Positions 1 through 64,000 of a DNA stretch of 64,000 nt are shown here, one piece after another. Below the pieces are notes generated by a model. That model was not told the origin of the DNA. It saw only the letters and a program-made list of their open reading frames with translations, and did not search any database. Source of the DNA: Tetradesmus obliquus (Eukaryota > Chlorophyta > Chlorophyceae > Sphaeropleales > Scenedesmaceae); the NCBI GenBank assembly GCA_030272155.1, contig CP126194.1, forward strand, positions 7,423,001 to 7,487,000, in the 5' to 3' direction. Position numbers and translations under genes: made by a program. Numbering within the stretch: the stretch's first letter is position 1; the number at the start of each line of letters is the position of its first letter.

Positions 1-1
1 A

Positions 2-544
2 GCAGCACGCTCCTGCAAGGCCTGGAGGCAGGCAGTGCAGCAGTGTGGTGTGCGCAACACAGCTGTTGTGCTAGACCCTAGCAAGCCGCTGCAGCAGCTG
101 CACAGCTTTGCGCAGTGGCTGCCCAGGCATGCAGCTCTTGTTGACAGCATTACAGCCGTAACTGATGTGGCATGCAGAGACGTGGAGGAGCCACAGCAGT
201 TGCACCTTGGTGCAGCCAAGCAGCTGCTACAGAAAGCCCTGCAGGCGGCAGCAGGACGGGCAGCTGCAGGCACCGCAAGAGCAGCAGCAGCTGCTGCTGT
301 AGCTCTGCCCGCAAGCCGCAAAGCAGGTTCAGACAGCAGCAGACAGCAGCAGCTGCGGCAGCTGCAGCATGGTTGGCGCCTGGCCAGCTTCAGCAGTGAC
401 CTGCCATGGGCGCCAACGCTGCTGCATGTGCTGCCAGCCCACAGCCTGACACACCTGCACCTGGTCCTGCAGCCCGGCACATCTTCTGTTGAGCAGCAGC
501 AAGCAGACCACAATAAGCAGGCACCAGCTCTGTCAGCTGTGTGA
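2..544 (+). pseudogene. F-box-like/LRR family copy 1, truncated at both ends
   Basis: This open frame enters from the left edge and ends at a TGA at 542-544. It begins inside the family's N-terminal F-box-like block (residues AARSCKAWRQAV), followed by LQQLHSFAQWLPRHAALV and an Ala/Gln-rich linker. It then reads GWRLASFSSDLPWAPTLL and a first leucine-rich repeat (HVLPAHSLTHLHLVLQPG). The paralogues at 8855 and 11860 continue for more than 300 residues of LRRs; this copy stops after about one, exactly where an inverted copy begins. The Trp codon that is mutated in the neighbouring copy is intact here. The function of the family is not known; F-box/LRR proteins usually select substrates for ubiquitin ligases, which is inference only. 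Truncation suggests a fragment, although the frame itself is open. Confidence 0.6.
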
Positions 545-1672
545 GGTGTGCTAAACTGGGCAACGCCGCGGTTCGCGCCGCCCGACCTGCAAGATACTTC
601 AGCTTCAACTTCAGCTTCAGCTTCAACTTCAGCTGCTGAAGCGGCAGCGGCTGCTCTAGCAGCTGCTGCAGCTGCTGTTTGATGCCGTACCACCCGCCTT
701 CCGGCTTGAGCGATGTCAGCTGGCTGAGCTGCACCAGGCACTGCGGCAGCTCGCGGCTGCATTCATCAAGGCTCAGCTGCTGCAGGCTGCTCAGGCGTGC
801 CAGCCGGCTGAGCTGTGCTGAGACCGGTTCCTCAGCTGCAGCTGTGTTGGGCTCCAGGCTTAGGTGCAGGTGTTTTAGGCTGTGGCTTGGCAGCAACTGC
901 AGCAGGGCCTGCCCTCCTGGCAAGTGACTGCGGAAGCTGGCAAGGCGCCAACCATGATGCTGCTGCTGCTGCTGCTGCTCCTGCTGCTGTTCCGCCTGCT
1001 GCTGCGTGCTGACGTCTACACCTGCAGCAGTGCTTGCTGGAACAGGCGCTGTTGCAGCAGCTGCTGCTTCCGCTGCGCCTGCATTTGCTTGTTCTGCTGC
1101 TGCCTGCAGCGCTTGCTGCAGCAACTGATGGGCTGCCTCTAGGTTCGACTCCTTTATCCAAGTTTGCTCCCCTGGGGGGCTACTAGGCACGTTGACAGCG
1201 ATGCTCTTCACAAGTGCTGTATGCTTGGGCAGCCACTGGGTAAAGCTCTGCAATTGCTCCAGCGGTTTGATGGAGAGCACAACAGCTGTGTTGCGCACGC
1301 CGCACTGCTTCACTGCCTGCCTTCAGGCCTTGCAGGAACATGCTGCTGCACACAGCACCTGAGGGCTGCTGAAAGCTGGGTGCTGCAGTGCAAGGGAGAG
1401 GCCTAGAAGGCCTCTGTGTGCTGCCTCCTGCGAGATGACAGCATGGTGCAGCGGACAGCAGTAGCAGCACCAACATCAGCACCAATCAGCTCCCAGACTA
1501 CATATCTCGCGGGCAATGCGCTTAGTGCACGGAAGATCTTGCACAAGGCCAACACGTGAGCAGCTGTCTGCTTGATGTAGCACACGCTGCTCCAGGTGCT
1601 CACCTCTGCTTCTTGCACTTCAGGTCCTTGTTCTTCACCTCCGCACCCAATTGAGGTTTTCATAGAAGACAT
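390..1672 (-). pseudogene. F-box-like/LRR family copy 2, inverted, with a nonsense codon and truncated end
   Basis: Exon 1 is 1672-1604 (MSSMKTSIGC...EVQEAE, donor GTGAGC). Exon 2 starts at 1427 after CTCGCAG and is in phase. Exon 2 reads an F-box-like block (SLALQHPAFSSPQVLCAACSCKA), then meets an in-frame TGA at 1325-1323 where paralogues have TGG (Trp). Past that codon the frame stays open: QWLPKHTALVKSI, a polyQ linker, GWRLASFRSHLPGG and several LRRs. A run of Leu-Lys repeats is encoded by hexamers at 598-636. Homology ends near 525-545, and the frame then runs through the reverse complement of copy 1 to a stop at 390. One stop codon plus loss of the C-terminal LRRs argues for a pseudogene; a single sequencing error at the TGA is the alternative. 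Confidence 0.65.
598..636. repeat. CTTCAG/CTTCAA hexamer repeat
   Basis: About six tandem hexamers read Leu-Lys repeats in copy 2 on the minus strand. This is slippage inside an LRR; no other copy in the window has it. Confidence 0.8.
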
Positions 1673-3043
1673 TGTGAAGATCTGGCACCCTCGAGCAGCT
1701 GCGAGCTCTGCCACACGAGATCCCGGCACCCCAAGGTGATGGCCGCTAGAGGCAGCTGGGTTCACAACTCACACTCTATCTTGCAGATTCAGGTGGTCAG
1801 AGCTAACGGTTGATTTATCGTTCTTTGCAGATGCGATGTAGCCTTTGTTTGGCCTTTGGCACAACTGTAACATGTCCATGACAGCTCCGCGCTAGCACAC
1901 AAGACAGCAGCGGGGACAGTGACAGTTGTCGTGAGCCGACGCGGACGAAATGTTCAAGCTGAGGCAGCGCTGTGAATCAGGGGGAAGTCACGCGTGCTCG
2001 ACCGTTTGCAGCAGCATCCAACGTGAATCATGCATGTCCAATGTAATCTACCTGCTGCTGGCGGTACATGCCATTATTGGTGACAGAATGGTGCCCTAGG
2101 CGTGCGCATCCAGACATCTGCAAATGTGATGTCAAAAGGCATCACCTTTGCTCGACGTGACGGCACACTGCTTCACCCCTTTCTCTGCATCTCAAAGAGC
2201 CGTGATGCACTCACACCACTTCACAGGTTTCTCACGACAGTGCCATCAGCACCTCGTCTGCCCAGCTGCCAGTGCCCTCATCATGCTTATAACACCACGT
2301 GATAGCTTGCATCTCTGCTCAAACAACACACCCGCCACCGCGCCACAGTTTAAGTCCTGACCACGAAATACAGCGCACCAGGCCACCACTGCGCAGCATC
2401 ACAGGGTGACCTTAGCGACAGGCCATGATAAAACCCAGCGAAGCATTCCCAGTGATGACAGATTTGAGCAACTGCTGCGTCACAAGCGTTACATGCCGCT
2501 GCCGCTGTAGCAGCGGCATAAATCAGCTTTAGCCTGTTCCAAAGCACGTGATGTGCACAGCTCAGGAGCTAAGAAGTGCTCATTAGCAGAACAAGATGCG
2601 ACAGCACCAAAATTGCCGTAGTCAATAATGTGAACACACTACAGGCCACACGCAGCAACTGCAGCAGCCCGCGATGTGTGGTGCGCTGCAATCAGCACCC
2701 ACACACGCATGCCCACTGTGTGCACTACGCTGGGTGCTGGTTCACAGAACACGCTCATCACACCACACCAGCTGTTGATCACAAGCACTTTCCGCTCTGT
2801 CGTCATCAGCATGTAATCATTCATGCCCTTCCTCTTATGCACCACACCCGCTCCATATCATCCTTGGTGCAATCAAATGTTTGCGTCACCTGGCGTTTTG
2901 CAGTAGCAGCTTCCACAAGCCAACAGCATGCTGTTGCCAAAGCACTTGCCATTGCCAGTGCTCATCATCTTGTTAGCATAGCAGCACACCGACAAGCTGG
3001 CAGCCAGGACGGCTGCCCTTGCAGGAGCAGCAGCACGTCTGGC
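1673..3043. other. Intergenic stretch, no gene recognised
   Basis: Short frames only, none with a recognisable domain. The part above about 2480 probably contains the 3' untranslated region of the acyltransferase gene; a TGTAA-type motif on the minus strand lies at 2493-2489. Confidence 0.5.
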
Positions 3044-4277
3044 CTACTGCAGCAGTGGCGAGCTGGTGATGGCCTTGCTGATGTTGCCGGAGATCTCCTG
3101 CACCTTCTTGTTCTCCTGCAGCCATGACGCGCAGCGCAGCACAGCAAATGCAAAAGCATGCATGCGTCAAGTGACTGCGTCAGTAATGATGTGTTCTTGA
3201 CACGCTACTGCCTGGCTGCCGCATTGCCAGCCTGCAGAGCATCCAGCAATGCATGCAGGGCATGCGGTTGGCTGTGCCTACGGAATGTGCACTCCAGTCA
3301 ACCTTTCTCCTCAGCTGTTTCATGACACCTGCCCCAGCAACTCACCAGGAAGAACTTCTGCACAGCTGCAGCTGACAGCAGCACGATGGCGCAGTAGGCG
3401 GGGAAGAAGGACAGCGGCATGACGCCGCCCCAGACCTTGGTCGCGATGATCTTCTTGTAGAACAGCTGGCCCAGCGCGCCGTGCAGCACAAAGATGGGGA
3501 AGGAGATGGTGCCCTGAGGGGAAACAGCACAAGGGCAGGGCACGGCACAAGGGCAGGGCACGGCACAAGGGAGATATTGTTTTTGTTACAAGGATCATCA
3601 AGATTGGGCGTTGTCGTCAGCAGGCGCATGACGCGCACAAGCGGGCACACACATCAAATATTAGCGCAGCAAGGCAACCACCACTGCACATGCACGCAAG
3701 CACCATTTGAGAGTGTCTACAGAAGACAAACCAGCAGCTCAGCTGCAGCACACAGCCCCGCTCACCAGGTAGGTCAGCAGCGGGTGCCCCAGCATGGCTG
3801 TGAAGCCCTTGGCACAAGCAAATATTCTGAAACACGCGCTCAAGCACACCCCACGTAAAGGCAACAGAGACATGGGAGCCTTGTCAGCAGCTGCGATGTG
3901 CAGCCGCACTCACCAGGTACGTCAGCAGCGGGTGCCCCAGCATTGCTGTGAAGCCCTTGGCGCCCTGCAGCGTGTTGCGGTGGATCCTCACCACCAGCAG
4001 CGTGAACAGCGGCACAAACAGCAGCGCGCGCGTCAGCGGGTCATTCAGCGTGAGCCAGCCTGCTGCACGTGCAGCAGTGATGCCCAGCAGCGCCAGTGCA
4101 GGCAGCAGCGCGGAGCCTGCAGGGGCTGGCGGGGTGGCCAGGGGCTTGCCTTCGTCATCAACAGTCTCCACCATGACCAGGCGGCAGGCCGCCACGCCCA
4201 TGAGTACCTGGCGGAAGAAGCAGCAGCGGCAACAGCAGCAGCAGCAGTGGCAGCAGCAACAGCAGCAGCAGCAGCAG

Positions 4278-4310
<33 letters not shown>

Positions 4311-7244
4311 GGAAGGGGTGTTATATACAGCAGGCCACAAAGGTTGTGGACTCTTGTATGGCTGCAAGGAAAAGACATTGCTGTAACCATATGCTCATGG
4401 GACCATTTATGTGCTGTCGTTTGCCTGTGCACCGCCTGCTGCAGTGGTCACATGCCAGGATAACAGGGTTGTGTGTGCACCGTCAACACTGGCTGTTGGC
4501 TGCCTGCACTACCTACTGATGCATCATCCCACAGGGCTGCAGCATGCTGCCGCAACATCACTAGCACTGCTGCAGCCCCAGCACTGCTGCAGCAGCGATT
4601 CAAACATACAGCAACCGTCACGCAGCGCACCTCCAGCATGCAGTAGAAGGGGTTGAAGCGGATGATGTTCCAGAAGAGCAGGTTGGGGTGGCTGCGCGCG
4701 CTGCACATGCCCTCCATGATGCCCCAGCAGTTGAGGTCGTACGAGTACGCCACCTGCGGCAGCGCAGCAAATTGTTTTTTTTTGAATGCACAAGATCGTT
4801 GGGTAAAGCTAATGCATTGGCATGGCATTGATGCCTCAGCAGTTGAGGTCGTACGAGTACGCCACCTGCAGCGCGGCATGCAACACATGCTGCTTCAGAA
4901 CGGCTGGCTCGCTTGGCAAGATACATGCTGTGCACAGAACATAGGCGGTCGCCTGACACATGCAGCGTTCCGACGTCAAGACAAAACTGCCTGCCATGCC
5001 ACATTGCACGGGCTCATCGACTGTTTGGCACATTGCTGCCTCGCTGCGCACACCTTAGCTGCCCCACCGCACCGGCTCCAACTCACCTTTGCCGCCAGCG
5101 AGGTGAGTGTGAGCACTCCCAGCAGCAGGCTGAGCCCCTTGCGCCGCATGCCCGCAATGGCAGGCAGCACGTGCGGCAGCACCACCATGGCAAAGGTGAG
5201 TGCGGACAGGAACCAGGTGGGGGCGTTCCAGATCTCGGCGTGCGCGGGGAACCAGGCCTGCAGGAGAGGAACAGGAGCAGGACAAGGCAGCAGGTCACAG
5301 ATTGGTGCTTGCAGGACATGATACCCAAAGCAAGCAGTCGAGGACCAAAAACACCCCAGTATGACTTCAACACGTCTACGCCAAGCGAGTTACAGCGGGC
5401 TTCCCAACAGCGCAATGTTGCTGTGTTTGCTGCATGTTTTAACCTAGGCAAGGTGCTGCACACGCCAGCCTGTCACACCCCCTCACCTGCGTGAGTGTGG
5501 CGCTCATAAGCCCATGAGCCAGCGTAGCAATGGGCCCGTTGTAAGCGTTGTCAGCAAACGCAAACATGGCACCGAACAGGATCTGCACCAGGATGAATAG
5601 GGGGTAGTAGCCAGCCACGCGTGCCACAGTGTATGCTGCCTCAGGCTTCACGCGTGGTGAGGCAGCGTATTTGCCCAGCTCAGTGGCTGTGTAGCCGGCC
5701 ACGTAGCCAGACAGCACGAAGAAGGGGCCCACCCACACGTTGACCTGTTGCGGCGGGCAGCAGCAGCAGCAGCAGCAGCAGCAGCGCACAGGTGTGGTGA
5801 AGACACCATCTGAAGGCTAACCTTCTCCTGCAGCTGTTACTGCTGCTATTGCTCTCTTGCTGCACCCTGGCAGCGCACACGCCACAGTGAATGATGCATC
5901 TGCTGCTCATCCTCAGCTTCCACATAACCTGCTCGCTGATGCTGCAAGCATTGCCACCATGATATCTGCCGCAGGCCGCCCAGCACCACACCCAGCACCA
6001 ATACCACATGGTGCACGCTGTCATGCAGCTGATGCTGTTTTCACGCCGGCCGACAGCCCGCCTGCCACATCAAATCAAATCACAGCTCTGCATCTACTGG
6101 CCGAGCAACAGCGCTGCGCACAGGTTGGCTGACGCTGCAGGCAGCAGGCACAGCCTCCAACCGCAGGCGGCCGCCCAACACCGCACCCGCCACGCACCTG
6201 TGTGAACAGCTTGAGGATGAAGGGGTCTTTGCTGGCAAAGGCCACAAAGTGCCCCACCGCGATGTACGCAATCAGAAAGAAGCGCAGCGAGTCCAGCCCA
6301 GGCAGGCGCGGCTTGGAGGCAGCCTTCTTTGCAGGAACTGGCGCTGGCTGTGGAGTGGGCTCCGGTGCTGGGGCTCCTGCAGCATCACCTGCTGCTGTGT
6401 TGGCGGCAAAGGTGGCACGACCGGAGCGGCCACTGAAAGAGACGGAGCCTGGGCCGACAGCAGCAGTGATGGTTGCCTGCAGGAAGTTGCGAAGAGGGCG
6501 GGTTGGGTTGAATTGAGTTGGGTGCCCTGGAGCTAAGCAGGGTGCTAGCAGTAATCCAAGCACACATGTGGCCAACTGCTGCAGGATCCAGTACACTGAA
6601 GCAGTGCAGGCTTCAGCGGCGCATCATGTGCACCCGCTGCTTTGTCCAAACATGTCTCAATTTTAACAGAGGATAACTGCAACTGCACAGCCGGCAGCTG
6701 CTCTGAGAGCTCTTGCAGGAAAGTGATGTTGGAAAGGCATGTGCCAGTCAGAAACGCCTGCTGTTCAGTGGCGCTACCGCTGCTGCTGCTGCTACTATGA
6801 GTTTTGCTGTTGTTACGCGCTGTGTTGCTGCATGGGATCATGGCGAGGCAGTGGTGCAGCGCTGCTGTGCACCTGTGAGTGCAGTAGCTGCTGCCTTGGT
6901 CGCTGCTGAAGGCGCTCGAACCAGCAGGGCCCAGCTGCAGGTGCTGTTTTACATGTTGCTGCTTGTGTATTACAATGCTGCTGCTGTTAACTGCACGCTT
7001 GGCACTCAGTTGGCCAATGTTCACTGTAAACAAACTGTGCAGGCCTCTGCAGCGTGCCCCGCAGCGTGACAGCAATACGCTTGGCTTGACACCATGCACT
7101 GCTGGCAGCTGCTGGCAAACTGAACATACTCACCAACCGCTGCAGCACCAGTGTATTAGGGCGCACAGCAGCTGCTGCCAATGGGCGGCGCTGCAGTGAC
7201 AGCCGCTGCTGCATCAAGCGCTGGCCTGCTGCCAGAGCTGCCAT
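3044..7244 (-). CDS. Acyltransferase-3 family integral membrane protein
   Basis: Eight exons: 7244-7134, 6476-6198, 5744-5487, 5257-5087, 4753-4631, 4207-3914, 3513-3346, 3115-3044. They join to 491 residues, and every intron is in phase 0. The start at 7244 gives an Arg/Ala-rich leader (MAALAAGQRLMQQRLSLQRR) that could be an organelle targeting peptide; in-frame starts also exist upstream. A Pro/Ala linker precedes LPGLDSLRFFLIAYIAVGHF (residues 95-114), the acyltransferase-3 signature with the presumed catalytic His113 in the first membrane helix. FFVLSGYV (about 138) matches the second conserved block, and further hydrophobic helices follow to residue 468. Family members (OafA-like) move acyl groups from acyl-CoA or a similar donor onto sugars, glycans or lipids across a membrane. 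The acceptor cannot be told from sequence. A ten-helix core of about 350-400 residues is usual, so the length fits. Two introns contain partial copies of exon edges. Confidence 0.85.
3527..3571. repeat. 18-bp tandem repeat in an acyltransferase intron
   Basis: Two and a half copies of an 18-bp unit beginning GCACAAGGGCAGGG, just upstream (minus sense) of the exon at 3513. Confidence 0.85.
3761..3813 (-). repeat. Partial exon copy carrying a 5' splice site
   Basis: 53 bp nearly identical (two differences) to 3909-3961, the donor end of the acyltransferase exon 4207-3914. The copied donor GTGAG is intact and lies 148 bp into the intron. Confidence 0.9.
4219..4309. repeat. CAG/CTG microsatellite before a 3' splice site
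   Basis: Interrupted CAG array on the plus strand. In the sense of the minus-strand acyltransferase gene it is a CTG tract ending about 10 bases before the acceptor of exon 4207-3914. Confidence 0.9.
4830..4869 (-). repeat. Partial exon copy carrying a 3' splice site
   Basis: 40 bp identical except for one base to 4718-4757, the acceptor end of the acyltransferase exon 4753-4631. The acceptor CAG and the first twelve or so codons are copied, 112 bp upstream of the real exon. Confidence 0.9.
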
Positions 7245-7922
7245 GATGCCTGCCTGCGGTTGTTGACACCCAGGCAGCAGCGTTTGCTGTGTCAGTGCGT
7301 GGTATAGCAGCTGCTGAGAGACTAGTTGCGGTGATTGTGAAGGCGAAGTCTGCTGTAGCATGGACATGCTGCAGTGTTGGGGGCAAGCAAAGGTATGCTT
7401 GCACAAGCGCTGCAGTTAGGTTAGGTTGGGTCCCACTCCTTGCTGTAGCATGCACGCAGCTGGAAACAAGCAGATCAGGCTTCGTGTAGGTCTCTCTCAT
7501 GACTATTGCATACAATCTCTCTTGATCAGGCGAAAATCAGCGCTACTGCCTCCCTACAGGATGCTCCGCAAGTGCACTGCCACTGAGTCTGCAGGAGCCT
7601 GAAGTGTAATTAATTGGAGAAACGCTCACTTGATTGTTATTAGCTGTTAACAGCTCTCCGAAAGGCTTGTTGCTGTGAACAGGGCCCAAACTGAAAAGAC
7701 CGGTAAAGACTGTGCGTTCGACAACGAGTTTAAAGATAGGGCTTAAAGGCAAAACCGATTGTTGGAGACTTTCCTGCACGGGACGTGTGGCTCGACTGCA
7801 CGTAGCACTCGAGGTTTGCGAACGGGTTCCTTAGGGCAGTGTCGCAGCCAGGTTTACCGGGGGACTGACTTCGAATTCCGCAACATGTTATTTTGCAGCA
7901 GGAAAAAACGCGGCGGGGGGTC

Positions 7923-7979
7923 CAGGGGGGGCGCCGGTAGCCCCCCCTGCAGCTGGTGGGGCCTGGGGCGAAGCCCCAG
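7923..7979. repeat. Two adjacent perfect GC hairpins
   Basis: Arms 7923-7932 and 7940-7949 (CAGGGGGGGC / GCCCCCCCTG, 7-base loop) and arms 7963-7969 and 7973-7979 (CTGGGGC / GCCCCAG, loop GAA) are perfect inverted repeats. The G and C runs are unlike the CAG-rich surroundings, which may mean an inserted element. Confidence 0.8.
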
Positions 7980-8250
7980 AAGCTGGCGAGACTTCAAGGG
8001 TTGCATTGCCCAATTCCACTGCATTTGCAAGCACTTCAGCAGTGAAAGCAGTTAAGCAGACCCCTTGTTCTAGTCCACTTTACTCAAATCTGGCTAAGTG
8101 CTGTGCATAGAGGCCTAGTAGGGTAGCTAGTATATCCAGGGGTGCAGGTAACTTTTTGAGGGTGCCAAACTGCTGCCTCTCGGTGAGCTGAACACAGTCC
8201 GCTTTTTACTTTCTCGATCTGACTTTTCTATCATATACTTGCGGTGCCTA

Positions 8251-8271
8251 GCGGTGGCCTGCGGCCACCGC
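8251..8271. repeat. 9-bp perfect palindrome with 3-base loop
   Basis: GCGGTGGCC, loop TGC, GGCCACCGC. It sits in a cluster of GCGGT motifs at 8241-8320. No function is recognisable. Confidence 0.8.
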
Positions 8272-8737
8272 AAGGCCTCATTCCGCTAGATTTGCGGTAC
8301 CGGTAAACCGCTAGCCGCGGTAACACTGGTCGCAGCATCTGATCACACATGCAGGGTCCTTGTAAGTGCTTCCGAATTGAGGAGCTGACTTGACATCTTT
8401 GACAGTGACCAAGCTTTACGACTGAGTTGCGTTCTCAAAGGCGTGTATACCAGCAGCGGCCGACATCTGGGACTGCCTGGATAGCGTGAAGAGCAGTTCG
8501 CAGTTATTTGAAGACTGATATTGAACTATCTTGGTGTCCAATACTGCAATGGTGGGAGTGAACAGAGTATACGCCTCTGAGGTGAATGGAGCAGAGGTCA
8601 GTCAGCAACATTGGGAAGAGTGCACTGTTCGCTGAAGCAGGCAGGGACTGCTGGTGAACATTCCTGCTATCCATGCCAGCTCAAGCGTGGACATCTGGTT
8701 GTACCTTCAACGCTTCTGCGTGATTTGAGCAGCAGCA

Positions 8738-8738
<1 letters not shown>

Positions 8739-8771
<33 letters not shown>
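8739..8771 (+). repeat. (CTG)11 microsatellite
   Basis: Eleven uninterrupted CTG units, about 80 bases upstream of the acceptor of LRR copy 3. Confidence 0.9.
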
Positions 8772-8774
<3 letters not shown>

Positions 8775-8854
8775 TCTATTCTTTGTAGTCATTTCAACGG
8801 CGTCGCGTAGCGTCACCTGCTTCTTGCTTGCCTGCGTCATGCTGCCCTCTGCAG

Positions 8855-9246
8855 TCGGCGCCCTTGCTAGCGCTCTCCATCGCGCTAGAGCACCACCCAG
8901 CACTCAGCAGCAGCCCTCAGGTGATGTGTGCAGCGCAAGGCCTGGAGGCAGGCAGTGCAGCAGTGCCGTGTGTGCAACACAGACGTGGTGCTCGACCACA
9001 CGAAGCCGTTGCAGCAGCTGCACAGCTTTGCCCAGTGGCTGCCCAAGCATGCAGCACTTGTTGACAGCATCACAGCCGTAGCTGATGTGGCCAGTGGCTA
9101 TCTGAAGGAGCCAGAAGAGGAGGCAACACAGCAGCTGCTGCGAGCCCTGCATGCGGCAGCAGTGGCTGATGACGGGGCAACACCAGGTGCAGGCGCTGCT
9201 GCAGCTGCTCTGCCAGCAAGCAGTGGTGCAGAGTCGCGCAACAGCA

Positions 9247-9293
<47 letters not shown>

Positions 9294-10552
9294 GGCTGGC
9301 GCCTGGCCAGCTTCAGTTGTGACCTGCCTGGGGCGCCAGCGCTGCTGCATGTGCTGCCAGCCCACAGCCTGACACACCTGGACCTGCAACTCCAGCCTAG
9401 AGCAGGTGCTGAGCAGGCCTCAGCAGAGCTCAGCCAGCTTACGCGCCTGAGCAGCCTGCAGCAGCTGCACCTGGGCAGCAGCCACAGCGTCAGCTGCCTG
9501 ACGGCTGGCTGGCTGGCCTTGCACAGCTCAGCCAGCTGACGTCACTCAAGCTATCAGGCGTGTGGAGGGGCATCAAGCAGCAGCTGCAGCAGCTGCTGGA
9601 GCAGCCGCTGCCGCTGCAGGAGCTCATGTTGGTTGTGATGGACCGCGCTCCGCACAGCTCAGGCCAAGACCAGGGCTTGCCCAGCCTAGCACACCTCACT
9701 CAGCTGACATATTTGTCTCTGGGCAGCTGTGACGTGCCAAGCGCGCTGCCAGCACAGCTGCAGGTGTTGCATTCAGGCAGTCGATGCACAGACCTAGCTC
9801 TTGTGCTGGCACTGAAGCAGCTGCAGCGCCTCACTCTGTGCCCTGAGCTGGCAGAGCAGCGTCAGCTGCTGGAGCTGGCCAAGCTTCCAGCACTGCAGGA
9901 GCTGCGTCTTTCTTACATTGAACCAGTGGACGCAGCAGTTGCTGCTTCAAACTGGAAGTTGCTGCCGCAGCTGCTGGGGCTGGAAGTCCAGTCATGGTAC
10001 GTGGAGGCACCCAGCAGGCAGCAAATAGCAGCCATCCTGGCAGGAGCAGCAGCAGCCACTCAGCTGACGCAGCTGCAGCTGAGCCTCCCTTTTGCGGATG
10101 CGGCATTGCTGCAGGAGCATGCCATGCCTAAGTGTGGCAGCTTGGCTGGCTTGACAAGGCTTAGGGAGATGAGGCTGCACAAAATGAGTCTGGTGCCGGG
10201 TGATGCACTGGCGCTGACGCCACTCACTGGGCTGACACGCCTGGAGTTGTATGATTTGCATGATGGCGTGGGTGAGGTGGCAGCCACTGCACTTGCATGC
10301 AGCCTGAAGCACCTGCAGCACCTGGAGTGTATAAGCTGCAGTGTCAATCTGGGCAGCACGGAGTTTCTGGCTGCTGTCGGCCAGCTGAAGCAGCTGACCT
10401 ACTTGAACTTGCTGGGCAATGATGGGGTGACGCAGCAGGGCCTGATGCAGCTGACAGGGCTGTCACGCCTGCAGCGGCTGCGTGTGGGTACAAATGAGGA
10501 GGTGACTGGTGAGGCGTTGGGCAGGTTCTGGGCAGCAGTGCGGCAGGAGTAG
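8855..10552 (+). pseudogene. F-box-like/LRR family copy 3, two frame breaks
   Basis: After an acceptor-like CTCTGCAG at 8854 the frame reads SAPLLALSIALEHHPALSSSPQ, matching the F-box-like start of the paralogues. Compared with the copy at 11860, about 11 bases are missing near 8935, which shifts the frame; QWLPKHAALV and the LRRs resume in another frame. A second shift occurs near 9505-9520 inside a GGCT tetranucleotide run: one frame ends at 9539 and the LRRs continue in a different frame from about 9515 to a TAG at 10550-10552. A (CAG)14 tract at 9249-9290 encodes polyGln. The C-terminal half (about 9560-10552) is an uninterrupted array of LRRs ending LTGLSRLQRLRVGTNEEVTG. It is probably a dead gene; sequence or assembly error is possible for the GGCT site. 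Confidence 0.65.
9249..9290 (+). repeat. (CAG)14 microsatellite in coding frame
   Basis: Encodes a polyGln run in the linker of LRR copy 3, at the same place where the other family members have shorter Gln tracts. Confidence 0.9.
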
Positions 10553-11859
10553 CGGCAATTTGTTACAAGCGCACCACCCCTGAAGCAGCTTGTGCAGCTG
10601 CTGTTGCACGAGGGTTGACAAGCGAAGTTGAGTGCACAGAGTGGAAGAGTGACAATGGGCCTGTTGATCAGCAGCTGGTGTGGAGTCAATGAGTGCGTTC
10701 AGTTGGTCAGTGAGCGGCACTGTGCATATAGCAGGATGTGTCAATGGCGATACTGCCTGCGGCTTGTCCGATGGTGTGGGGCTGCTGCGCATGCAGTTGC
10801 ATGCAGGTGCTGAGTCTGGCACGCAGTGTGCTACAGAGGATGATGGCAGTGCCTGATCTGCTGTGTGGAGTGATGGGGGTATTGCGGTCGCTGTGCTGTG
10901 CACAGCATGCGCTTGTGGTTGCGCTGGTGCCTGGCTGTGCTGCGGTGGCGTGGCATGACACGCGCACACGGCGGCTGTCTGAGAGTGTCAGCACCTGGCG
11001 GTGGTTGTGTTATGTATCATGGCCTGCTGCTGCAGTCATCCTGCAATACAGCTGGGCTGCTGCGCAGTGTCAGGTCTGGTGGGATGCATGTCTTGGGCTG
11101 CAGTTGGTGTTGCACGGTCACAGCGTGCGACCTGGCATTGTGGCTGGGTGAAGGATGCTGTCACAGGGCTGGTTGCAATTGCAATAGATGCCTTGCAGGC
11201 ATCTAGCTGGGTGTGTTTGTTGACACTGTTAACAGAGCGCAAGCAAGGCAAGCTGCGCAGCTGCATGCAGGTGGCAGGTGAAGTGATGTGGCGCTGCCGT
11301 GAGGCAGGTGCACATGCATGCCTAGCTGTTGCAAAGTCTCAATTACTGAGCGAGCACCTGTGCATTGGGCGTTCACCGCCAGCATGATGCACACACTGTG
11401 GCTGCACAGCTGCTAGCATGGTATGTCTGCAGTGTATTACAGTGGTACGCTGGTGCATGCGGCGTGTTTGGTTAGGCGCATAGCAACACGCACAGCACCG
11501 TTCTCAACTTCGCAGCGGCCTCAGCTGCACTTCAAATTTTTCGTGTGTTTACGCATCACCCGTCATGATCCCTGTCTGCCTTATGGCAGTGCCCTCTGGG
11601 TGCAAGTGGCACAGAGTTGTCAATGACAACTTGTCATGTCATGAGCATGTAACGAAATTTGAAATTGCAGCAGAAGTTCATCACATGCACCGACGACGTT
11701 GCATACCGTTTTGCTTACTTTTTCGACCCGCTGAATCTGCAGCAAATGTCCGTGCTGTGACTCCACGACCGTCCATCACCTTGGACGGGATTTTCGTTTG
11801 CCACAACTCGCACCATCGTAAATACTTTGATCAGCTTCATGCTGCTGTCGAATTGTGTA
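10553..11859. other. Intergenic stretch
   Basis: Only short or overlapping frames of ordinary composition; no domain recognised. Confidence 0.5.
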
Positions 11860-13888
11860 ATGGATTTCAACGAGAAGATACACGCGCTTGAAGTGCAAGA
11901 AGCAGAGGTGAACACCGGGAGAGGTGCTGTTGTTCAGGCAGCTGCACGTGTGAAAGCTGCCTCAGTGGCCAATCAACTGCGTTTTATTTGGACTGGTGTT
12001 TCGGACCTTGGCATGTATCTCGTATGCTTGCTTTCGCCTGGCCCTCCTGCTGTTGCTGGTGCTGCTGCTGTTCTGTGAATACTGTTGGGGCCCCGGGACA
12101 GCCATGAGTTAGAACACCCTGCCCTTCATCATGTGCGTGCTATTGATATTCCACCATGCTGCCCCACCAACCACAGGAAGCAACCATGCTAGCCCTCTTC
12201 GTCGCCTTAGAGCACCCAGCACTCAGCAGCAGGCCCCAGGTGCTGTGTGCAGCAGCGCGTTCCTGCAAGGCCTGGAGGCAGGCAGTACAGCAGTGCGACG
12301 TGCGCAACACAGCTGTTGTGTTCAACCATAAGAAGCTGCTGCAGCAGCTGCACAGCTTTGTGCTGTGGCTGCCCAAGCATGCAGCGCTTGTCAAGAGCAT
12401 CACAGCCATAGCTGATTTGGCCAGCTAGATCCATTGGAGCCCAGAGGAGCCATGGCAGTCTCAACTTCAGGCAGCCCAGCAGCTGCTGCAGCAGGCCCTG
12501 CAGGCAGCAGCAGGACAGGGAGATGCAGGCACAGCAGCTGCAGCCAGTGCTGCTGCCCTGCCGGCAAGCAGTGGTGCAGGTTTGAACAACAGCACACAGC
12601 AGCAGCAGCAGCACAATTGGCGCCTTGCCAGCGTCACCTGCGACCTGCCAGGGGCGCCAGGGCTGCTGCATGTGCTGCCAGGCCACAGCCTCACACATCT
12701 GGACCTAGACCTGCAGCCCAACAGAGACGCTGAGTGGCCATCAGCAGAGCTCAGCCAGCTGGCGCGCCTCAGCAGCCTGCAGCAGCTGGACCTTCGCAGC
12801 AGTTTCTGCCAGGAGCACGGTTTCAAGGTGCCGGACGGCTGCCTGTCCGCCGTTGCACAGCTCAGCCAGCTGACATCACTCCAGTTGACAGGCAGTTGGG
12901 GAGGGCTGGGTGGGCAGCTGCAGCCACTGCCGTTGCGTCGGCTAGAGGTAGATGTCTCGGAACTCTGCAGCTGGACCTCGGACATGCCCAGCCTGGCACA
13001 CCTGACACGGTTGACCGAGCTGTCGGATACATGGGGCATATTTGAAGTTGCGGCCCTGCCGGCGCAGTTGCAGACCTTGCGTCGGAGCTACTGCAAAGAT
13101 GTCGCGCCTGTGCTGCACTGCAGCAGCTGCAGCGCCTCGAGTGTTGTCCTGCTTTCGTGCAGCAGCATCAGCTGCTGGAGCTGGCCCAGCACCCAGCACT
13201 GCAGGTGCTGCACCTTGACTATGATAAAGAAAAGGCTGCAGCAGCTCACGCACCTGCATGGGCACTGCTACCACAGCTGCGTGGACTGAATGTGTGGTCA
13301 TTGCAGAAGGCACCCGACAAGCAGCACATGACAGCCATCCTAGCTGCTGCAGCAGCAGCCCCGCAGCTCACCAGCCTGGTGTTGAGCTTCTCATGTGCGA
13401 GGTCTGCGCTGTCACAGCAGCATGTCATGCCGCTTTGTGGCAGTTTGACGGGCCTGAAGGGGCTCAAGGAGCTCACCTTGCGGGCGACATGGCTGGTGCC
13501 TGGTGATGCGCTGGCGCTGACGGCGCTCACTGGCCTCACACGGCTGATGTTGATAAACCTGGGCGATGCGGTGGGCGATGCAGCAGCAGTTGCACTTGCG
13601 CGCAACCTGACGCGCCTTGAGCACTTGGATTTGCGGAGGTGCAGTTTGGACTTGGGCAGCATATCGGTCATGGCTGCTGTGGGCCAGCTGAAGCAGCTGG
13701 AGTGCTTGTGGTTGCCAGGCAATGATGGGCTGACGCAGCAGGGCCTGATGCAGCTGACAGGGCTGCCACGCCTGCGGGATCTGGATGTGAACTCCAAGGA
13801 GCAGGTGACTGCTGAGGTGTTGGATGAGTTCTGGGCAGCAGTGCGGCAGCAGCAGCAGTTGCAATCACTGCCTTTCGGCAGCTGTTGA
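11860..13888 (+). pseudogene. F-box-like/LRR family copy 4, nonsense codon and frameshift
   Basis: Exon 1 is 11860-11907 (MDFNEKIHALEVQEAE, donor GTGAAC). Exon 2 begins at 12177 after CCACAG and joins in phase. It reads EATMLALFVALEHPALSS, then KAWRQAVQQC and LLQQLHSFVLWLPKHAALV, to an in-frame TAG at 12426-12428. Beyond that stop the same frame continues unbroken through the Ala/Gln linker (12582 on) and the first LRRs, to a one-base type frameshift near 13100-13120. The remaining LRRs run in another frame to the TGA at 13886-13888. The conserved EVQEAE exon 1 shared with copy 2 supports the two-exon structure. Two independent lesions make a pseudogene likely. Its C-terminal LRRs match copy 3 (QQGLMQLTGLPRLRDLDV). 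Confidence 0.65.
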
Positions 13889-14750
13889 GCATGTATTGCT
13901 TAAGCATACTCCTGTTTCGGCCTCGCAGGCAGACGTTCCTCATCCTGTGTGTGTTTCGTTCTTTTCTCAGCTTCATGTGCTGCATGCGTTGCTTGGTACT
14001 CAATTCCTTTTCTCTGCTGGCGGTGTGATGCCTTGTGACCTGCCAAAATGTGGTTTCTCTTTGTTTAATTCCTCAACCTGCGTAACTTTCCATGTCCTAG
14101 AGTAAACTTGCGTGGTTAACTGTGGGCGTGGCTTCAACATGGGTGTACACGTGTGAGGCTGTGGCGCGTGCCGCTGCCACTGGCACATGCATGCACAGTC
14201 CTCGGTGCGTGTAAGGTGATTTACACCTGCATTGCAAAGCACATTGGCGCATGTATGTAACAAGAGATGACATCAAGCATGTCTCATGACACCTCACGCA
14301 GCGGCTGAGTCGAGGCTGCTGATGTTGCCACTTGTGCTGCTGCTGCTGCAGCTGGGTACGTAACCACCACGTGTATGCTGCCACGTACATGCTGCCATGC
14401 AGACTGCTTCTGCATCTAATGTAAAGAATCCAAATCGATGCTGTTAAGACCGGCTGGTGCGTTCATGGCGCCGTGATCGTGCCTGCCTGTCGCCTGTTAC
14501 GCAGCGGTTTCGTAGGTGAATTACCCGATCGATCTGCTTCGGCAATCCAAACAGATGGAGTGACTCCATTGGAGTCAGAATATTCTATGTCAAATCTATG
14601 AACATAATTGCACAGTTCAGTGCCTGGATTACGCAGTAGTCAAGTCTTGGCGGGCGATGAAGTGTACCGCCACAACCCAACTCATAGGCAAGCAAACACA
14701 GCAGACACAGAACTGAAACCTTGAGAAGGAGTTGTTCGATCTATTACACC
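13889..14750. other. Intergenic stretch
   Basis: No coding signal recognised. It must contain the promoter of the secreted-protein gene at 14751. Confidence 0.5.
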
Positions 14751-17031
14751 ATGAAGGCACAATGCTGGATGTGCATCGTGCTGCTCAGCGCTGTTGCTGT
14801 CTGTGCAGCATCAGGTACAGCTGCAGCACCAGCAGCAGCAGTAGTCACAGATAAACAAACAAACGCGCAGAACATGGTGGACAAACACAACAGTACAATC
14901 CCAGAGTCAGCTGCCTCTGCTTCGGCACGTCAACAGGCTTCCAAGCTTGCAGTAAATGCAACAGCGCCTGCCCCAACTCCAGCAGAACACCGGCCAGCAA
15001 GGAGAGCAGCAGCAGGGGATGCACACCATCCTGGCACCGTAAACAAGGCTAGAGCTGCTAGGGTATTGCGTAACAGGCGGTTAGGCCAGGCAGCAGCAAG
15101 GCGAGCTGGCTTGAGGCGTGGTGGGGGCAGGCAGTTGGGCCAACGCCATCATGCCAGGTCAGCAATGCAGCAGCACGAGATCAATAGAATAGCTGCTGGT
15201 GATGCTGTACGCGCCCATGCAGCTGCAACAGCAGCACCAGCAGCAGCTGGTGCATCTGCTCCGTCAGCTGGCACCAGCAGCGGCAGCAGGATCACCTCCA
15301 CTAGCACCTCAGCAGCAGCAGCAGGGCAGCAGCCAGCACGCGAGCCAGACAGCAGCAAGCTGCAGCAGCAAAAGTACTTCACCATCACTGACCTCACCGG
15401 CAGCAGGGCAATTGAAATCGGCAAAACGCTGATGTGGCGCGAGGGCCAGCTGCTGAGGCCTGCTGCTGACTCAGCATCCGGCCCAGCTGACTGGCAGCTG
15501 GTCAAAGTTGAGGCCAGAGGTGAACAGCACAGCAGCAGCGGCAGCGAGCTGGCCTGGGTGACGGCGTGCGGCTACCTGCAGTGGAGCAAGAGCAGACGGG
15601 AGGTGCAATTCACAGCGGAGGTGGACGGCTGCTCGGTGAGCTGCGCTGGGCGATTGATTGGACCTGGATGGCTAGCCCTGTCTCTAAACAACAGAAGCTT
15701 GCAGCGAAGATATGCAAGCCTGCAACGGACGCTGTTCCTCAGCTGCTTAATTAGTGCTCAGCAGAGGGCATCACGCCACAGGGTCAGCATGAGCTGTTTT
15801 GGGGGCAGAACGCTGGTGAAATTTTGCCCGCCATAGACTGGTGTGTGACTTGCTCATTCCATGTGTTGGCTGCATGCAGGAGGTCATCAACTATGCTGCC
15901 AGGCGCAGGGATGACCCCGACTATCCCACCCAGTTTGGACTTCTGTTGATCACTGTTGCTGTTGGTGAGGGCTGCATCTGCTCAGCATGCTGGGCGACTG
16001 ACAGGCTGTAGATATAGTTCTGACATGTGGCAACCATTCGCACCCTTTTGTCAAGCTTTTGACATGCCCACTGCAACACCTTAGCCAGTGGAAGAGGCTG
16101 TAAGCAGGTGATGAGCTCTGCTTGTCTGCACACTGCCACACTCATGCACGCAGCGCAGCACAGTGAGCATGTGCATTGCTGGCTTTGACTGTTGCTGCTG
16201 CTGCTGCCGTTGCCTTTGCCGCGTGATGCTGCAGACAACTGTGTGTACTCACACTGCGAGCAGGCAGGGTGTGGTAGCGCCTGCAAATGCGTCAGCAAGC
16301 AGACTGGCAAATGCAGCTGCGGCGACAGCACTCAGACTGGCTTTGCGCCTTACTACAGCTGGCCACAGAACAGGCAGTCATGTGCTCATACCAACATCTC
16401 CGTGGTAGCTGACAGCAGCAGCAGAAGCAGCGGGGATGGCAGCAGCAGAGAGGAGTCAGCCACATTGTTTGAGGCGCGGCGGGGCAGCGGCAAAATAGTG
16501 GTGAGCTAGCACGAGTGTGCTTATTGCAGTGTGACTCTGTACTCACTGCGTATGGATGTGACTGCTGGCACAGCAGTCATGCAAACCAAAGGCAGCAGCA
16601 GTGCTGGTGGTGATAGGAAGCTGCTTGTGGATTGCACCTTTGACTGTGCTCTGCTGGCGAGGCGCCCCGATCCACCAACTTCATCTGGCGATTCCGACTT
16701 TGCAGTGTCTGCTTGTGCTGTCCTGCAGGTGCCCATCAGGTTTGGCAACACTGCCAACTGCCTGCCACCACTGGCCAGCCGCCGGCTGCAAGTTCACAGC
16801 GTGAAGTGCACAAAAACCAGCAGCAAAGCAGACAACAGCAGGCAAGCACTGCCTGCAAAGCCAGCTGCAGCAGCAGCACAGGCTGGCAGCCTGCAGGGTG
16901 GCTGCAACAGGGCGGATGGTACGTATCTGGTGGTTGTCGGGGTACCAAAAGCAGCAGGGCAGTACAGCTGCAGCGTCACTTTTAATGACGACTGGGAGGA
17001 CCGCCTGCTGGCAGAACTGAGAGTGATATAA
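14751..17031 (+). CDS. Secreted protein of unknown function, Cys-rich segment
   Basis: The ATG at 14751 starts a clear signal peptide (MKAQCWMCIVLLSAVAVCAASG). Exons that join in phase are 14751-15635 (Ala/Gln/Arg-rich, then a globular part starting KYFTITDLTGSRAIEIGKTL), 15880-15964 (EVINYAARRRDDPDYPTQF) and 16235-16500. The third carries a cysteine-rich module (DNCVYSHCEQAGCGSACKCV and more Cys). A last coding block at about 16530-17031 (VTLYSLRMDVTAGTAV ... DDWEDRLLAELRVI) is clearly open. However, the only good acceptor, at 16529, joins it out of frame by one base to the donor at 16500, and the implied intron would be only 29 bases. The last exon therefore has an unresolved boundary or a frameshift. 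No family recognised; location is probably the wall or extracellular space. Confidence 0.55.
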
Positions 17032-18775
17032 CATTATAACACAGTGACTGTGACAGTAAGTGTTTGCGTGTGAACACCATCAAACCAGCTAAGGGGGGGT
17101 GGATACCGAACACCGCTGCGGGAAACGGCCGTGCTGTCAAGTGATGGGATTATCTTCAACTATGGTGCAGTTGCAACAGCAACATGCCGTGTGATGACCA
17201 AACCAAGGGAGCTTAGTTGGGATGTGATTGAGTGCCAGCAGAACCCAATCAGCACCAAGATTGAGCAAGAGCCTGGTCCTTGCGTAGTGGTAGGCTGCTA
17301 CCAGTGCGCTGTGCGGCCCATTTATCTTGTCCGGTTGGTGGTGGGGATGTGATGTGTTGTTGTGCTGTGATCCCAGATCAGAACATTGGAAAGACGATGC
17401 CACCACAGTGGTTGCTGGTGCTATGCAGCGTGGCTGCTGGTGTGCAGAAAGGGAACAGGTATGTGGTTGCTGGAACTGCTTACGTAACCACCAGTATACT
17501 GGCGGGGGTTCAATTCATCTTGGGGGTGGGTTGCGCATGCAGGCCTGGCGGTGGGTGCTTGCTGCAACACCTGGTGGCAAGTTGCGGCTCAGGCATTATA
17601 TCAGAACACATAAGAAGCAAGCAGAAGACAGCCGGGCAACTGCGTGTGTGCGAGGTTCTAACCAGTGTTTGGCAGGGAGAACATGTTGGCGCAGTGATTT
17701 CAGTGTGCCTGATACCATTGCAGTGGCCAGTGCGCAGTGCGGCCCGTTGTTGTTAGGGTGTTTTCAACAAACCGTGTTGGTGTTACTGCTGGCCGTGTGC
17801 GGCACCCTATGCTGCATTGGAGCCAGGAGGCATGGGCAACGCTGCTGCAGTCTGCTTCGGCTGTGAGATGCGTCTGCAGGACTGCTGATGTGGCGTGTCT
17901 GCTGTCCGTGTTGCACAGGAGTTGTTTTCAGGTGGCAGTCACGCCACCAGTCATGCATTGTCAGCATGCCAAGCTGAGAAACTGTTGCACTGCATCTAGA
18001 GGCACTGGTATGTGCAGGTGTGCCACAGTCAAGTGTGCACTGTGGTTTCATGTAGCCGGCAACAGAGACAGTCCCAGCCAGGTGTGCAGCCGCTGCCTGC
18101 GGCAGGCAGCGCCGCTGCAGCCGGGCTGCAGGCAGGGCATGCATTGAGTGTTGTCTGTGCTGATCCTGCAGCCGGCTAGCAGGCGCATGGGTCTCAAAGG
18201 AAGCTCCGCTGACTCAGTGATCATGAGCCAGTGACTGGCTGAGGCTGATGAGGGAGAGGTGTCACTGCGGCAGTGCAGCACTGCTGTCACCACGTGACTG
18301 CTTGTAGCATGCCACCAGTCACACTTAGAGGCGTGCTTGTTTCATCAGATACAAATTGTAATGTTCACGCAGCTTGATTTGTGTAAAGGAGCACTGAGTT
18401 GGCCAGTGTGAATGTAAAGTTTCCCGCCGAAATTCGTGTAGGGTGCAGCTAAAGTGAAGCTGCTGGACACCTGGTCCATGCGAGTTATCGACAAGCTTCT
18501 TTGCTTGCAACTTTTGGTGATGCAAACGAAGCTGGCGTGATTGCTGACATAATCTGTTGTGCATGTGTGGCCGGTGATTTGATTATGCTGTCCCGTTGTT
18601 ACCCGTAGGTGGGTATCGCTGAAGCCTGTTCAAGATGACGGTTCATCACGCGATCAAGTCGGACTGAATGAACCATCAGTACACGCCTCGCCCTTTTCAC
18701 TTGCCTACTAACTCGGCTGTGTCGGTGTGAACGGAGGTTGTTTGTCTACCCGTGGGCATCTCTGCTGAGCCTATC
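17032..18775. other. Intergenic stretch with one weak coding candidate
   Basis: A plus-strand frame from about 17540 to 17866 follows an acceptor-like CATGCAG. It reads AWRWVLAATPGGKLRLRHYI and ends with a hydrophobic helix (TVLVLLLAVCGTLCCIG) and a basic tail. No start, partner exon or homologue was recognised, so I do not call it a gene. The rest shows nothing I can name. Confidence 0.3.
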
Positions 18776-20879
18776 ATGCACACCACGGAGCGAGCAAGGA
18801 GATGCACCGATGTTACCCCGCTCCTGCAAGATGGCGCCCTGCCCCTGCAGCTGGTGCTGCAGCATGCCTCTGATGGCTTTGAGCAGCGCCCACAGAACAT
18901 CTGCTCGCTCATTTGTAGCAGCAAGTCCGTTCGTAAAGCTCTGCTGCAGCACTGCGCGGGCATGGTGCCTGTTGGCTTGACAGGCAGCAGTGCCAGTGGC
19001 TGTCACAGTATGGACTGCTGGCCAAGGAGCTGCATGTTACTCTGCCATCACAGGCAGACCAGCAGCAGGTACGCAGCAGCAAATAGAAAGTAGTAGAAGC
19101 CACATGGAGGACTAGCTGACACCACAACAGCCCTTGCACATAAACAGTGCCGAACAATGCTGCAGGGCAGCTCACAATGTCAGTTGACTGGCGCCGCATG
19201 TTAGCACAACAACCCTGCCTTGGGCCGCTCCTGCAGCCATTGCTGTCAAACCCAGTCACCATGCACAAGTGACCATGCCTATTGCCTTCCAGTTTCAGTT
19301 CCCTAGCATCAAGGATTCACCATTGCTTGTGCCAAATATTCCCTCTCTTCTGCAGAACGAGATGGCAGTCGCAGCAGCTCTCCACAAGGCAGCCAAGGCA
19401 GCAGCAGGCGGCGCCCTGCGCCTGCAGTCCTACATCAGCGCAACAGCCACCCCAGCAGCGGGCGCAGTACTCAGCCAGCTGTCCAACAGCAGCCTGCGGG
19501 AGGTCCAACTGTCATTCCCCAAGCACCTGGGCCAGCAGGGCAGCAGCAACCTGGCCTTCGCACTGCAGAAGCTGCCAAACCTGTCCTCACTCGCGCTCAA
19601 GGGTGCAGCAGTAACGCCGCTGCTGCCAGCTGTCCGCAGCCTGCAGGAGCTGACGGAACTAGAGCTGGAAGTGGAAGCAGGCAGCTTGGGGCAGCTGCCT
19701 GCTGTTCTGCCGGTGCAGCTGCGCAGCTTGACTGTGAGCGTGCAGGCCGCGCCAGGCAGCAGCAGCAGCAGCCAGCAGCTGCGCACGCAGCCGCTGCAGC
19801 TAGCACATCTCACAGCACTGGAGGAGTTGTATTCTAACGACAGCGAGACCTTGCAGCGGTTGGTGGTGCAGCAGCAGGATCAGCTGCCGGCTGGGCTGCT
19901 GCGGGTGAAGCTTGGCAGCTGCCCCTGCCAGCCGCTGCTGCAGCTGCGCAGCTTGCAGGAAATGGACTTGCAGGACAGCACGCTGACATCCTGGGATCTG
20001 TTCAGGATCAGCACCACACTCGCCAGTTTGAGCTCAGTGGCACTGCAGTACTCAGCAAAAGGAGCAGCAGCGGCAGCAGCACCGCGCTGGCATATGCTGC
20101 CGCTTGAGCACCTGGAGGTCACAGCAGCAGAGGCGATAGCGCCAGTGGTGTGCACGCAGCTTGCTGCACTCAGCAGCCGCTTGAGGGCCCTGAAGCTGCA
20201 TGCCTTCACACACAACGCAGCACCGCGGCTGGAAGACCAGCAGCAGCAGCAGGTGACAGCTGCGCAGCTGGCTGATGCCCTGCAGCAGCTGACAGCGCTC
20301 GAGGGGCTGGCACTGCATGGAAACCTGGTGGACTGGTCCGCCGACAGCAGCAGCAGCAGCAGCAGCAGCAGCATCTCCGCGCAGCAAGCCGCAATGTATC
20401 CGGAGGCAGCGGCAGCAGCCAAGGAGCGCGCCCAGCTCGCCAACATGCGCTCGCTCGTGGCTGCAAGTGCCAGCTTGCCTCGCCTGGTGTGCCTCGCTGT
20501 GTCTGAGGTGCCGCTGGGGCCAGCTGCACTTGGATTGGGGGCAACAGCGCAGCAGCTGGCAAGCCTTTGTTTAGGAGAGTGCCAGCTGACAGATGTGGAG
20601 CTAAACTACATCCTGCTACGCCAGACTTCTCTGCAGAGGTTGTCAATCATTGATGAGCCGGAAGTGACAGACAGCATCCTGCCTGTGATCGGCCACGGTA
20701 TGCAGCAACTGCAGGTGCTGTCGCTGCATAGCTGCGGCATGATCAGTGGAGAAGGGCTGGGCTGCCTGGCAGGCATGCAGCAGCTGACGCAGCTGTATGT
20801 GGGTGAGACGGGCGTCAATGAGGATGAGGCGCGGTGGCTGCAGCAGCGTATGCAGGGCAGGCTGCAGGTGCTGCTGTAG
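18776..20879 (+). CDS. Leucine-rich-repeat protein with F-box-like N-terminus, second type
   Basis: Exon 1 runs from an ATG at 18776 (MHTTERARRC) through an F-box-like block (ALPLQLVLQHASDGFEQRPQ, NICSLICSSKSVRKALL). It continues to QWLSQYGLLAKELHVTLPSQ and the donor at 19069. The two halves of this exon lie in different frames, with a shift near 18955-18975. Exon 2, 19356-20879, joins the second half in phase and is one open frame of about 508 residues. It carries LRRs (LREVQLSFPKHLG, LTELELEVEAGSLG, LEGLALHGNLVDW), a polySer run and a final repeat (LQVLSLHSCGMISGEGLGCL) ending at a TAG. An F-box/LRR role in ubiquitin ligase targeting is inference. A start within exon 2 (ATG at 19365) is an alternative if exon 1 is truly broken. 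Confidence 0.6.
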
Positions 20880-20997
20880 GGACTGCGTTGTCTGTTTTCT
20901 TTATGTGTGTTCAGACTAGGCGTGTCAGTATCACCAGGTTCCATTTTGAAGGGGCTTAGTGATGCTGGTATGTAGCTAGCTGAGGCTATTGTTCGGC

Positions 20998-21002
20998 TGT
21001 AA
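20998..21002 (+). terminator. TGTAA polyadenylation-type motif
   Basis: Lies about 120 bases after the LRR stop at 20879. TGTAA is the usual green-algal poly(A) signal; a five-base match alone is weak. Confidence 0.35.
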
Positions 21003-21186
21003 AGCAGCAACAGACCCATGGAAAGTTGGGGCTAACAGTCAGAAGTGGTGCTTTCCTGTTGAAGATTGATCATAAAGCGCTTGGTTGAGCTCTCCTGTGC
21101 TTGATGGGTTGTCTACCAGGATGGCTTTTGGCATTGCTGTCTTTGCTGAACATAACATATTCTCTTCTTCTTTGTGATCATCAGTA

Positions 21187-21769
21187 GCGAGGGGCTGTAC
21201 TGCCTGGCGGGCATGCAGCAGCTGACACAGCTGTACTTTGGGGATACTGTTGTGGACGAGGTTTCGGCGCTGTGGCTGCAGCAGCGTATGCAGTGCACAC
21301 TGCAATTGTTGCTGTAGTGAGCTTTGTGGGCTGTGCCTTTGTGTGCTGACGGGCATTAGCAGGTGTCAGTTTCAACTGGCTTGGGGATGCTGGTATGTAC
21401 AGCAGATGGCTTGGTTCGATTGTACAGAGCAGTAGACCCTTGGAATGTTGTGGCTGCCAGCTATGAGTGGTGCTTCTCTGTTTCAGGGTGTTTATGAACT
21501 CCAGTTTGGAAGCAGCGCTGTGACACTTTATAAATTGTCTACCAAGATGGCCTTTGGCAGCATCGCCTGTGCCGCCTTGAACTTCTATATTCTTTTCTGG
21601 ATGATTAGCGGGCTGATTCGATCATCGCTGAGTCAGCGGCACGGGGCTGTGCTGCCTGCAGGCCATGCAGCGGCTGGTGCACCTGTACAATGGTGAGACT
21701 GCTGTGGATGAGGATAAGGCACTGTGACTGCAGCAGCGGATGCGGGGCAGGCTGCGGGTAGTGCTTTAG
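21187..21769 (+). repeat. Decaying tandem copies of the last LRR module
   Basis: 21187-21317 and 21636-21769 repeat the final module of the LRR gene (20740-20879) with spacing of about 440 bp. The first copy still reads CLAGMQQLTQLYFGDTVVDE and ends in TAG. The second has an internal TGA at 21726-21728. Flanking sequence is duplicated as well (for example TTGTCTACCAGGATGGC near 21109 and its match near 21536), so the unit includes 3' noncoding DNA. Confidence 0.85.
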
Positions 21770-21929
21770 TGTGGTTGTCTGGCTGTGCCTGTGTCTGCAG
21801 ACTAGGTGTGTCAGGCCGCAGGTGCCGCCTATAGGTCGGTCTTGGCTGTGTTTGGGTAAGCAGACTAGGTTGGTCAGCTTGAAAAATGTTTTGTAAGTTG
21901 GCACTGACTTGGCTAGTGTAGCATTTTGG

Positions 21930-23243
21930 CTAGCAGTGACCATCATGAGTGCAATCCACACTCAGTGACTGTAGCACTGCTCCGTGACGGATAGCCTGGA
22001 TGAAGGGTTTTGCGCTGGCGTAAATCCCCAGCGCACATCCACAGAACGCATTGTGCATTGCAATCAAGTAAACTACCATCTGCTGCCCCTTCATCAGCCG
22101 CTTGCTTGCACTGCAGCTGGAATTGCGCCAGTCACTTTCGTAAATGGAGCACAGCTGCAAGCTCTGCAGCTGCAATGGCAGCTCCAGCCTATAACTATGC
22201 AGCTTGCAGCTGCACGTGAGGCCAGTGAGGTGCGCCAGTGCTGCCAGCTGGAGCGGCACCGCTTCTGTTCCGTAATTGTCAAAGTGCAGCTGCAGCTGCC
22301 GCAGCGGCAGCAGCTGTGCCAGCAGCTGCTGCGGCGCCTGCTGGTATGTCTCCCAGGGACCTGCCAAGGTTAGCGATGTCAGCTGCGCCAGCTGCAGCAA
22401 ACTGGGCAGGATGCTTTCCCAGCTGCGTGCAATAGGAGCAACCAGGCGCAGCTGCACCAGCCTTCTGAGCTGCGGCAGTGCTGCTGACACAGCATTCAAC
22501 CTGACACCAGGCTCATCCAGCCTGATGTCAAGGTGTGTCAGGCTGTGCGCTGGCAGTGCCTGCAACAAGCTGGCAGCAGGAATCCACGCACTGCTGAAGC
22601 TCTTCAGGCGCAAGCTGCCATGCTGCTGCCCCTGCTGCTGTGGCTGCTCTGCCTGCTGTTGCTGGCCCTGCTGCTGCAACTGCTGCCCCTGCTGCCGCTG
22701 CTGCGGCGGCGGCGGCTGCTCGTGCTGCTGCAACTGCTGCTGTTGCCCCTGCTGCTGGTGCAGCTGCTGCTGCTGCTGCTGCTGCTGTTGCAGCTGACTT
22801 GCCAGAGGATCAACTAGCAAGGCAGGGTCCTCAGCTGTTGCTGCAGCTGCTGTTTCTGCAGATGGCACTTCTGCTGGTGTTGCCTGCACGCCAGCTGGCT
22901 GCTTTGCTGCTGCCTGCAGGGCTTGCTGCAGCAGCTGGTGCATCGTGTCTAGGTGCTGATCAAGTGGCCGCCCATGTACTGCAATGTTCAGGATGGAAAG
23001 GTCAAACTTGGAATCCATGCCGCAGCTGATGCTGCTGACAAGCGCAGCATGTTTGGGCAGCCACCACCCAAAACGCCGCAGCTTCACTACTCGGGTGTCA
23101 TGGTAGAAAGCAACAGCTGTGTTGCATGCCCTGCACTGCTGCACTGCCTGCCTCCAAGCCTTGCAGGCACGTGCTGCTGCACACAGCACCCGGGGGTCGG
23201 TGCTGAGCGCCGGGTGGTCCAAGGCAATAGCAAACGCCTCCAT
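21930..23243 (-). CDS. F-box-like/LRR family copy 5, open frame, short C-terminus
   Basis: From the ATG at 23243 there is an unbroken frame of 437 residues, the only family member in the window without an internal lesion. It opens with MEAFAIALDHPALSTDPRVL and CKAWRQAVQQCRACNTAVAF (F-box-like), then GWWLPKHAALVSSISCGMD. A long Gln/Pro-rich linker (about 22600-22800) and LRRs (HSLTHLDIRLDEPGVRLN, LVQLRLVAPIARSW, LTSLTLAGPW) follow. Homology to copies 3 and 4 stops near LQLCSIYESDW; the last 50 or so residues are unrelated, so the C-terminal repeats are lost. An acceptor just upstream (TATACAG before 23259) and a possible four-codon exon 23520-23509 suggest a longer first part. Confidence 0.55.
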   Translation of the reverse strand: MEAFAIALDHPALSTDPRVLCAAARACKAWRQAVQQCRACNTAVAFYHDTRVVKLRRFGWWLPKHAALVSSISCGMDSKFDLSILNIAVHGRPLDQHLDTMHQLLQQALQAAAKQPAGVQATPAEVPSAETAAAATAEDPALLVDPLASQLQQQQQQQQQLHQQQGQQQQLQQHEQPPPPQQRQQGQQLQQQGQQQQAEQPQQQGQQHGSLRLKSFSSAWIPAASLLQALPAHSLTHLDIRLDEPGVRLNAVSAALPQLRRLVQLRLVAPIARSWESILPSLLQLAQLTSLTLAGPWETYQQAPQQLLAQLLPLRQLQLHFDNYGTEAVPLQLAALAHLTGLTCSCKLHSYRLELPLQLQSLQLCSIYESDWRNSSCSASKRLMKGQQMVVYLIAMHNAFCGCALGIYASAKPFIQAIRHGAVLQSLSVDCTHDGHC

Positions 23244-23259
23244 GTAAGCTGCTGATGAG

Positions 23260-23986
23260 GCCTGTATACAGCATATGACACATGAGCCTTGTGAAAATAG
23301 CAGCAGCAGGAGGAGGAGGAGCAGCAGCTGCTGCAGCAGCAGCAGCAACACCTGAGTAGTCAGCACCTCTAGTTCGTGTTGTTAGCCGTGCAGCCGAACT
23401 TCAACCGTCATACTCATTCAGATCACTACTTGCAAGCCAATGTGCGGCGAAAGGAGGAGAATGCTGCCTTACAATTGCTTCTCCTGCAAACACTGCCGCG
23501 GAACTCACCTGGCGTTGCATGCTGTGGCTGCTGGTGCTAAAACCCAGTGTACTTTACAGTGTTTGATAGGAGTCACGTCAACTGGTGTGCGTGTGGCTCG
23601 GAGCAGAGAGATACAGACTGTATCTGCTTCCTGCCTCGCTGCCTGTGTTGTACATCCACAGGACGGTGGCTCGTTCCTTGAAGGTAGGTCACAAGCAGGC
23701 CGCAAGCAATCGCAGCGCACCCCAATGAGGTAACAACTTTCGACGGCCACAAACACGCTGCTCAATCCCTGGCATACGATTTGACTTCGATTTGTTGCAG
23801 TGTTACGTGTGAGGGAGGGGGTGTGACCTGCATGAAGCTCCGTCAGAACATGCATTCATACTATTTAAAGGTTTATCTGCATTGACCAGACGACATTGCG
23901 ACTACTATTCCTACCAGAGTCATCTGTGCTGCTGCTGCTGCCCTCCCGGTCGTAACTACCGCTTGCCTGCACCTGATCTGATCGCT
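23260..23986. other. Intergenic stretch upstream of two divergent genes
   Basis: Lies between LRR copy 5 (minus) and the N-acetyltransferase (plus) and should contain both promoters. No defined motif identified. Confidence 0.4.
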
Positions 23987-26041
23987 ATGTGTGCCGCAGT
24001 AAACGAAGATCAAAAGCATTTAGTGGAGTATCTGCAGAGGATTCGCTTCCCGCTGCCAGCCGACGGGTCCCTGCCGGGCCCGACACTCAAGACACTGTGG
24101 CAGGTGCACCGGCTGCATGCACTCAACATTGCATTTGAGAACCTCACGTTCGTTCACCACAAGCTAAAGGCATCAGGTGCGGAAGCTATAGCCTGCAGCA
24201 TGCAGGCAGGCGGCAGCAGCAGCAGCAGTGTTGCAGCAAGCAGCAGCAATGGCAAAAGCAGCGCCATTCACTGCCGCAGCCAAGCAGCCGGTCTGCGTGC
24301 TTGCAGATGCTTCCAAGTGGTGTGCTGCTCACGTTGCAATGTTTCAGCAGCTCTTGGTGCACTGACGTGCCAGCGGTGCCGGGAGTCTGCACTTTGCCTA
24401 CTGGCAGAAGCCCTGCAGACATAGCCACCTGCTTCTCCACGCAGCCTAGCCAATGCTTCATCACTTTTGGTGTTCAGAACACCGCCCACGCTTGTCTCGA
24501 CACTGCATTGATGAGCTCGTCCTCTCGACTTGGCCATGCAGAGCGGCCAATTGACCTGGCGCACCTGCACAAGCGCGTGGTGCATGGAGGCAGGGGCGGC
24601 ATGTGCCAGGTGCGCGCCAGCAGCTGCAGCAACACCATGCACGGCGGCAGCGCAGCAGCCAGCTGCTGCTGAACTCTTTTCGTGCACCGCTTGCAATGTG
24701 CCAGTGATTACTAGGTCTGCTATTGAAGAATCGGCTTTTGCTGTGGCGACACAGCGCTGCTGCGGAGCCAGGCTCATTGCGTTTGTGGTGGCTTGCACCG
24801 CTAGTGGCTCTGTGCAGCCTAGAGCCAGCACCAGCAGCAGCAGCAGAAGCAGCAGCAGCAGCACTGCTTGATTATGACTGCTGTCATGGCAACACCGTAG
24901 CGGCCTCTGCTGCTCACGCCCCCCGCTCCCGTCCGCCGCCTGCCCTGCCTGCATCCTACTGTCCTGCAGGAGATGAACCCGCTGCTGTTTGCCAACCTGC
25001 AGCGCCTGGGCTTCCACTGCTACCAGGGCATGGCCAGCGTGGTGCTGCAGGGCAGCTTCCAGCCTGCTGCTGAGCCCTTCCAGGGCCAGGTCAGCTCCAC
25101 GAACCTGGGGGACACCATCAACTGCATGGGCACACACCAGGTGGGTGGGGCAGGAAGCAGTGGCTCAAGCAATGCCTGTGGCGTTGGTGTTGGCAGTCCT
25201 GCAGATGCCTGGGCATACGGCAGCTAGGGGCGCAGCAAGCAATGGCTGCGGCAAAGCCTGCATTGGCGTTGGCAGTCCTGCAGCTGCCTGTCATGCTTGT
25301 GCCGACGGTGCCAGTGTACAACCAGGAGGCAGCAGCTCACAAGTGCCAACAGCACACACAAGGTTCTGTGATGTGCTGCTCATAGGATCACCCCTGTTCA
25401 TGCTGCCACTTTTGCTGCAGATCATCTTTGCGTGCGTGAATGGCGCCTGGCACCTGTGCGATGTGGGCTTTGGGGGCCTGGGCATCGCTGAACCCATCCA
25501 CCTGCAAGCATACGACGAGGCAGCCGCAACCAACGGCACCAGCAGCAGCGAGGGAGTGCAGCAGCAGGAGGCGCCGGAGCCGTGGGGTGTGCTGCCTGGC
25601 GCTGCAGCAGCTGCTGCTGCCGGCTGCCCGGGTGAGAGCCACCAGTGCGGCAGCCGCTTCCGGCTGCGGCGCGGCGTGATTGGCAGTGCACAGCTCCTGC
25701 CAGCGGATCAGGCCGACAGCCACCCTGAGGCCTTATCCCATGTGGGATGGTACCTGCAGTGCCTTGTGAAGGGCGAGTGGGTGGATGTGTACTACTTTAC
25801 GCGCACGCTGGTGACGCAGCCGGTGATCAGCGCGTGCGCGGAGGCGTCGTTCCGGGGCCACCCGTTATTTAACAACCACATGGTTGTTACAAAGCCGCTG
25901 GAGGACGGGCGTGCCACGCTGATGGACTGGCTGCTGAAGGTGCGCAGGAACGGCGTGGTGGTGGAGACGCGGGAGCTGAAGAGTGAGGAGGAGCGGGATG
26001 GGGTGCTGGCAGATGTATTTGGCATCAACCTGGCGCACTGA
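23987..26041 (+). CDS. Arylamine N-acetyltransferase
   Basis: Four exons (23987-24176, 24542-24609, 24970-25140, 25421-26041) give 349 residues; the first junction splits a Glu codon in phase. The N-terminus (YLQRIRFPLPADGSLPGPTL, then HALNIAFENLTF) matches the family start. The second junction rebuilds the active-site motif RGGMCQEMN with catalytic Cys85. His142 (GTHQ, at the end of exon 3) and Asp157 (DVGFGG) complete the Cys-His-Asp triad with the usual His-Asp spacing of 15. The enzyme transfers acetyl from acetyl-CoA to aromatic amines or hydrazines in the cytosol. The usual length is about 280 residues; the excess is mainly an Ala/Glu/Gln-rich insert around residues 175-215. A tandem array of its last codons follows the stop. 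Confidence 0.92.
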
Positions 26042-26223
26042 AGCACTCGTTAGTGAACAGCTGGCGCTAGCGCTGCTTGTATCAGATGATGGCGTGCTGG
26101 CAGATGTGTTTGGCATCAACCTGGCGCACTGAAGCACTCGTTAGTGAACAGCTGGCGCTGGCGCTGCTTGTATCAGATGATGGTGTGCTGGCAGATGTGT
26201 TTGGCATCAACCTGGCGCACTAG
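26001..26223 (+). repeat. 91-bp tandem repeat made from the 3' end of the N-acetyltransferase gene
   Basis: About 2.5 copies with a period of exactly 91 bp. Each contains the last 12-14 codons (VLADVFGINLAH), the stop and 3' noncoding sequence. As the period is not a multiple of three and each unit has a stop, only the first copy is coding. Confidence 0.95.
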
Positions 26224-28143
26224 CAGCAGCCTGCGGCACAGCATGTGCTGAAAGAATGAGAAGCATGACTGCTAGCGCTGATGTCAGCAGGAGCAGGCCA
26301 GCCCCAGGAGGGACAGCTAGGAATGGGCTTGGTGTGGCAGCAGCGGGAGTGCCATGCGTGGCGCCAGCAGCTGACCATGAATGTCAAGCAACACTGTTGG
26401 CATATTGATGCTGGCATTTAGGTGTCAGCCAGCACTGAGCAGCAGCAGCTGAGCAGCATGCAAAGTATGCTGCCAGTGTGCAGTTGTACTGCTGGTACCG
26501 CACCGGCGACTGTAGCTGGTGTTCGTTGACAAAGAGCTTGCATATGGCTTGTACGCAGGCGAGTCAAGTGATCAGGGTTGTGTGTAGTTGTTGACAGAGA
26601 GATGCTGCGTATTTCTGCAGCAGCTGATGTGTGGTATTCCGTTGCGCAGCCTTCTGTACTCAACATGGCAGCCGGTGTATCCTTGGAGTGTACGGCTAGC
26701 CTAACCATTGCAGCAATGGCTGCGTGTGTCTCTCTTTCTTGCTTGCTAGCAGCGCACCCTGAGGATCAAGCATCAGGCTATTTTGCCAAGAAGCTAATTT
26801 GTGAACGATGATGTTGAGTAATACATGCAACCTCTGCACTGTCACTTCCAGTGTGCTTGCGAAGCACAGGATTGAGGCAGAAGCAAGGCCGACATGTGTG
26901 CAAACTCTGGACAAGGCTGTGATCATGTGACGGTTACATTGCTGATCCTCTCGAACACGTAGATGTTCATCATTACCATGTAACCGTTGCGTCAAATAGA
27001 AATGCTTTCATCGCTCTCACAAGCATGTCCGCAAGCAGCCGTTGATTTCACCATTACCTTTGACTCTTCACCATTACCTTTGACTCCGTCAAAACCGCTG
27101 CCCAACTGTGACGCCATCATTCACGACATACACTGACGCAACATGGCACATAAGCAACAACTGGGTGCTGCTGCACGCATGCGCCCCTGCAGAAAGGCCT
27201 TCTGCAGGCCGCGGGCACATGCCGCACAAGCAGCAGCCCCCAGCTGAGTGCCATGCCGCGCCAGCGCATGGAAATACGAGACGGCAAGCCACAGACAAGC
27301 CAAACACGCCGCAGCCCATGTGTGTGCGGCAAAACAATACCCATATCTACAGCATTGCACAAGAGAGACCCTCAGCAGCCGTGCGCAGAAATTCAACTGC
27401 AACCACAGCTGCTCCTGCCGCTTCATGGACCTCCCAAAGCTGCGGATGCTCAGGCACCTTTGATTGCAAACAGTATCAGTGCCAACCTCTTTCGATTCAC
27501 TAAGGCAATGCTGGCAGCGGCCTGAGGCGGCCTGCCTGCAGCGCCAGGGCCACGGCGCTGGTCTAGCTGCCCTGGCCCTGGCACCACAGCCAGCCCGCCT
27601 TACACCAGGCGAGGCGCCACCCAGCACAATATCACACGCCACAGCAGCGGCTGCCATGCAATGCTGCAGCAGTAATGCTCCCATGCATTGAAAGCACAGT
27701 GCACTGATAGTCCGCGGACATGACAACAGACAAAAATGTGCAGTAACACCCGCAACCCCCCAGCAGGCCCCTGCATGGCAAAAAACCCACAGGAGGCAGC
27801 TGCACCCACAGCCACGCCTGTCACAGGCCACCGCACAGCAGCAAGGGCCCAGGCATCGCCCAGCCATCACCCCATACCCACGCAAGGCCGCTCAGCAGCC
27901 CAGCAGCCATTCAGGCACCGCACCATCCACCTCGCAGCAGCTCCTGCCAGCCGGCAGCCTTCAGCTGCTCCTGCCACAGCCCGCCAGCATGCACGCCTGC
28001 TGCCCCCCTGCCTGCACGCCACATCGCGCCGCGCTGCAGCACCGCCTCATGCCAGCAGCACCTTGCGCGGCCGCCATGTTGCCAGTGACCTGGTTAGAAG
28101 CTGCTGCTGCTGCTGCTTCCTGTGGGCACCAAGTCACGCCTCC
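26224..28143. other. Intergenic stretch between convergent genes
   Basis: Holds the 3' regions of the N-acetyltransferase and exportin genes. A 20-bp motif (CACCATTACCTTTGACTC) is repeated twice at 27050-27086. A TGTAA-type motif on the minus strand lies at 27604-27600. No gene recognised. Confidence 0.5.
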
Positions 28144-31100
28144 TCAGGCGTCGGCCATGTCGTCGTTGACCTGGTTGGGCGGCACCATGCCGGGGATGGC
28201 CTGCAGCCGGCTGTTGGCCTCCGCAATCTTGGCCGCAGTCTCCTCCGCATACAGCTGGTCCGTCTCCGCGTTGCCAAACGCCTTGGTCTGCGCAAGCATG
28301 AGAAGGGGTGCCGCAGGACGCAGACATGATAATCAGTGAGCTGCAGCATCACAGCTGTCCTTCTCTTATAGGCTGTGGCACACACAGCTGAGAGCAGGTG
28401 ACCTGTAGGAATACATTCGCAGCATCCATTTCAGCAACAGCATCCTCTACAAAGAAGAGCATACACAAAAAGCACCCCAGCCGCCGCACCTGCACCAGGA
28501 AGTCCCTCATGTGGTGCTTGAAGGCGCGCTTGTCCTCGATGGCCATCATGCCGCCCACCGCCGCCTGGATCTGCACAGGGGTCATGTTGGGGAAGCTGCT
28601 GGACAGCAGCCCGCACACGTACTCTTGCACAAAGGCCGCGTTGCTGGCGTACGCGGTGGGGCCCTTGGTCTGCACAGGAACACAGCAGCAGCAACAGCAG
28701 CAGCAGCAGCAGCAGGGAGACAATGACAGCTCGCCAAGGGGTGTGAGCGGGACACCAGCCTAGCTGTGGCAGCACGCTTGCAACCAATCAGCAACATGGC
28801 AACATCCAGCGCTGCATAAACTGCTAACCAACACAAGTACACAACACACAAGCACAATGCGCCCACGGTCAACCCAGGTCTCGTGCCACCTCCTGCTCAC
28901 CGCCACGTCCCACAGCGGTGCCTTGATGACTGTGTCGCTGCGCACCAGCCCAAACAGGTGCAGCAGGATCTTGCAGTGCAGCTTGAAGCCGGGCGTGTGG
29001 AAGGTGTCGGTCATGACCGCAAACACCTCACGCGTGAGCAGCGTGTAGTAGGCCTGGTGGAACTGCGTGGCGTACTCGCTGCCCGCAAAGCTCTTGAGCA
29101 TGTCCTGCAGGGCGGGGCAGCAGCGCGGCGGCGCAAGCGGATAAGCCACAGCATGCGCAATAGGTTGACAACACAGAATCGCGGCAAATCGTCGATTGCG
29201 CTGTGCTGTGTTGCCAACCTGTGATTGCAAGTACTGCACAGCTGACTGTCGCACGCCAATGGGCACCGCCCCACCCACGCACCTCCAGCAGCAGCAGCCC
29301 CGTCTCCGCCACGTTGCGCTCGGTGTGCCTGAAGGCCCACACGATGCTGTCCAGCAGCAGCTTCAGCTGCGGAGGGCTCATGCCGAACAGGCACGCGAAG
29401 CAGTGGTTGGTCACCGCATGCAGCAGCCCGAAGAACTTGAGGCGGTGCTCGGGGAAGTCCTCAAAGTTGACGGTGATCATGCCCAGCGTGGGCTCAAACA
29501 CCGCAGCCAGCACCTGCGCGGGAAGGCACAGGAGCAAAGGGGTTGTTGGTGTAGAGCAGGGGCCAGTGCAGAGCAGGGGCCGGTGCAGAGCAGGGGCCAG
29601 TGCAGAGCACTGCAAGCTGTGTGCAGCAACAGTGCATGTGCTGGAGGCTGCTCATGTCCGAACTTGACTACCTCGGCACTCCGCCACTGCTGCTGTTGCA
29701 AAACCCCCATCCACTGCTGAACATCCCTGCTACGCCTCTCCTCCTACCCTTTACCCCACCCCCCAGGGCCTCACCTTGGGCACCTCCGGCTCCATGAGCC
29801 CCTTGAGCTTGCGCACAATGGCCGCAAACAGGCTCAGCACCTCGGCCTCACTGCAGCAGTGAAAAGCAGCAGCAGCAGACGCCAGGCAGTGGTCATGTCA
29901 AGCGCAGCACAGCCTGGTGGCAGCAGCTCATCTGCATTGCCATGAAGAGGCATACAAGAGGCTCGAACAGCAGGCAGCAGCCAGCCTACCAACACTAAGC
30001 AGAGCTAGCTGCGCTGACAGACACAGGCTCAACAGATGGCAAAACACGACAACAGCGCTAGAGCAGCACCAGCAGCAGCAGCAGCAGCAGCAGGCGCTCA
30101 CCGCGCGTCCGGCACGCTGGCGCCATAGTCTCCCAGCACCGGCTCCATCAGCGCGGGCACAAACTTGGTGGCCAGCAGCGGCCCGTCGTCGCACTTGTCC
30201 ACAAACACCTCCACCAGGCGCAGCACCGCCTTCTTCACGCTGCGCATGTACTTGACGAAGCTGCTGCGCGCGGCGTGCGGGCCGCCGCTGGTGATGGCCG
30301 CCGTGATGGACTCGCTGTACAGGCGGTACACCTGGCAGGGTGGCGACAGCAGCGGCAGCAAAGGGCTAAACACTTTGCAATGGGTTGAATGGGGAGCAAT
30401 GAGGGGTGAGCACAGCAACCCATGGGCCCAAGCAGCATAAATCACAAAGCGCAGGCGAATGGCACGGGTGCAGCACATGTCTTGGTAATGTAGGCAGCAA
30501 TTGCTGCAGCAGGTCTGCATTATTCAGACCTGCTTCAGCAACCGCAGCTGCAGCCACCAAGCCATGAACTACACCGCAGTGCCCACAGCCATTGCTTGTA
30601 AGTAGATGGAAACAAGAACCGGTGCCGTCTGCCTCCGCCCTTGAACTCGCATGCACCGGCAATCAGGCATACCAGACATTGCGACTGCACGTAGCACAGT
30701 GAGGTTGCACCGAGGCCATACGTAGCACGAGGAGCAGCCGGGCATGGACTCGAACAGCTAACCACCATAAACGAAGCAGGCACTGGGCACAGGTGCAGCC
30801 ACATGCCTTGGTAATGCAGGCAACAGTTGCTGGAGCAGGTCTGGAGCAACCAGACGTGCTTCAGCAACTGCAGCTGGAGTTACCAAGGCATCCGCCACAC
30901 CGCACTGCCCACAGCCATCGCCCACCCCACCACAGTTCACATAAAACCCCACCACACACTGACGCTTGGGGTGACCAGAAACGATCCAATGCCGTCGCGG
31001 GTGCATGTGCCGTGCATTCCCATCATTGAAAGCATGGACAAGGCCACGGCCATCGCCTGCTGCCCCTCCCACAGCAGCAGCCAACCCAGCAATCGACCAC

Positions 31101-34100
31101 TTGGCCAGCACACGGCCACACCTCCTGCCCCTCACCTGCAGCATGCTGTCCGCCATGGTCACCATCTGGCTGAGGTAGGGGTGGCCCAGGCTGCTGCAGA
31201 CGCTCACGTTGGTCTGCAGCACGTTCTGCAGGCTCTTAATCACCTCCTGCTGCTGCAGCACCGCGGGGTTGGCCTGCGCCTGCGCCAGGATGGTGCCCCA
31301 GATGTTGTTGGGCGGCGCCATCAGCCGCGCCAGGTACTCGTCGCGCTTGGCGGGGTCCACTGCGGTGGTTAAAAAGCGTAACGACATGACACTGAATAAT
31401 GAAATGCATGCACGAAGCATCAAGACCATTTGAACGGTGCAGCCGCTGTATGGTAATCGACAGCAGACGGCGCCGCACAAGACACAATCGTGACCAGCAC
31501 ATGAGCGCAGACCAACCATGTGCCCCAGACCTGATACACAGCCAGGTTCCCATACATGTGCCGTTCAAGACCTGCGTGGCAGCCCTGCCAAGACCCCCAC
31601 CCCCTCACCCTCTGCGCCAATCATCAGGCCCACGCTCTCAAAGAAGGAGTGGATCTGGTGCGGCTGCAGGTCCTGGATGGTGGCGGCCAGGTTGTCCAGC
31701 AGCTCCGCCACAAACGGCTGCTGCTCCTGCAGCTGCAGCACCACGAACTTGCGCTTGCACTTGTTGCTGATCTTCAGGAACGTGTCGCATGCCATGTCCT
31801 TCAGCGGCAGCAGCAAGGGCAGCAACAGCAGCAGCACCAGCAGCAGTCGTCAAACGAAGGATCAGACACAGCTGTGCCGCCAGCCACAAACATCCTGCTC
31901 AGGGGTGCAGCTGTGTGCCACAGACATGCTTGCCGGTCATCACCAAGAGCAATGCAAAGCTGGCCATCCAGCCCACACCATCGTCTGCTGATGTTTCTAA
32001 CAGCTGCCACTGCTGTCACTGCAACCAGCAGCCCAGGGGTTACGCGCCGCGCACCTGCACGCCCGGGTGTGTCTCGTGCATGAACTCAAACAGCTTGTTG
32101 ACCACCGTCTTGAGGAACTTCCAGTGCGCGCGCAGGAACTTGGGGTACTGGCCCACGACGTACCTGCAGGAAGGAGTGGCACAAGAGAAGCAAGCATGGC
32201 GTCAGCATGAGCTGGTGACGGGCTCTGTCAGAGCAGCAAGTTGTCTTGACTGGTTGAGTTAGTGTGCAGGCAGCCACTGATAGTTAGAGCTCATGCAGCG
32301 TGCATGTGGTCACACCCACCCGCCTGTCGCACCGACCCAACCACCCTGCTCCGCAGGCATAGGCCCTAAACACCCCACACCCCACCCAACACCCCGCACT
32401 GTGAGAAACCGCCTCACATGATGTTGGAGGCGATGACAGCTTTGTTGTCCTTGCCGCGCGTGATCTCGCACAGGTTGAGCAGGTCGCGGATGACCGTGAC
32501 CAGGAAGCGGTTCTCCTGCTCCTCCTGCAGCACGGCGCGGCAGCACATGGCGACACGCAGCGCACAGCCAGCACAGCACGCATGTCAGCACACCTGCCTC
32601 CTAACCACTACAAGCGGCGGCCGATGCGGCAGCTGATGCACCACCAGGCGCGTAATGAAAAGACAGGAGCAGGACGAGAACCTACAAATTTACATGCAAG
32701 CCCTGCTGGCGCCACCCTGCAGCCCCACAGCACAAGCACCCTACTCACGTGCATGGAGCCGCTGATGCTGCCGATGGCCCAGCACAGCGTGTTGAGCCCG
32801 TTCCAGGTCCAGGTGCCGCTCATCTGCCCGCGCAGCTTCTCCAGCATCTGCAGCTCGGTGTCCTCGTAGTCCAGGTGGCTCAGGTAGATGAGCGTCTCGC
32901 GCATGGTGCGGTACTGCATGAGCACGTCGTTGTCCTTCATCGTCTCGCGCACGATGTTGCCGTTCTCGTCCTCCACCACAATCACCTCCTGCGGATGGTT
33001 GTAAAAACAACAGCAGGGCAGCAGGCGGGCAGACAGATGTCTTATACAGCCGCTGCACATGTGGAAGCCAGAAGCCAACGTTCACTTGTGCTTGGTGGCA
33101 TGCACCTGCAACACATGCGTCGCCTTGTCCTGCTGCTGCTGCTAATACACTTAACAATAATAACGCGGCATCTGATAGCTGATATCACAGCAACTACCGC
33201 TGTCCTCGCTTGCCGCTGGATGCTGCTGTCACTGCACCTTGCGCTTGGCCATGCGGTTAACCATGAGCGCGCGCAGCTAATACAAAAAGCTACTGCTGCT
33301 ACTGCCTCACCTCGGGCTTGGCCATGCGGTTGACCATGAGCGCGCGCAGCTTGCTGAGGATGCCCGCGTACAGCACCTTGCGGCTGCCCGCAGCAGACAC
33401 CGCGCCGTTGGCAGCAGCGCCGGCGGGGGAGCCGAAGGAGAAGCCGCCATCACCCGAGCCACCTGCAACCCATGCAGCCAATCCGCATGGACACACTTGT
33501 AAAACCCTTGTGCAGGAACAGTGCGAAAAAGGCACCAAAGAGGTTCAAGCTCATCAGCTGTGCTGCATCCAGTACCGCCTTGCCAAACCCAAGCAGCACC
33601 AGTCAACACCATGTTTCCAACCCGCCCTCACCCACCTGCGCCCGTGGTGGCCATGCTGGCCTGGCAGCTGCTTGTGTAGATGTCTGCCACGAACACGTTC
33701 CAGTAGTCCAGGCAGGTCTTGAAGACCTCGGTGTCGTCCACGTAGCTGATGGCGATCAGGTTCTCCAGCCCCAGCCGCAGCACCTCGTGGTCGCCAGGGC
33801 TGGCTTCCAGGAACGCGATGTGGTGCTGCGGGACACGAGGCGAGGGCAGGGCAGGTGAGCGGGTGCTTCTGAGGCCAACTAAAGCAGCTCCAGCGCGAAC
33901 AGCTACAAGCCTCATTACAATATTGCAGTGTTTGACAAACAGCACACCAGCAGCGCTACCGGTGCGTGCTGACACATGCAATCAACGGCTGGTGCAAGTA
34001 CCACATTGAACATCACCCGGCCAGAAGCAGTCCCTGATGCAGCACACGTCACAGCCTCACCTTGAAGAAGCCCGTGTAGAAGAGCGCCAGGTTCTGCACG

Positions 34101-36945
34101 AAGGCCTGCTGCTCGTCAGTGCCCGCCTCGTAGGCCTGGGCAAGGTTGGTGTTGGGCGGCAGGATGGCCACCAGCTGCTGGCTGAACATGCGGTAGAAGG
34201 TGCCAAAGTGCGCGTCAAACTCGGGAGGCATCTGCAGGGAGCCCACCTGCGGAGCAACAGCAGCAGCAGCACGCGATGGGACAGCAGAATGCGATGTGCA
34301 ACAAGCAGGCACGCTTAAGGTTCCTTGCTTGAGGTGCCCTGCTTGTTGCAGGTCCTCTGCTGCCTGATTCAACTCCTGACTCTGCAAAAGTTGATCCGCC
34401 ACTGTTTGCTGAGCTTGTACGCTGCTGCAGCCACAACCTGTAACAGCAGCCCTGCCCACCACCACCACCAGCACAGCCCCACACACCTCTGTGAGGCACT
34501 GCAGCGCCACGTTCCTGAAGGGCGCCTGCGGGAACAGCCCCAGCAGCGCGTTGACCAGCTGGCTCTCAAAGATGTAGCCGGGCGGCACCCACGACAGGTA
34601 GGCCGCCAGCGCGGTCAGCGTGGCGCGCAGCAGCTCCGTCTTGCGCGTGTTGAGCAGCACAAACATGCACAGCTCGTGGATGGAGCGGAACTCGTTGTTC
34701 AGCGTCAGCTTCAGCTCGCGCGTCTTGGCCTGGCCAGCAGCAGCAGCAGCAGCAGCAGGGCAGGGCACAGGTCAGGAGTAGGCCCCGCAAAAGACAACAC
34801 GACGCACGCACCACAGCTGAGGCTTGGCATGCAAGCCATGTGAACTCACCCCTGCGTATCCTGCATTCCAAACCCACAACTGCCGCCTGAACTGCTCCAC
34901 ATGTTGCGCAACTGCTACGCAACCCATCATCCATACAGGCTGTGCCCAAACATACATAAACATACATCTTGCGCGACTGCCCGCGCCATGCCATTCGCCC
35001 CGCCCGCCTCCCGCCGCACCTGCGTGAGCTCTCCCCTGGAGAAGTCGAAGACCTCCTCGCTGAGCAGCTTGAGGATGGTCATGCTGTTCTCGCACAGTGT
35101 CTCGTTGGTCTTGCTGGCAGCCACGATGTCGGGGATGAAGCTCTGCCACTTGTGCGGCCAGTCCTGCAAGCAGCCAGGCACACAGCACCGCAGCGGGGCA
35201 GGTGAGCACAGCACAGGACACAGCAGAGCACGTACCATGCGTGCTGCGTAACGGGCTACTCGCACATGTGTGTCCGCCGGCTGCAGCAGCATGAGCTTCG
35301 CAGGTTGAGGAATCATCTGTGCATGCAGCTGATGTCAGCAGCCTCCTTAACACCCCAGCAGCACCTGCCAGGAAACACTGTTGCCTATAACCCCTGCCAC
35401 GCTGCATACGCCACACCCTGCCGTAGCAGTCCGCACCGCACCTGCTTGAGGATCTGCACCAGAATGAGGTTGAGCTTGTTGATGAAGGTGGACTCCGCGC
35501 GGTACAGCGCCTCGTTGGTGCTGTACTTGATGATGAGGTTGCTGGTGTAGTTCTTGATGCCCTCGCGCTGCTCCGCAGGCAGCGCTGCCCACTTGAACTT
35601 GATGACAGACTCCAGGATCTGCGCAGCATAACATGTTGATGTGTTGAAAACGCACGCACGTGAGTGGACTGGGGTTGCTTACGCATATGTGCAGGAGTGG
35701 GCAGAGATAGAGATGCCAAAACATGCAGCATGCTTCATACTGCTCCATGTTGCTTGCAGGACACAATGAAGTGCACTGTGCTTGACCAACATGGCACCAA
35801 CGTTGAACCTGATGGCCGCACACAGAACCACATGATTGCGTTTGATGCTTGCAGTTGATCCTGTTGAGCTGCTTTGCCATACAGGACGCTGCGCGGTCAC
35901 CGCTGCTGCACATCGGCACAAAGAACTGAACGCCAGCACAAGGACCAGCGCTGCTGCTGGCTGCGCTGCCCGAGTTAACATGTGCTGTTTCTCGCTGCAT
36001 CGCGACAAAGTGGCCTTGCCAGCGCGGGCCGTGCAAGTGTGAGCTCGACACCTCTGCTGCTGCGACACAACCAACCACGGAGACAGTCTGGCTGCCCAGC
36101 AGGACGCTGCTGCTGTTGCTGCACATGACGCTGTTGCTGCCTCGTCCTACAGCAATGCAACGCCCACGCCTGTGTATGCGCCCGGCGCTGCATGGGCACA
36201 CCCGCTTCAAGTGGCAGTTGCCCAGGCTGCCCAGCAAGAAGAGGCTGCCACTGTTGCTGTGCATGCCACTGCTGGTGTCCCGTTGCAGCTGTGCAATGAC
36301 TTCGCCAGCGCTGCTGCCAAGACGCTTAACCTGCAGACGTGCTAGTCACCTGGAGTGCAAAAAACTTTGTCTGCTGCGTCTTCCCCTTGTCCAGGATTGT
36401 GTCCACACGCGTCCAAGCTTCTGGGTTCTCTTGGAATGTCTTGAGCACCTGCTCAGCTGCCGTGCGCTGCAGGAAGGACAAGCAAAATCAAACGCAGGAT
36501 GCGTGACTGACAGCAGCTAAAATTCAATCAGACGTCACCACCGGCTACTGTGCAAGAGGGTAGAGCAGATGCTTGCCATGCCAGGCAACAGCTGCATCAA
36601 CACAGACAGCTGTACAGCAGCAGGGACCTGCAGGCTCTTGATCAGAGGCCTTGAACCGAAGCAATGCACGATAGCAACACACCATTGCACATCAATACGA
36701 CATCCTGATAGCGCCTAGGTTGCTGTGCCTTGTAGGTGCAACGGGTGTGAGCGACCACTGGCAATCCACGCAACACAGGTTCCCGAACGCTGCTCAACGC
36801 CGCCTTACGCTGCTTGTGCCAAGCTTTGCGATTGTGTTACCTGCTCTGGGGTACCGGCGCCATAGAACAGGCCCACTGTGGACTCCAGCAGGTCCACATC
36901 GACAGGTTTGCTGAAGTCCAGCAGTGCCTGAGCTGCCACCGCCAT
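28144..36945 (-). CDS. XPO1: Exportin-1 (CRM1), nuclear export receptor
   Basis: Nineteen exons join in phase to 1082 residues (human and plant proteins are about 1070): 36945-36841, 36466-36350, 35618-35442, 35163-35020, 34729-34487, 34246-34061, 33825-33636, 33462-33311, 32988-32749, 32524-32418, 32163-32055, 31798-31609, 31359-31136, 30331-30102, 29850-29775, 29513-29283, 29104-28901, 28669-28490, 28287-28144. The start reads [20 protein letters not shown], followed by an importin-beta-like N-terminal domain and HEAT repeats. The central region ([33 protein letters not shown]) is the cargo groove, with Cys537 ([10 protein letters not shown]) at the position of the leptomycin-reactive cysteine. 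The C-terminus ([11 protein letters not shown] ... [17 protein letters not shown]) matches plant exportins. It binds Ran-GTP and leucine-rich export signals to carry proteins and ribosomal subunits out of the nucleus. A Gly/Ser/Ala insert (about residues 403-430) is unusual. Confidence 0.96.
29554..29607. repeat. 17-bp tandem repeat in an exportin intron
   Basis: Three copies of GAGCAGGGGCCAGTGCA, one base different in the middle unit, in the intron before (minus sense) exon 29513-29283. Confidence 0.9.
30480..30561. mobile_element. Foldback (MITE-like) element, copy 1
   Basis: Related to 30806-30888. The ends (CTTGGT / ACCAAG) are inverted, and an inner perfect 9-bp inverted repeat GCAGGTCTG / CAGACCTGC flanks a 7-base loop. 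It lies in the exportin intron between exons 31359-31136 and 30331-30102. Confidence 0.5.
30806..30888. mobile_element. Foldback (MITE-like) element, copy 2
   Basis: Terminal inverted repeats CCTTGGTAA and TTACCAAGG are perfect, and inner segments (CAGTTGCTG / CAGCAACTG) also pair. Similarity to copy 1 continues 30 or so bases past the right end (GCCCACAGCCAT). No target-site duplication was established. Confidence 0.5.
33235..33278 (-). repeat. Partial copy of an exportin exon end with its donor
   Basis: 44 bp copied from 33308-33351 (donor end of exon 33462-33311) with a few substitutions, 73 bp into the intron. The donor GT is kept. Confidence 0.85.
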
Positions 36946-37335
36946 GCTACACTCCTTCTCCTAATCCCCACGCTTATACAACCTTCGAACGTTGCATGCA
37001 CAGGGATCGAGATACGCTGCTGAGGCAGACCGAAGGGCGGTGTGAACAGCGCTCCAGCCTCCTTATCTCGCTGCAGACCGCCAACTTAAAGCAGCTGCCT
37101 GAAGGATAGGTGCAACCGATAGCGAAAGCTTGCAGGTAGGGCTCAATATGAATTACATATGACAGGTTTCTGGTTGCACAAAGCTGGCGTTGGACAGCAA
37201 GAAAGCCACCCAAGTTTCTTGATCAACGAAACAGTTGTTGAACTACGAATGGTCGTCCAACGTGACCCACTTGCAGTGCACCGCGCAACACATCAAACTG
37301 CAGTAGCAACAGCAGTAGCAGGGCAGCAGTGACAC
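36946..37335. promoter_or_regulatory. Bidirectional promoter interval, exportin-1 / Tbc2-like gene
   Basis: Only 390 bp separate the two start codons, which face away from each other, so both 5' untranslated regions and core promoters must lie here. No TATA box or other element is obvious. Confidence 0.55.
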
Positions 37336-38354
37336 CATGCAGCGTGCATTACAGGCGGCGTTTACGGACTCTGTAACGCAGCAGATCATTAAACTACCTT
37401 GTTGGTGAGTGCTGAGCTCGTGCCGTTACTCTGGGCAGCCGCTGCTGCTGTGACTGCTGCCACACTGCATGTATCTTCACATCTGTGTTGCCACGGCTGC
37501 TGCCTGTTGTCTCATGCAGCGGCTTGCTGGAAGCATGTAATGCACATTTTGCAGCAGCTGCAGCTCAGCTGCTGCCAGTGCTGCAGCAACAGCAGCTGGT
37601 CAGGCTTATCAGGACCAGGGCGAGGCCTAGCCTGCAGAGCAGGGAGAATGCAGCTGAGCAGGCCATGGACTTGCATCATTACGATGTTGCAGCAGAGCAG
37701 CAACATGCGCACGCGAAGCCACGCATTGGCGGTGGCAGCCGCAAGTCAAGCTGGCAGCAGGACCGCCGGCAGCAGGAGCAGCAGCATGATGATTACTGGG
37801 AAGCCCCACCAGTGAAGCAGCAGCACAGGAGGCAGCAGCAACAGCAGCACCAGGAATGGCAGCCACCTCGTCAGCCAAGCCGCGAAAGAGCTCCCAGGAA
37901 ATGGGTCGAGACTGAGAAGCGGCAGCAGCAGCAGCAGCACTGGGAGAAGGAAGGCTGGGAAACGCATGAACAGGACAAGTCAGGCAGAGGTGCCAGCCGG
38001 CAGGGCCGCAGCAGGCCAGATGCACAGCAGCAGCAGCAGCAGCAGCACCACCAGCAGCAGCAGCGGTGGCAGCAGGATGCTCACGCCAGCGGGGGTGGCC
38101 GCCGCTCAGCAGGCGGCGGTGCTGTGTGGCAGGGCATCTCTGGCTCCAGCAGCAGCAGCAGCAGCAGCAGGAATGCAGGCAAAGCAGCAGGCAGTGCAGG
38201 CGCAGGCATGACGCCTGCGATGCTTACACGAGCCATCAGCGGCAGCAGCAGCCTGCCTGAGCTGCAGGCCCTGCTGGCTGAGCACAAGGACACACTGCAG
38301 CAGATCAACGTGTGTGCTGCCTTCAAGGCCCTGGTGCGGCTGGCAGGAACGGCC

Positions 38355-38407
<53 letters not shown>

Positions 38408-40703
38408 TGCCACGGCCCTGGCGGTGATGCGCCAGCTGAGCAACAGGATGCTGCAGCAGATGCGCGTGGCCAGGCCGTGGGACCTAGCAACGGCTGCCTG
38501 GGCCTGCAGCAAGGTGAGTGTTGCGGTTTGACTTGCAGGACAGCAGCAGCTCGTGCACCAACTTTTGCCTGGCAACTCCTGCTGCAGGTGCTTGGTTTCA
38601 ATGCAGAGCAAGCATACCGCAGCCAGCATGCTACAGCATATCACTTCACCACTGGCATCACTGTCGCATGCGAATGCATCTGTTATCAGTGGAAGGTGAC
38701 CACATCAGTCCAAAACAACTGCTGCTGCTGCAGCTGAGCTTCAGCGAGCCCCGCCTGCTGGAGGCCATCGCGCAAGAAGCAGCGCGCAAGGCGCCCATCC
38801 TCACCCCGCAAGACATCGCCCAACTCGCCAGCGCCTATGCGCGCCTCGCCTACAGGCAGCCGGCACTTCTTACACTGCTAGGCCAGCAGGCGCTGCGCCA
38901 GGCGGACGGCTTCAAGCCCTGGTCGCTGATACACACCGCCTGGGCGCTGCATGTGTCAGGCGCGGATGCAAAGCCGCTACTGCAGGCCTGCGGGGAGCTA
39001 CTGCCGCAGAAGCTTGCAGGGCTGCAGCCGCTTGATGTTGCCACGCTGTTGTGGCTGCTGGCTGCGAGTGATATGAGAGAGCACTGGCAGCTGGTGGTGG
39101 CTGCTGCAGAGCAGGTGGCGGGCGGTGTCGAGGGTTACCCGCCGGCTGCTGCTGCGCAGGCGCTGGTGTCGCTTGCAGGACTGGGGTACAGGGACTCTGC
39201 GCTGGCTGAGGCAGCAGCAGCTGTGATGATCAAGCAGCTGAGATCTCAGCTGCAGCAGCAGCAGCAGCAGGAGGAGGAGGAGGAGCCGCCTGAGCAGCAA
39301 ACTCAACAACAGCAGCGGTCTGGGCCCAAGCAGGTTGCGCATGCAACATTCGCTATCGTGCGCCTCGGCAGCACTTCTCAGGCCTTGTTAGATGCAGCCA
39401 GTGACGCATTCCTGGCACAGCCGCGGCGCTACTCGCCTGCGCTGCTGTGCATGCTGTGCTGGGCGTTTGTGCAGGCTGGCGCCGCGCCCTCTGCTGCCTT
39501 CAGCGAGGCGTTTGTGGCGCAGTGCATGGCGCAGCTGCCGCGGTTCTCAGCGGATCAGGTGCGGCTGCAGTGATGGGCTGGGTGGCGCGCATGATGCCAT
39601 GCTGCTCACTGCAGGCTGCACATGTTATAATATGATAATTCAAAGTTGTGTGGTGGATTCCACTGCAATGACAGCAGTTGGGGGGCTCTGTGAATTCAGC
39701 AGATGGCACTGCCTGAGAGCTGCTTGCATCTCTGCCTCCAAGGGTGCTTCTGACCAGCCAAAACAACATGCACTGCACTTTTCCCCATGCCGGCGTGCTA
39801 CTGCAGCTCACTACCCACATCTCACCCACATGTTTACAAAAGCACATCCGCTGTGCTGCTTGTGCTATGCTGCCGCCAGGTGGCCTCCCTGCTGCGGGGC
39901 GTGCACCCACCCTCCCGCTGGCCTGGCAGCCCCCAGCTGCTGGCAGCAGCAGCCAGGCAGCTGCCCCAGCAGCTGCAACACATGAGCAGCCCAGTGCTAG
40001 CCAAGCTCATATCAGCACTCTCCAAGCAGCTGCATGCAGCACGCAAAGCGCAGCAGCAGCAGGAGGAGCAGCAGCAGCTGCAGGCGCTGCTGCAGCAGTG
40101 CGGGCAGCAGTGGCTGCAGCGGCGCGGCAGCCAGGGAGACAGGATGCAAGGCGAGGCCGTGGCTGCTGCGCTGGCGGCAGCAGGACTGCAGGAGCTGGCA
40201 GATGCAGTGCGGCAGGTGAGCAGTCGCCATGCTGGCATGAGAAAACACTTTTCCGCCAGCGGTAAAGCTACACAGAAGTGGGCAGTGTCATGCAATGCAG
40301 CTGCAGACACTCATTATTGCTGTGAGTGGCCCTGACACCAGGCAGCAGTCGATACTGCCTGTGCTCTTGGCCACCTTGAGCTGCCGTTGGTGGCTTTCAT
40401 GCTGAACTTGACAATCGGCTGCCGTGGTGCCGCAGCCATGTTCCGAAAGCTTGCTGCTGCTGTTTGGTTGAATGCGGATGAAGTTGTGCACTGCCTGTCT
40501 ACTCCCTGCAGGTGCATGTCCCTGACCAGGAGCAGAGTGAGGAGGCAGCAGCAGCAGACAGCAGCAATGCAGCAGGTGGTGCAGCAGAGGCCAGCAGCAG
40601 CCTGCCGCAGCAGCAGGCTGCAGCAGCTGCTGGCGGCTCCTCCTGGTTGGACAGCTTTGTGGCCACAGCAGATGAGGCTGGGGATGAGGCTGGGCGGCAG
40701 TAG
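37336..40703 (+). CDS. Tbc2-like helical-repeat organelle RNA factor (first gene)
   Basis: Five exons (37336-37403, 37520-38513, 38734-39558, 39880-40215, 40512-40703) join in phase to 804 residues. The N-terminus (MQRALQAAFTDSVTQQIIKL, then Arg-rich TRARPSLQSR) could be a targeting peptide. A low-complexity Gln/Arg/Ser region covers about residues 70-255. From about residue 258 (LTRAISGSSSLPELQALLAE, then VCAAFKALVRLAG) the protein is a row of paired helices such as AQLASAYARLAY, WSLIHTAWALHVSG and ALLCMLCWAFVQAG. This is the pattern of chlorophyte Tbc2 and related FAST-kinase-like proteins, which act on chloroplast or mitochondrial mRNAs. The target RNA cannot be inferred. No RAP domain is visible at the end, which finishes with an Ala/Gln-rich acidic tail. 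Confidence 0.75.
38357..38404 (+). repeat. (CAG)16 microsatellite read as polySer
   Basis: Sixteen CAG units read in the AGC frame give a Ser run inside the first helical repeat of the Tbc2-like protein. Length variation would keep the frame. Confidence 0.95.
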
Positions 40704-42642
40704 ACGGCGCTGGTTATGTGCTGACTCACATCGGATGTCAGCGGGGCGGGGCCAACTCTGTGGTTGGAAGTGCCAGTCACTTGTTCTATCGGTGACTACA
40801 TGCAGGCGCAATGCAGTTACATAGCTGCGCAGCACTGCTGAGCGTCAATTAGTTATGTCATCAGAAGCAGGGCATGATTGTGCACTTCAGGGGCCCTGAA
40901 AGCGCAATGTACGGTTGTGCAACGCTTGTAACATGTGTGCCCAGCATTGCCGGAAGGTCTGTTGAAGTTTGCAACAACTGCCCAGCTACACGACTGAAGG
41001 GCACCAACCCTGGTCCAACTACTGCAGAGTGAAGCTTCTGCCATCCGGATTGTTACACAAGGTCAACACCACCCTTGTATATACACCGCGCTTATATATT
41101 GGCAGATGTTCATTGAGCCCCCACCCCCCTCTCAAAGCAGACTTTGCCGGTCATTGCAGACTGCACTCTGTCGGCACGCTTGCCTGTGGAGAACATGCAC
41201 AGCAGCCATCCTCTGCTTGGTCTGGGAATCTCACATTGCTACTAGCGCCATCTAGTAAGCGCCTTAGTAAGCGCATCTACTGCAACTATCATCAGCACCA
41301 GCGCTGTGCTAAGCGGCATATGCAACAGGGGCACCTACTAGGTGCATAGTATGCATCCTGTACCAACAGCAGAGTCCTAGAGGGCAACAGGCCCATTCAC
41401 ATCTGAAGCCAAACCTCAACAGTCAACAATCAAGCAATTTTTGGTCAAATCAATCGCAAACAGCACACATGTGTGCTGAGCGCCATCCACTGCGAACATC
41501 ATCACCACCAGCACTGTGCTATGTGGCACCCTGACCAACAGCAAAGTCCTAGAGGGGCGACTGGCCCACTCACAGTCGAAGCTGGCAGCAGTTCGTCTGC
41601 TCCAGCAAACCCAGAGGCAAAACCATCGGAACCTCTGTCTTGAAATTTTGCAAAATCTGGGTCAACTCAAGCACAAACACCACACATTGTGCTAAGCGGC
41701 ACCCATTGTAACCAACTGCAGCACCAACACTGTGCTAAGCTGCATTCAAACCATCATTCAGCAGCACCAGTACTGCTACTGTGCCAAGCAGCATACATCA
41801 TTACTGCTGCTGCTGCCGCTGCCAGGCAACACGCACAACAACGGCCTCACCGACAACACCCACATCATCTCCCAAGGATAATGCACATGCAGCACAGCCG
41901 AAATCACTGCGCACTTACATAAGCCAGGCACCAGGCACCTCTGAAAACAGCAAAACCAAAAAGACTACCCAAAAGTGGTACATCAGGCTTGCGCAACCAC
42001 AGAGGTATGCAGCACAGCAGAGTGCTGCAAAGCACATACTGCATCATCACGCATGCATGCAGTACAGTGTTGTCCTGACTACCTCCGGCCGTATTGAGCA
42101 TGTGCCCTAAGTGCTGGCAGCACCATGATTGTGTCTCAGTGTGTAGTATTCAGTATTCCTATCGTGCATAGATGTAGTGCTGTCAATCACTCATTGAAAA
42201 CAGACACCTGCGGCGTGTGTCCAAGGTACCAGCGGCAACACACGCGCATGTATTGAACGTACCAACAAACTACACGCTCAGAACATCAGGTGAGCTCTGA
42301 CAAGCGTTGTCTAACGGTCCAGCACCACATGTAACCAAGAGAGTGCAGCCAGATAAGATGTGGCCAGCTTCATGCTGCCGGCAGCTGCCCAGCAGCACTA
42401 TTTCAAGCAATCCTCGGCTTGATGACGAATACAACTGTGTGGTGCATATCTCCAAGGTAACAGGCAGCAGTGTGCAATGTGTGCAGACACGGACTAAGAT
42501 CACTGCAGGCTGCTGTGGTTGTGTCTAAAGGACAAAGTCTGCGACAAAGGACAGCTGCCGCCAGTGCCGCTGTCCACATTACTTGTTGGGGGCTTGCGCT
42601 GCAGGCATGACTCCGCCGATGCTGTTCGTGTCTCGAGGCTGG
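40704..42642. other. Intergenic stretch with diverged repeats
   Basis: Between convergent genes. A TGTAA motif at 40927-40931 lies about 225 bases after the Tbc2-like stop. Segments with CAGCACCA...CTGTGCTAAGC and CAACAGCARAGTCCTAGAGG recur around 41270-41420, 41480-41590 and 41680-41800. They look like old, unequal repeats. No gene recognised. Confidence 0.5.
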
Positions 42643-45600
42643 TCAGCACCGGGGCATCTTGAAGTCCTTGCAGGCATCTGCAACGTTGGCCTTGATGTTG
42701 CGCATCAGCTCCATCTGGTCATCAGTGTCACTGTCCCACACCATCACCCCACTGATGCCCCGCGCACGTGCATAACACATCTTCATGCGGTGCGTCTCTG
42801 GCGTGTCAAAGCCCACCCAGTGGCCGCTGGTTGTCACACCGTACGCAGCCATCTGCACAGGATCAATGATGCTTTTTGCAACCACTTTCTTGATCTCGTA
42901 CCAGGCCAGGGTGTACTTTGTCTGCGTGCACTCCCCTTGCAGAGGTTGCCCCTCGTCGGAGTTCAGTGCGTTGCCAAGCCCAGGCCTCATCTCACCGCCA
43001 GCGAAGCGGAAGCCGCGGCCGTATGTGCCAAGCCCAAACACCAGCTTGTTCAAGGGCGCGCCCTGCTTCTCGTAGGCATCGATCGCGCCTGCTATGTCCC
43101 AACCCTTCTTGAGCGGGTTAATGCAGCTCAGCACTGGCGTGTGCGTGTTAACCTGCGCAATCAATGGCCACAGCAAAGCCCCGCACTGTGAGTTGCTTGA
43201 GCAGTGATCTAATGAAGTGTATACGGCCTCGTTTGCTCAAGACAAGGAATGCACCAGAACGGTGTTAGCGCATGATGTGATCAAGATATAGCTTTGGTGC
43301 CACCACCTCCATAATCGCAAGGATGGCTGCTAGAATCTTTGTGGCTGCTGGTAATCAAGTCGCTTGGCGGTCTTGATTTGATTTGAGCTGATCTCATGTG
43401 GGCTGCTGGCGCCTGATGTGAGCAGCCCTCACCTTTCTGTAGCCTGAGCCAAAGTCGAAGGCGCCATGGTAATCATACGTCATCAGGTTGATGAAATCCA
43501 CAGCAGCAGCGACTGCCTTGACGTTTGCGTGCTGTTGCGGGTCCGGTGTTGCACGCATGGCAGTCGTGAGCAGCATGCCTGCTGCTTTGGTTGCCGTTCC
43601 CAGCTCCGCCATGAGGCTGGTGAAGTCTGCCACTTCCTGAGGTGCCTTCCCGTCAAAGTTGGGGAACTCCCTGCAGCAACAGCAACATGAGCGACGGCAC
43701 CGGTTGCAGCACCACCACCAGTAGCAGCAGCAAGTGTGGTAGAAGCAAGAACGACATGACTGAATGAAACAAAATGGTCTGCCCAGCTGAAAGATGCATC
43801 TGTTGTTGGCGGCCGTCAGGCGCCACCCTCGGGCATGCATGTCACATGACATTCTTGAACTTGAGGCATAGATGCGCTAGTTGAACAATCAGCACCAGGA
43901 GAGGCAGAACATCACACACAGCTTTTGCTATCTTGTACAGGTCTCGCTTGGCCGCGATGCAACAGCATCGGTGCCAGCAGCAGCACTACACAACTCGTTT
44001 GCATGCAGGCACATTGTCAGGCACACACCACCAGTGTACAAGGGCGCACGCGCGCATACATGGGCTCAGCTCACCAGTCAATGTCGATGCCATCAAAGCC
44101 TCTCTTATTGGTGTAATCAATTGCTGAGCGAATGAACGCAGCCCTGTTGGCTGCACTCGCAGCCATTTCAGGGAACACCTTCTCCGACCCGCTGCCCTTG
44201 AACACCTCATCGCCGCGGCTGAAGCTCCAGCCCCCAATGGAGATGAGGGTTTTGAGGGCGGGGTTCTTGGCCTTCAGACCCTGAAGGCCTGCAATGAGCT
44301 CGTCCTCATTTGCCTCGACATTCACCACCTCAAAGGTCTTGCTGTCGATCTTGGCGAAGGCGTAGTTGATGTGTGTTGCCAGAGAGGGGTCGACGTCGGC
44401 CGGGCGATGCGCGTACGCGTCGCACCAGCCGGGCCGGCCGTTGTTGGAGCCGCGCCACTGCGCCCAGTCTGTGGTGTACAGCACCACCCTACACATCAGG
44501 CAAGATGCAGGCAGATAACGTTGGATGCCCAGGCAACAGCAAGGCCGGCGTAGTGAGACAACCATGCTGCAGCTGATAGCATGGCAATTGCGTTGTCACA
44601 ACATCAGTGAGGGCTGAAAGTTGTGCATCGCACAGGTATGCAACCTAGTGTAGGTAAGGCTTGCCAAGCACTAATGCGAAGGCGCTTGCTGCACCATGTT
44701 GCGAGGTGTGCCATGCTGGCGGTTAACGTCATGCCTGCTGTTATACTTGACACAGTACCGGCTCACTATTAAGCAGTAGCAACAGGCGTGTCAATACCAA
44801 CAGCAGCAACTGCAGCAGCAGCAGCAGCAGCAGCAGAGCGCCTGCCGTTTGATTGGCAGAGGGCGTGGGGCGCTGTGTTGACACCAATTCAGCGTAGGTT
44901 CAGCCAGGTGGCCAGCTGCTGGTTAGCAGCTGTGCCAGCCCCGGCCCAGATGCAGCACATCTATGTTTACACGATGCACACCAGGGCAGCTGCAAAGGCC
45001 GCTGGCGGCTTGCATCGAGCAGTTGACAGCAGCAGAAGTCGTGCCAGCTCACTTGTTGATCTTTGTCTTGGCGATGTTGTTCTTGGCCTTGGATGCGGCA
45101 CAGCCGCTGGGCTTGCCGCCGATCGGCACATCCAGCACAGTCTGTTTCCAGAACAGGAACGTGATCTTGATTTGAAAGTACGCCTTCCACTCGCCCGCGG
45201 CAGTCTGGCAGTATGTGTTCTGCGGAACATGCAGTGAGGAAAAGGACAGCTTGCAGCATGTGTCTGCTGCTGCTGCTGCTGCTGCTTAATGCGCTGCCTG
45301 TTCTGAATGCAGACACTGCAGCAACCTGCATGTACGACATGTAGTGTGCTTCGAGCCCCAGAGGGCAGGGCGAGGGAACTATGCATCCAGGCACATGTGC
45401 TTGATGTACAGCAGGCTGAGCTTCACATGGAGTGCACCACTCGCATCAATGTAGATGTGGCATGTTTCTGCTGAAGCTGAGTAACAGCGATGCAGTATGC
45501 CAACCCAATGCAATTATAAAGCAAACAGTTGTTGGCATGCTGTTGTTGTGGAAATGCCTGGACTTTCCAGGTGCACCCCTGTTGACTACAACAACAGCAA

Positions 45601-48600
45601 TGCTGCGTGCATGGTAACAGTGCTCCTCTCCTGCCAGCATCACTCACGGCATTGCACTGCTTCTCAGTGTCGCAGAGCTTGAGCGCGTTCTTGGGCTGGT
45701 CCGTAAACTGAAAATGGAACTCAACCACAAAGCTGACAATCGTCACACTGAGTGCCGCATTCACTTTGACAGCACCTTGCACTGGGTAGACCCTGCGGAC
45801 GCAGCACAGCAGCGGCTGCTATTCGGCAGATGCACAGCGTGCGCAGCGCTCAACAGCAACATATACGTGCATTGATCATGGCCTGCTTCAGCCAAAACTC
45901 CCCAGCTAGCGTCTGCCAGCTCTTGCTGCTACCACATGCTGTTCCACTGTGCCAGTTTTATCAGCAGCACATTGTGAAGAGCAAGCGCATGTCAGCACCG
46001 GCTCAGAACATATGCTGCCATCATGCATTGCAATGCCGATGTGTGATGATGATGTGTGATGATGCAATTGCCGATGTGTGATGCAGGTGATGTGGCGTCA
46101 TGATGCCAAGCAAACAACAATGCATGAGCGTATGCGCGTCGGTACAGTGCCAACCACTGATGCGCTGTTGCTGCAGCAGGACTCACGCAACTTCTGCCTT
46201 GAGGCACACACTGATGCCTAGGAACTTAAGTGCAGCTGCAATTTCCTTGGTGCCGATGCACCAGCTGATGCTGATGCCTGCCTTTGACTCAATGATCGCC
46301 TTTGCGCGCTCGTTGTTGTTGGCGTTACTAGAGTCAAGGATGTCGCAGGGTGAGTTTGGGCGCCCCAGGCAAACTTTGACCTGCAGGTGTGCGCACCATC
46401 AATATCAATGGCAATGGCATGGCATGGCACGGCCGCAGATCTTGAACAAGGATCATCATCAGTAGCATCAGGCTTGAGCAAGCAGCGGGTCAGCAAATAG
46501 CGGGTTCCGCAGAACCCTGTGATGAGCGTCAGCAGGGAGAACTGCCATCCTCAACCACTGTTCGGCACAAAGCACATCAAGCATTGTTTGGAAAGTGACA
46601 AGGCCCTTGACGGGGTGCAGCTGCAGCTTACTGACTGATCGGGTGAGAGCCCGCTGATGCAAATGCACGTTGATGTTCTGGTGATGCAAATGCACATTGA
46701 TGTTCTGGTGATGCAAATGCACGCTGATGTTCTGGTGACGCAGCGGTTCTGCTGGTGTCTCCATCACAGATGATCGACAACAACACCATGCAGCTAGCGC
46801 TAAAATAAGCGTGGAAGGCCGTAGGTTTCTACGGCACCCTCTGTCCGCGCATACCTGCTCATACCCATTCAGGTTTGCATACTCCAGCCATGGCAGGCAC
46901 ACGCCGCCTGACACAGACACGATAGTGGGCACAGGCCCCATCTGCACTGGCAGGCTGCAGCCGCCGTCCAGGCAGAAGGATCCTCCCTTCACACCGCCAG
47001 ACACCCACTTGCCCAGCCCTGCATCCTTGTCTGTAAAGAGGCTCTTGATGAAGTTTGTGCAGCCCCACTCGGGTGGCTTGCCGCCCTCGTCATCCTGGTG
47101 CAGCTTGCGCAGCGCCACACCAACAGCGCCACCATCGCTGCTGCTACTGCTGGCAGCTGCCCAGGATTGCTTCGGTGCCCAAGGATGATATGCATGCACA
47201 GGCATTGTTCCCGGCTGCCGCACAGCCCATTGATCCTCCCTCCAGCCCTGGGATGTGCGCTTGCTGCGCGCTGTGGAGGCAGCTGGAGCGGATGGGCGGC
47301 TGCTTTGCCTGCCCTGCTGCTGCTGCTGCTGCCAGTGCTTGATCTGCTGCTGAACCTCAGGGTCCTGCAGCACTTCCTCTTTAAAGTTCTCCTGCATATG
47401 CTGCTGCAGGCGGCGCCCCAGCGCCTGCATTGCACTCTCGCCAGGGGCAGCTTGTAGCTGAGCAGCAAATTGCTTCTCAAACTCCTGTTCGATCCTCGCC
47501 TCGCAGTGCATGATGGGCGTGTTTGTGTTGCAGACGCAGTCGATGAGGGCCTTAGGCATGGTGCCCTGCTTGAACTGCGCACACTTGGCAGCACGGTCTG
47601 CAGCAGCAGCAGCAGCAGTAGAAGCAGCAGCAGCATGATCGTAGTTTTGCATCTGCCTTTTGAGCCTCAGCTATCCGCTGCCTCACAGCGCTATGGCTGC
47701 TGACATTGTTGCTCGACACTCCTGGCGGCATGCTGCTTGTCACAGCAGGGCTACAGGCACAGATACACTGCAGCAGGCCACAGCTGTCTGCGGACAGCAT
47801 CTCTACTCCATCAAGCGCTGGCAGCACCCCTTGCCGTGCTTTGGCTGCCATCTGCCCCCTTCCACCCCGTACCTGCAGAGTAGTCTGTCGCAAACTGCCT
47901 GAAGGCAGCGTCGCTGCGGCCCGCAGCCTGCAGCGCCTGCAGTCCTGCGGAGCTGGCCCAAAACGCTGACAGCGCGGCATTGAGTCTGTCCCTGTTTGCT
48001 TGGCTTGGCGCGCTGCGGTAGGCCTGTAAGGCGCTGCGGATTGCTGCGTTGCCAGCAGTGAAGCGCTGCGCAACTGCGACGAGCTCTGGGTCCACCTGGG
48101 GGCGGCTGCCGGAGCCTGCTGCGCCAGGCACTGTGCTGCACGGCGCGACAAGGATGGTTTGGCCTGGGCGAATGAGGCCGGTGCCCTGTGGAGATACAGC
48201 AGTCGGTACCACAAACACACAATGACCGAGCTGCCGACGCGGCAAACACTGACAACAGCTGCATGTTGAATAGCAGAGGCTGCACCAGCCAATGTGATTT
48301 ATATTGTGTGGAACACAAGCCATATCAAAGTTGCTGCACTGTAGTATGGTGTAGCTGTGTGGGGATGCTTGCTGTGTTTCCTGCCCACCCGCGCACAGGC
48401 TACGCTGTGTGTGGCTCCCCGGCAGGGGCTACATGTCGGTGCAGGCACGCAGGCTGCAGAAATAGCTATCTCGCATATACAGCGCTACAGCTCATACCTC
48501 TTTCTGCAGCCACACGTTCAGTGCCACAAGGGCCTCCACAGTGGTGCTGTACATGCCTGCAATCTTGGACAGGTACTCCCCCTTGCGCACTGTGTGGCTC

Positions 48601-50462
48601 TTGCAGGTCTTGCCCGCTGGAATGCACACCTATGGGCAGCCAGACAGCACACGATTCTTGATCGTTTGTGGGGTAAAACACGAAGCCACGAAGCTCTCAG
48701 CAAGCTGCAGAAGGTGTTTGCAGGAACTGCTGCTGGTGCAGCAGGTTGCGGCTATGCAGACATGCTTGCCTGCTTGCCGCTTCAATACTTGCCGTGTGTG
48801 GCGACACACGCATGGCGAACCTGGCTGCAAGTGCAACAACCACACACTGCCAGGATCCAGTGCCAGGATCAGCTGTGCAGCAAACGTGGCCTGCAGCTGC
48901 TCATGAGCAGATGCACTGAAATGCATTGAGCCTTCTTTGGCAACCAGAAGAGCAGCACCCTCATGCACTGAAGAGCCTGCGCATGCTGAGTCATCGTGCT
49001 GAGCACCTCAGGCTGCAGTTGAGTCCCTGAAGTCAAGTGACAAGTTACTAGTCCCACGCATCAGAAGCAGGCAAGCCTGCTTGAGCTCACACTCTTCTAT
49101 GGATAAGTTAGAGAAAGACGAGGACAGGCCTGGGGTAACCCACCTGTGTGCCTGCAGGCACAGCCGCGCCTTCCTGCAGCTGCGGGTTCATGCCCAGCAG
49201 CTGCACCCCCTCCACCTGCAGCATACCCGCCAAGCTGCTGGGGTTGCTTGCAGGAACAGCAGTAGTGATGATCAACCCCTGGCAGGTGGCGTTGATTGGG
49301 AGGGGGGGTGGGGGTGGGCCGATCTCTGAGGGTGGGGTTGGCAGGGGTGGCGATGGCGGGCGGGGGCTGGCAGGAGGAGCGGGGCTGGGTGATGGAGGGG
49401 AGCTTCCTGAGCCAGCCACACACACCAGCTGCCCTATCTGGAGGTTGGTGCATTGCTCGTTGATTGACGGGTTGAGGAGGGTGAACTGCTGCAGAGGTAT
49501 GCCGGCTACTGAAGCGATGGACTGGCACGTGTCGCCGCTGACGACTGTGTACTGCTTGCTGCATGCTGTGTTTGCAGGGATGCACAAGCGCTGATCCACT
49601 TGAAGGTTGGTGCAAGCCGCATTGACAGAGGGGTTGGCTGCAATCAGCTGCGAGGCAGAGATGCCCGCTGCTGCAGCGATGCTGGAGCATGTGTCACCCG
49701 CCTTGACAGTGTAGCTGCTGCCTGCCTGGCAGTCATTGCCGCTGCCTTGCTCAAGGCACAGCTGCTGGCCTATTTGGAGGTTGGTGCAAGCCTGATTGAT
49801 GGTAGGATTCAGCTGGGTGAGCTGCTGCAGAGATATGCCTGTTGCTGTCGCGATGGACTGGCATGTGTCGCCGCTGACAACGGTGTACTGCCTGCGGCAT
49901 GCTGGGTTGGGGTTGCTTGGAGGGATGCACAAGCGCTGACCCACTTGGAGGTTGGTGCAGGCAGCATTGACAGAGGGGTTGGCTGTAATCAGCTGAGACG
50001 CAGAGATGCCCTGTGCAGCAGCGATGCTGGAGCAGGTGTCACCCGCCTGGACAGTGTAGCTGCTGCCCCCCACGCAGTCTTGGCCGCTGCCTTGCTCAAG
50101 GCACAGCTGCTGGCCTATTTGGAGGTTGGTGCAGCCCTGGTTGATGGTAGGATTCAGCAGCATGAGCTGCTGCAGAGATATTTTGTTGGCATCAGCAATC
50201 TTCTGGCACCAATCTCCTGGCTGCACTGTGTAGGATGTCACACAGCCCTGCAGCACACGCGCAGACGAGACAGCACGAGTTCAAAGATTAAATCGTAGCC
50301 CCCTTGATGGTGTACACGCGGCAAGCACCAAACCCAACACGCGTTGGTATAGCGGCTGTTCGCTTCTGCTTGCATCTCACCACGCACCTGAGCGTGGACC
50401 GCCAACGCTGTTGTGAGCAGCAACAAGCATTGAAACAAGCACTTAGAAGAGTAAGACGACAT
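42643..50462 (-). CDS. Secreted LysM-GH18 chitinase, multidomain
   Basis: Eleven exons (50462-50388, 50247-49144, 48629-48498, 48185-47873, 47597-46855, 46380-46187, 45792-45648, 45219-45053, 44488-44075, 43670-43433, 43152-42643) join in phase to 1344 residues. A signal peptide (MSSYSSKCLFQCLLLLTTALAVHA) is followed by five LysM modules (SYTVQPGDWC, SYTVQAGDTC, QYTVVSGDTC ...). Next come a Pro/Ser extensin-like linker and a further LysM-like segment (SHTVRKGEYLSKIAGMYS). A Cys-containing middle of about 450 residues matches nothing I know. The GH18 domain starts at KVVLYTTDW (about 958), with LISIGGWSFS, the catalytic DGIDIDWE (Asp1090, 1093, 1095, Glu1097), MTYDYHG and GVMVWDSDTDD. It should bind and hydrolyse chitin or related GlcNAc glycans outside the cell. 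The join at 45053/44488 decides whether this is one gene: the donor overlaps a stop codon (TGA at 45051-45049), so two genes remain possible. Confidence 0.85.
46656..46736. repeat. 27-bp minisatellite, three units
   Basis: Units begin GATGCAAATGCAC and differ by one or two bases. They lie in the intron between exons 47597-46855 and 46380-46187 of the chitinase gene. Confidence 0.95.
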
Positions 50463-51470
50463 TTTAGTGGTTGACTGCACCGTCGAGCTGCTGCCAGTGC
50501 CGATCTGCGCCCCACAGCACTGAGGCAGTCCCATCAAACCAGTCCCATCAGACATCCTCAATGCCACACATGAATATCTTCACGGAGTTCATGACGGAGA
50601 TAATATGACCTGGCTTTACACGGACAAATAAGAAAGAAGGCGGAGCCTGTGACCTTCCGCCAAGGTTACTTTTCGCGTGACACCTGCTCGTCTCCCTCAA
50701 ATACCTCTGGTCCCTTCAAAAGTGGCCGGGAGGGTGCAGTGGTCAACAATACAGCAGACTCCAAAAATACAGCAGAGCGGTTGTTGACACCGCACGAGCG
50801 CATCAGGCGCAGTACTGCAAGCTACGTGCTACATGTAGCATGCAAGTGCGGCATCCACAAAGCCGCACTGCCTTAGGGCCTGCAACTCGCTCCAGGCACT
50901 TGCCAGGCGAACTGTCAGGGATTGTACAAACTGCTAAGTTGTAAAACTGCCATTTTCGACTCAAGGTGACCTGGTCACCGGTGCGCTGCAAAAGGCAGCC
51001 TGGAGTTCATTGCATTGCCGCTGGGTGCTTGTACCTAGCAACACTCTAATCCACACTCACGTAAAAGAAGTTGTGTATTTCTACTCCCTGGCCCCCCTGC
51101 CTACGCACGGCTAGCCCGCAGGGTAACAGGCTTGTTAGGTGAGACAACTTGAAGTTGGTAACACGTCAGTAGATGACGCCATTGTTGCCATCGGTATCCA
51201 GTGCAACATGACCACGTACTACTTGCTTTTTTATACACCAGCATTTCAGTGAAACCATGATGCTTTGGCTGCTCAGCTAGCGCTGTCGTAAGTTCCTGCT
51301 AGTTCAGACTTGTGACTGTGCTACAGCCTGCACAGCAGCAACAGCCAGGACGTTGAAATTCGTCGAGCGCTCCCAGCCGTCAGCAGTTCACGAGACCAAG
51401 GCCCTTAAACGACTTGAGTTTACTGCTGCGGTGCGTGTTTCGCTCACGTCAAGATCACGAATTGGCGTCT
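50463..51470. other. Intergenic region between divergent genes
   Basis: Separates the LysM-chitinase (minus) and the second Tbc2-like gene (plus), so it holds both promoters. No coding frame or clear motif was recognised. Confidence 0.5.
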
Positions 51471-52175
51471 ATGTCGCACCTGGCGCGTTTGCTGGGCAGG
51501 CTGCAGCTGGCGAACAAAGGTGACAATCAAACAAATGGTTCTAAATCGTGGAGCTATATGTAACACTCACGGTGGACTGAACGTTGCAGCACGTTGTTTG
51601 CCGCTTACTGCTGCTGCTGCTGCTGCTCTCACTACTGCTGCTGCATCAGCCCATGCAGGTGACCTGCAGCCATTGGTGTCGCTACGGCAGCCACAAATCT
51701 TGCAACAACTGTTGCAGCATGGCTCGTTTGCAGCTGCGTGCTGCAGCATGCAGCAATCAAGCAGGTGGGTACTGCAGTAGGCTGCGTGTGCTTGCAGCAT
51801 GCTGCCGAGCTTGAAACCCCCGCTGCAGCCATCGCTTGCCAGGCTCACCAGATGCCGCTCCAGATTTATTTTGATTATATAAAGTAAGCAGATTGCTCGT
51901 TCCTGCTTTCACCAGCAGTGCACCCAGCACAGGGCATACAACATAGCAGCGTACATCGTCACTGGAGCTGCTTGCTGCCGCGATATGTGCAGGTATTCGT
52001 CTGCCGGCGCAGCTTCGGCTGATGCAAGTGAGACAACCGCAGCTTCAGATAGCAGTAGCAGCAGCAGCGGCAGCAGTGAACAAAACCCTGCATCTCCCGG
52101 CCATCAAGCCTGGCCGGAGCCCTTGAGCTCTTTTGCTGCTAGGCCGGCTGCAGCTGCAGCTGCAGCAACAGCTCC

Positions 52176-52219
<44 letters not shown>

Positions 52220-53803
52220 CAAACTTGCCGAAGCTGGCGCTGCAGCAGCGGCGGCGGCGTGTGTTCACTGAGCGCAGCGAGCTTGAGAAGAGCATCCTGG
52301 CCTGCCCCAGCCTCAAGGCACTGGCTGGCGTGGTGAGTGGCTGATGGTGCTGATGCTAGTGGTGAAGAGTGTAGCTGCGCCAGTATGAACATCTTTCAGG
52401 CAGCAGCAGCAGCAGCAGCGACAGCATATTTGCCCCAGCCTTGAGGCGCTGACTGGCAAGGTGAGTGGGGTTGTGCAGGAGGTGCTGCTGGCGGGGAGTG
52501 TGGCAGTGCTGACATTTTTCTGCATATCTGCAGGCAGCAGCAGCAGCAGGAAGGGCATGTTATCAAGCTGCACTGCTGTGCATGTTGCTGCTGGGCTGGG
52601 GCAAGCAGCTGCTTGCGTGCTGATGTGCAGCTCACATGCTTGCAAAGTTGCTTCCTGTAGAAGGGCTGCAAGGGGGCTGTGCTGTGCAAGGGCAATTTGA
52701 AGTACTTGTACGGCATGCAGCAATGCAGGTCACGTGTTGTAGCTGGCAGACCTGCTGCTGCTGCTGCTGCTGCTGCAGGTCTCCTTGCAGCCGCTGCCAG
52801 CTGCTGCTGCAGTGCTGGCCATGCACAGGCTGCGGCGGCTACACCACGACGCTGCACAGCAGGCACGGAAGCAGCAGCAGCAGCAGCAGCCGGAAGAGCA
52901 GCAGCAGCTGGCTGCGCAGGTGCTGCAGCAGCTGACGGAGCGGCTGTCAGAGGTGCGGCGATGCGTTGTGTCAACACGTTGTTCCAAGCAGCTGCCCATG
53001 CTCCTCCAGCGTGCCGTTCGTTGCATAACAGGCAGGGCTAACGCTGATGTATCAAGCGTCACGTAGTTCGCCCCTGCGCCTGCTTGTGCCTCACCTAGCG
53101 CTTTGCATCTTCATCAAACACCATGTCATCACACAGAATGCGCATGTGCAGCGCCTCCACAGCATAGGCTGCAAGGCAAGTATAGCAATAGTCCCTACAC
53201 ATCACCTGCTTGCCTCACCGATCTGCATAACCTACTGCAGGTGCACGGCCAGCTGCCGCCCCGGGCCATAATGCCTTACAACCATACTTTGACCACACCA
53301 AACCACCAACTACAGCACCATCAGCATTAGTACACGCGGGCTTTGCCATGTTATCATTTTATATACGCGCGCAGGTGCACGGCCAGCTGCCGCCCGTGGC
53401 CGTGGTGCAGCTGCTGCGCTGCTACAGCCAGCTGGGCGGCGTCCCCCAGGGCAGCACGGCGCTGCTGGCAAGCCTGCTGCAGCAGCTGCAGGGCCATGTG
53501 GGCTCGCTGCAGAACGAGTGAGCGCGGCGGCTGATGGGTGGAGCAAATGATAGAGCTGCTTTGCAGCAGCACCGTGACAAGCCCATGTGCTTGGATGGCT
53601 GTGTACGTGCAGCTGCAACAGCATCGCAGTCCAAACCACACACCACGGGTCAAAGGTCAAGAGGGTGTTTAAATTATCATCAAGCTGTTGCTGCTGCTGC
53701 TGCTGCTGCTGCTGTTTGTTTGCTGTGCAGCCACCTGCCTGTGCTGGCATCAGCGCTGGCTGCCCTCAACGCCTCAAACCTGGACTCACTGCAGCAGCCA
53801 CCA

Positions 53804-53839
<36 letters not shown>

Positions 53840-53863
53840 GAAGACACAACAACAATAAACCCT

Positions 53864-53899
<36 letters not shown>

Positions 53900-56800
53900 G
53901 CGTCCAGCACATCTTTGAATACAGCCGCATCCACTGCAGCTGCTGAGTCAGCGAGGGCGCTGCTGCTGGAGCTGTGTGAGGCAGTGCAGTGCATCAGCCC
54001 CACTGCGACGAGCTTTGGGGCAAGCCAGGTGGCCCACTTTGTGTCTGCCATGGCGAGGCTGGGGCATTATGACTGGCAGGCGATGCGCCACGTGTGCGTG
54101 CTGGCGGCAGCACACGCGCAGGTGCGCTGGGGGTGGTGGTGCAGTGTCAGCCAGTCAGGCTTGTTCAAGCCTTAGCAGGCAGCCCTTTGCAGCTTAGACA
54201 TGGCCAGCACCCTCAGCAGCACCCTCAGCAGCACATGTAATGGCGCAGCGATTGAGGTCCAAGTTCGTGCATCTGCTGCTCTCTTCAGACATGCATTTGT
54301 GTATGTGTGGCATGCTCTGTCCCTGCTGCTGCGTGTGGCCCACTGTGCCTGCTGCTGCTGCTGCTGCTGCTGCTGCCCCTCCAGGCCATGACTGCCGCGC
54401 AGCTCACAAGCATGCTGGTGGGCTGCGCCAAGCTGCGGCACTACGACCAGCAGCTGTGCACGCTGCTGGCGGCGGCAGCAGCGGACGCCATGCCGGGCGC
54501 CACTGGGGCGCAGGTGGCCCAGATGGCGTGGGCGCTGGCGCATTTGAAGCTGGACAGCCCCGAGGTGTTTGCGGCAGCAGCGCAGCAGGTGCGGCGGCGA
54601 ATGTTCATTTTTATTGTTTTATTGTGCGACATGCACTTCAGTGTGGGGCAGTCCTGAGGTGTTTGCAGCAGCACAGCAGGTGCGGCGGCTTGATGTGGCT
54701 GTGCTGCAGCTGGCGTAGGTTGGGTTGTTTCCTGGGCGCTGGCACGCCTTAAGCTGGACAGCCCTGAGGTGATGACGCACCAGCATGACTACCCTTGTCA
54801 GCACATGCTCTGCGTTGTAATCCCGCTGGTTGGGAAGGTGTCTCAACCTGCTACGCAACGCTTATCGTTCTTTTCAGCTGCTGGGTACAGAGGCCGGGGT
54901 TGTTGGCCTAAACCACTGCACCAAACCTTATCACATCGCATGCACTTACGTTAATACCATATTCTTTCTACTCCCACGCAACCCTGCAGGCCGTGGCGCG
55001 CGTGCACGAGCTGGAGCCGCACGACATTAGCATGATCGCAACGTTTTGTGCGGCTGCATCTCACTCAACAGAGCACTGGTTTAGTCCCGGCAAACAGCAC
55101 AGCTTTTCACCTCCCCAACCCTATCCAATCATGGAGATGGTTGGCCCCAAGCAGCAATCATGCAACATGCCATGTTGTGCGCTCACCTGTCACTGCACTG
55201 CTCTGCCAATGCACACAATGCACGCACTCAACCCTTGCAGGCTGTGGCGCGCGCACACGAGCTTGAGCCGCGCCACGTGTCCATGATCGGCTGGGCCTTC
55301 GCCGTGCGCAAGGCCTACAGCCCAGCTTTATATGATGCCCTGGCAGGCCGCGTGGTGGGCCAGCTGGGCGCTGCTGCACTGGAGCCGCACCACTGCAGCC
55401 TGCTGGCGTGGTCCTTTGCCAAGCAGGGTGTGAGGAATGAGGCGCTGCTGCAGGTGCTGGGGGAGCAGGCGGCTGCTGTGGCTGACCGGCTGGCGCCACA
55501 GGTGTGTGTGCGAACAAGGTTTGGTGGTGGCCAAATGTTGGCAAGTTGTTTCTGTTTCCGTTGATGTGCCACACCCTGTCATGAAGGAGAGTTGTCGGTC
55601 GCTTTGATGGCGGGAGCATTGCTGTAGCGTCTTGGGTTCTTAGTAGTCTGCAGAAGCAGGGTGTGAGGCATGAGGCGCTGCTGCAGGCGCTGGGGGAGCA
55701 GGCTGCAGCTGTGGCTGACCGGCTGGCGCCACAGGTGTGTGTATGTGTGTGTGCGTTGTCTGTGTGCGGAGATGGTGGTGTTGTAGTGCAGCATGCAGCT
55801 GTTGGGGAGGGCTTATTGAGTAGTCAGGTAAAATGCAGCTGGAGTTGATGCGGCATGATACACAGTGTAATAAGCAATGAGGCGCCAGGAGGATACCTGT
55901 CGTACCTCTGTTCGTAGCAGGCTGTAGAACATTCTGCACACTGCTTTGTGTTACTGCATGCTGGCTCTAGCCGCCCTCACTGTGCTCCTTCAGTCAAAAC
56001 GTCCACACAAACAGTTGTCAAAACTGCTGCTTTATTTTTGTCCCTCCCTGCCTCGCTTGGCCACCTGCAGAACATCTCCAACCTGGTGTGGGCGTACGGC
56101 CGGCTGTCGTACCCGCACCCGGAGCTGTTCAGCGCGCTGGCTGCTGCTGCCAAGGCTGCCGCACTTGACGGCTTCAACGACCAGAACCTCACAGACCTGG
56201 CCTGGGGCTGCGCGGCAACAGACTTCAAGGTGGGAGGGGCAGCTGCTTTTTTCGACACTGGTGGTGCATGTTATGCTGTTATGCCAGTAGGGGCTGGTCG
56301 CCTTTGTGAGCAGCGAATGGTGGGCAGCTGCCCCGGGCATGCTGGCTGAGCCACCAGCAAGCAGCGTGGGTGGTGCACTGCTGCAGCCCTCAGCATGTGC
56401 ACTGCTGCAGCCCTCAGCATGTGCACTGCTGCAGCCCTCAGCATGTGCACTGCTGCAGCCCTCAGCATGTGCACTGGTGCCTCCGGTGCTGTAACCCGGG
56501 CACGTGCCAAGAGTGCAGTGCAGTGCAGGATTCGTTTACTTTCGCTTCCTCAATATGCCCGCATGCACTGCCATTTTCGCCTGCTGCCTCCTGCACTGCA
56601 CTCAAACGCAAACCGAAACCTTGCAGGACCCTGAGCTCTTCGAGCTGCTGGCACGTGCCACGCTCTACAGATTGCCTTGGCTTCTTCAACATGTGATCAG
56701 ATGCACTGCTGCCTGCTGCCTCCCGCACTGCACTTCACCACACAGGACCCTGAGCTGTTCGAGCTGCTGGCGTGATGCACTGCTGGCGACCGCAACATGT

Positions 56801-57792
56801 GCTGCCCTGCCTGCTCTGCTGCAAACACAAACCCAACTCTTGCAGGACCCCGAGCTGTTTGAGCTGCTGGCGCGCGCCACCCTCAGCCGCATGCACGAGC
56901 TGTCCCCGCACTCCCTGAGCGACCTCACATGGGCCTTCGCAGCAGCGCGCCAGCCTGGCGCAGAGGCGCTGCTGGCTGCTGCCGCGCCTGCTGCTGCGGC
57001 CTGCATGGAGCGCTTCAGTGGGGGCATGCTGGCCGACCTGCTGTGGAGCTACGCGTCGGTGGGCGTGAGGGATGAGGAGCTGCTGGCGGCGGCCGCTAAG
57101 GTGCGGAGAGTGGCGTGGGTGTAGTCAGATGTATGGCGGTGCGATGTATGGCGGGTGCAGCGTAGTGTTGCTGTTGCACATGCTGCTAGCCACTGTTTGC
57201 GCCGCATGCACGTAGTGCTGTTTGGTCTCAGCAATGAGCGTGGCGGCATGCTGGCCGACCTGCTGTGGAGCTACGCATTGGTGGGCGTAAGGGAGGAGGC
57301 GCTGCTGGCTGCGGCTGCCAAGGTGCGGGTGCGGTGCGGGTGTTGTTGACAGAGGGATTGCATGTTGCATGTCAGCAGCCCCAACAATATGCATGTGAGA
57401 TGTATGGCAGGTCTAGCGCAACGTGGTGGCTGCCACACCTGCTTGTAGCCGGCGATAGCCCCGCATGAAAGCTGTGCACTTTGGTTGTCGCCATGAATGT
57501 GTGTACGTGCTTGGCACCGCTGTGTCCTCTGTTGTCAGCTCTGTCTGTGGTGCCTGCCAGATGCTTGCTGCCTGCAGTGACAGCAACGCACCTCTTCAGT
57601 AAGCTGTTGTAACCTGGGTGCAATTGCTGTGCGCCGCAGGTGCTGCCTCAGCGCAGCCTGAGCCTGGGGTCAGATGTGGAGGCGCAGGCCAAGGTGCTGT
57701 GGGGGCTGCGCAGCCTGGGCTACAGGGACGCGGAGCTGGAGGCAGCACTGGCTGAGATCATCCCCAACGTGCAGGAGCTGCTGGAGGGCTGA
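51471..57792 (+). CDS. Tbc2-like helical-repeat organelle RNA factor (second gene)
   Basis: Eleven exons (51471-51519, 51659-51764, 51993-52332, 52779-52952, 53375-53517, 53731-54121, 54385-54588, 55241-55501, 56071-56229, 56846-57100, 57640-57792) join in phase to 744 residues. The start MSHLARLLGRLQLANK looks like a targeting leader. Ser and Gln runs fill residues 65-130. From about 140 (RRRVFTERSELEKSILACPS) paired helical repeats follow, such as VAQMAWALAHLK, SMIGWAFAVRKAYSP, CSLLAWSFAKQGVR, SNLVWAYGRLSYPHPELF and LADLLWSYASVGVRDEELL. This layout is that of Tbc2/FAST-kinase-like RNA factors of algal organelles. Only repeat architecture is shared with the gene at 37336; they are not recent duplicates. 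Its introns hold at least eight partial copies of exon edges. An exact target cannot be given. Confidence 0.75.
52177..52218 (+). repeat. (CAG)14 microsatellite, polyGln
   Basis: Fourteen units in frame in exon 3 of the second Tbc2-like gene, upstream of the helical repeats. Confidence 0.95.
52431..52468 (+). repeat. Partial exon 3 copy with donor
   Basis: Copies 52303-52340 (TGCCCCAGCC...GGTGAGTGG) with several substitutions, about 128 bp downstream. The GTGAGT donor is intact. Confidence 0.85.
53237..53267 (+). repeat. Partial exon 5 copy with acceptor
   Basis: Matches 53371-53401 (GCAG then GTGCACGGCCAGCTGCCGCC) with two differences, 134 bp upstream of the true exon. Confidence 0.9.
54652..54773 (+). 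repeat. Two partial copies of the end of exon 7
   Basis: 54652-54688 repeats the last codons and donor of exon 7 (GAGGTGTTTGC...CAGCAGGTGCGG). 54733-54773 repeats the slightly earlier segment GCTGGACAGCCCTGAGGTG. Confidence 0.85.
54980..55038 (+). repeat. Partial exon 8 copy with acceptor
   Basis: About 59 bp similar to 55230-55289: CTGCAG then codons for AVARVHELEPHDISMI, against AVARAHELEPRHVSMI in the true exon. Frame is kept, but no donor follows. Confidence 0.9.
55650..55742 (+). repeat. Partial exon 8 copy with donor
   Basis: Repeats 55413-55505 (KQGVRHEALLQALGEQ, then donor GTGTGT) about 237 bp downstream. It would encode nearly the same residues. Confidence 0.9.
56373..56480 (+). 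repeat. 24-bp minisatellite, four and a half units
   Basis: Unit GTGCACTGCTGCAGCCCTCA plus GCAT, four essentially perfect copies in intron 9 of the second Tbc2-like gene. Each unit contains CTGCAG, resembling an acceptor. Confidence 0.95.
56608..56773 (+). repeat. Two partial exon 10 copies with acceptors
   Basis: 56608-56666 and 56738-56773 both carry an AG acceptor followed by GACCCTGAGCTSTTCGAGCT, matching the start of exon 10 at 56846 (DPELFELLA). The units are spaced about 110-120 bp apart. Confidence 0.9.
57241..57328 (+). repeat. Partial exon 10 copy with donor
   Basis: Repeats 57022-57106 (GGMLADLLWSYALVGVREEA, then GTGCGG) about 220 bp downstream, with the frame kept. Confidence 0.9.
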
Positions 57793-58555
57793 GCTGGCGG
57801 CAGCTTGGCGGAAGGTTGAGCTGGGATGTGGCCTGCTGGTGAGGCAGTACTTGCCGTGCCCGGCACGTGGGCCTGCTCAGTTATGCTGTGGTGACGAGCC
57901 AATAGGACTGCTGGAGGGCTGAGCTGACCTGAGAGCTTGCTTGTCGGCTGACTTGAAGGCTAGTTCACGTTATGGTGGTGCAGGGGCTGGGGGCGTTATG
58001 GCCGCGGCCTCGGGGTGTGTTGGGCAGGCACGGCTTGATTGTAACTGGTTGACAGCTATGGTGCAGGGGGAGCTTGGGGAGAGCGGCTACGTGATTTAGT
58101 GCCGTGCTGCTGCTGGCTCCACTTGAGGTGTTACGTGCTGCTGGGTTTGACACGGTGCCTGTTTGGGATGTGCCCGCACAGATGCAATCATTAAAGCATG
58201 ATGCTGCGGTGTACACAGCGGCAGTCACACCACCTAGACGCTTCACATCCAAACCATGCTGTAACAGCGCAAGCTGAAGAGCTGCAGCACATCCCCATGG
58301 CACACGATCAAGCCAAGTCTGATGCCAGCGTGGCGCCCGCCATGACAAATGACGCCTGTCAGTGACACTTCGTCGCAAGCTCAATTTCAGCCGAATTTTA
58401 AAGATCCACAGCATTTTAACGACATTCTTTCGTTTCTTGCCTGAAGAGCTCTGCTTCTGCTGCGACCCGCAAGCCCTACTTGTCTGCATACTTTATTGTT
58501 GCTGTATCTTCGCAGATTAGTTACAAAAAACTAGCTTTAGTACAACACAAACATC
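57793..58555. other. Intergenic stretch
   Basis: A TGTAA motif at 58040-58044 lies about 250 bases after the Tbc2-like stop. A fragment near 57907-57925 repeats the last codons and stop of that gene (CTGCTGGAGGGCTGAGCTG). The promoter of SSF1 must lie at the right end. A long minus-strand frame at 57965-58489 has no recognisable features. Confidence 0.5.
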
Positions 58556-58747
58556 ATGGCCAAAACACGCAGAGTAAGCGCCGCTGTTGGCCGCGCGAGC
58601 ATTGCTGGCTGCAAGTCACAGCAGCTTGAACGACTCTGGCTGCTGTTGCGTGCAGAGGAAGAAGAGGTCGCATGTAGTGGAAGGTGCAGACCCCAGCAAA
58701 AAGCCGGACCCGCAGACATTCGTGTTCCGGCGAGGGAAGCACTGGGT

Positions 58748-58785
<38 letters not shown>

Positions 58786-59175
58786 AATTGCAGGAAGCAC
58801 TTGACTTTGCTCTGCGAGTGAATTGTTGTGCTGAATGGCCTGGGAGAGGCATGCAATATATCGCGCTTAGCTGCGCAGAACAGACTTAGGACTGTACAGC
58901 TCAGGCCAGAGGTGTCAAATGGCGCTCTGCATCATCCTGACACCTGTAGCGCGTTGTGCATTCAGCTTGCACAGAGAAAAATGGCGTGGCTGCCATCTAT
59001 CTCGCAGCTGTGGTGAATGTGTTGCCTCTGCAGGCCGCGGCTTCCTCATGCAACGCAGACTTAGTGGGCTAGACTGGAGCCTGTGTTGCAACAAGCTGCT
59101 GTGCATGGCAGGAGTCTGCGGTGCATGGTGCCGGCACTGCAGCTATGTTGCACCGCATGCTGCATTGCCTCATCC

Positions 59176-59217
<42 letters not shown>

Positions 59218-59604
59218 GCTCAGGGCATGCTTGGCGACCTGGAGTCAGACCTGCGCCGTATGATGCTGCCCAACACAGCCGCCGCGCTGCGTGAGAGCAA
59301 GCGCAACAGCCTCAAGGACTTTGTGTCCGTGGCAGGGCCCCTGGGCGTGAGCCACTTCATCATGCTGTCAGCCACTGAGAAGGCCACCTACCTGCGCCTG
59401 GCCAAGGCGCCTCGGGTAAGCAGCAGCAGCAACAGGAGCAGCAGCAGCAGCAGGCTGGGGGTGCTGGGTTTGGCAGGCTCATGAAGGCAGCAGCAGCAGC
59501 AGCAGCAGCAGCGCCAATGCCTGGCCAAGTCGTTGGGGGTGAGCAGTGGCGGCGCTGAGCAGGCTGTGTGTGGCAGGCGTCTGACAGCAGCAGCAACAGC
59601 AGCA

Positions 59605-59643
<39 letters not shown>

Positions 59644-60328
59644 TGTGCGCAGGCGACCAGGGCAAGCGGGTTACAGAGGCCGGGCTTCAGTGCAAGCAGT
59701 TGCGGCGGCCAGCAGCCCAAATTGGCACAGCAATCAGCACTTCAACCTGCACCGCGACTTTTTGTCCACAACCTTTGAAGGTATATGAACATGTTGTGTA
59801 ACATGTCGCAGGGCCCCACCCTCACGCTGCGCATCAAGGCGTACAGCCTGGCCGCTGACGTGGCAGCATCACAGGCGCGGCCCCGCATGCCGCCAAACGC
59901 GTTCAAGTCGTCGCCGCTGGTGGTGCTCAACAACTTTGACCCCAAGCAGAAGCAGCTGGCGCTGGCTGCCAGCCTGTTCCAGGGCATGTTCCCCAGCATC
60001 AACGTGGCCAATGTAAACCTGGCCACCTGCCAGGTGCGCACAGCAGCGCGCAGAACCGCATTGCCCTGTTGGTGCACAGAGACACGTTATCTTACCGCCT
60101 CACATGCATTAATGTGGCCTTACATGCGTCAACCTGGCCGACTGCTGGGTGCGCAGCAAGATAGTTGATTGCTGGTCTTGTTGTGCTGGCCTGTGGTGGA
60201 GAGATGTGCCCGGTGCTGCCACATGTACAGTGTTCTTTCTCACTGCATTGCTGGCAGGACATCGCATGGCGGCTATGGGCCAATCACTGCTTTGCCGTGC
60301 TTGTCTGGTACAATTGACATCTCTCACA

Positions 60329-60387
<59 letters not shown>

Positions 60388-63375
60388 GCAGCGCGTGGTG
60401 CTGCTGAGCGTGGACCCTGCCACTAACCTCATCAGCCTGCGCCACTTCACCATCAGCACCGCCCCCAGTGGTGTCAAGAAGAGCCTCAAGGCGCTCATGG
60501 CACGGCAGGCGCTGCCCGACCTAGGGAAGCTGCAGGACGTCAGCGAGCTGCTCACCAAGAGCGGCTACGGCTCGGTGCGTGACAGGTGTTTTCTGGTTGC
60601 GTGTGTTGGTGTAATGGTTACCGCTGTGTTTTCTCTTGATGCACATATCAAGAGCACGTGCAGTTGGCAGCTTGCGCTTCTGAAGTGCTGATTGTTGTGA
60701 CGCATCGTCTGGATGTGTGTTTTGCAGCCGTTCTGTTGAAGATGTGCAAAGTTGTCTGAATGTGTGTGTATTGTTGGTGCAGCTCCTGCATGGCGGGTTG
60801 ATGAGCAGCTGATTCCTCTACAGAGCCTTCCGGGGCCTGATGACACGAATCACAACAGTCTTCAAAGTTTTCTGACCGCTGCTGCACCTGCATCTTGGCT
60901 GGCACAGTGCCTGCCTGATGTTTATGTGACTGGGTTTTGGTGTTTATGTTTTCTGCACAGGCATGCACGCCATTGTCTTGTTTTCCTTCGCTCTACAGCA
61001 GCACCCACCTGCCCTTCGCTAGCAGCGCTCAGCCGCACGCAGCTCCTGCTGCTGCGACAGCTCCTCTTCGTCCCTTCTCCACTGCCTGACTTACATTCAA
61101 ATGTTGTTACATAACATGTTACACCGTCTTGCAGGAGTCGGAGGGTGAGGACGCTGAGACGTCGCGTGTGGTGCTGGAGGCGCCCGCAGCAGGCAGGGCG
61201 GGCCGTGCGCTGGTGGGGCGGCAGAGCCGTGTGCGGCTGCACGAGGTGGGGCCGCGCCTGGAGCTGGAGATCATCAAGGTGAGACCTGAACGTGCTGAAC
61301 AGCTCGAAGATTTCGATCAATTTGCATTTGTATCGCGTCCAGGGTTGAGGTGACAGGGCTGCATGAGGTGGGCCCGCGCCTGGAGCTGCAGATTGTCAAG
61401 GTAAGCAATACGGTAAGGCTTGAGATGGGTATTTGAGTGTCGTTGTCAGTCAGTTTTGGACAGTTTGATTCGTGCCGAAGGATTATGTGACAGGGCTGCA
61501 CGAGGTGGGCCCGCGCCTGGAGCTGGAGGTCGTCAAGGTGAGGCTTTGATGTTTCAACAGTTTGAACTTTTTTGAATAGGTCTGCCTTGTGCATTGCGGA
61601 GTGTGCATGGGTCCGTTGATACCTGTTACAATAAAGTGTCTGCTGTGCTTTTGGTAGTGGTTTCTTGCGGTATCTTTACGGTGCGCATGACCATGTATGT
61701 CACAGCAGCAGGGCTTGCTGTTGTTTGGAGTGCCTTGTGCATTTTGTTCAGAATGTGGCAGTACAGTTGCAACTTTTGCATGGCGGGCTGATGAGCAGCT
61801 GATTCCCCTACAGAGCCCTCCGGGGCCTGATGACACGAATCACAACAGTCTTCAAAGTTTTCTGACCGCCAACCAACTAGACTAGTCAACCAATTTGTTG
61901 CCCTGTAACTGCAGTGCTTGCTCTGCCACCCGTTGTGTTGCCCTACTTGTGTGTATCCGCAACTGACAGAGCAGAAAAATGGCTGTTACAATCGCCTTGG
62001 CCTTTTCAGGCTGTCAAGATGACTCTTTCCACAAACTGCACTCCATGTCCTCACTGTGTCAATTTGTGGTGCTGCCTTGCCGGCTGCTTCTTCCGCATCG
62101 TCAGGTGGAGGAGGGCCTGTGTAGCGGCGCCGTGCTGTACCACGCGCATGTTGCCTCTTCCCCCTGCCTCCTAATTATCACCACACACCCATCTGCCGAT
62201 TGCAGGTTGAAGAGGGCCTGTGTGGCGGCACTGTACCACGCGCATGTTGACTCTTTCCCCTGCCTCCTAATCCTCACCACACACCCATTCGCCGATTGCA
62301 GGTGGAGGAGGGCCTGTGTGGCGGCGCCGTGCTGTACCACGCGCACGTGGCGCGCAGCAAGGCGCAGGTCAGCGCGCAGCAGGCGGCCAAGGACGAGGCG
62401 GCCAAGCTGAAGGCGCAGCGGCGGCGGCAGCAGGAGGACAACGTGCGGCGCAAGGAGGTGCGGCCAGGGCAGGGGGGCCAGGGTGTGTGTGTGTGTGTCA
62501 TGAGGGCCACCTGCAGCACAACTTCAGGAGCACAATATCGCATTGCATTACGTCATTGCTGCACAAGGCGTATGTGATGGTGTGATGCTGCTGAGGTGTG
62601 GCGTGAGAGCGCAGCAGGATGTGAAGCGGCAGTCGCATGTGGGGTGACTGATGTTTTGAGCAAGGGGGATGGTATGTGTGTGTGTGGGTCTAGCGGCTGC
62701 ACAGCAGCAGCAGCGGCAGCGGTGGCGGCAAGTGCTGCACCCAGCTGTTACCACCGCCATCCCTTCCATGCAAGTGTCTCCCGGTGTATTGGCGTTGATG
62801 GCTGCTGTTTCCCACTCTTGCTCCCGTTCATTGCTGTGTCTCCTCGCTGAATGTCCCGTGCTGCTGCTATCCAATTACTGCTGTGTCCGCATGTGCAGGC
62901 TGAGCAGCGGCGGCAGGCTGAGCTGGCGGAGTTTGCTCGCCTGGCCAAGCAGGACCCAGAGGCAGCTGCAGCAGAGAAGCGCAAGCAGTGGTGGCGCAAG
63001 CAGCAGCGGGAGGCAGGCGAGGCGGGGGATCAGCGTGCTGCTGCTGCTGACGAGGATGATGATGATGACATTGCTTACTACAGGCAGGAGGTGGGGGAGG
63101 AGCCGCAGGAGGATGACAAGATCGGGCTGCGGGGTTCAGGGGGCCGGGGGCGGGGAGGGTTTAGGGGCCGCGGGCGCGGCCGCAGCAGCGGCAGCAGGGG
63201 CGGCGGCAGGGGCGGGGGCAGGGGTAGCAGCAGCGGCGGCAGCAGAGAGCGCGGGGGAGGGGATGCGGGAGGTGGGCGGGGCGGCAGTGGCTTTGGCGGC
63301 AGCAGTAGAGGCAAGCGGCGAGGCGGCTCAGCAGACGGGTTTGATGCTGGCAGGAAAAAGTTCAAGAAGCAGTAG
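58556..63375 (+). CDS. PPAN: SSF1/Peter Pan, Brix-domain 60S ribosome biogenesis factor
   Basis: Eight exons (58556-58573, 58656-58745, 59224-59415, 59812-60033, 60392-60574, 61135-61278, 62302-62457, 62899-63375), all multiples of three, give 493 residues (human PPAN 473). MAKTRRRKKRSHVVEGADPS is a basic start. The Brix domain follows from about residue 27 (FVFRRGKHW), with NSLKDFVSVAGPLGVSHF at 64-81, PTLTLRIKAYSL, FQGMFPSINVANVNL, RHFTISTAPSGVKKSL and VRLHEVGPRLELEIIK. Exon 7 holds the linker and start of a coiled, basic region. Exon 8 has an acidic stretch (DEDDDDDIAYYRQEVGEEP), as in the human protein, and a long Gly/Arg/Ser-rich tail ending KKFKKQ. The family acts in the nucleolus in 27S pre-rRNA processing and large-subunit assembly. 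The Gly/Arg tail is longer than I would expect and could bind RNA. Confidence 0.95.
58751..58783 (+). repeat. (CAG)11 at the 5' end of SSF1 intron 2
   Basis: Eleven uninterrupted units starting five bases after the exon 2 end (donor GTGAG). Confidence 0.95.
59177..59215 (+). repeat. (CTG)13 at the 3' end of SSF1 intron 2
   Basis: Thirteen uninterrupted units ending eight bases before the exon 3 start, in the position of the polypyrimidine tract. Confidence 0.95.
59586..59642 (+). repeat. CAG/CAA microsatellite in SSF1 intron 3
   Basis: CAG array with a few CAA interruptions, in mid-intron; another shorter CAG run follows the donor at 59416. Confidence 0.9.
60332..60385 (+). repeat. (CTG)18 before the SSF1 exon 5 acceptor
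   Basis: Eighteen uninterrupted CTG units ending six bases before exon 5; the longest pure tract in this window. Confidence 0.95.
60787..60879 (+). repeat. 93-bp direct repeat, copy 1 (SSF1 intron 5)
   Basis: Nearly identical to 61777-61869, 990 bp apart. It starts TGCATGGCGGG and ends TTTTCTGACCGC. The two copies flank exon 6. Confidence 0.9.
61350..61543 (+). repeat. Two partial SSF1 exon 6 copies with donors
   Basis: 61350-61405 and 61487-61543 each repeat the end of exon 6 (61235-61283): LHEVGPRLELQIVK with donor GTAAGC, and LHEVGPRLELEVVK with donor GTGAGG. Both keep the reading frame and differ only conservatively. Confidence 0.92.
61777..61869 (+). repeat. 93-bp direct repeat, copy 2 (SSF1 intron 6)
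   Basis: Second copy of the repeat at 60787-60879, with only a few substitutions. Confidence 0.9.
62100..62301 (+). repeat. Two tandem partial SSF1 exon 7 copies with acceptors
   Basis: Units of about 102 and 96 bp at 62104-62205 and 62206-62301 each begin with the first codons of exon 7 (V-E-E-G-L-C, Tyr-His-Ala-His-Val) and end with the acceptor GCCGATTGCAG. The first copy has a TAG codon in place of the Gly codon after Cys. The true exon at 62302 is the third unit. Confidence 0.92.
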
Positions 63376-63926
63376 ACACTGTGTTGGTGCAGCTGCGTGT
63401 GATTGTGATACCCGGAAACCCCAACAGGGCCGGCTGTATGTGTTGCTGTGCCGCACAGCGTTGCACTGCTGCAGCGCACCATTGCAATCTGAGTGGGCAG
63501 GATTACCTGTTTTTCCCTCCGACTCCCGCTTTGCTCAAAGCAAGTTTCCTGCGTTGTAACACTATCGTTGAGTGGATTTATTATTTCCTGCAATTCTCTA
63601 TACTGAATATCTTCCCGTTTTCTTCAGCAGCTGGCAGGACCACTGGAGCTCAGATCACCACACTAAGTTCGAGATCACCACCCAGATCACAGACCGTACA
63701 CCAGCGACTGCTAGACTTGCGGTCATTGAGAAGCGATTCCATTAGATTTGATAATCAAGAAATACTTCCCTGCGTTGCTGCCTGTGCGGCAGTCGGTGGC
63801 CAAATCTACAATGGACCAAAGCCCTCGTGCGATAGTGACGCTGCTGCTTTATGCTCTCGCTGCTGGTCCCGTCGCAACTTCCATACTCAATCCAACGTAT
63901 GTGGCGAGTACTGCACTGTTAGCACA
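63376..63926. other. SSF1 3' region and intergenic stretch
   Basis: Contains a TGTAA motif about 180 bases after the stop and the promoter of the gene at the right edge. A short frame at 63811-63953 has a hydrophobic start but ends early. Confidence 0.5.
63555..63559 (+). terminator. TGTAA polyadenylation-type motif for SSF1
   Basis: The motif lies 180 bases after the stop codon, a typical distance in green algae. Confidence 0.45.
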
Positions 63927-64000
63927 ATGCGCAGCAGCATGCACTGGGCGGTGATTGCGGTGGCCTGCGTCAGCATCCTGCTGCAGAGCGGGTGTGTAGC
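63927..64000 (+). CDS. Start of a secreted or membrane protein, cut by the window
   Basis: From the ATG at 63927 the frame reads MRSSMHWAVIAVACVSILLQ then SGCVA, open to the edge. A basic start, a hydrophobic core and small residues before the cysteine make a good eukaryotic signal peptide. The second ATG at 63939 would also work. Only 24 codons are visible, so the product is unknown, and a chance frame cannot be excluded. Confidence 0.4.
   Translation, partial: MRSSMHWAVIAVACVSILLQSGCV

Follow-up and report, generated by a model that had tools for sequence, protein, structure and literature searches.

Copies of exon edges within introns of Tetradesmus obliquus as probable remnants of frequent local tandem duplication

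Introns of Tetradesmus obliquus commonly contain direct copies of the edges of their own flanking exons, and we consider it likely that these stem from random local tandem duplication, followed by decay of the intronic copies, for the most part as neutral DNA. They look like accidental leftovers, with a role for some of them being possible. Across 254 kb of the genome, made up of a 64-kb window (the whole stretch of DNA initially annotated) and 19 random 10-kb stretches, at least 46 of 263 introns hold a copy of a flanking exon edge that can still be recognised. What is noteworthy here is the density of the copies, along with the narrow size range of the duplicated unit.

Results

Gene models were predicted from sequence alone, using a gene finder that learned its parameters from this same DNA, with splice sites fixed as GT-AG and safeguards against repeats. 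The genes encoding exportin-1 and D1 protease were both well reproduced, the predicted D1 protease being identical to the solved protein at 350 of 354 residues, as fits DNA from T. (Scenedesmus) obliquus or a close relative; the finder also labels some exon-edge copies as exons. Searches against Pfam back the acyltransferase, exportin-1 (IBN_N, Xpo1) and SSF1 (Brix) assignments and give FAST_1 for the ‘Tbc2-like’ protein, a name that stems from the initial annotation alone.

Self-comparison of the window placed exon-edge copies in each of the four genes for which the initial annotation had described them, bearing out its figure of ‘more than a dozen’ in ~60 kb: the Tbc2-like and SSF1 genes account for 13 (or 14, if a second, partial copy is counted) and the acyltransferase and exportin-1 genes for three more. 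On the forward strand, donor-side copies were found for exon end 52332 of the Tbc2-like gene (52421–52466; 74% identity, GT kept, called part of an exon by the gene finder), for exon end 54588 (54633–54685, at a spacing of ~98, with the second partial copy at 54733–54771), for the segment 55421–55509 containing exon end 55501 (55654–55742; 95.5% over 89 bp, with homology ending 8 bp beyond the donor site) and for 57018–57125 containing exon end 57100 (57240–57346; 86% over 108 bp, with the rest of the unit still homologous, p 0.005). SSF1 has a weak donor-side copy of exon end 60033 (60100–60154; 73% over 55 columns), and its segment 61235–61283, with exon end 61278, is copied twice (61357–61405, 87.8%; 61494–61542, 93.9%). 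Acceptor-side copies on the same strand correspond to exon start 53375 (53237–53274; 31 bp at 93.5%, AG kept), exon start 55241 (54975–55038; spacing 250, 81.5% over 65 bp) and exon start 56846, for which there are two (56582–56665, 80%, AG kept; and 56711–56771, from the window self-comparison). Exon start 62302 is preceded by an array of ~96-bp units, the first of which holds an acceptor-side copy (62102–62154, 94.3%) and the second of which (62203–62298; 84% over 151 columns) has its own AG. On the reverse strand, the acyltransferase gene carries a donor-side copy of exon edge 3914 (3761–3815; spacing 147) and an acceptor-side copy (4821–4871; spacing 121), and the exportin-1 gene a donor-side copy of exon edge 33311 (33235–33278; spacing ~70). 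Repeat pairs less than 3 kb apart in the window are overwhelmingly direct (36, versus 3 inverted), whereas those farther apart are not (46 versus 41).

The copies are not specific to the window. With the junction itself excluded from the query, and inverted introns serving as the control, 54 of 402 exon edges in the window and 19 random stretches were found directly copied within the intron next to them at a score of at least 105, as against no matches in the control at score 100 and two at score 90; an additional, non-random set gave 14 of 140 edges, with none in its control. More generally, 229 direct and 4 inverted local pairs scored at least 120 in the 254 kb (none in one shuffled version), and a local direct copy was found for 428 of 4128 intron tiles. 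The proposed arrangement, with donor-side copies lying downstream of the exon and acceptor-side copies upstream, was seen in 39 of 49 and 37 of 46 cases, respectively. The copied GT or AG is mostly intact (45 of 54), such that ‘nearly always’ was slightly strong wording, given 9 of 14 in the additional set. Both the direction of the copies and their possession of a splice site follow from geometry, since a duplication that crosses a boundary leaves its extra copy in the intron if the protein is unchanged.

Tandem repeats are a common source of error in genome assemblies. That the copies are assembly artefacts is nonetheless extremely improbable, as edge copies differ from their source by a median of 13%, and 16 of the 20 stretches contain local direct pairs. 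Of the description of the phenomenon as an ‘ongoing, genome-wide habit’, the data support that duplication is frequent, that it is recent in part, to judge from near-identical arrays, and that it brings splice sites into introns; they do not support a singling out of boundaries, as discussed below.

The duplicated units are mostly 90–150 bp in length and are often repeated. Spacing falls between 91 and 167 in 48 of 68 copies, an intermediate copy is present for 12 of the 18 that sit at roughly double spacing, and a kinesin gene contains a fully tandem array of a 141-bp unit with six extra copies, one of several intact arrays. Matches to the kinesin and AAA families served purely as examples, with overlapping fragments kept out of the counts. 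A stricter alignment extension lost 18 of 88 boundary-spanning pairs, whose best alignment lay off the boundary, and a test for homology over the remainder of the unit was usable for 49 of the 70 left; homology persists across the remainder in 30 of these 49, with the other 19 giving no clear outcome. By the measure used for a neutral simulation, which gave 60–75%, unit-wide homology was observed in 29 of 45 pairs. The copies are thus direct, adjacent and derived from duplication of a whole unit, as expected of small local tandem duplications. We note in passing that ~120 bp is close to the length of DNA in a nucleosome core, or of an Okazaki fragment. Units shorter than 70 bp were seen at none of 22 boundary places, versus 3 of 9 tandem places in introns or intergenic DNA, and it is possible that a splicing filter acts on short units.

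Are exon–intron boundaries themselves a target? A process aimed at them, linked to splicing or transcription, would account for the boundary-richness of all pairs when decayed ones are included (58 of 72, expected 33.7 ± 4.2), and for the location at boundaries of 18 of 22 TRF arrays with a period of at least 75; this latter class is probably inflated, however, as long arrays easily touch exons and some copies are called exons. Against such a process, intact tandem units touch boundaries at 17 of 27 places, where random placement predicts 14.7 ± 2.4 (though these are just 27 places), and young copies occupy 3.8% of exon-edge tiles, compared to 5.2% of deep-intron tiles and 19.2% of intergenic DNA. 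We therefore regard boundary targeting as improbable, and the suggestion that boundaries are singled out is not upheld. Exon interiors, for their part, show a shortage of copies. Boundary copies instead become prominent after the units have decayed, because the exon half of a pair changes more slowly. Runs of CAG/CTG were also considered as a cause and set aside; they coincide with 28 of 180 ends of intact units (expected 24.5), with a mild enrichment among all pairs (155 of 660, expected 121.7).

There is no support for a special retention of splice sites in the copies, which survive about as well as neighbouring exon bases: the splice bases are preserved in 46 of 49 and 43 of 49 cases, and the last two exon bases in 84 of 98. 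This speaks against all or a sizeable share of the copies being functional as alternative splice sites or mini-exons under selection, as does the lack of enrichment for splice signals at the other end of the copies over the same introns (p 0.15 and 0.10), in which respect they are unlike mutually exclusive or tandemly duplicated exons. The known D1 protease sequence shows that the acceptor copied in its gene is skipped, and splicing at that site would insert 91 nt and cause a frameshift. Some observations do lean towards function. Splice dinucleotides were kept in 38 of 45 cases, versus 52–61% in simulation (whose copies are older on average), there is a slight deficit of stop codons (11, versus 18.3 ± 4.0 expected; p 0.04), and certain pairs combine high exon identity with no intron homology, for instance 55421–55509 against 55654–55742, which, as predicted by the gene finder, would be an 81-nt exon. 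When pairs with reliable units are identified starting from the exon, codon positions 1 and 2 are also more conserved than neutral copying predicts, with a ratio to intron divergence of 0.29 (0.19–0.39; 16 units), or 0.26 in the 11 exon-found units not called exons, where neutrality would give ~0.5. Also at odds with neutral decay, the ratio of third- to first-and-second-position divergence was 2.04 (1.61–2.61), as compared to 1.42–1.45 in the valid runs of the neutral simulation (in its first version, only those with a third-position rate of 0.7, as at 1.0 indels entered exons). This conservation is absent when pairs are identified starting from the intron; here the ratio to intron divergence is 0.81 (0.52–1.3; 12 pairs), and the exon half is preserved no better than the intron half (means 0.904 and 0.894; 14 pairs). 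The selection tests are thus biased in opposite directions by the way in which pairs are found, and because they lean opposite ways neutral decay is favoured but not proven; we judge widespread function to be rather unlikely.

Nonsynonymous differences (436 counted, 433 expected) do not provide an independent test, their expectation having been scaled on the same differences at positions 1 and 2; within that comparison, it is the stop count that does. Gaps are frame-shifting in 16 cases and not in 6 under the stricter alignments (220 versus 16 in loose 90-bp alignments), so that, on the strict counts, the reading frame is not preserved in general.

Another possibility is that gene conversion between an exon and its copy holds the exon halves alike whilst the intron halves diverge. 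Copies of the exon side are detected 3.1 times as frequently as copies of the adjoining intron (1.95–4.3), versus 1.8–2.25 in simulation, and of the 22 pairs with an exon identity of at least 0.92, 10 lack homology beyond the splice signal (one pair being counted twice, and two spanning double units). Intron homology seemed to be lost abruptly when conditioning on the identity of the whole alignment, and conditioning on the exon side lessened the effect but did not abolish it. Divergence at third codon positions, however, is close to that of the intron (ratio 0.75, 0.52–1.05; 16 units), and the range of the detection ratio reaches the simulated values, such that conversion seems to us quite unlikely as the general explanation.

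Discussion

Synthesising these observations, we favour a model in which local tandem duplication, with units mostly of 90–150 bp, occurs frequently and at sites unrelated to splice sites. Duplications within exons would mostly be purged, but a unit spanning a boundary would spare the protein when the outermost splice site stays in use, and the event could therefore survive; we infer that the original splice site is still used in most genes. The extra intronic exon edge would then drift, most likely as neutral DNA, and with the true exon held constant the exon half of each pair should remain recognisable for longer than the intron half, so that old events come to appear as isolated ‘exon-edge copies’ ending at a splice site. 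Some units would duplicate again, to generate arrays. As to the molecular cause, we suspect either slippage during replication or the error-prone mending of staggered breaks.

Duplication within genes has been described elsewhere; a survey of internal gene duplication in eukaryotes by Gao and Lynch, dating from 2009, reportedly found it to be common and able to move splice sites. The T. obliquus copies differ from those internal duplications in being intronic and of narrow unit size. There is a clear likeness to intron gain by tandem duplication, as described for ATP2A1 (Hellsten et al. 2011) and a potato RdRp gene (Ma et al. 2016, PMC4974935; reviewed in PMC3443670), in that short genic segments bearing splice signals are duplicated in tandem. 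In those accounts, however, duplication of an exon segment or intron–exon piece gives rise to a new intron, whereas here the duplicated boundary and the intron that receives its copy were both already present; AGGT-type intron birth similarly starts with a duplicated exon segment, and the T. obliquus copies instead repeat existing boundaries within introns. The scan for exon-edge copies brought no new intron to light. Small tandem duplications arising from break repair are described by Schimmel et al. 2021 (PMC8355091) as the most frequent class of short (<100 bp) insertion in humans; ours are likewise short, direct and transposon-free, with units of mostly 90–150 bp, and may or may not share that mechanism. 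Introners (PMC9860276) also entail the repeated creation of splice-site-bearing sequence in genes. Their related copies lie at unrelated loci, however, whereas those in T. obliquus match their own neighbourhood: comparison of 1281 segments with other loci over three permuted rounds returned just 7 matches at a score of at least 120. Judged by title and the start of the abstract, none of the literature matches listed describes such copies in T. obliquus or another alga, which is weak evidence of absence.

The duplication process represents a mutational force that may lengthen introns. Introns with a copy have a median length of 376, versus 292 for those without (p 0.04), although longer introns also give more room for a match. 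A more far-reaching proposal, possible but on balance doubtful, is that an unusually active ~120-bp tandem duplication keeps providing roughly one in six introns with decoy splice sites and adds to intron bulk, some copies then being retained through selection or conversion as a substrate for alternative splicing. In practical terms, gene prediction can be misled, as it was here where copies were called as exons. A 2018 paper on the 107.7-Mb T. obliquus genome (PMC5966456) ascribes its size to intergenic regions and introns, and local tandem duplication may be one reason for that size. Finally, the findings carry a caution, in that exon-edge copies with intact splice sites can accumulate without any function being needed.

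Results

The window belongs to a genome of 17 contigs, 104.66 Mb in all; this size agrees with the 107.7 Mb that PMC5966456 gives for T. obliquus. A simple gene finder, trained on 254 kb (the window plus 19 randomly chosen 10-kb stretches, a 20th being all N), returned 46 genes with a coding length of 300 bases or more, comprising 316 exons and 270 introns, having learned the splice consensus CAG/GTGAG for donors and GCAG/G for acceptors. The quality of these models was checked by agreement with D1 protease, exportin-1 and Pfam. The D1 protease predicted on contig C3 was aligned with the solved Photosystem II D1 protease 1fc7 from Scenedesmus obliquus: 350 of 354 residues agree, with one 4-residue gap and two of the four differences at the alignment start; the exportin-1 model, of 21 predicted exons, aligns to solved exportin-1 over residues 4-1063 (1067 of 1121 residues compared), and nine of ten predicted proteins submitted have Pfam matches.

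Self-comparison of the window gave 36 direct local repeat pairs and 3 inverted. When 60-bp segments were compared with 1.2 kb on either side (score at least 120), local copies were found for 49/193 donor edges, 46/202 acceptor edges, 4/107 exon middles, 82/544 intron middles and 56/235 intergenic segments; inverted controls gave 1, 3, 2, 5 and 1, and three rounds against other loci 1, 3, 1, 2 and 0, respectively. The junction is spanned by 88 of the 95 boundary matches, with the GT present in 43/47 and the AG in 39/41. The initial annotation had proposed that this copying extends across the genome, and it does reach well beyond the window, with random stretches at least as rich (donors 37/129 vs 12/64; acceptors 35/138 vs 11/64). 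A stricter scan of 402 edges, using a query without the junction against the edge's own adjacent intron only, matched 54, with GT/AG intact in 45. An extra set of 140 edges gave 14 matches (inverted control 0; GT/AG intact in 9), this set being non-random: five of the matches lie in locus L012, whose gene had previously shown a repeated fragment, and one in the kinesin locus, picked for its array. Pfam matches provide an independent sign of the same copying, both in the kinesin gene, where about residues 262-289 recur in six further copies on the upstream side of the exon, and in an S41 peptidase gene, where the repeated fragment contains a stop.

The exon-edge copies are pieces of tandem units, and for 30 of 49 pairs homology can still be traced through the remainder of the unit, beyond the exon part (p<0.05; ~2.5 expected). 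Copy spacings (n=68) fall at 91-167 in 48 cases and 193-263 in 18, with one each at 73 and 407; the second peak mainly represents two units, since an intermediate copy is present for 12 of the 18 far copies. The young state of the process is seen in the six-fold kinesin array (G000:C2:7430665-7431657, locus L050), whose 141-bp unit joins the intron end, with its acceptor site, to the first 26-27 codons of the exon (6.1 copies, 91% matches). CAG/CTG runs form the tract preceding the acceptor sites in this gene; such runs (at least 3 units) make up 5.3% of bases in the window and loci L019-L038 without L031.

Other repeats were also observed. An array of 108-bp units (7.8 copies) at L038 1-845 repeats the start of an exon in a gene predicted to encode a carboxyl-transferase. 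In the window, a 91-bp array (25997-26221; 2.5 copies at 97%) lies at the 3' end of predicted gene 24014-26041, and a 345-bp tandem repeat (49421-50181; 2.2 copies at 85%) lies inside predicted gene 42643-50163, whose product holds a tandemly repeated segment. Among the window's three inverted local pairs, the longest occupies 1-1347 (71% over 526 columns). Neighbouring SSF1 introns carry a C/D-box snoRNA-like pair (60792-60880 and 61782-61870), 94% similar over 102 bp, which matches Rfam snoR160 at 25.5 and 24.3 bits, under the gathering score of 42; a third relative (77%) lies on contig C2.

Tandem units counted as intact (alignment covering >0.8 of a spacing of 60-400) touch a boundary in 17/27 cases, vs 14.7 ± 2.4 under random placement, and in 3/5 at ≥93% identity (3.1 expected), whereas every pair with spacing 60-400 taken together gives 58/72, vs 33.7 ± 4.2 expected. 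Young copies (≥93% identity) account for 3.8% of tiles at exon edges, 4.4% at junctions, 1.4-5.2% in introns and 19.2% in intergenic sequence; for all copies the values are 18.5, 17.3, 9.7-11.5 and 24.1%. The surplus at exon edges thus emerges with age, which is the expectation if decay is slower on the exon side. Pairs in intergenic sequence, which are longer and lie further apart, may comprise repeats of other types as well. TRF arrays with a period of at least 75 lean the opposite way to the intact units (18/22 at boundaries), a result that we weigh less because whole arrays touch an exon easily and the gene finder labels some exon-edge copies as exons.

Discussion

Neutral decay of the copies is the simpler reading, possibly alongside weak constraint on some of them. 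Were the copies functional and kept by selection, this would suit the 16 reliable exon-found units, in which codon positions 1+2 differ 0.29 (0.19-0.39) times as much as the intron part, below the ~0.5 expected of a neutral copy whose source exon is constrained; however, intron-found pairs (n=12) give 0.81 (0.52-1.3), so that the answer crosses the neutral value with the way of finding pairs. Selection would also suit the third-position ratio of 2.04 (1.61-2.61; ~2 by simple arithmetic, 1.42-1.45 in valid simulation runs), the low stop count (11 vs 18.3 ± 4.0 expected) and the splice dinucleotides kept in 38/45 copies, vs 52-61% in simulated copies that are older on average. Yet the splice bases survive in 46 and 43 of 49 cases, about as often as the last two exon bases (84/98), and splice signals at the opposite end of copies show no enrichment (p 0.15, 0.10). 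In the D1 protease gene, moreover, one exon start recurs 91 bp further upstream, complete with a CAG, but the solved protein bypasses this acceptor for the downstream one; the upstream site would shift the frame.

Neutral decay as simulated leaves some misfits. Copies of exon edges are detected 3.1 (1.95-4.3) times as often as those of adjacent intron (simulation 1.8-2.25), homology past the splice signal is absent in 10/22 pairs with exon identity ≥0.92, and the measure shared with the simulation finds it lacking in 3/9 of the top identity class, where the simulation gives 7-20%. Any one of larger intron indels, gene conversion or constraint could explain these. Conversion could lie behind the exon-intron misfit, but finds little support in third positions that diverge 0.75 (0.52-1.05) times as much as intron in the 16 reliable exon-found units.

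Intron origin by tandem duplication is established, as set out in PMC4974935 and PMC3443670, and the mutation seen here is of the same kind as described there. In this genome it occurs at high density (figures from one genome, from which 'exceptional' is not to be read) and with a narrow unit size, and it hits existing boundaries, intron birth not being in evidence.

As to molecular cause, we infer breaks or replication errors, with staggered-break repair (PMC8355091) as one candidate. We propose that ~90-150 bp would be duplicated in place through such events, and that units within exons would mostly be removed by selection, while those spanning a boundary would persist because the gene can go on using the outer splice site. 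Use of that site would leave a spare exon edge inside the intron, downstream for donors and upstream for acceptors, which would subsequently drift.
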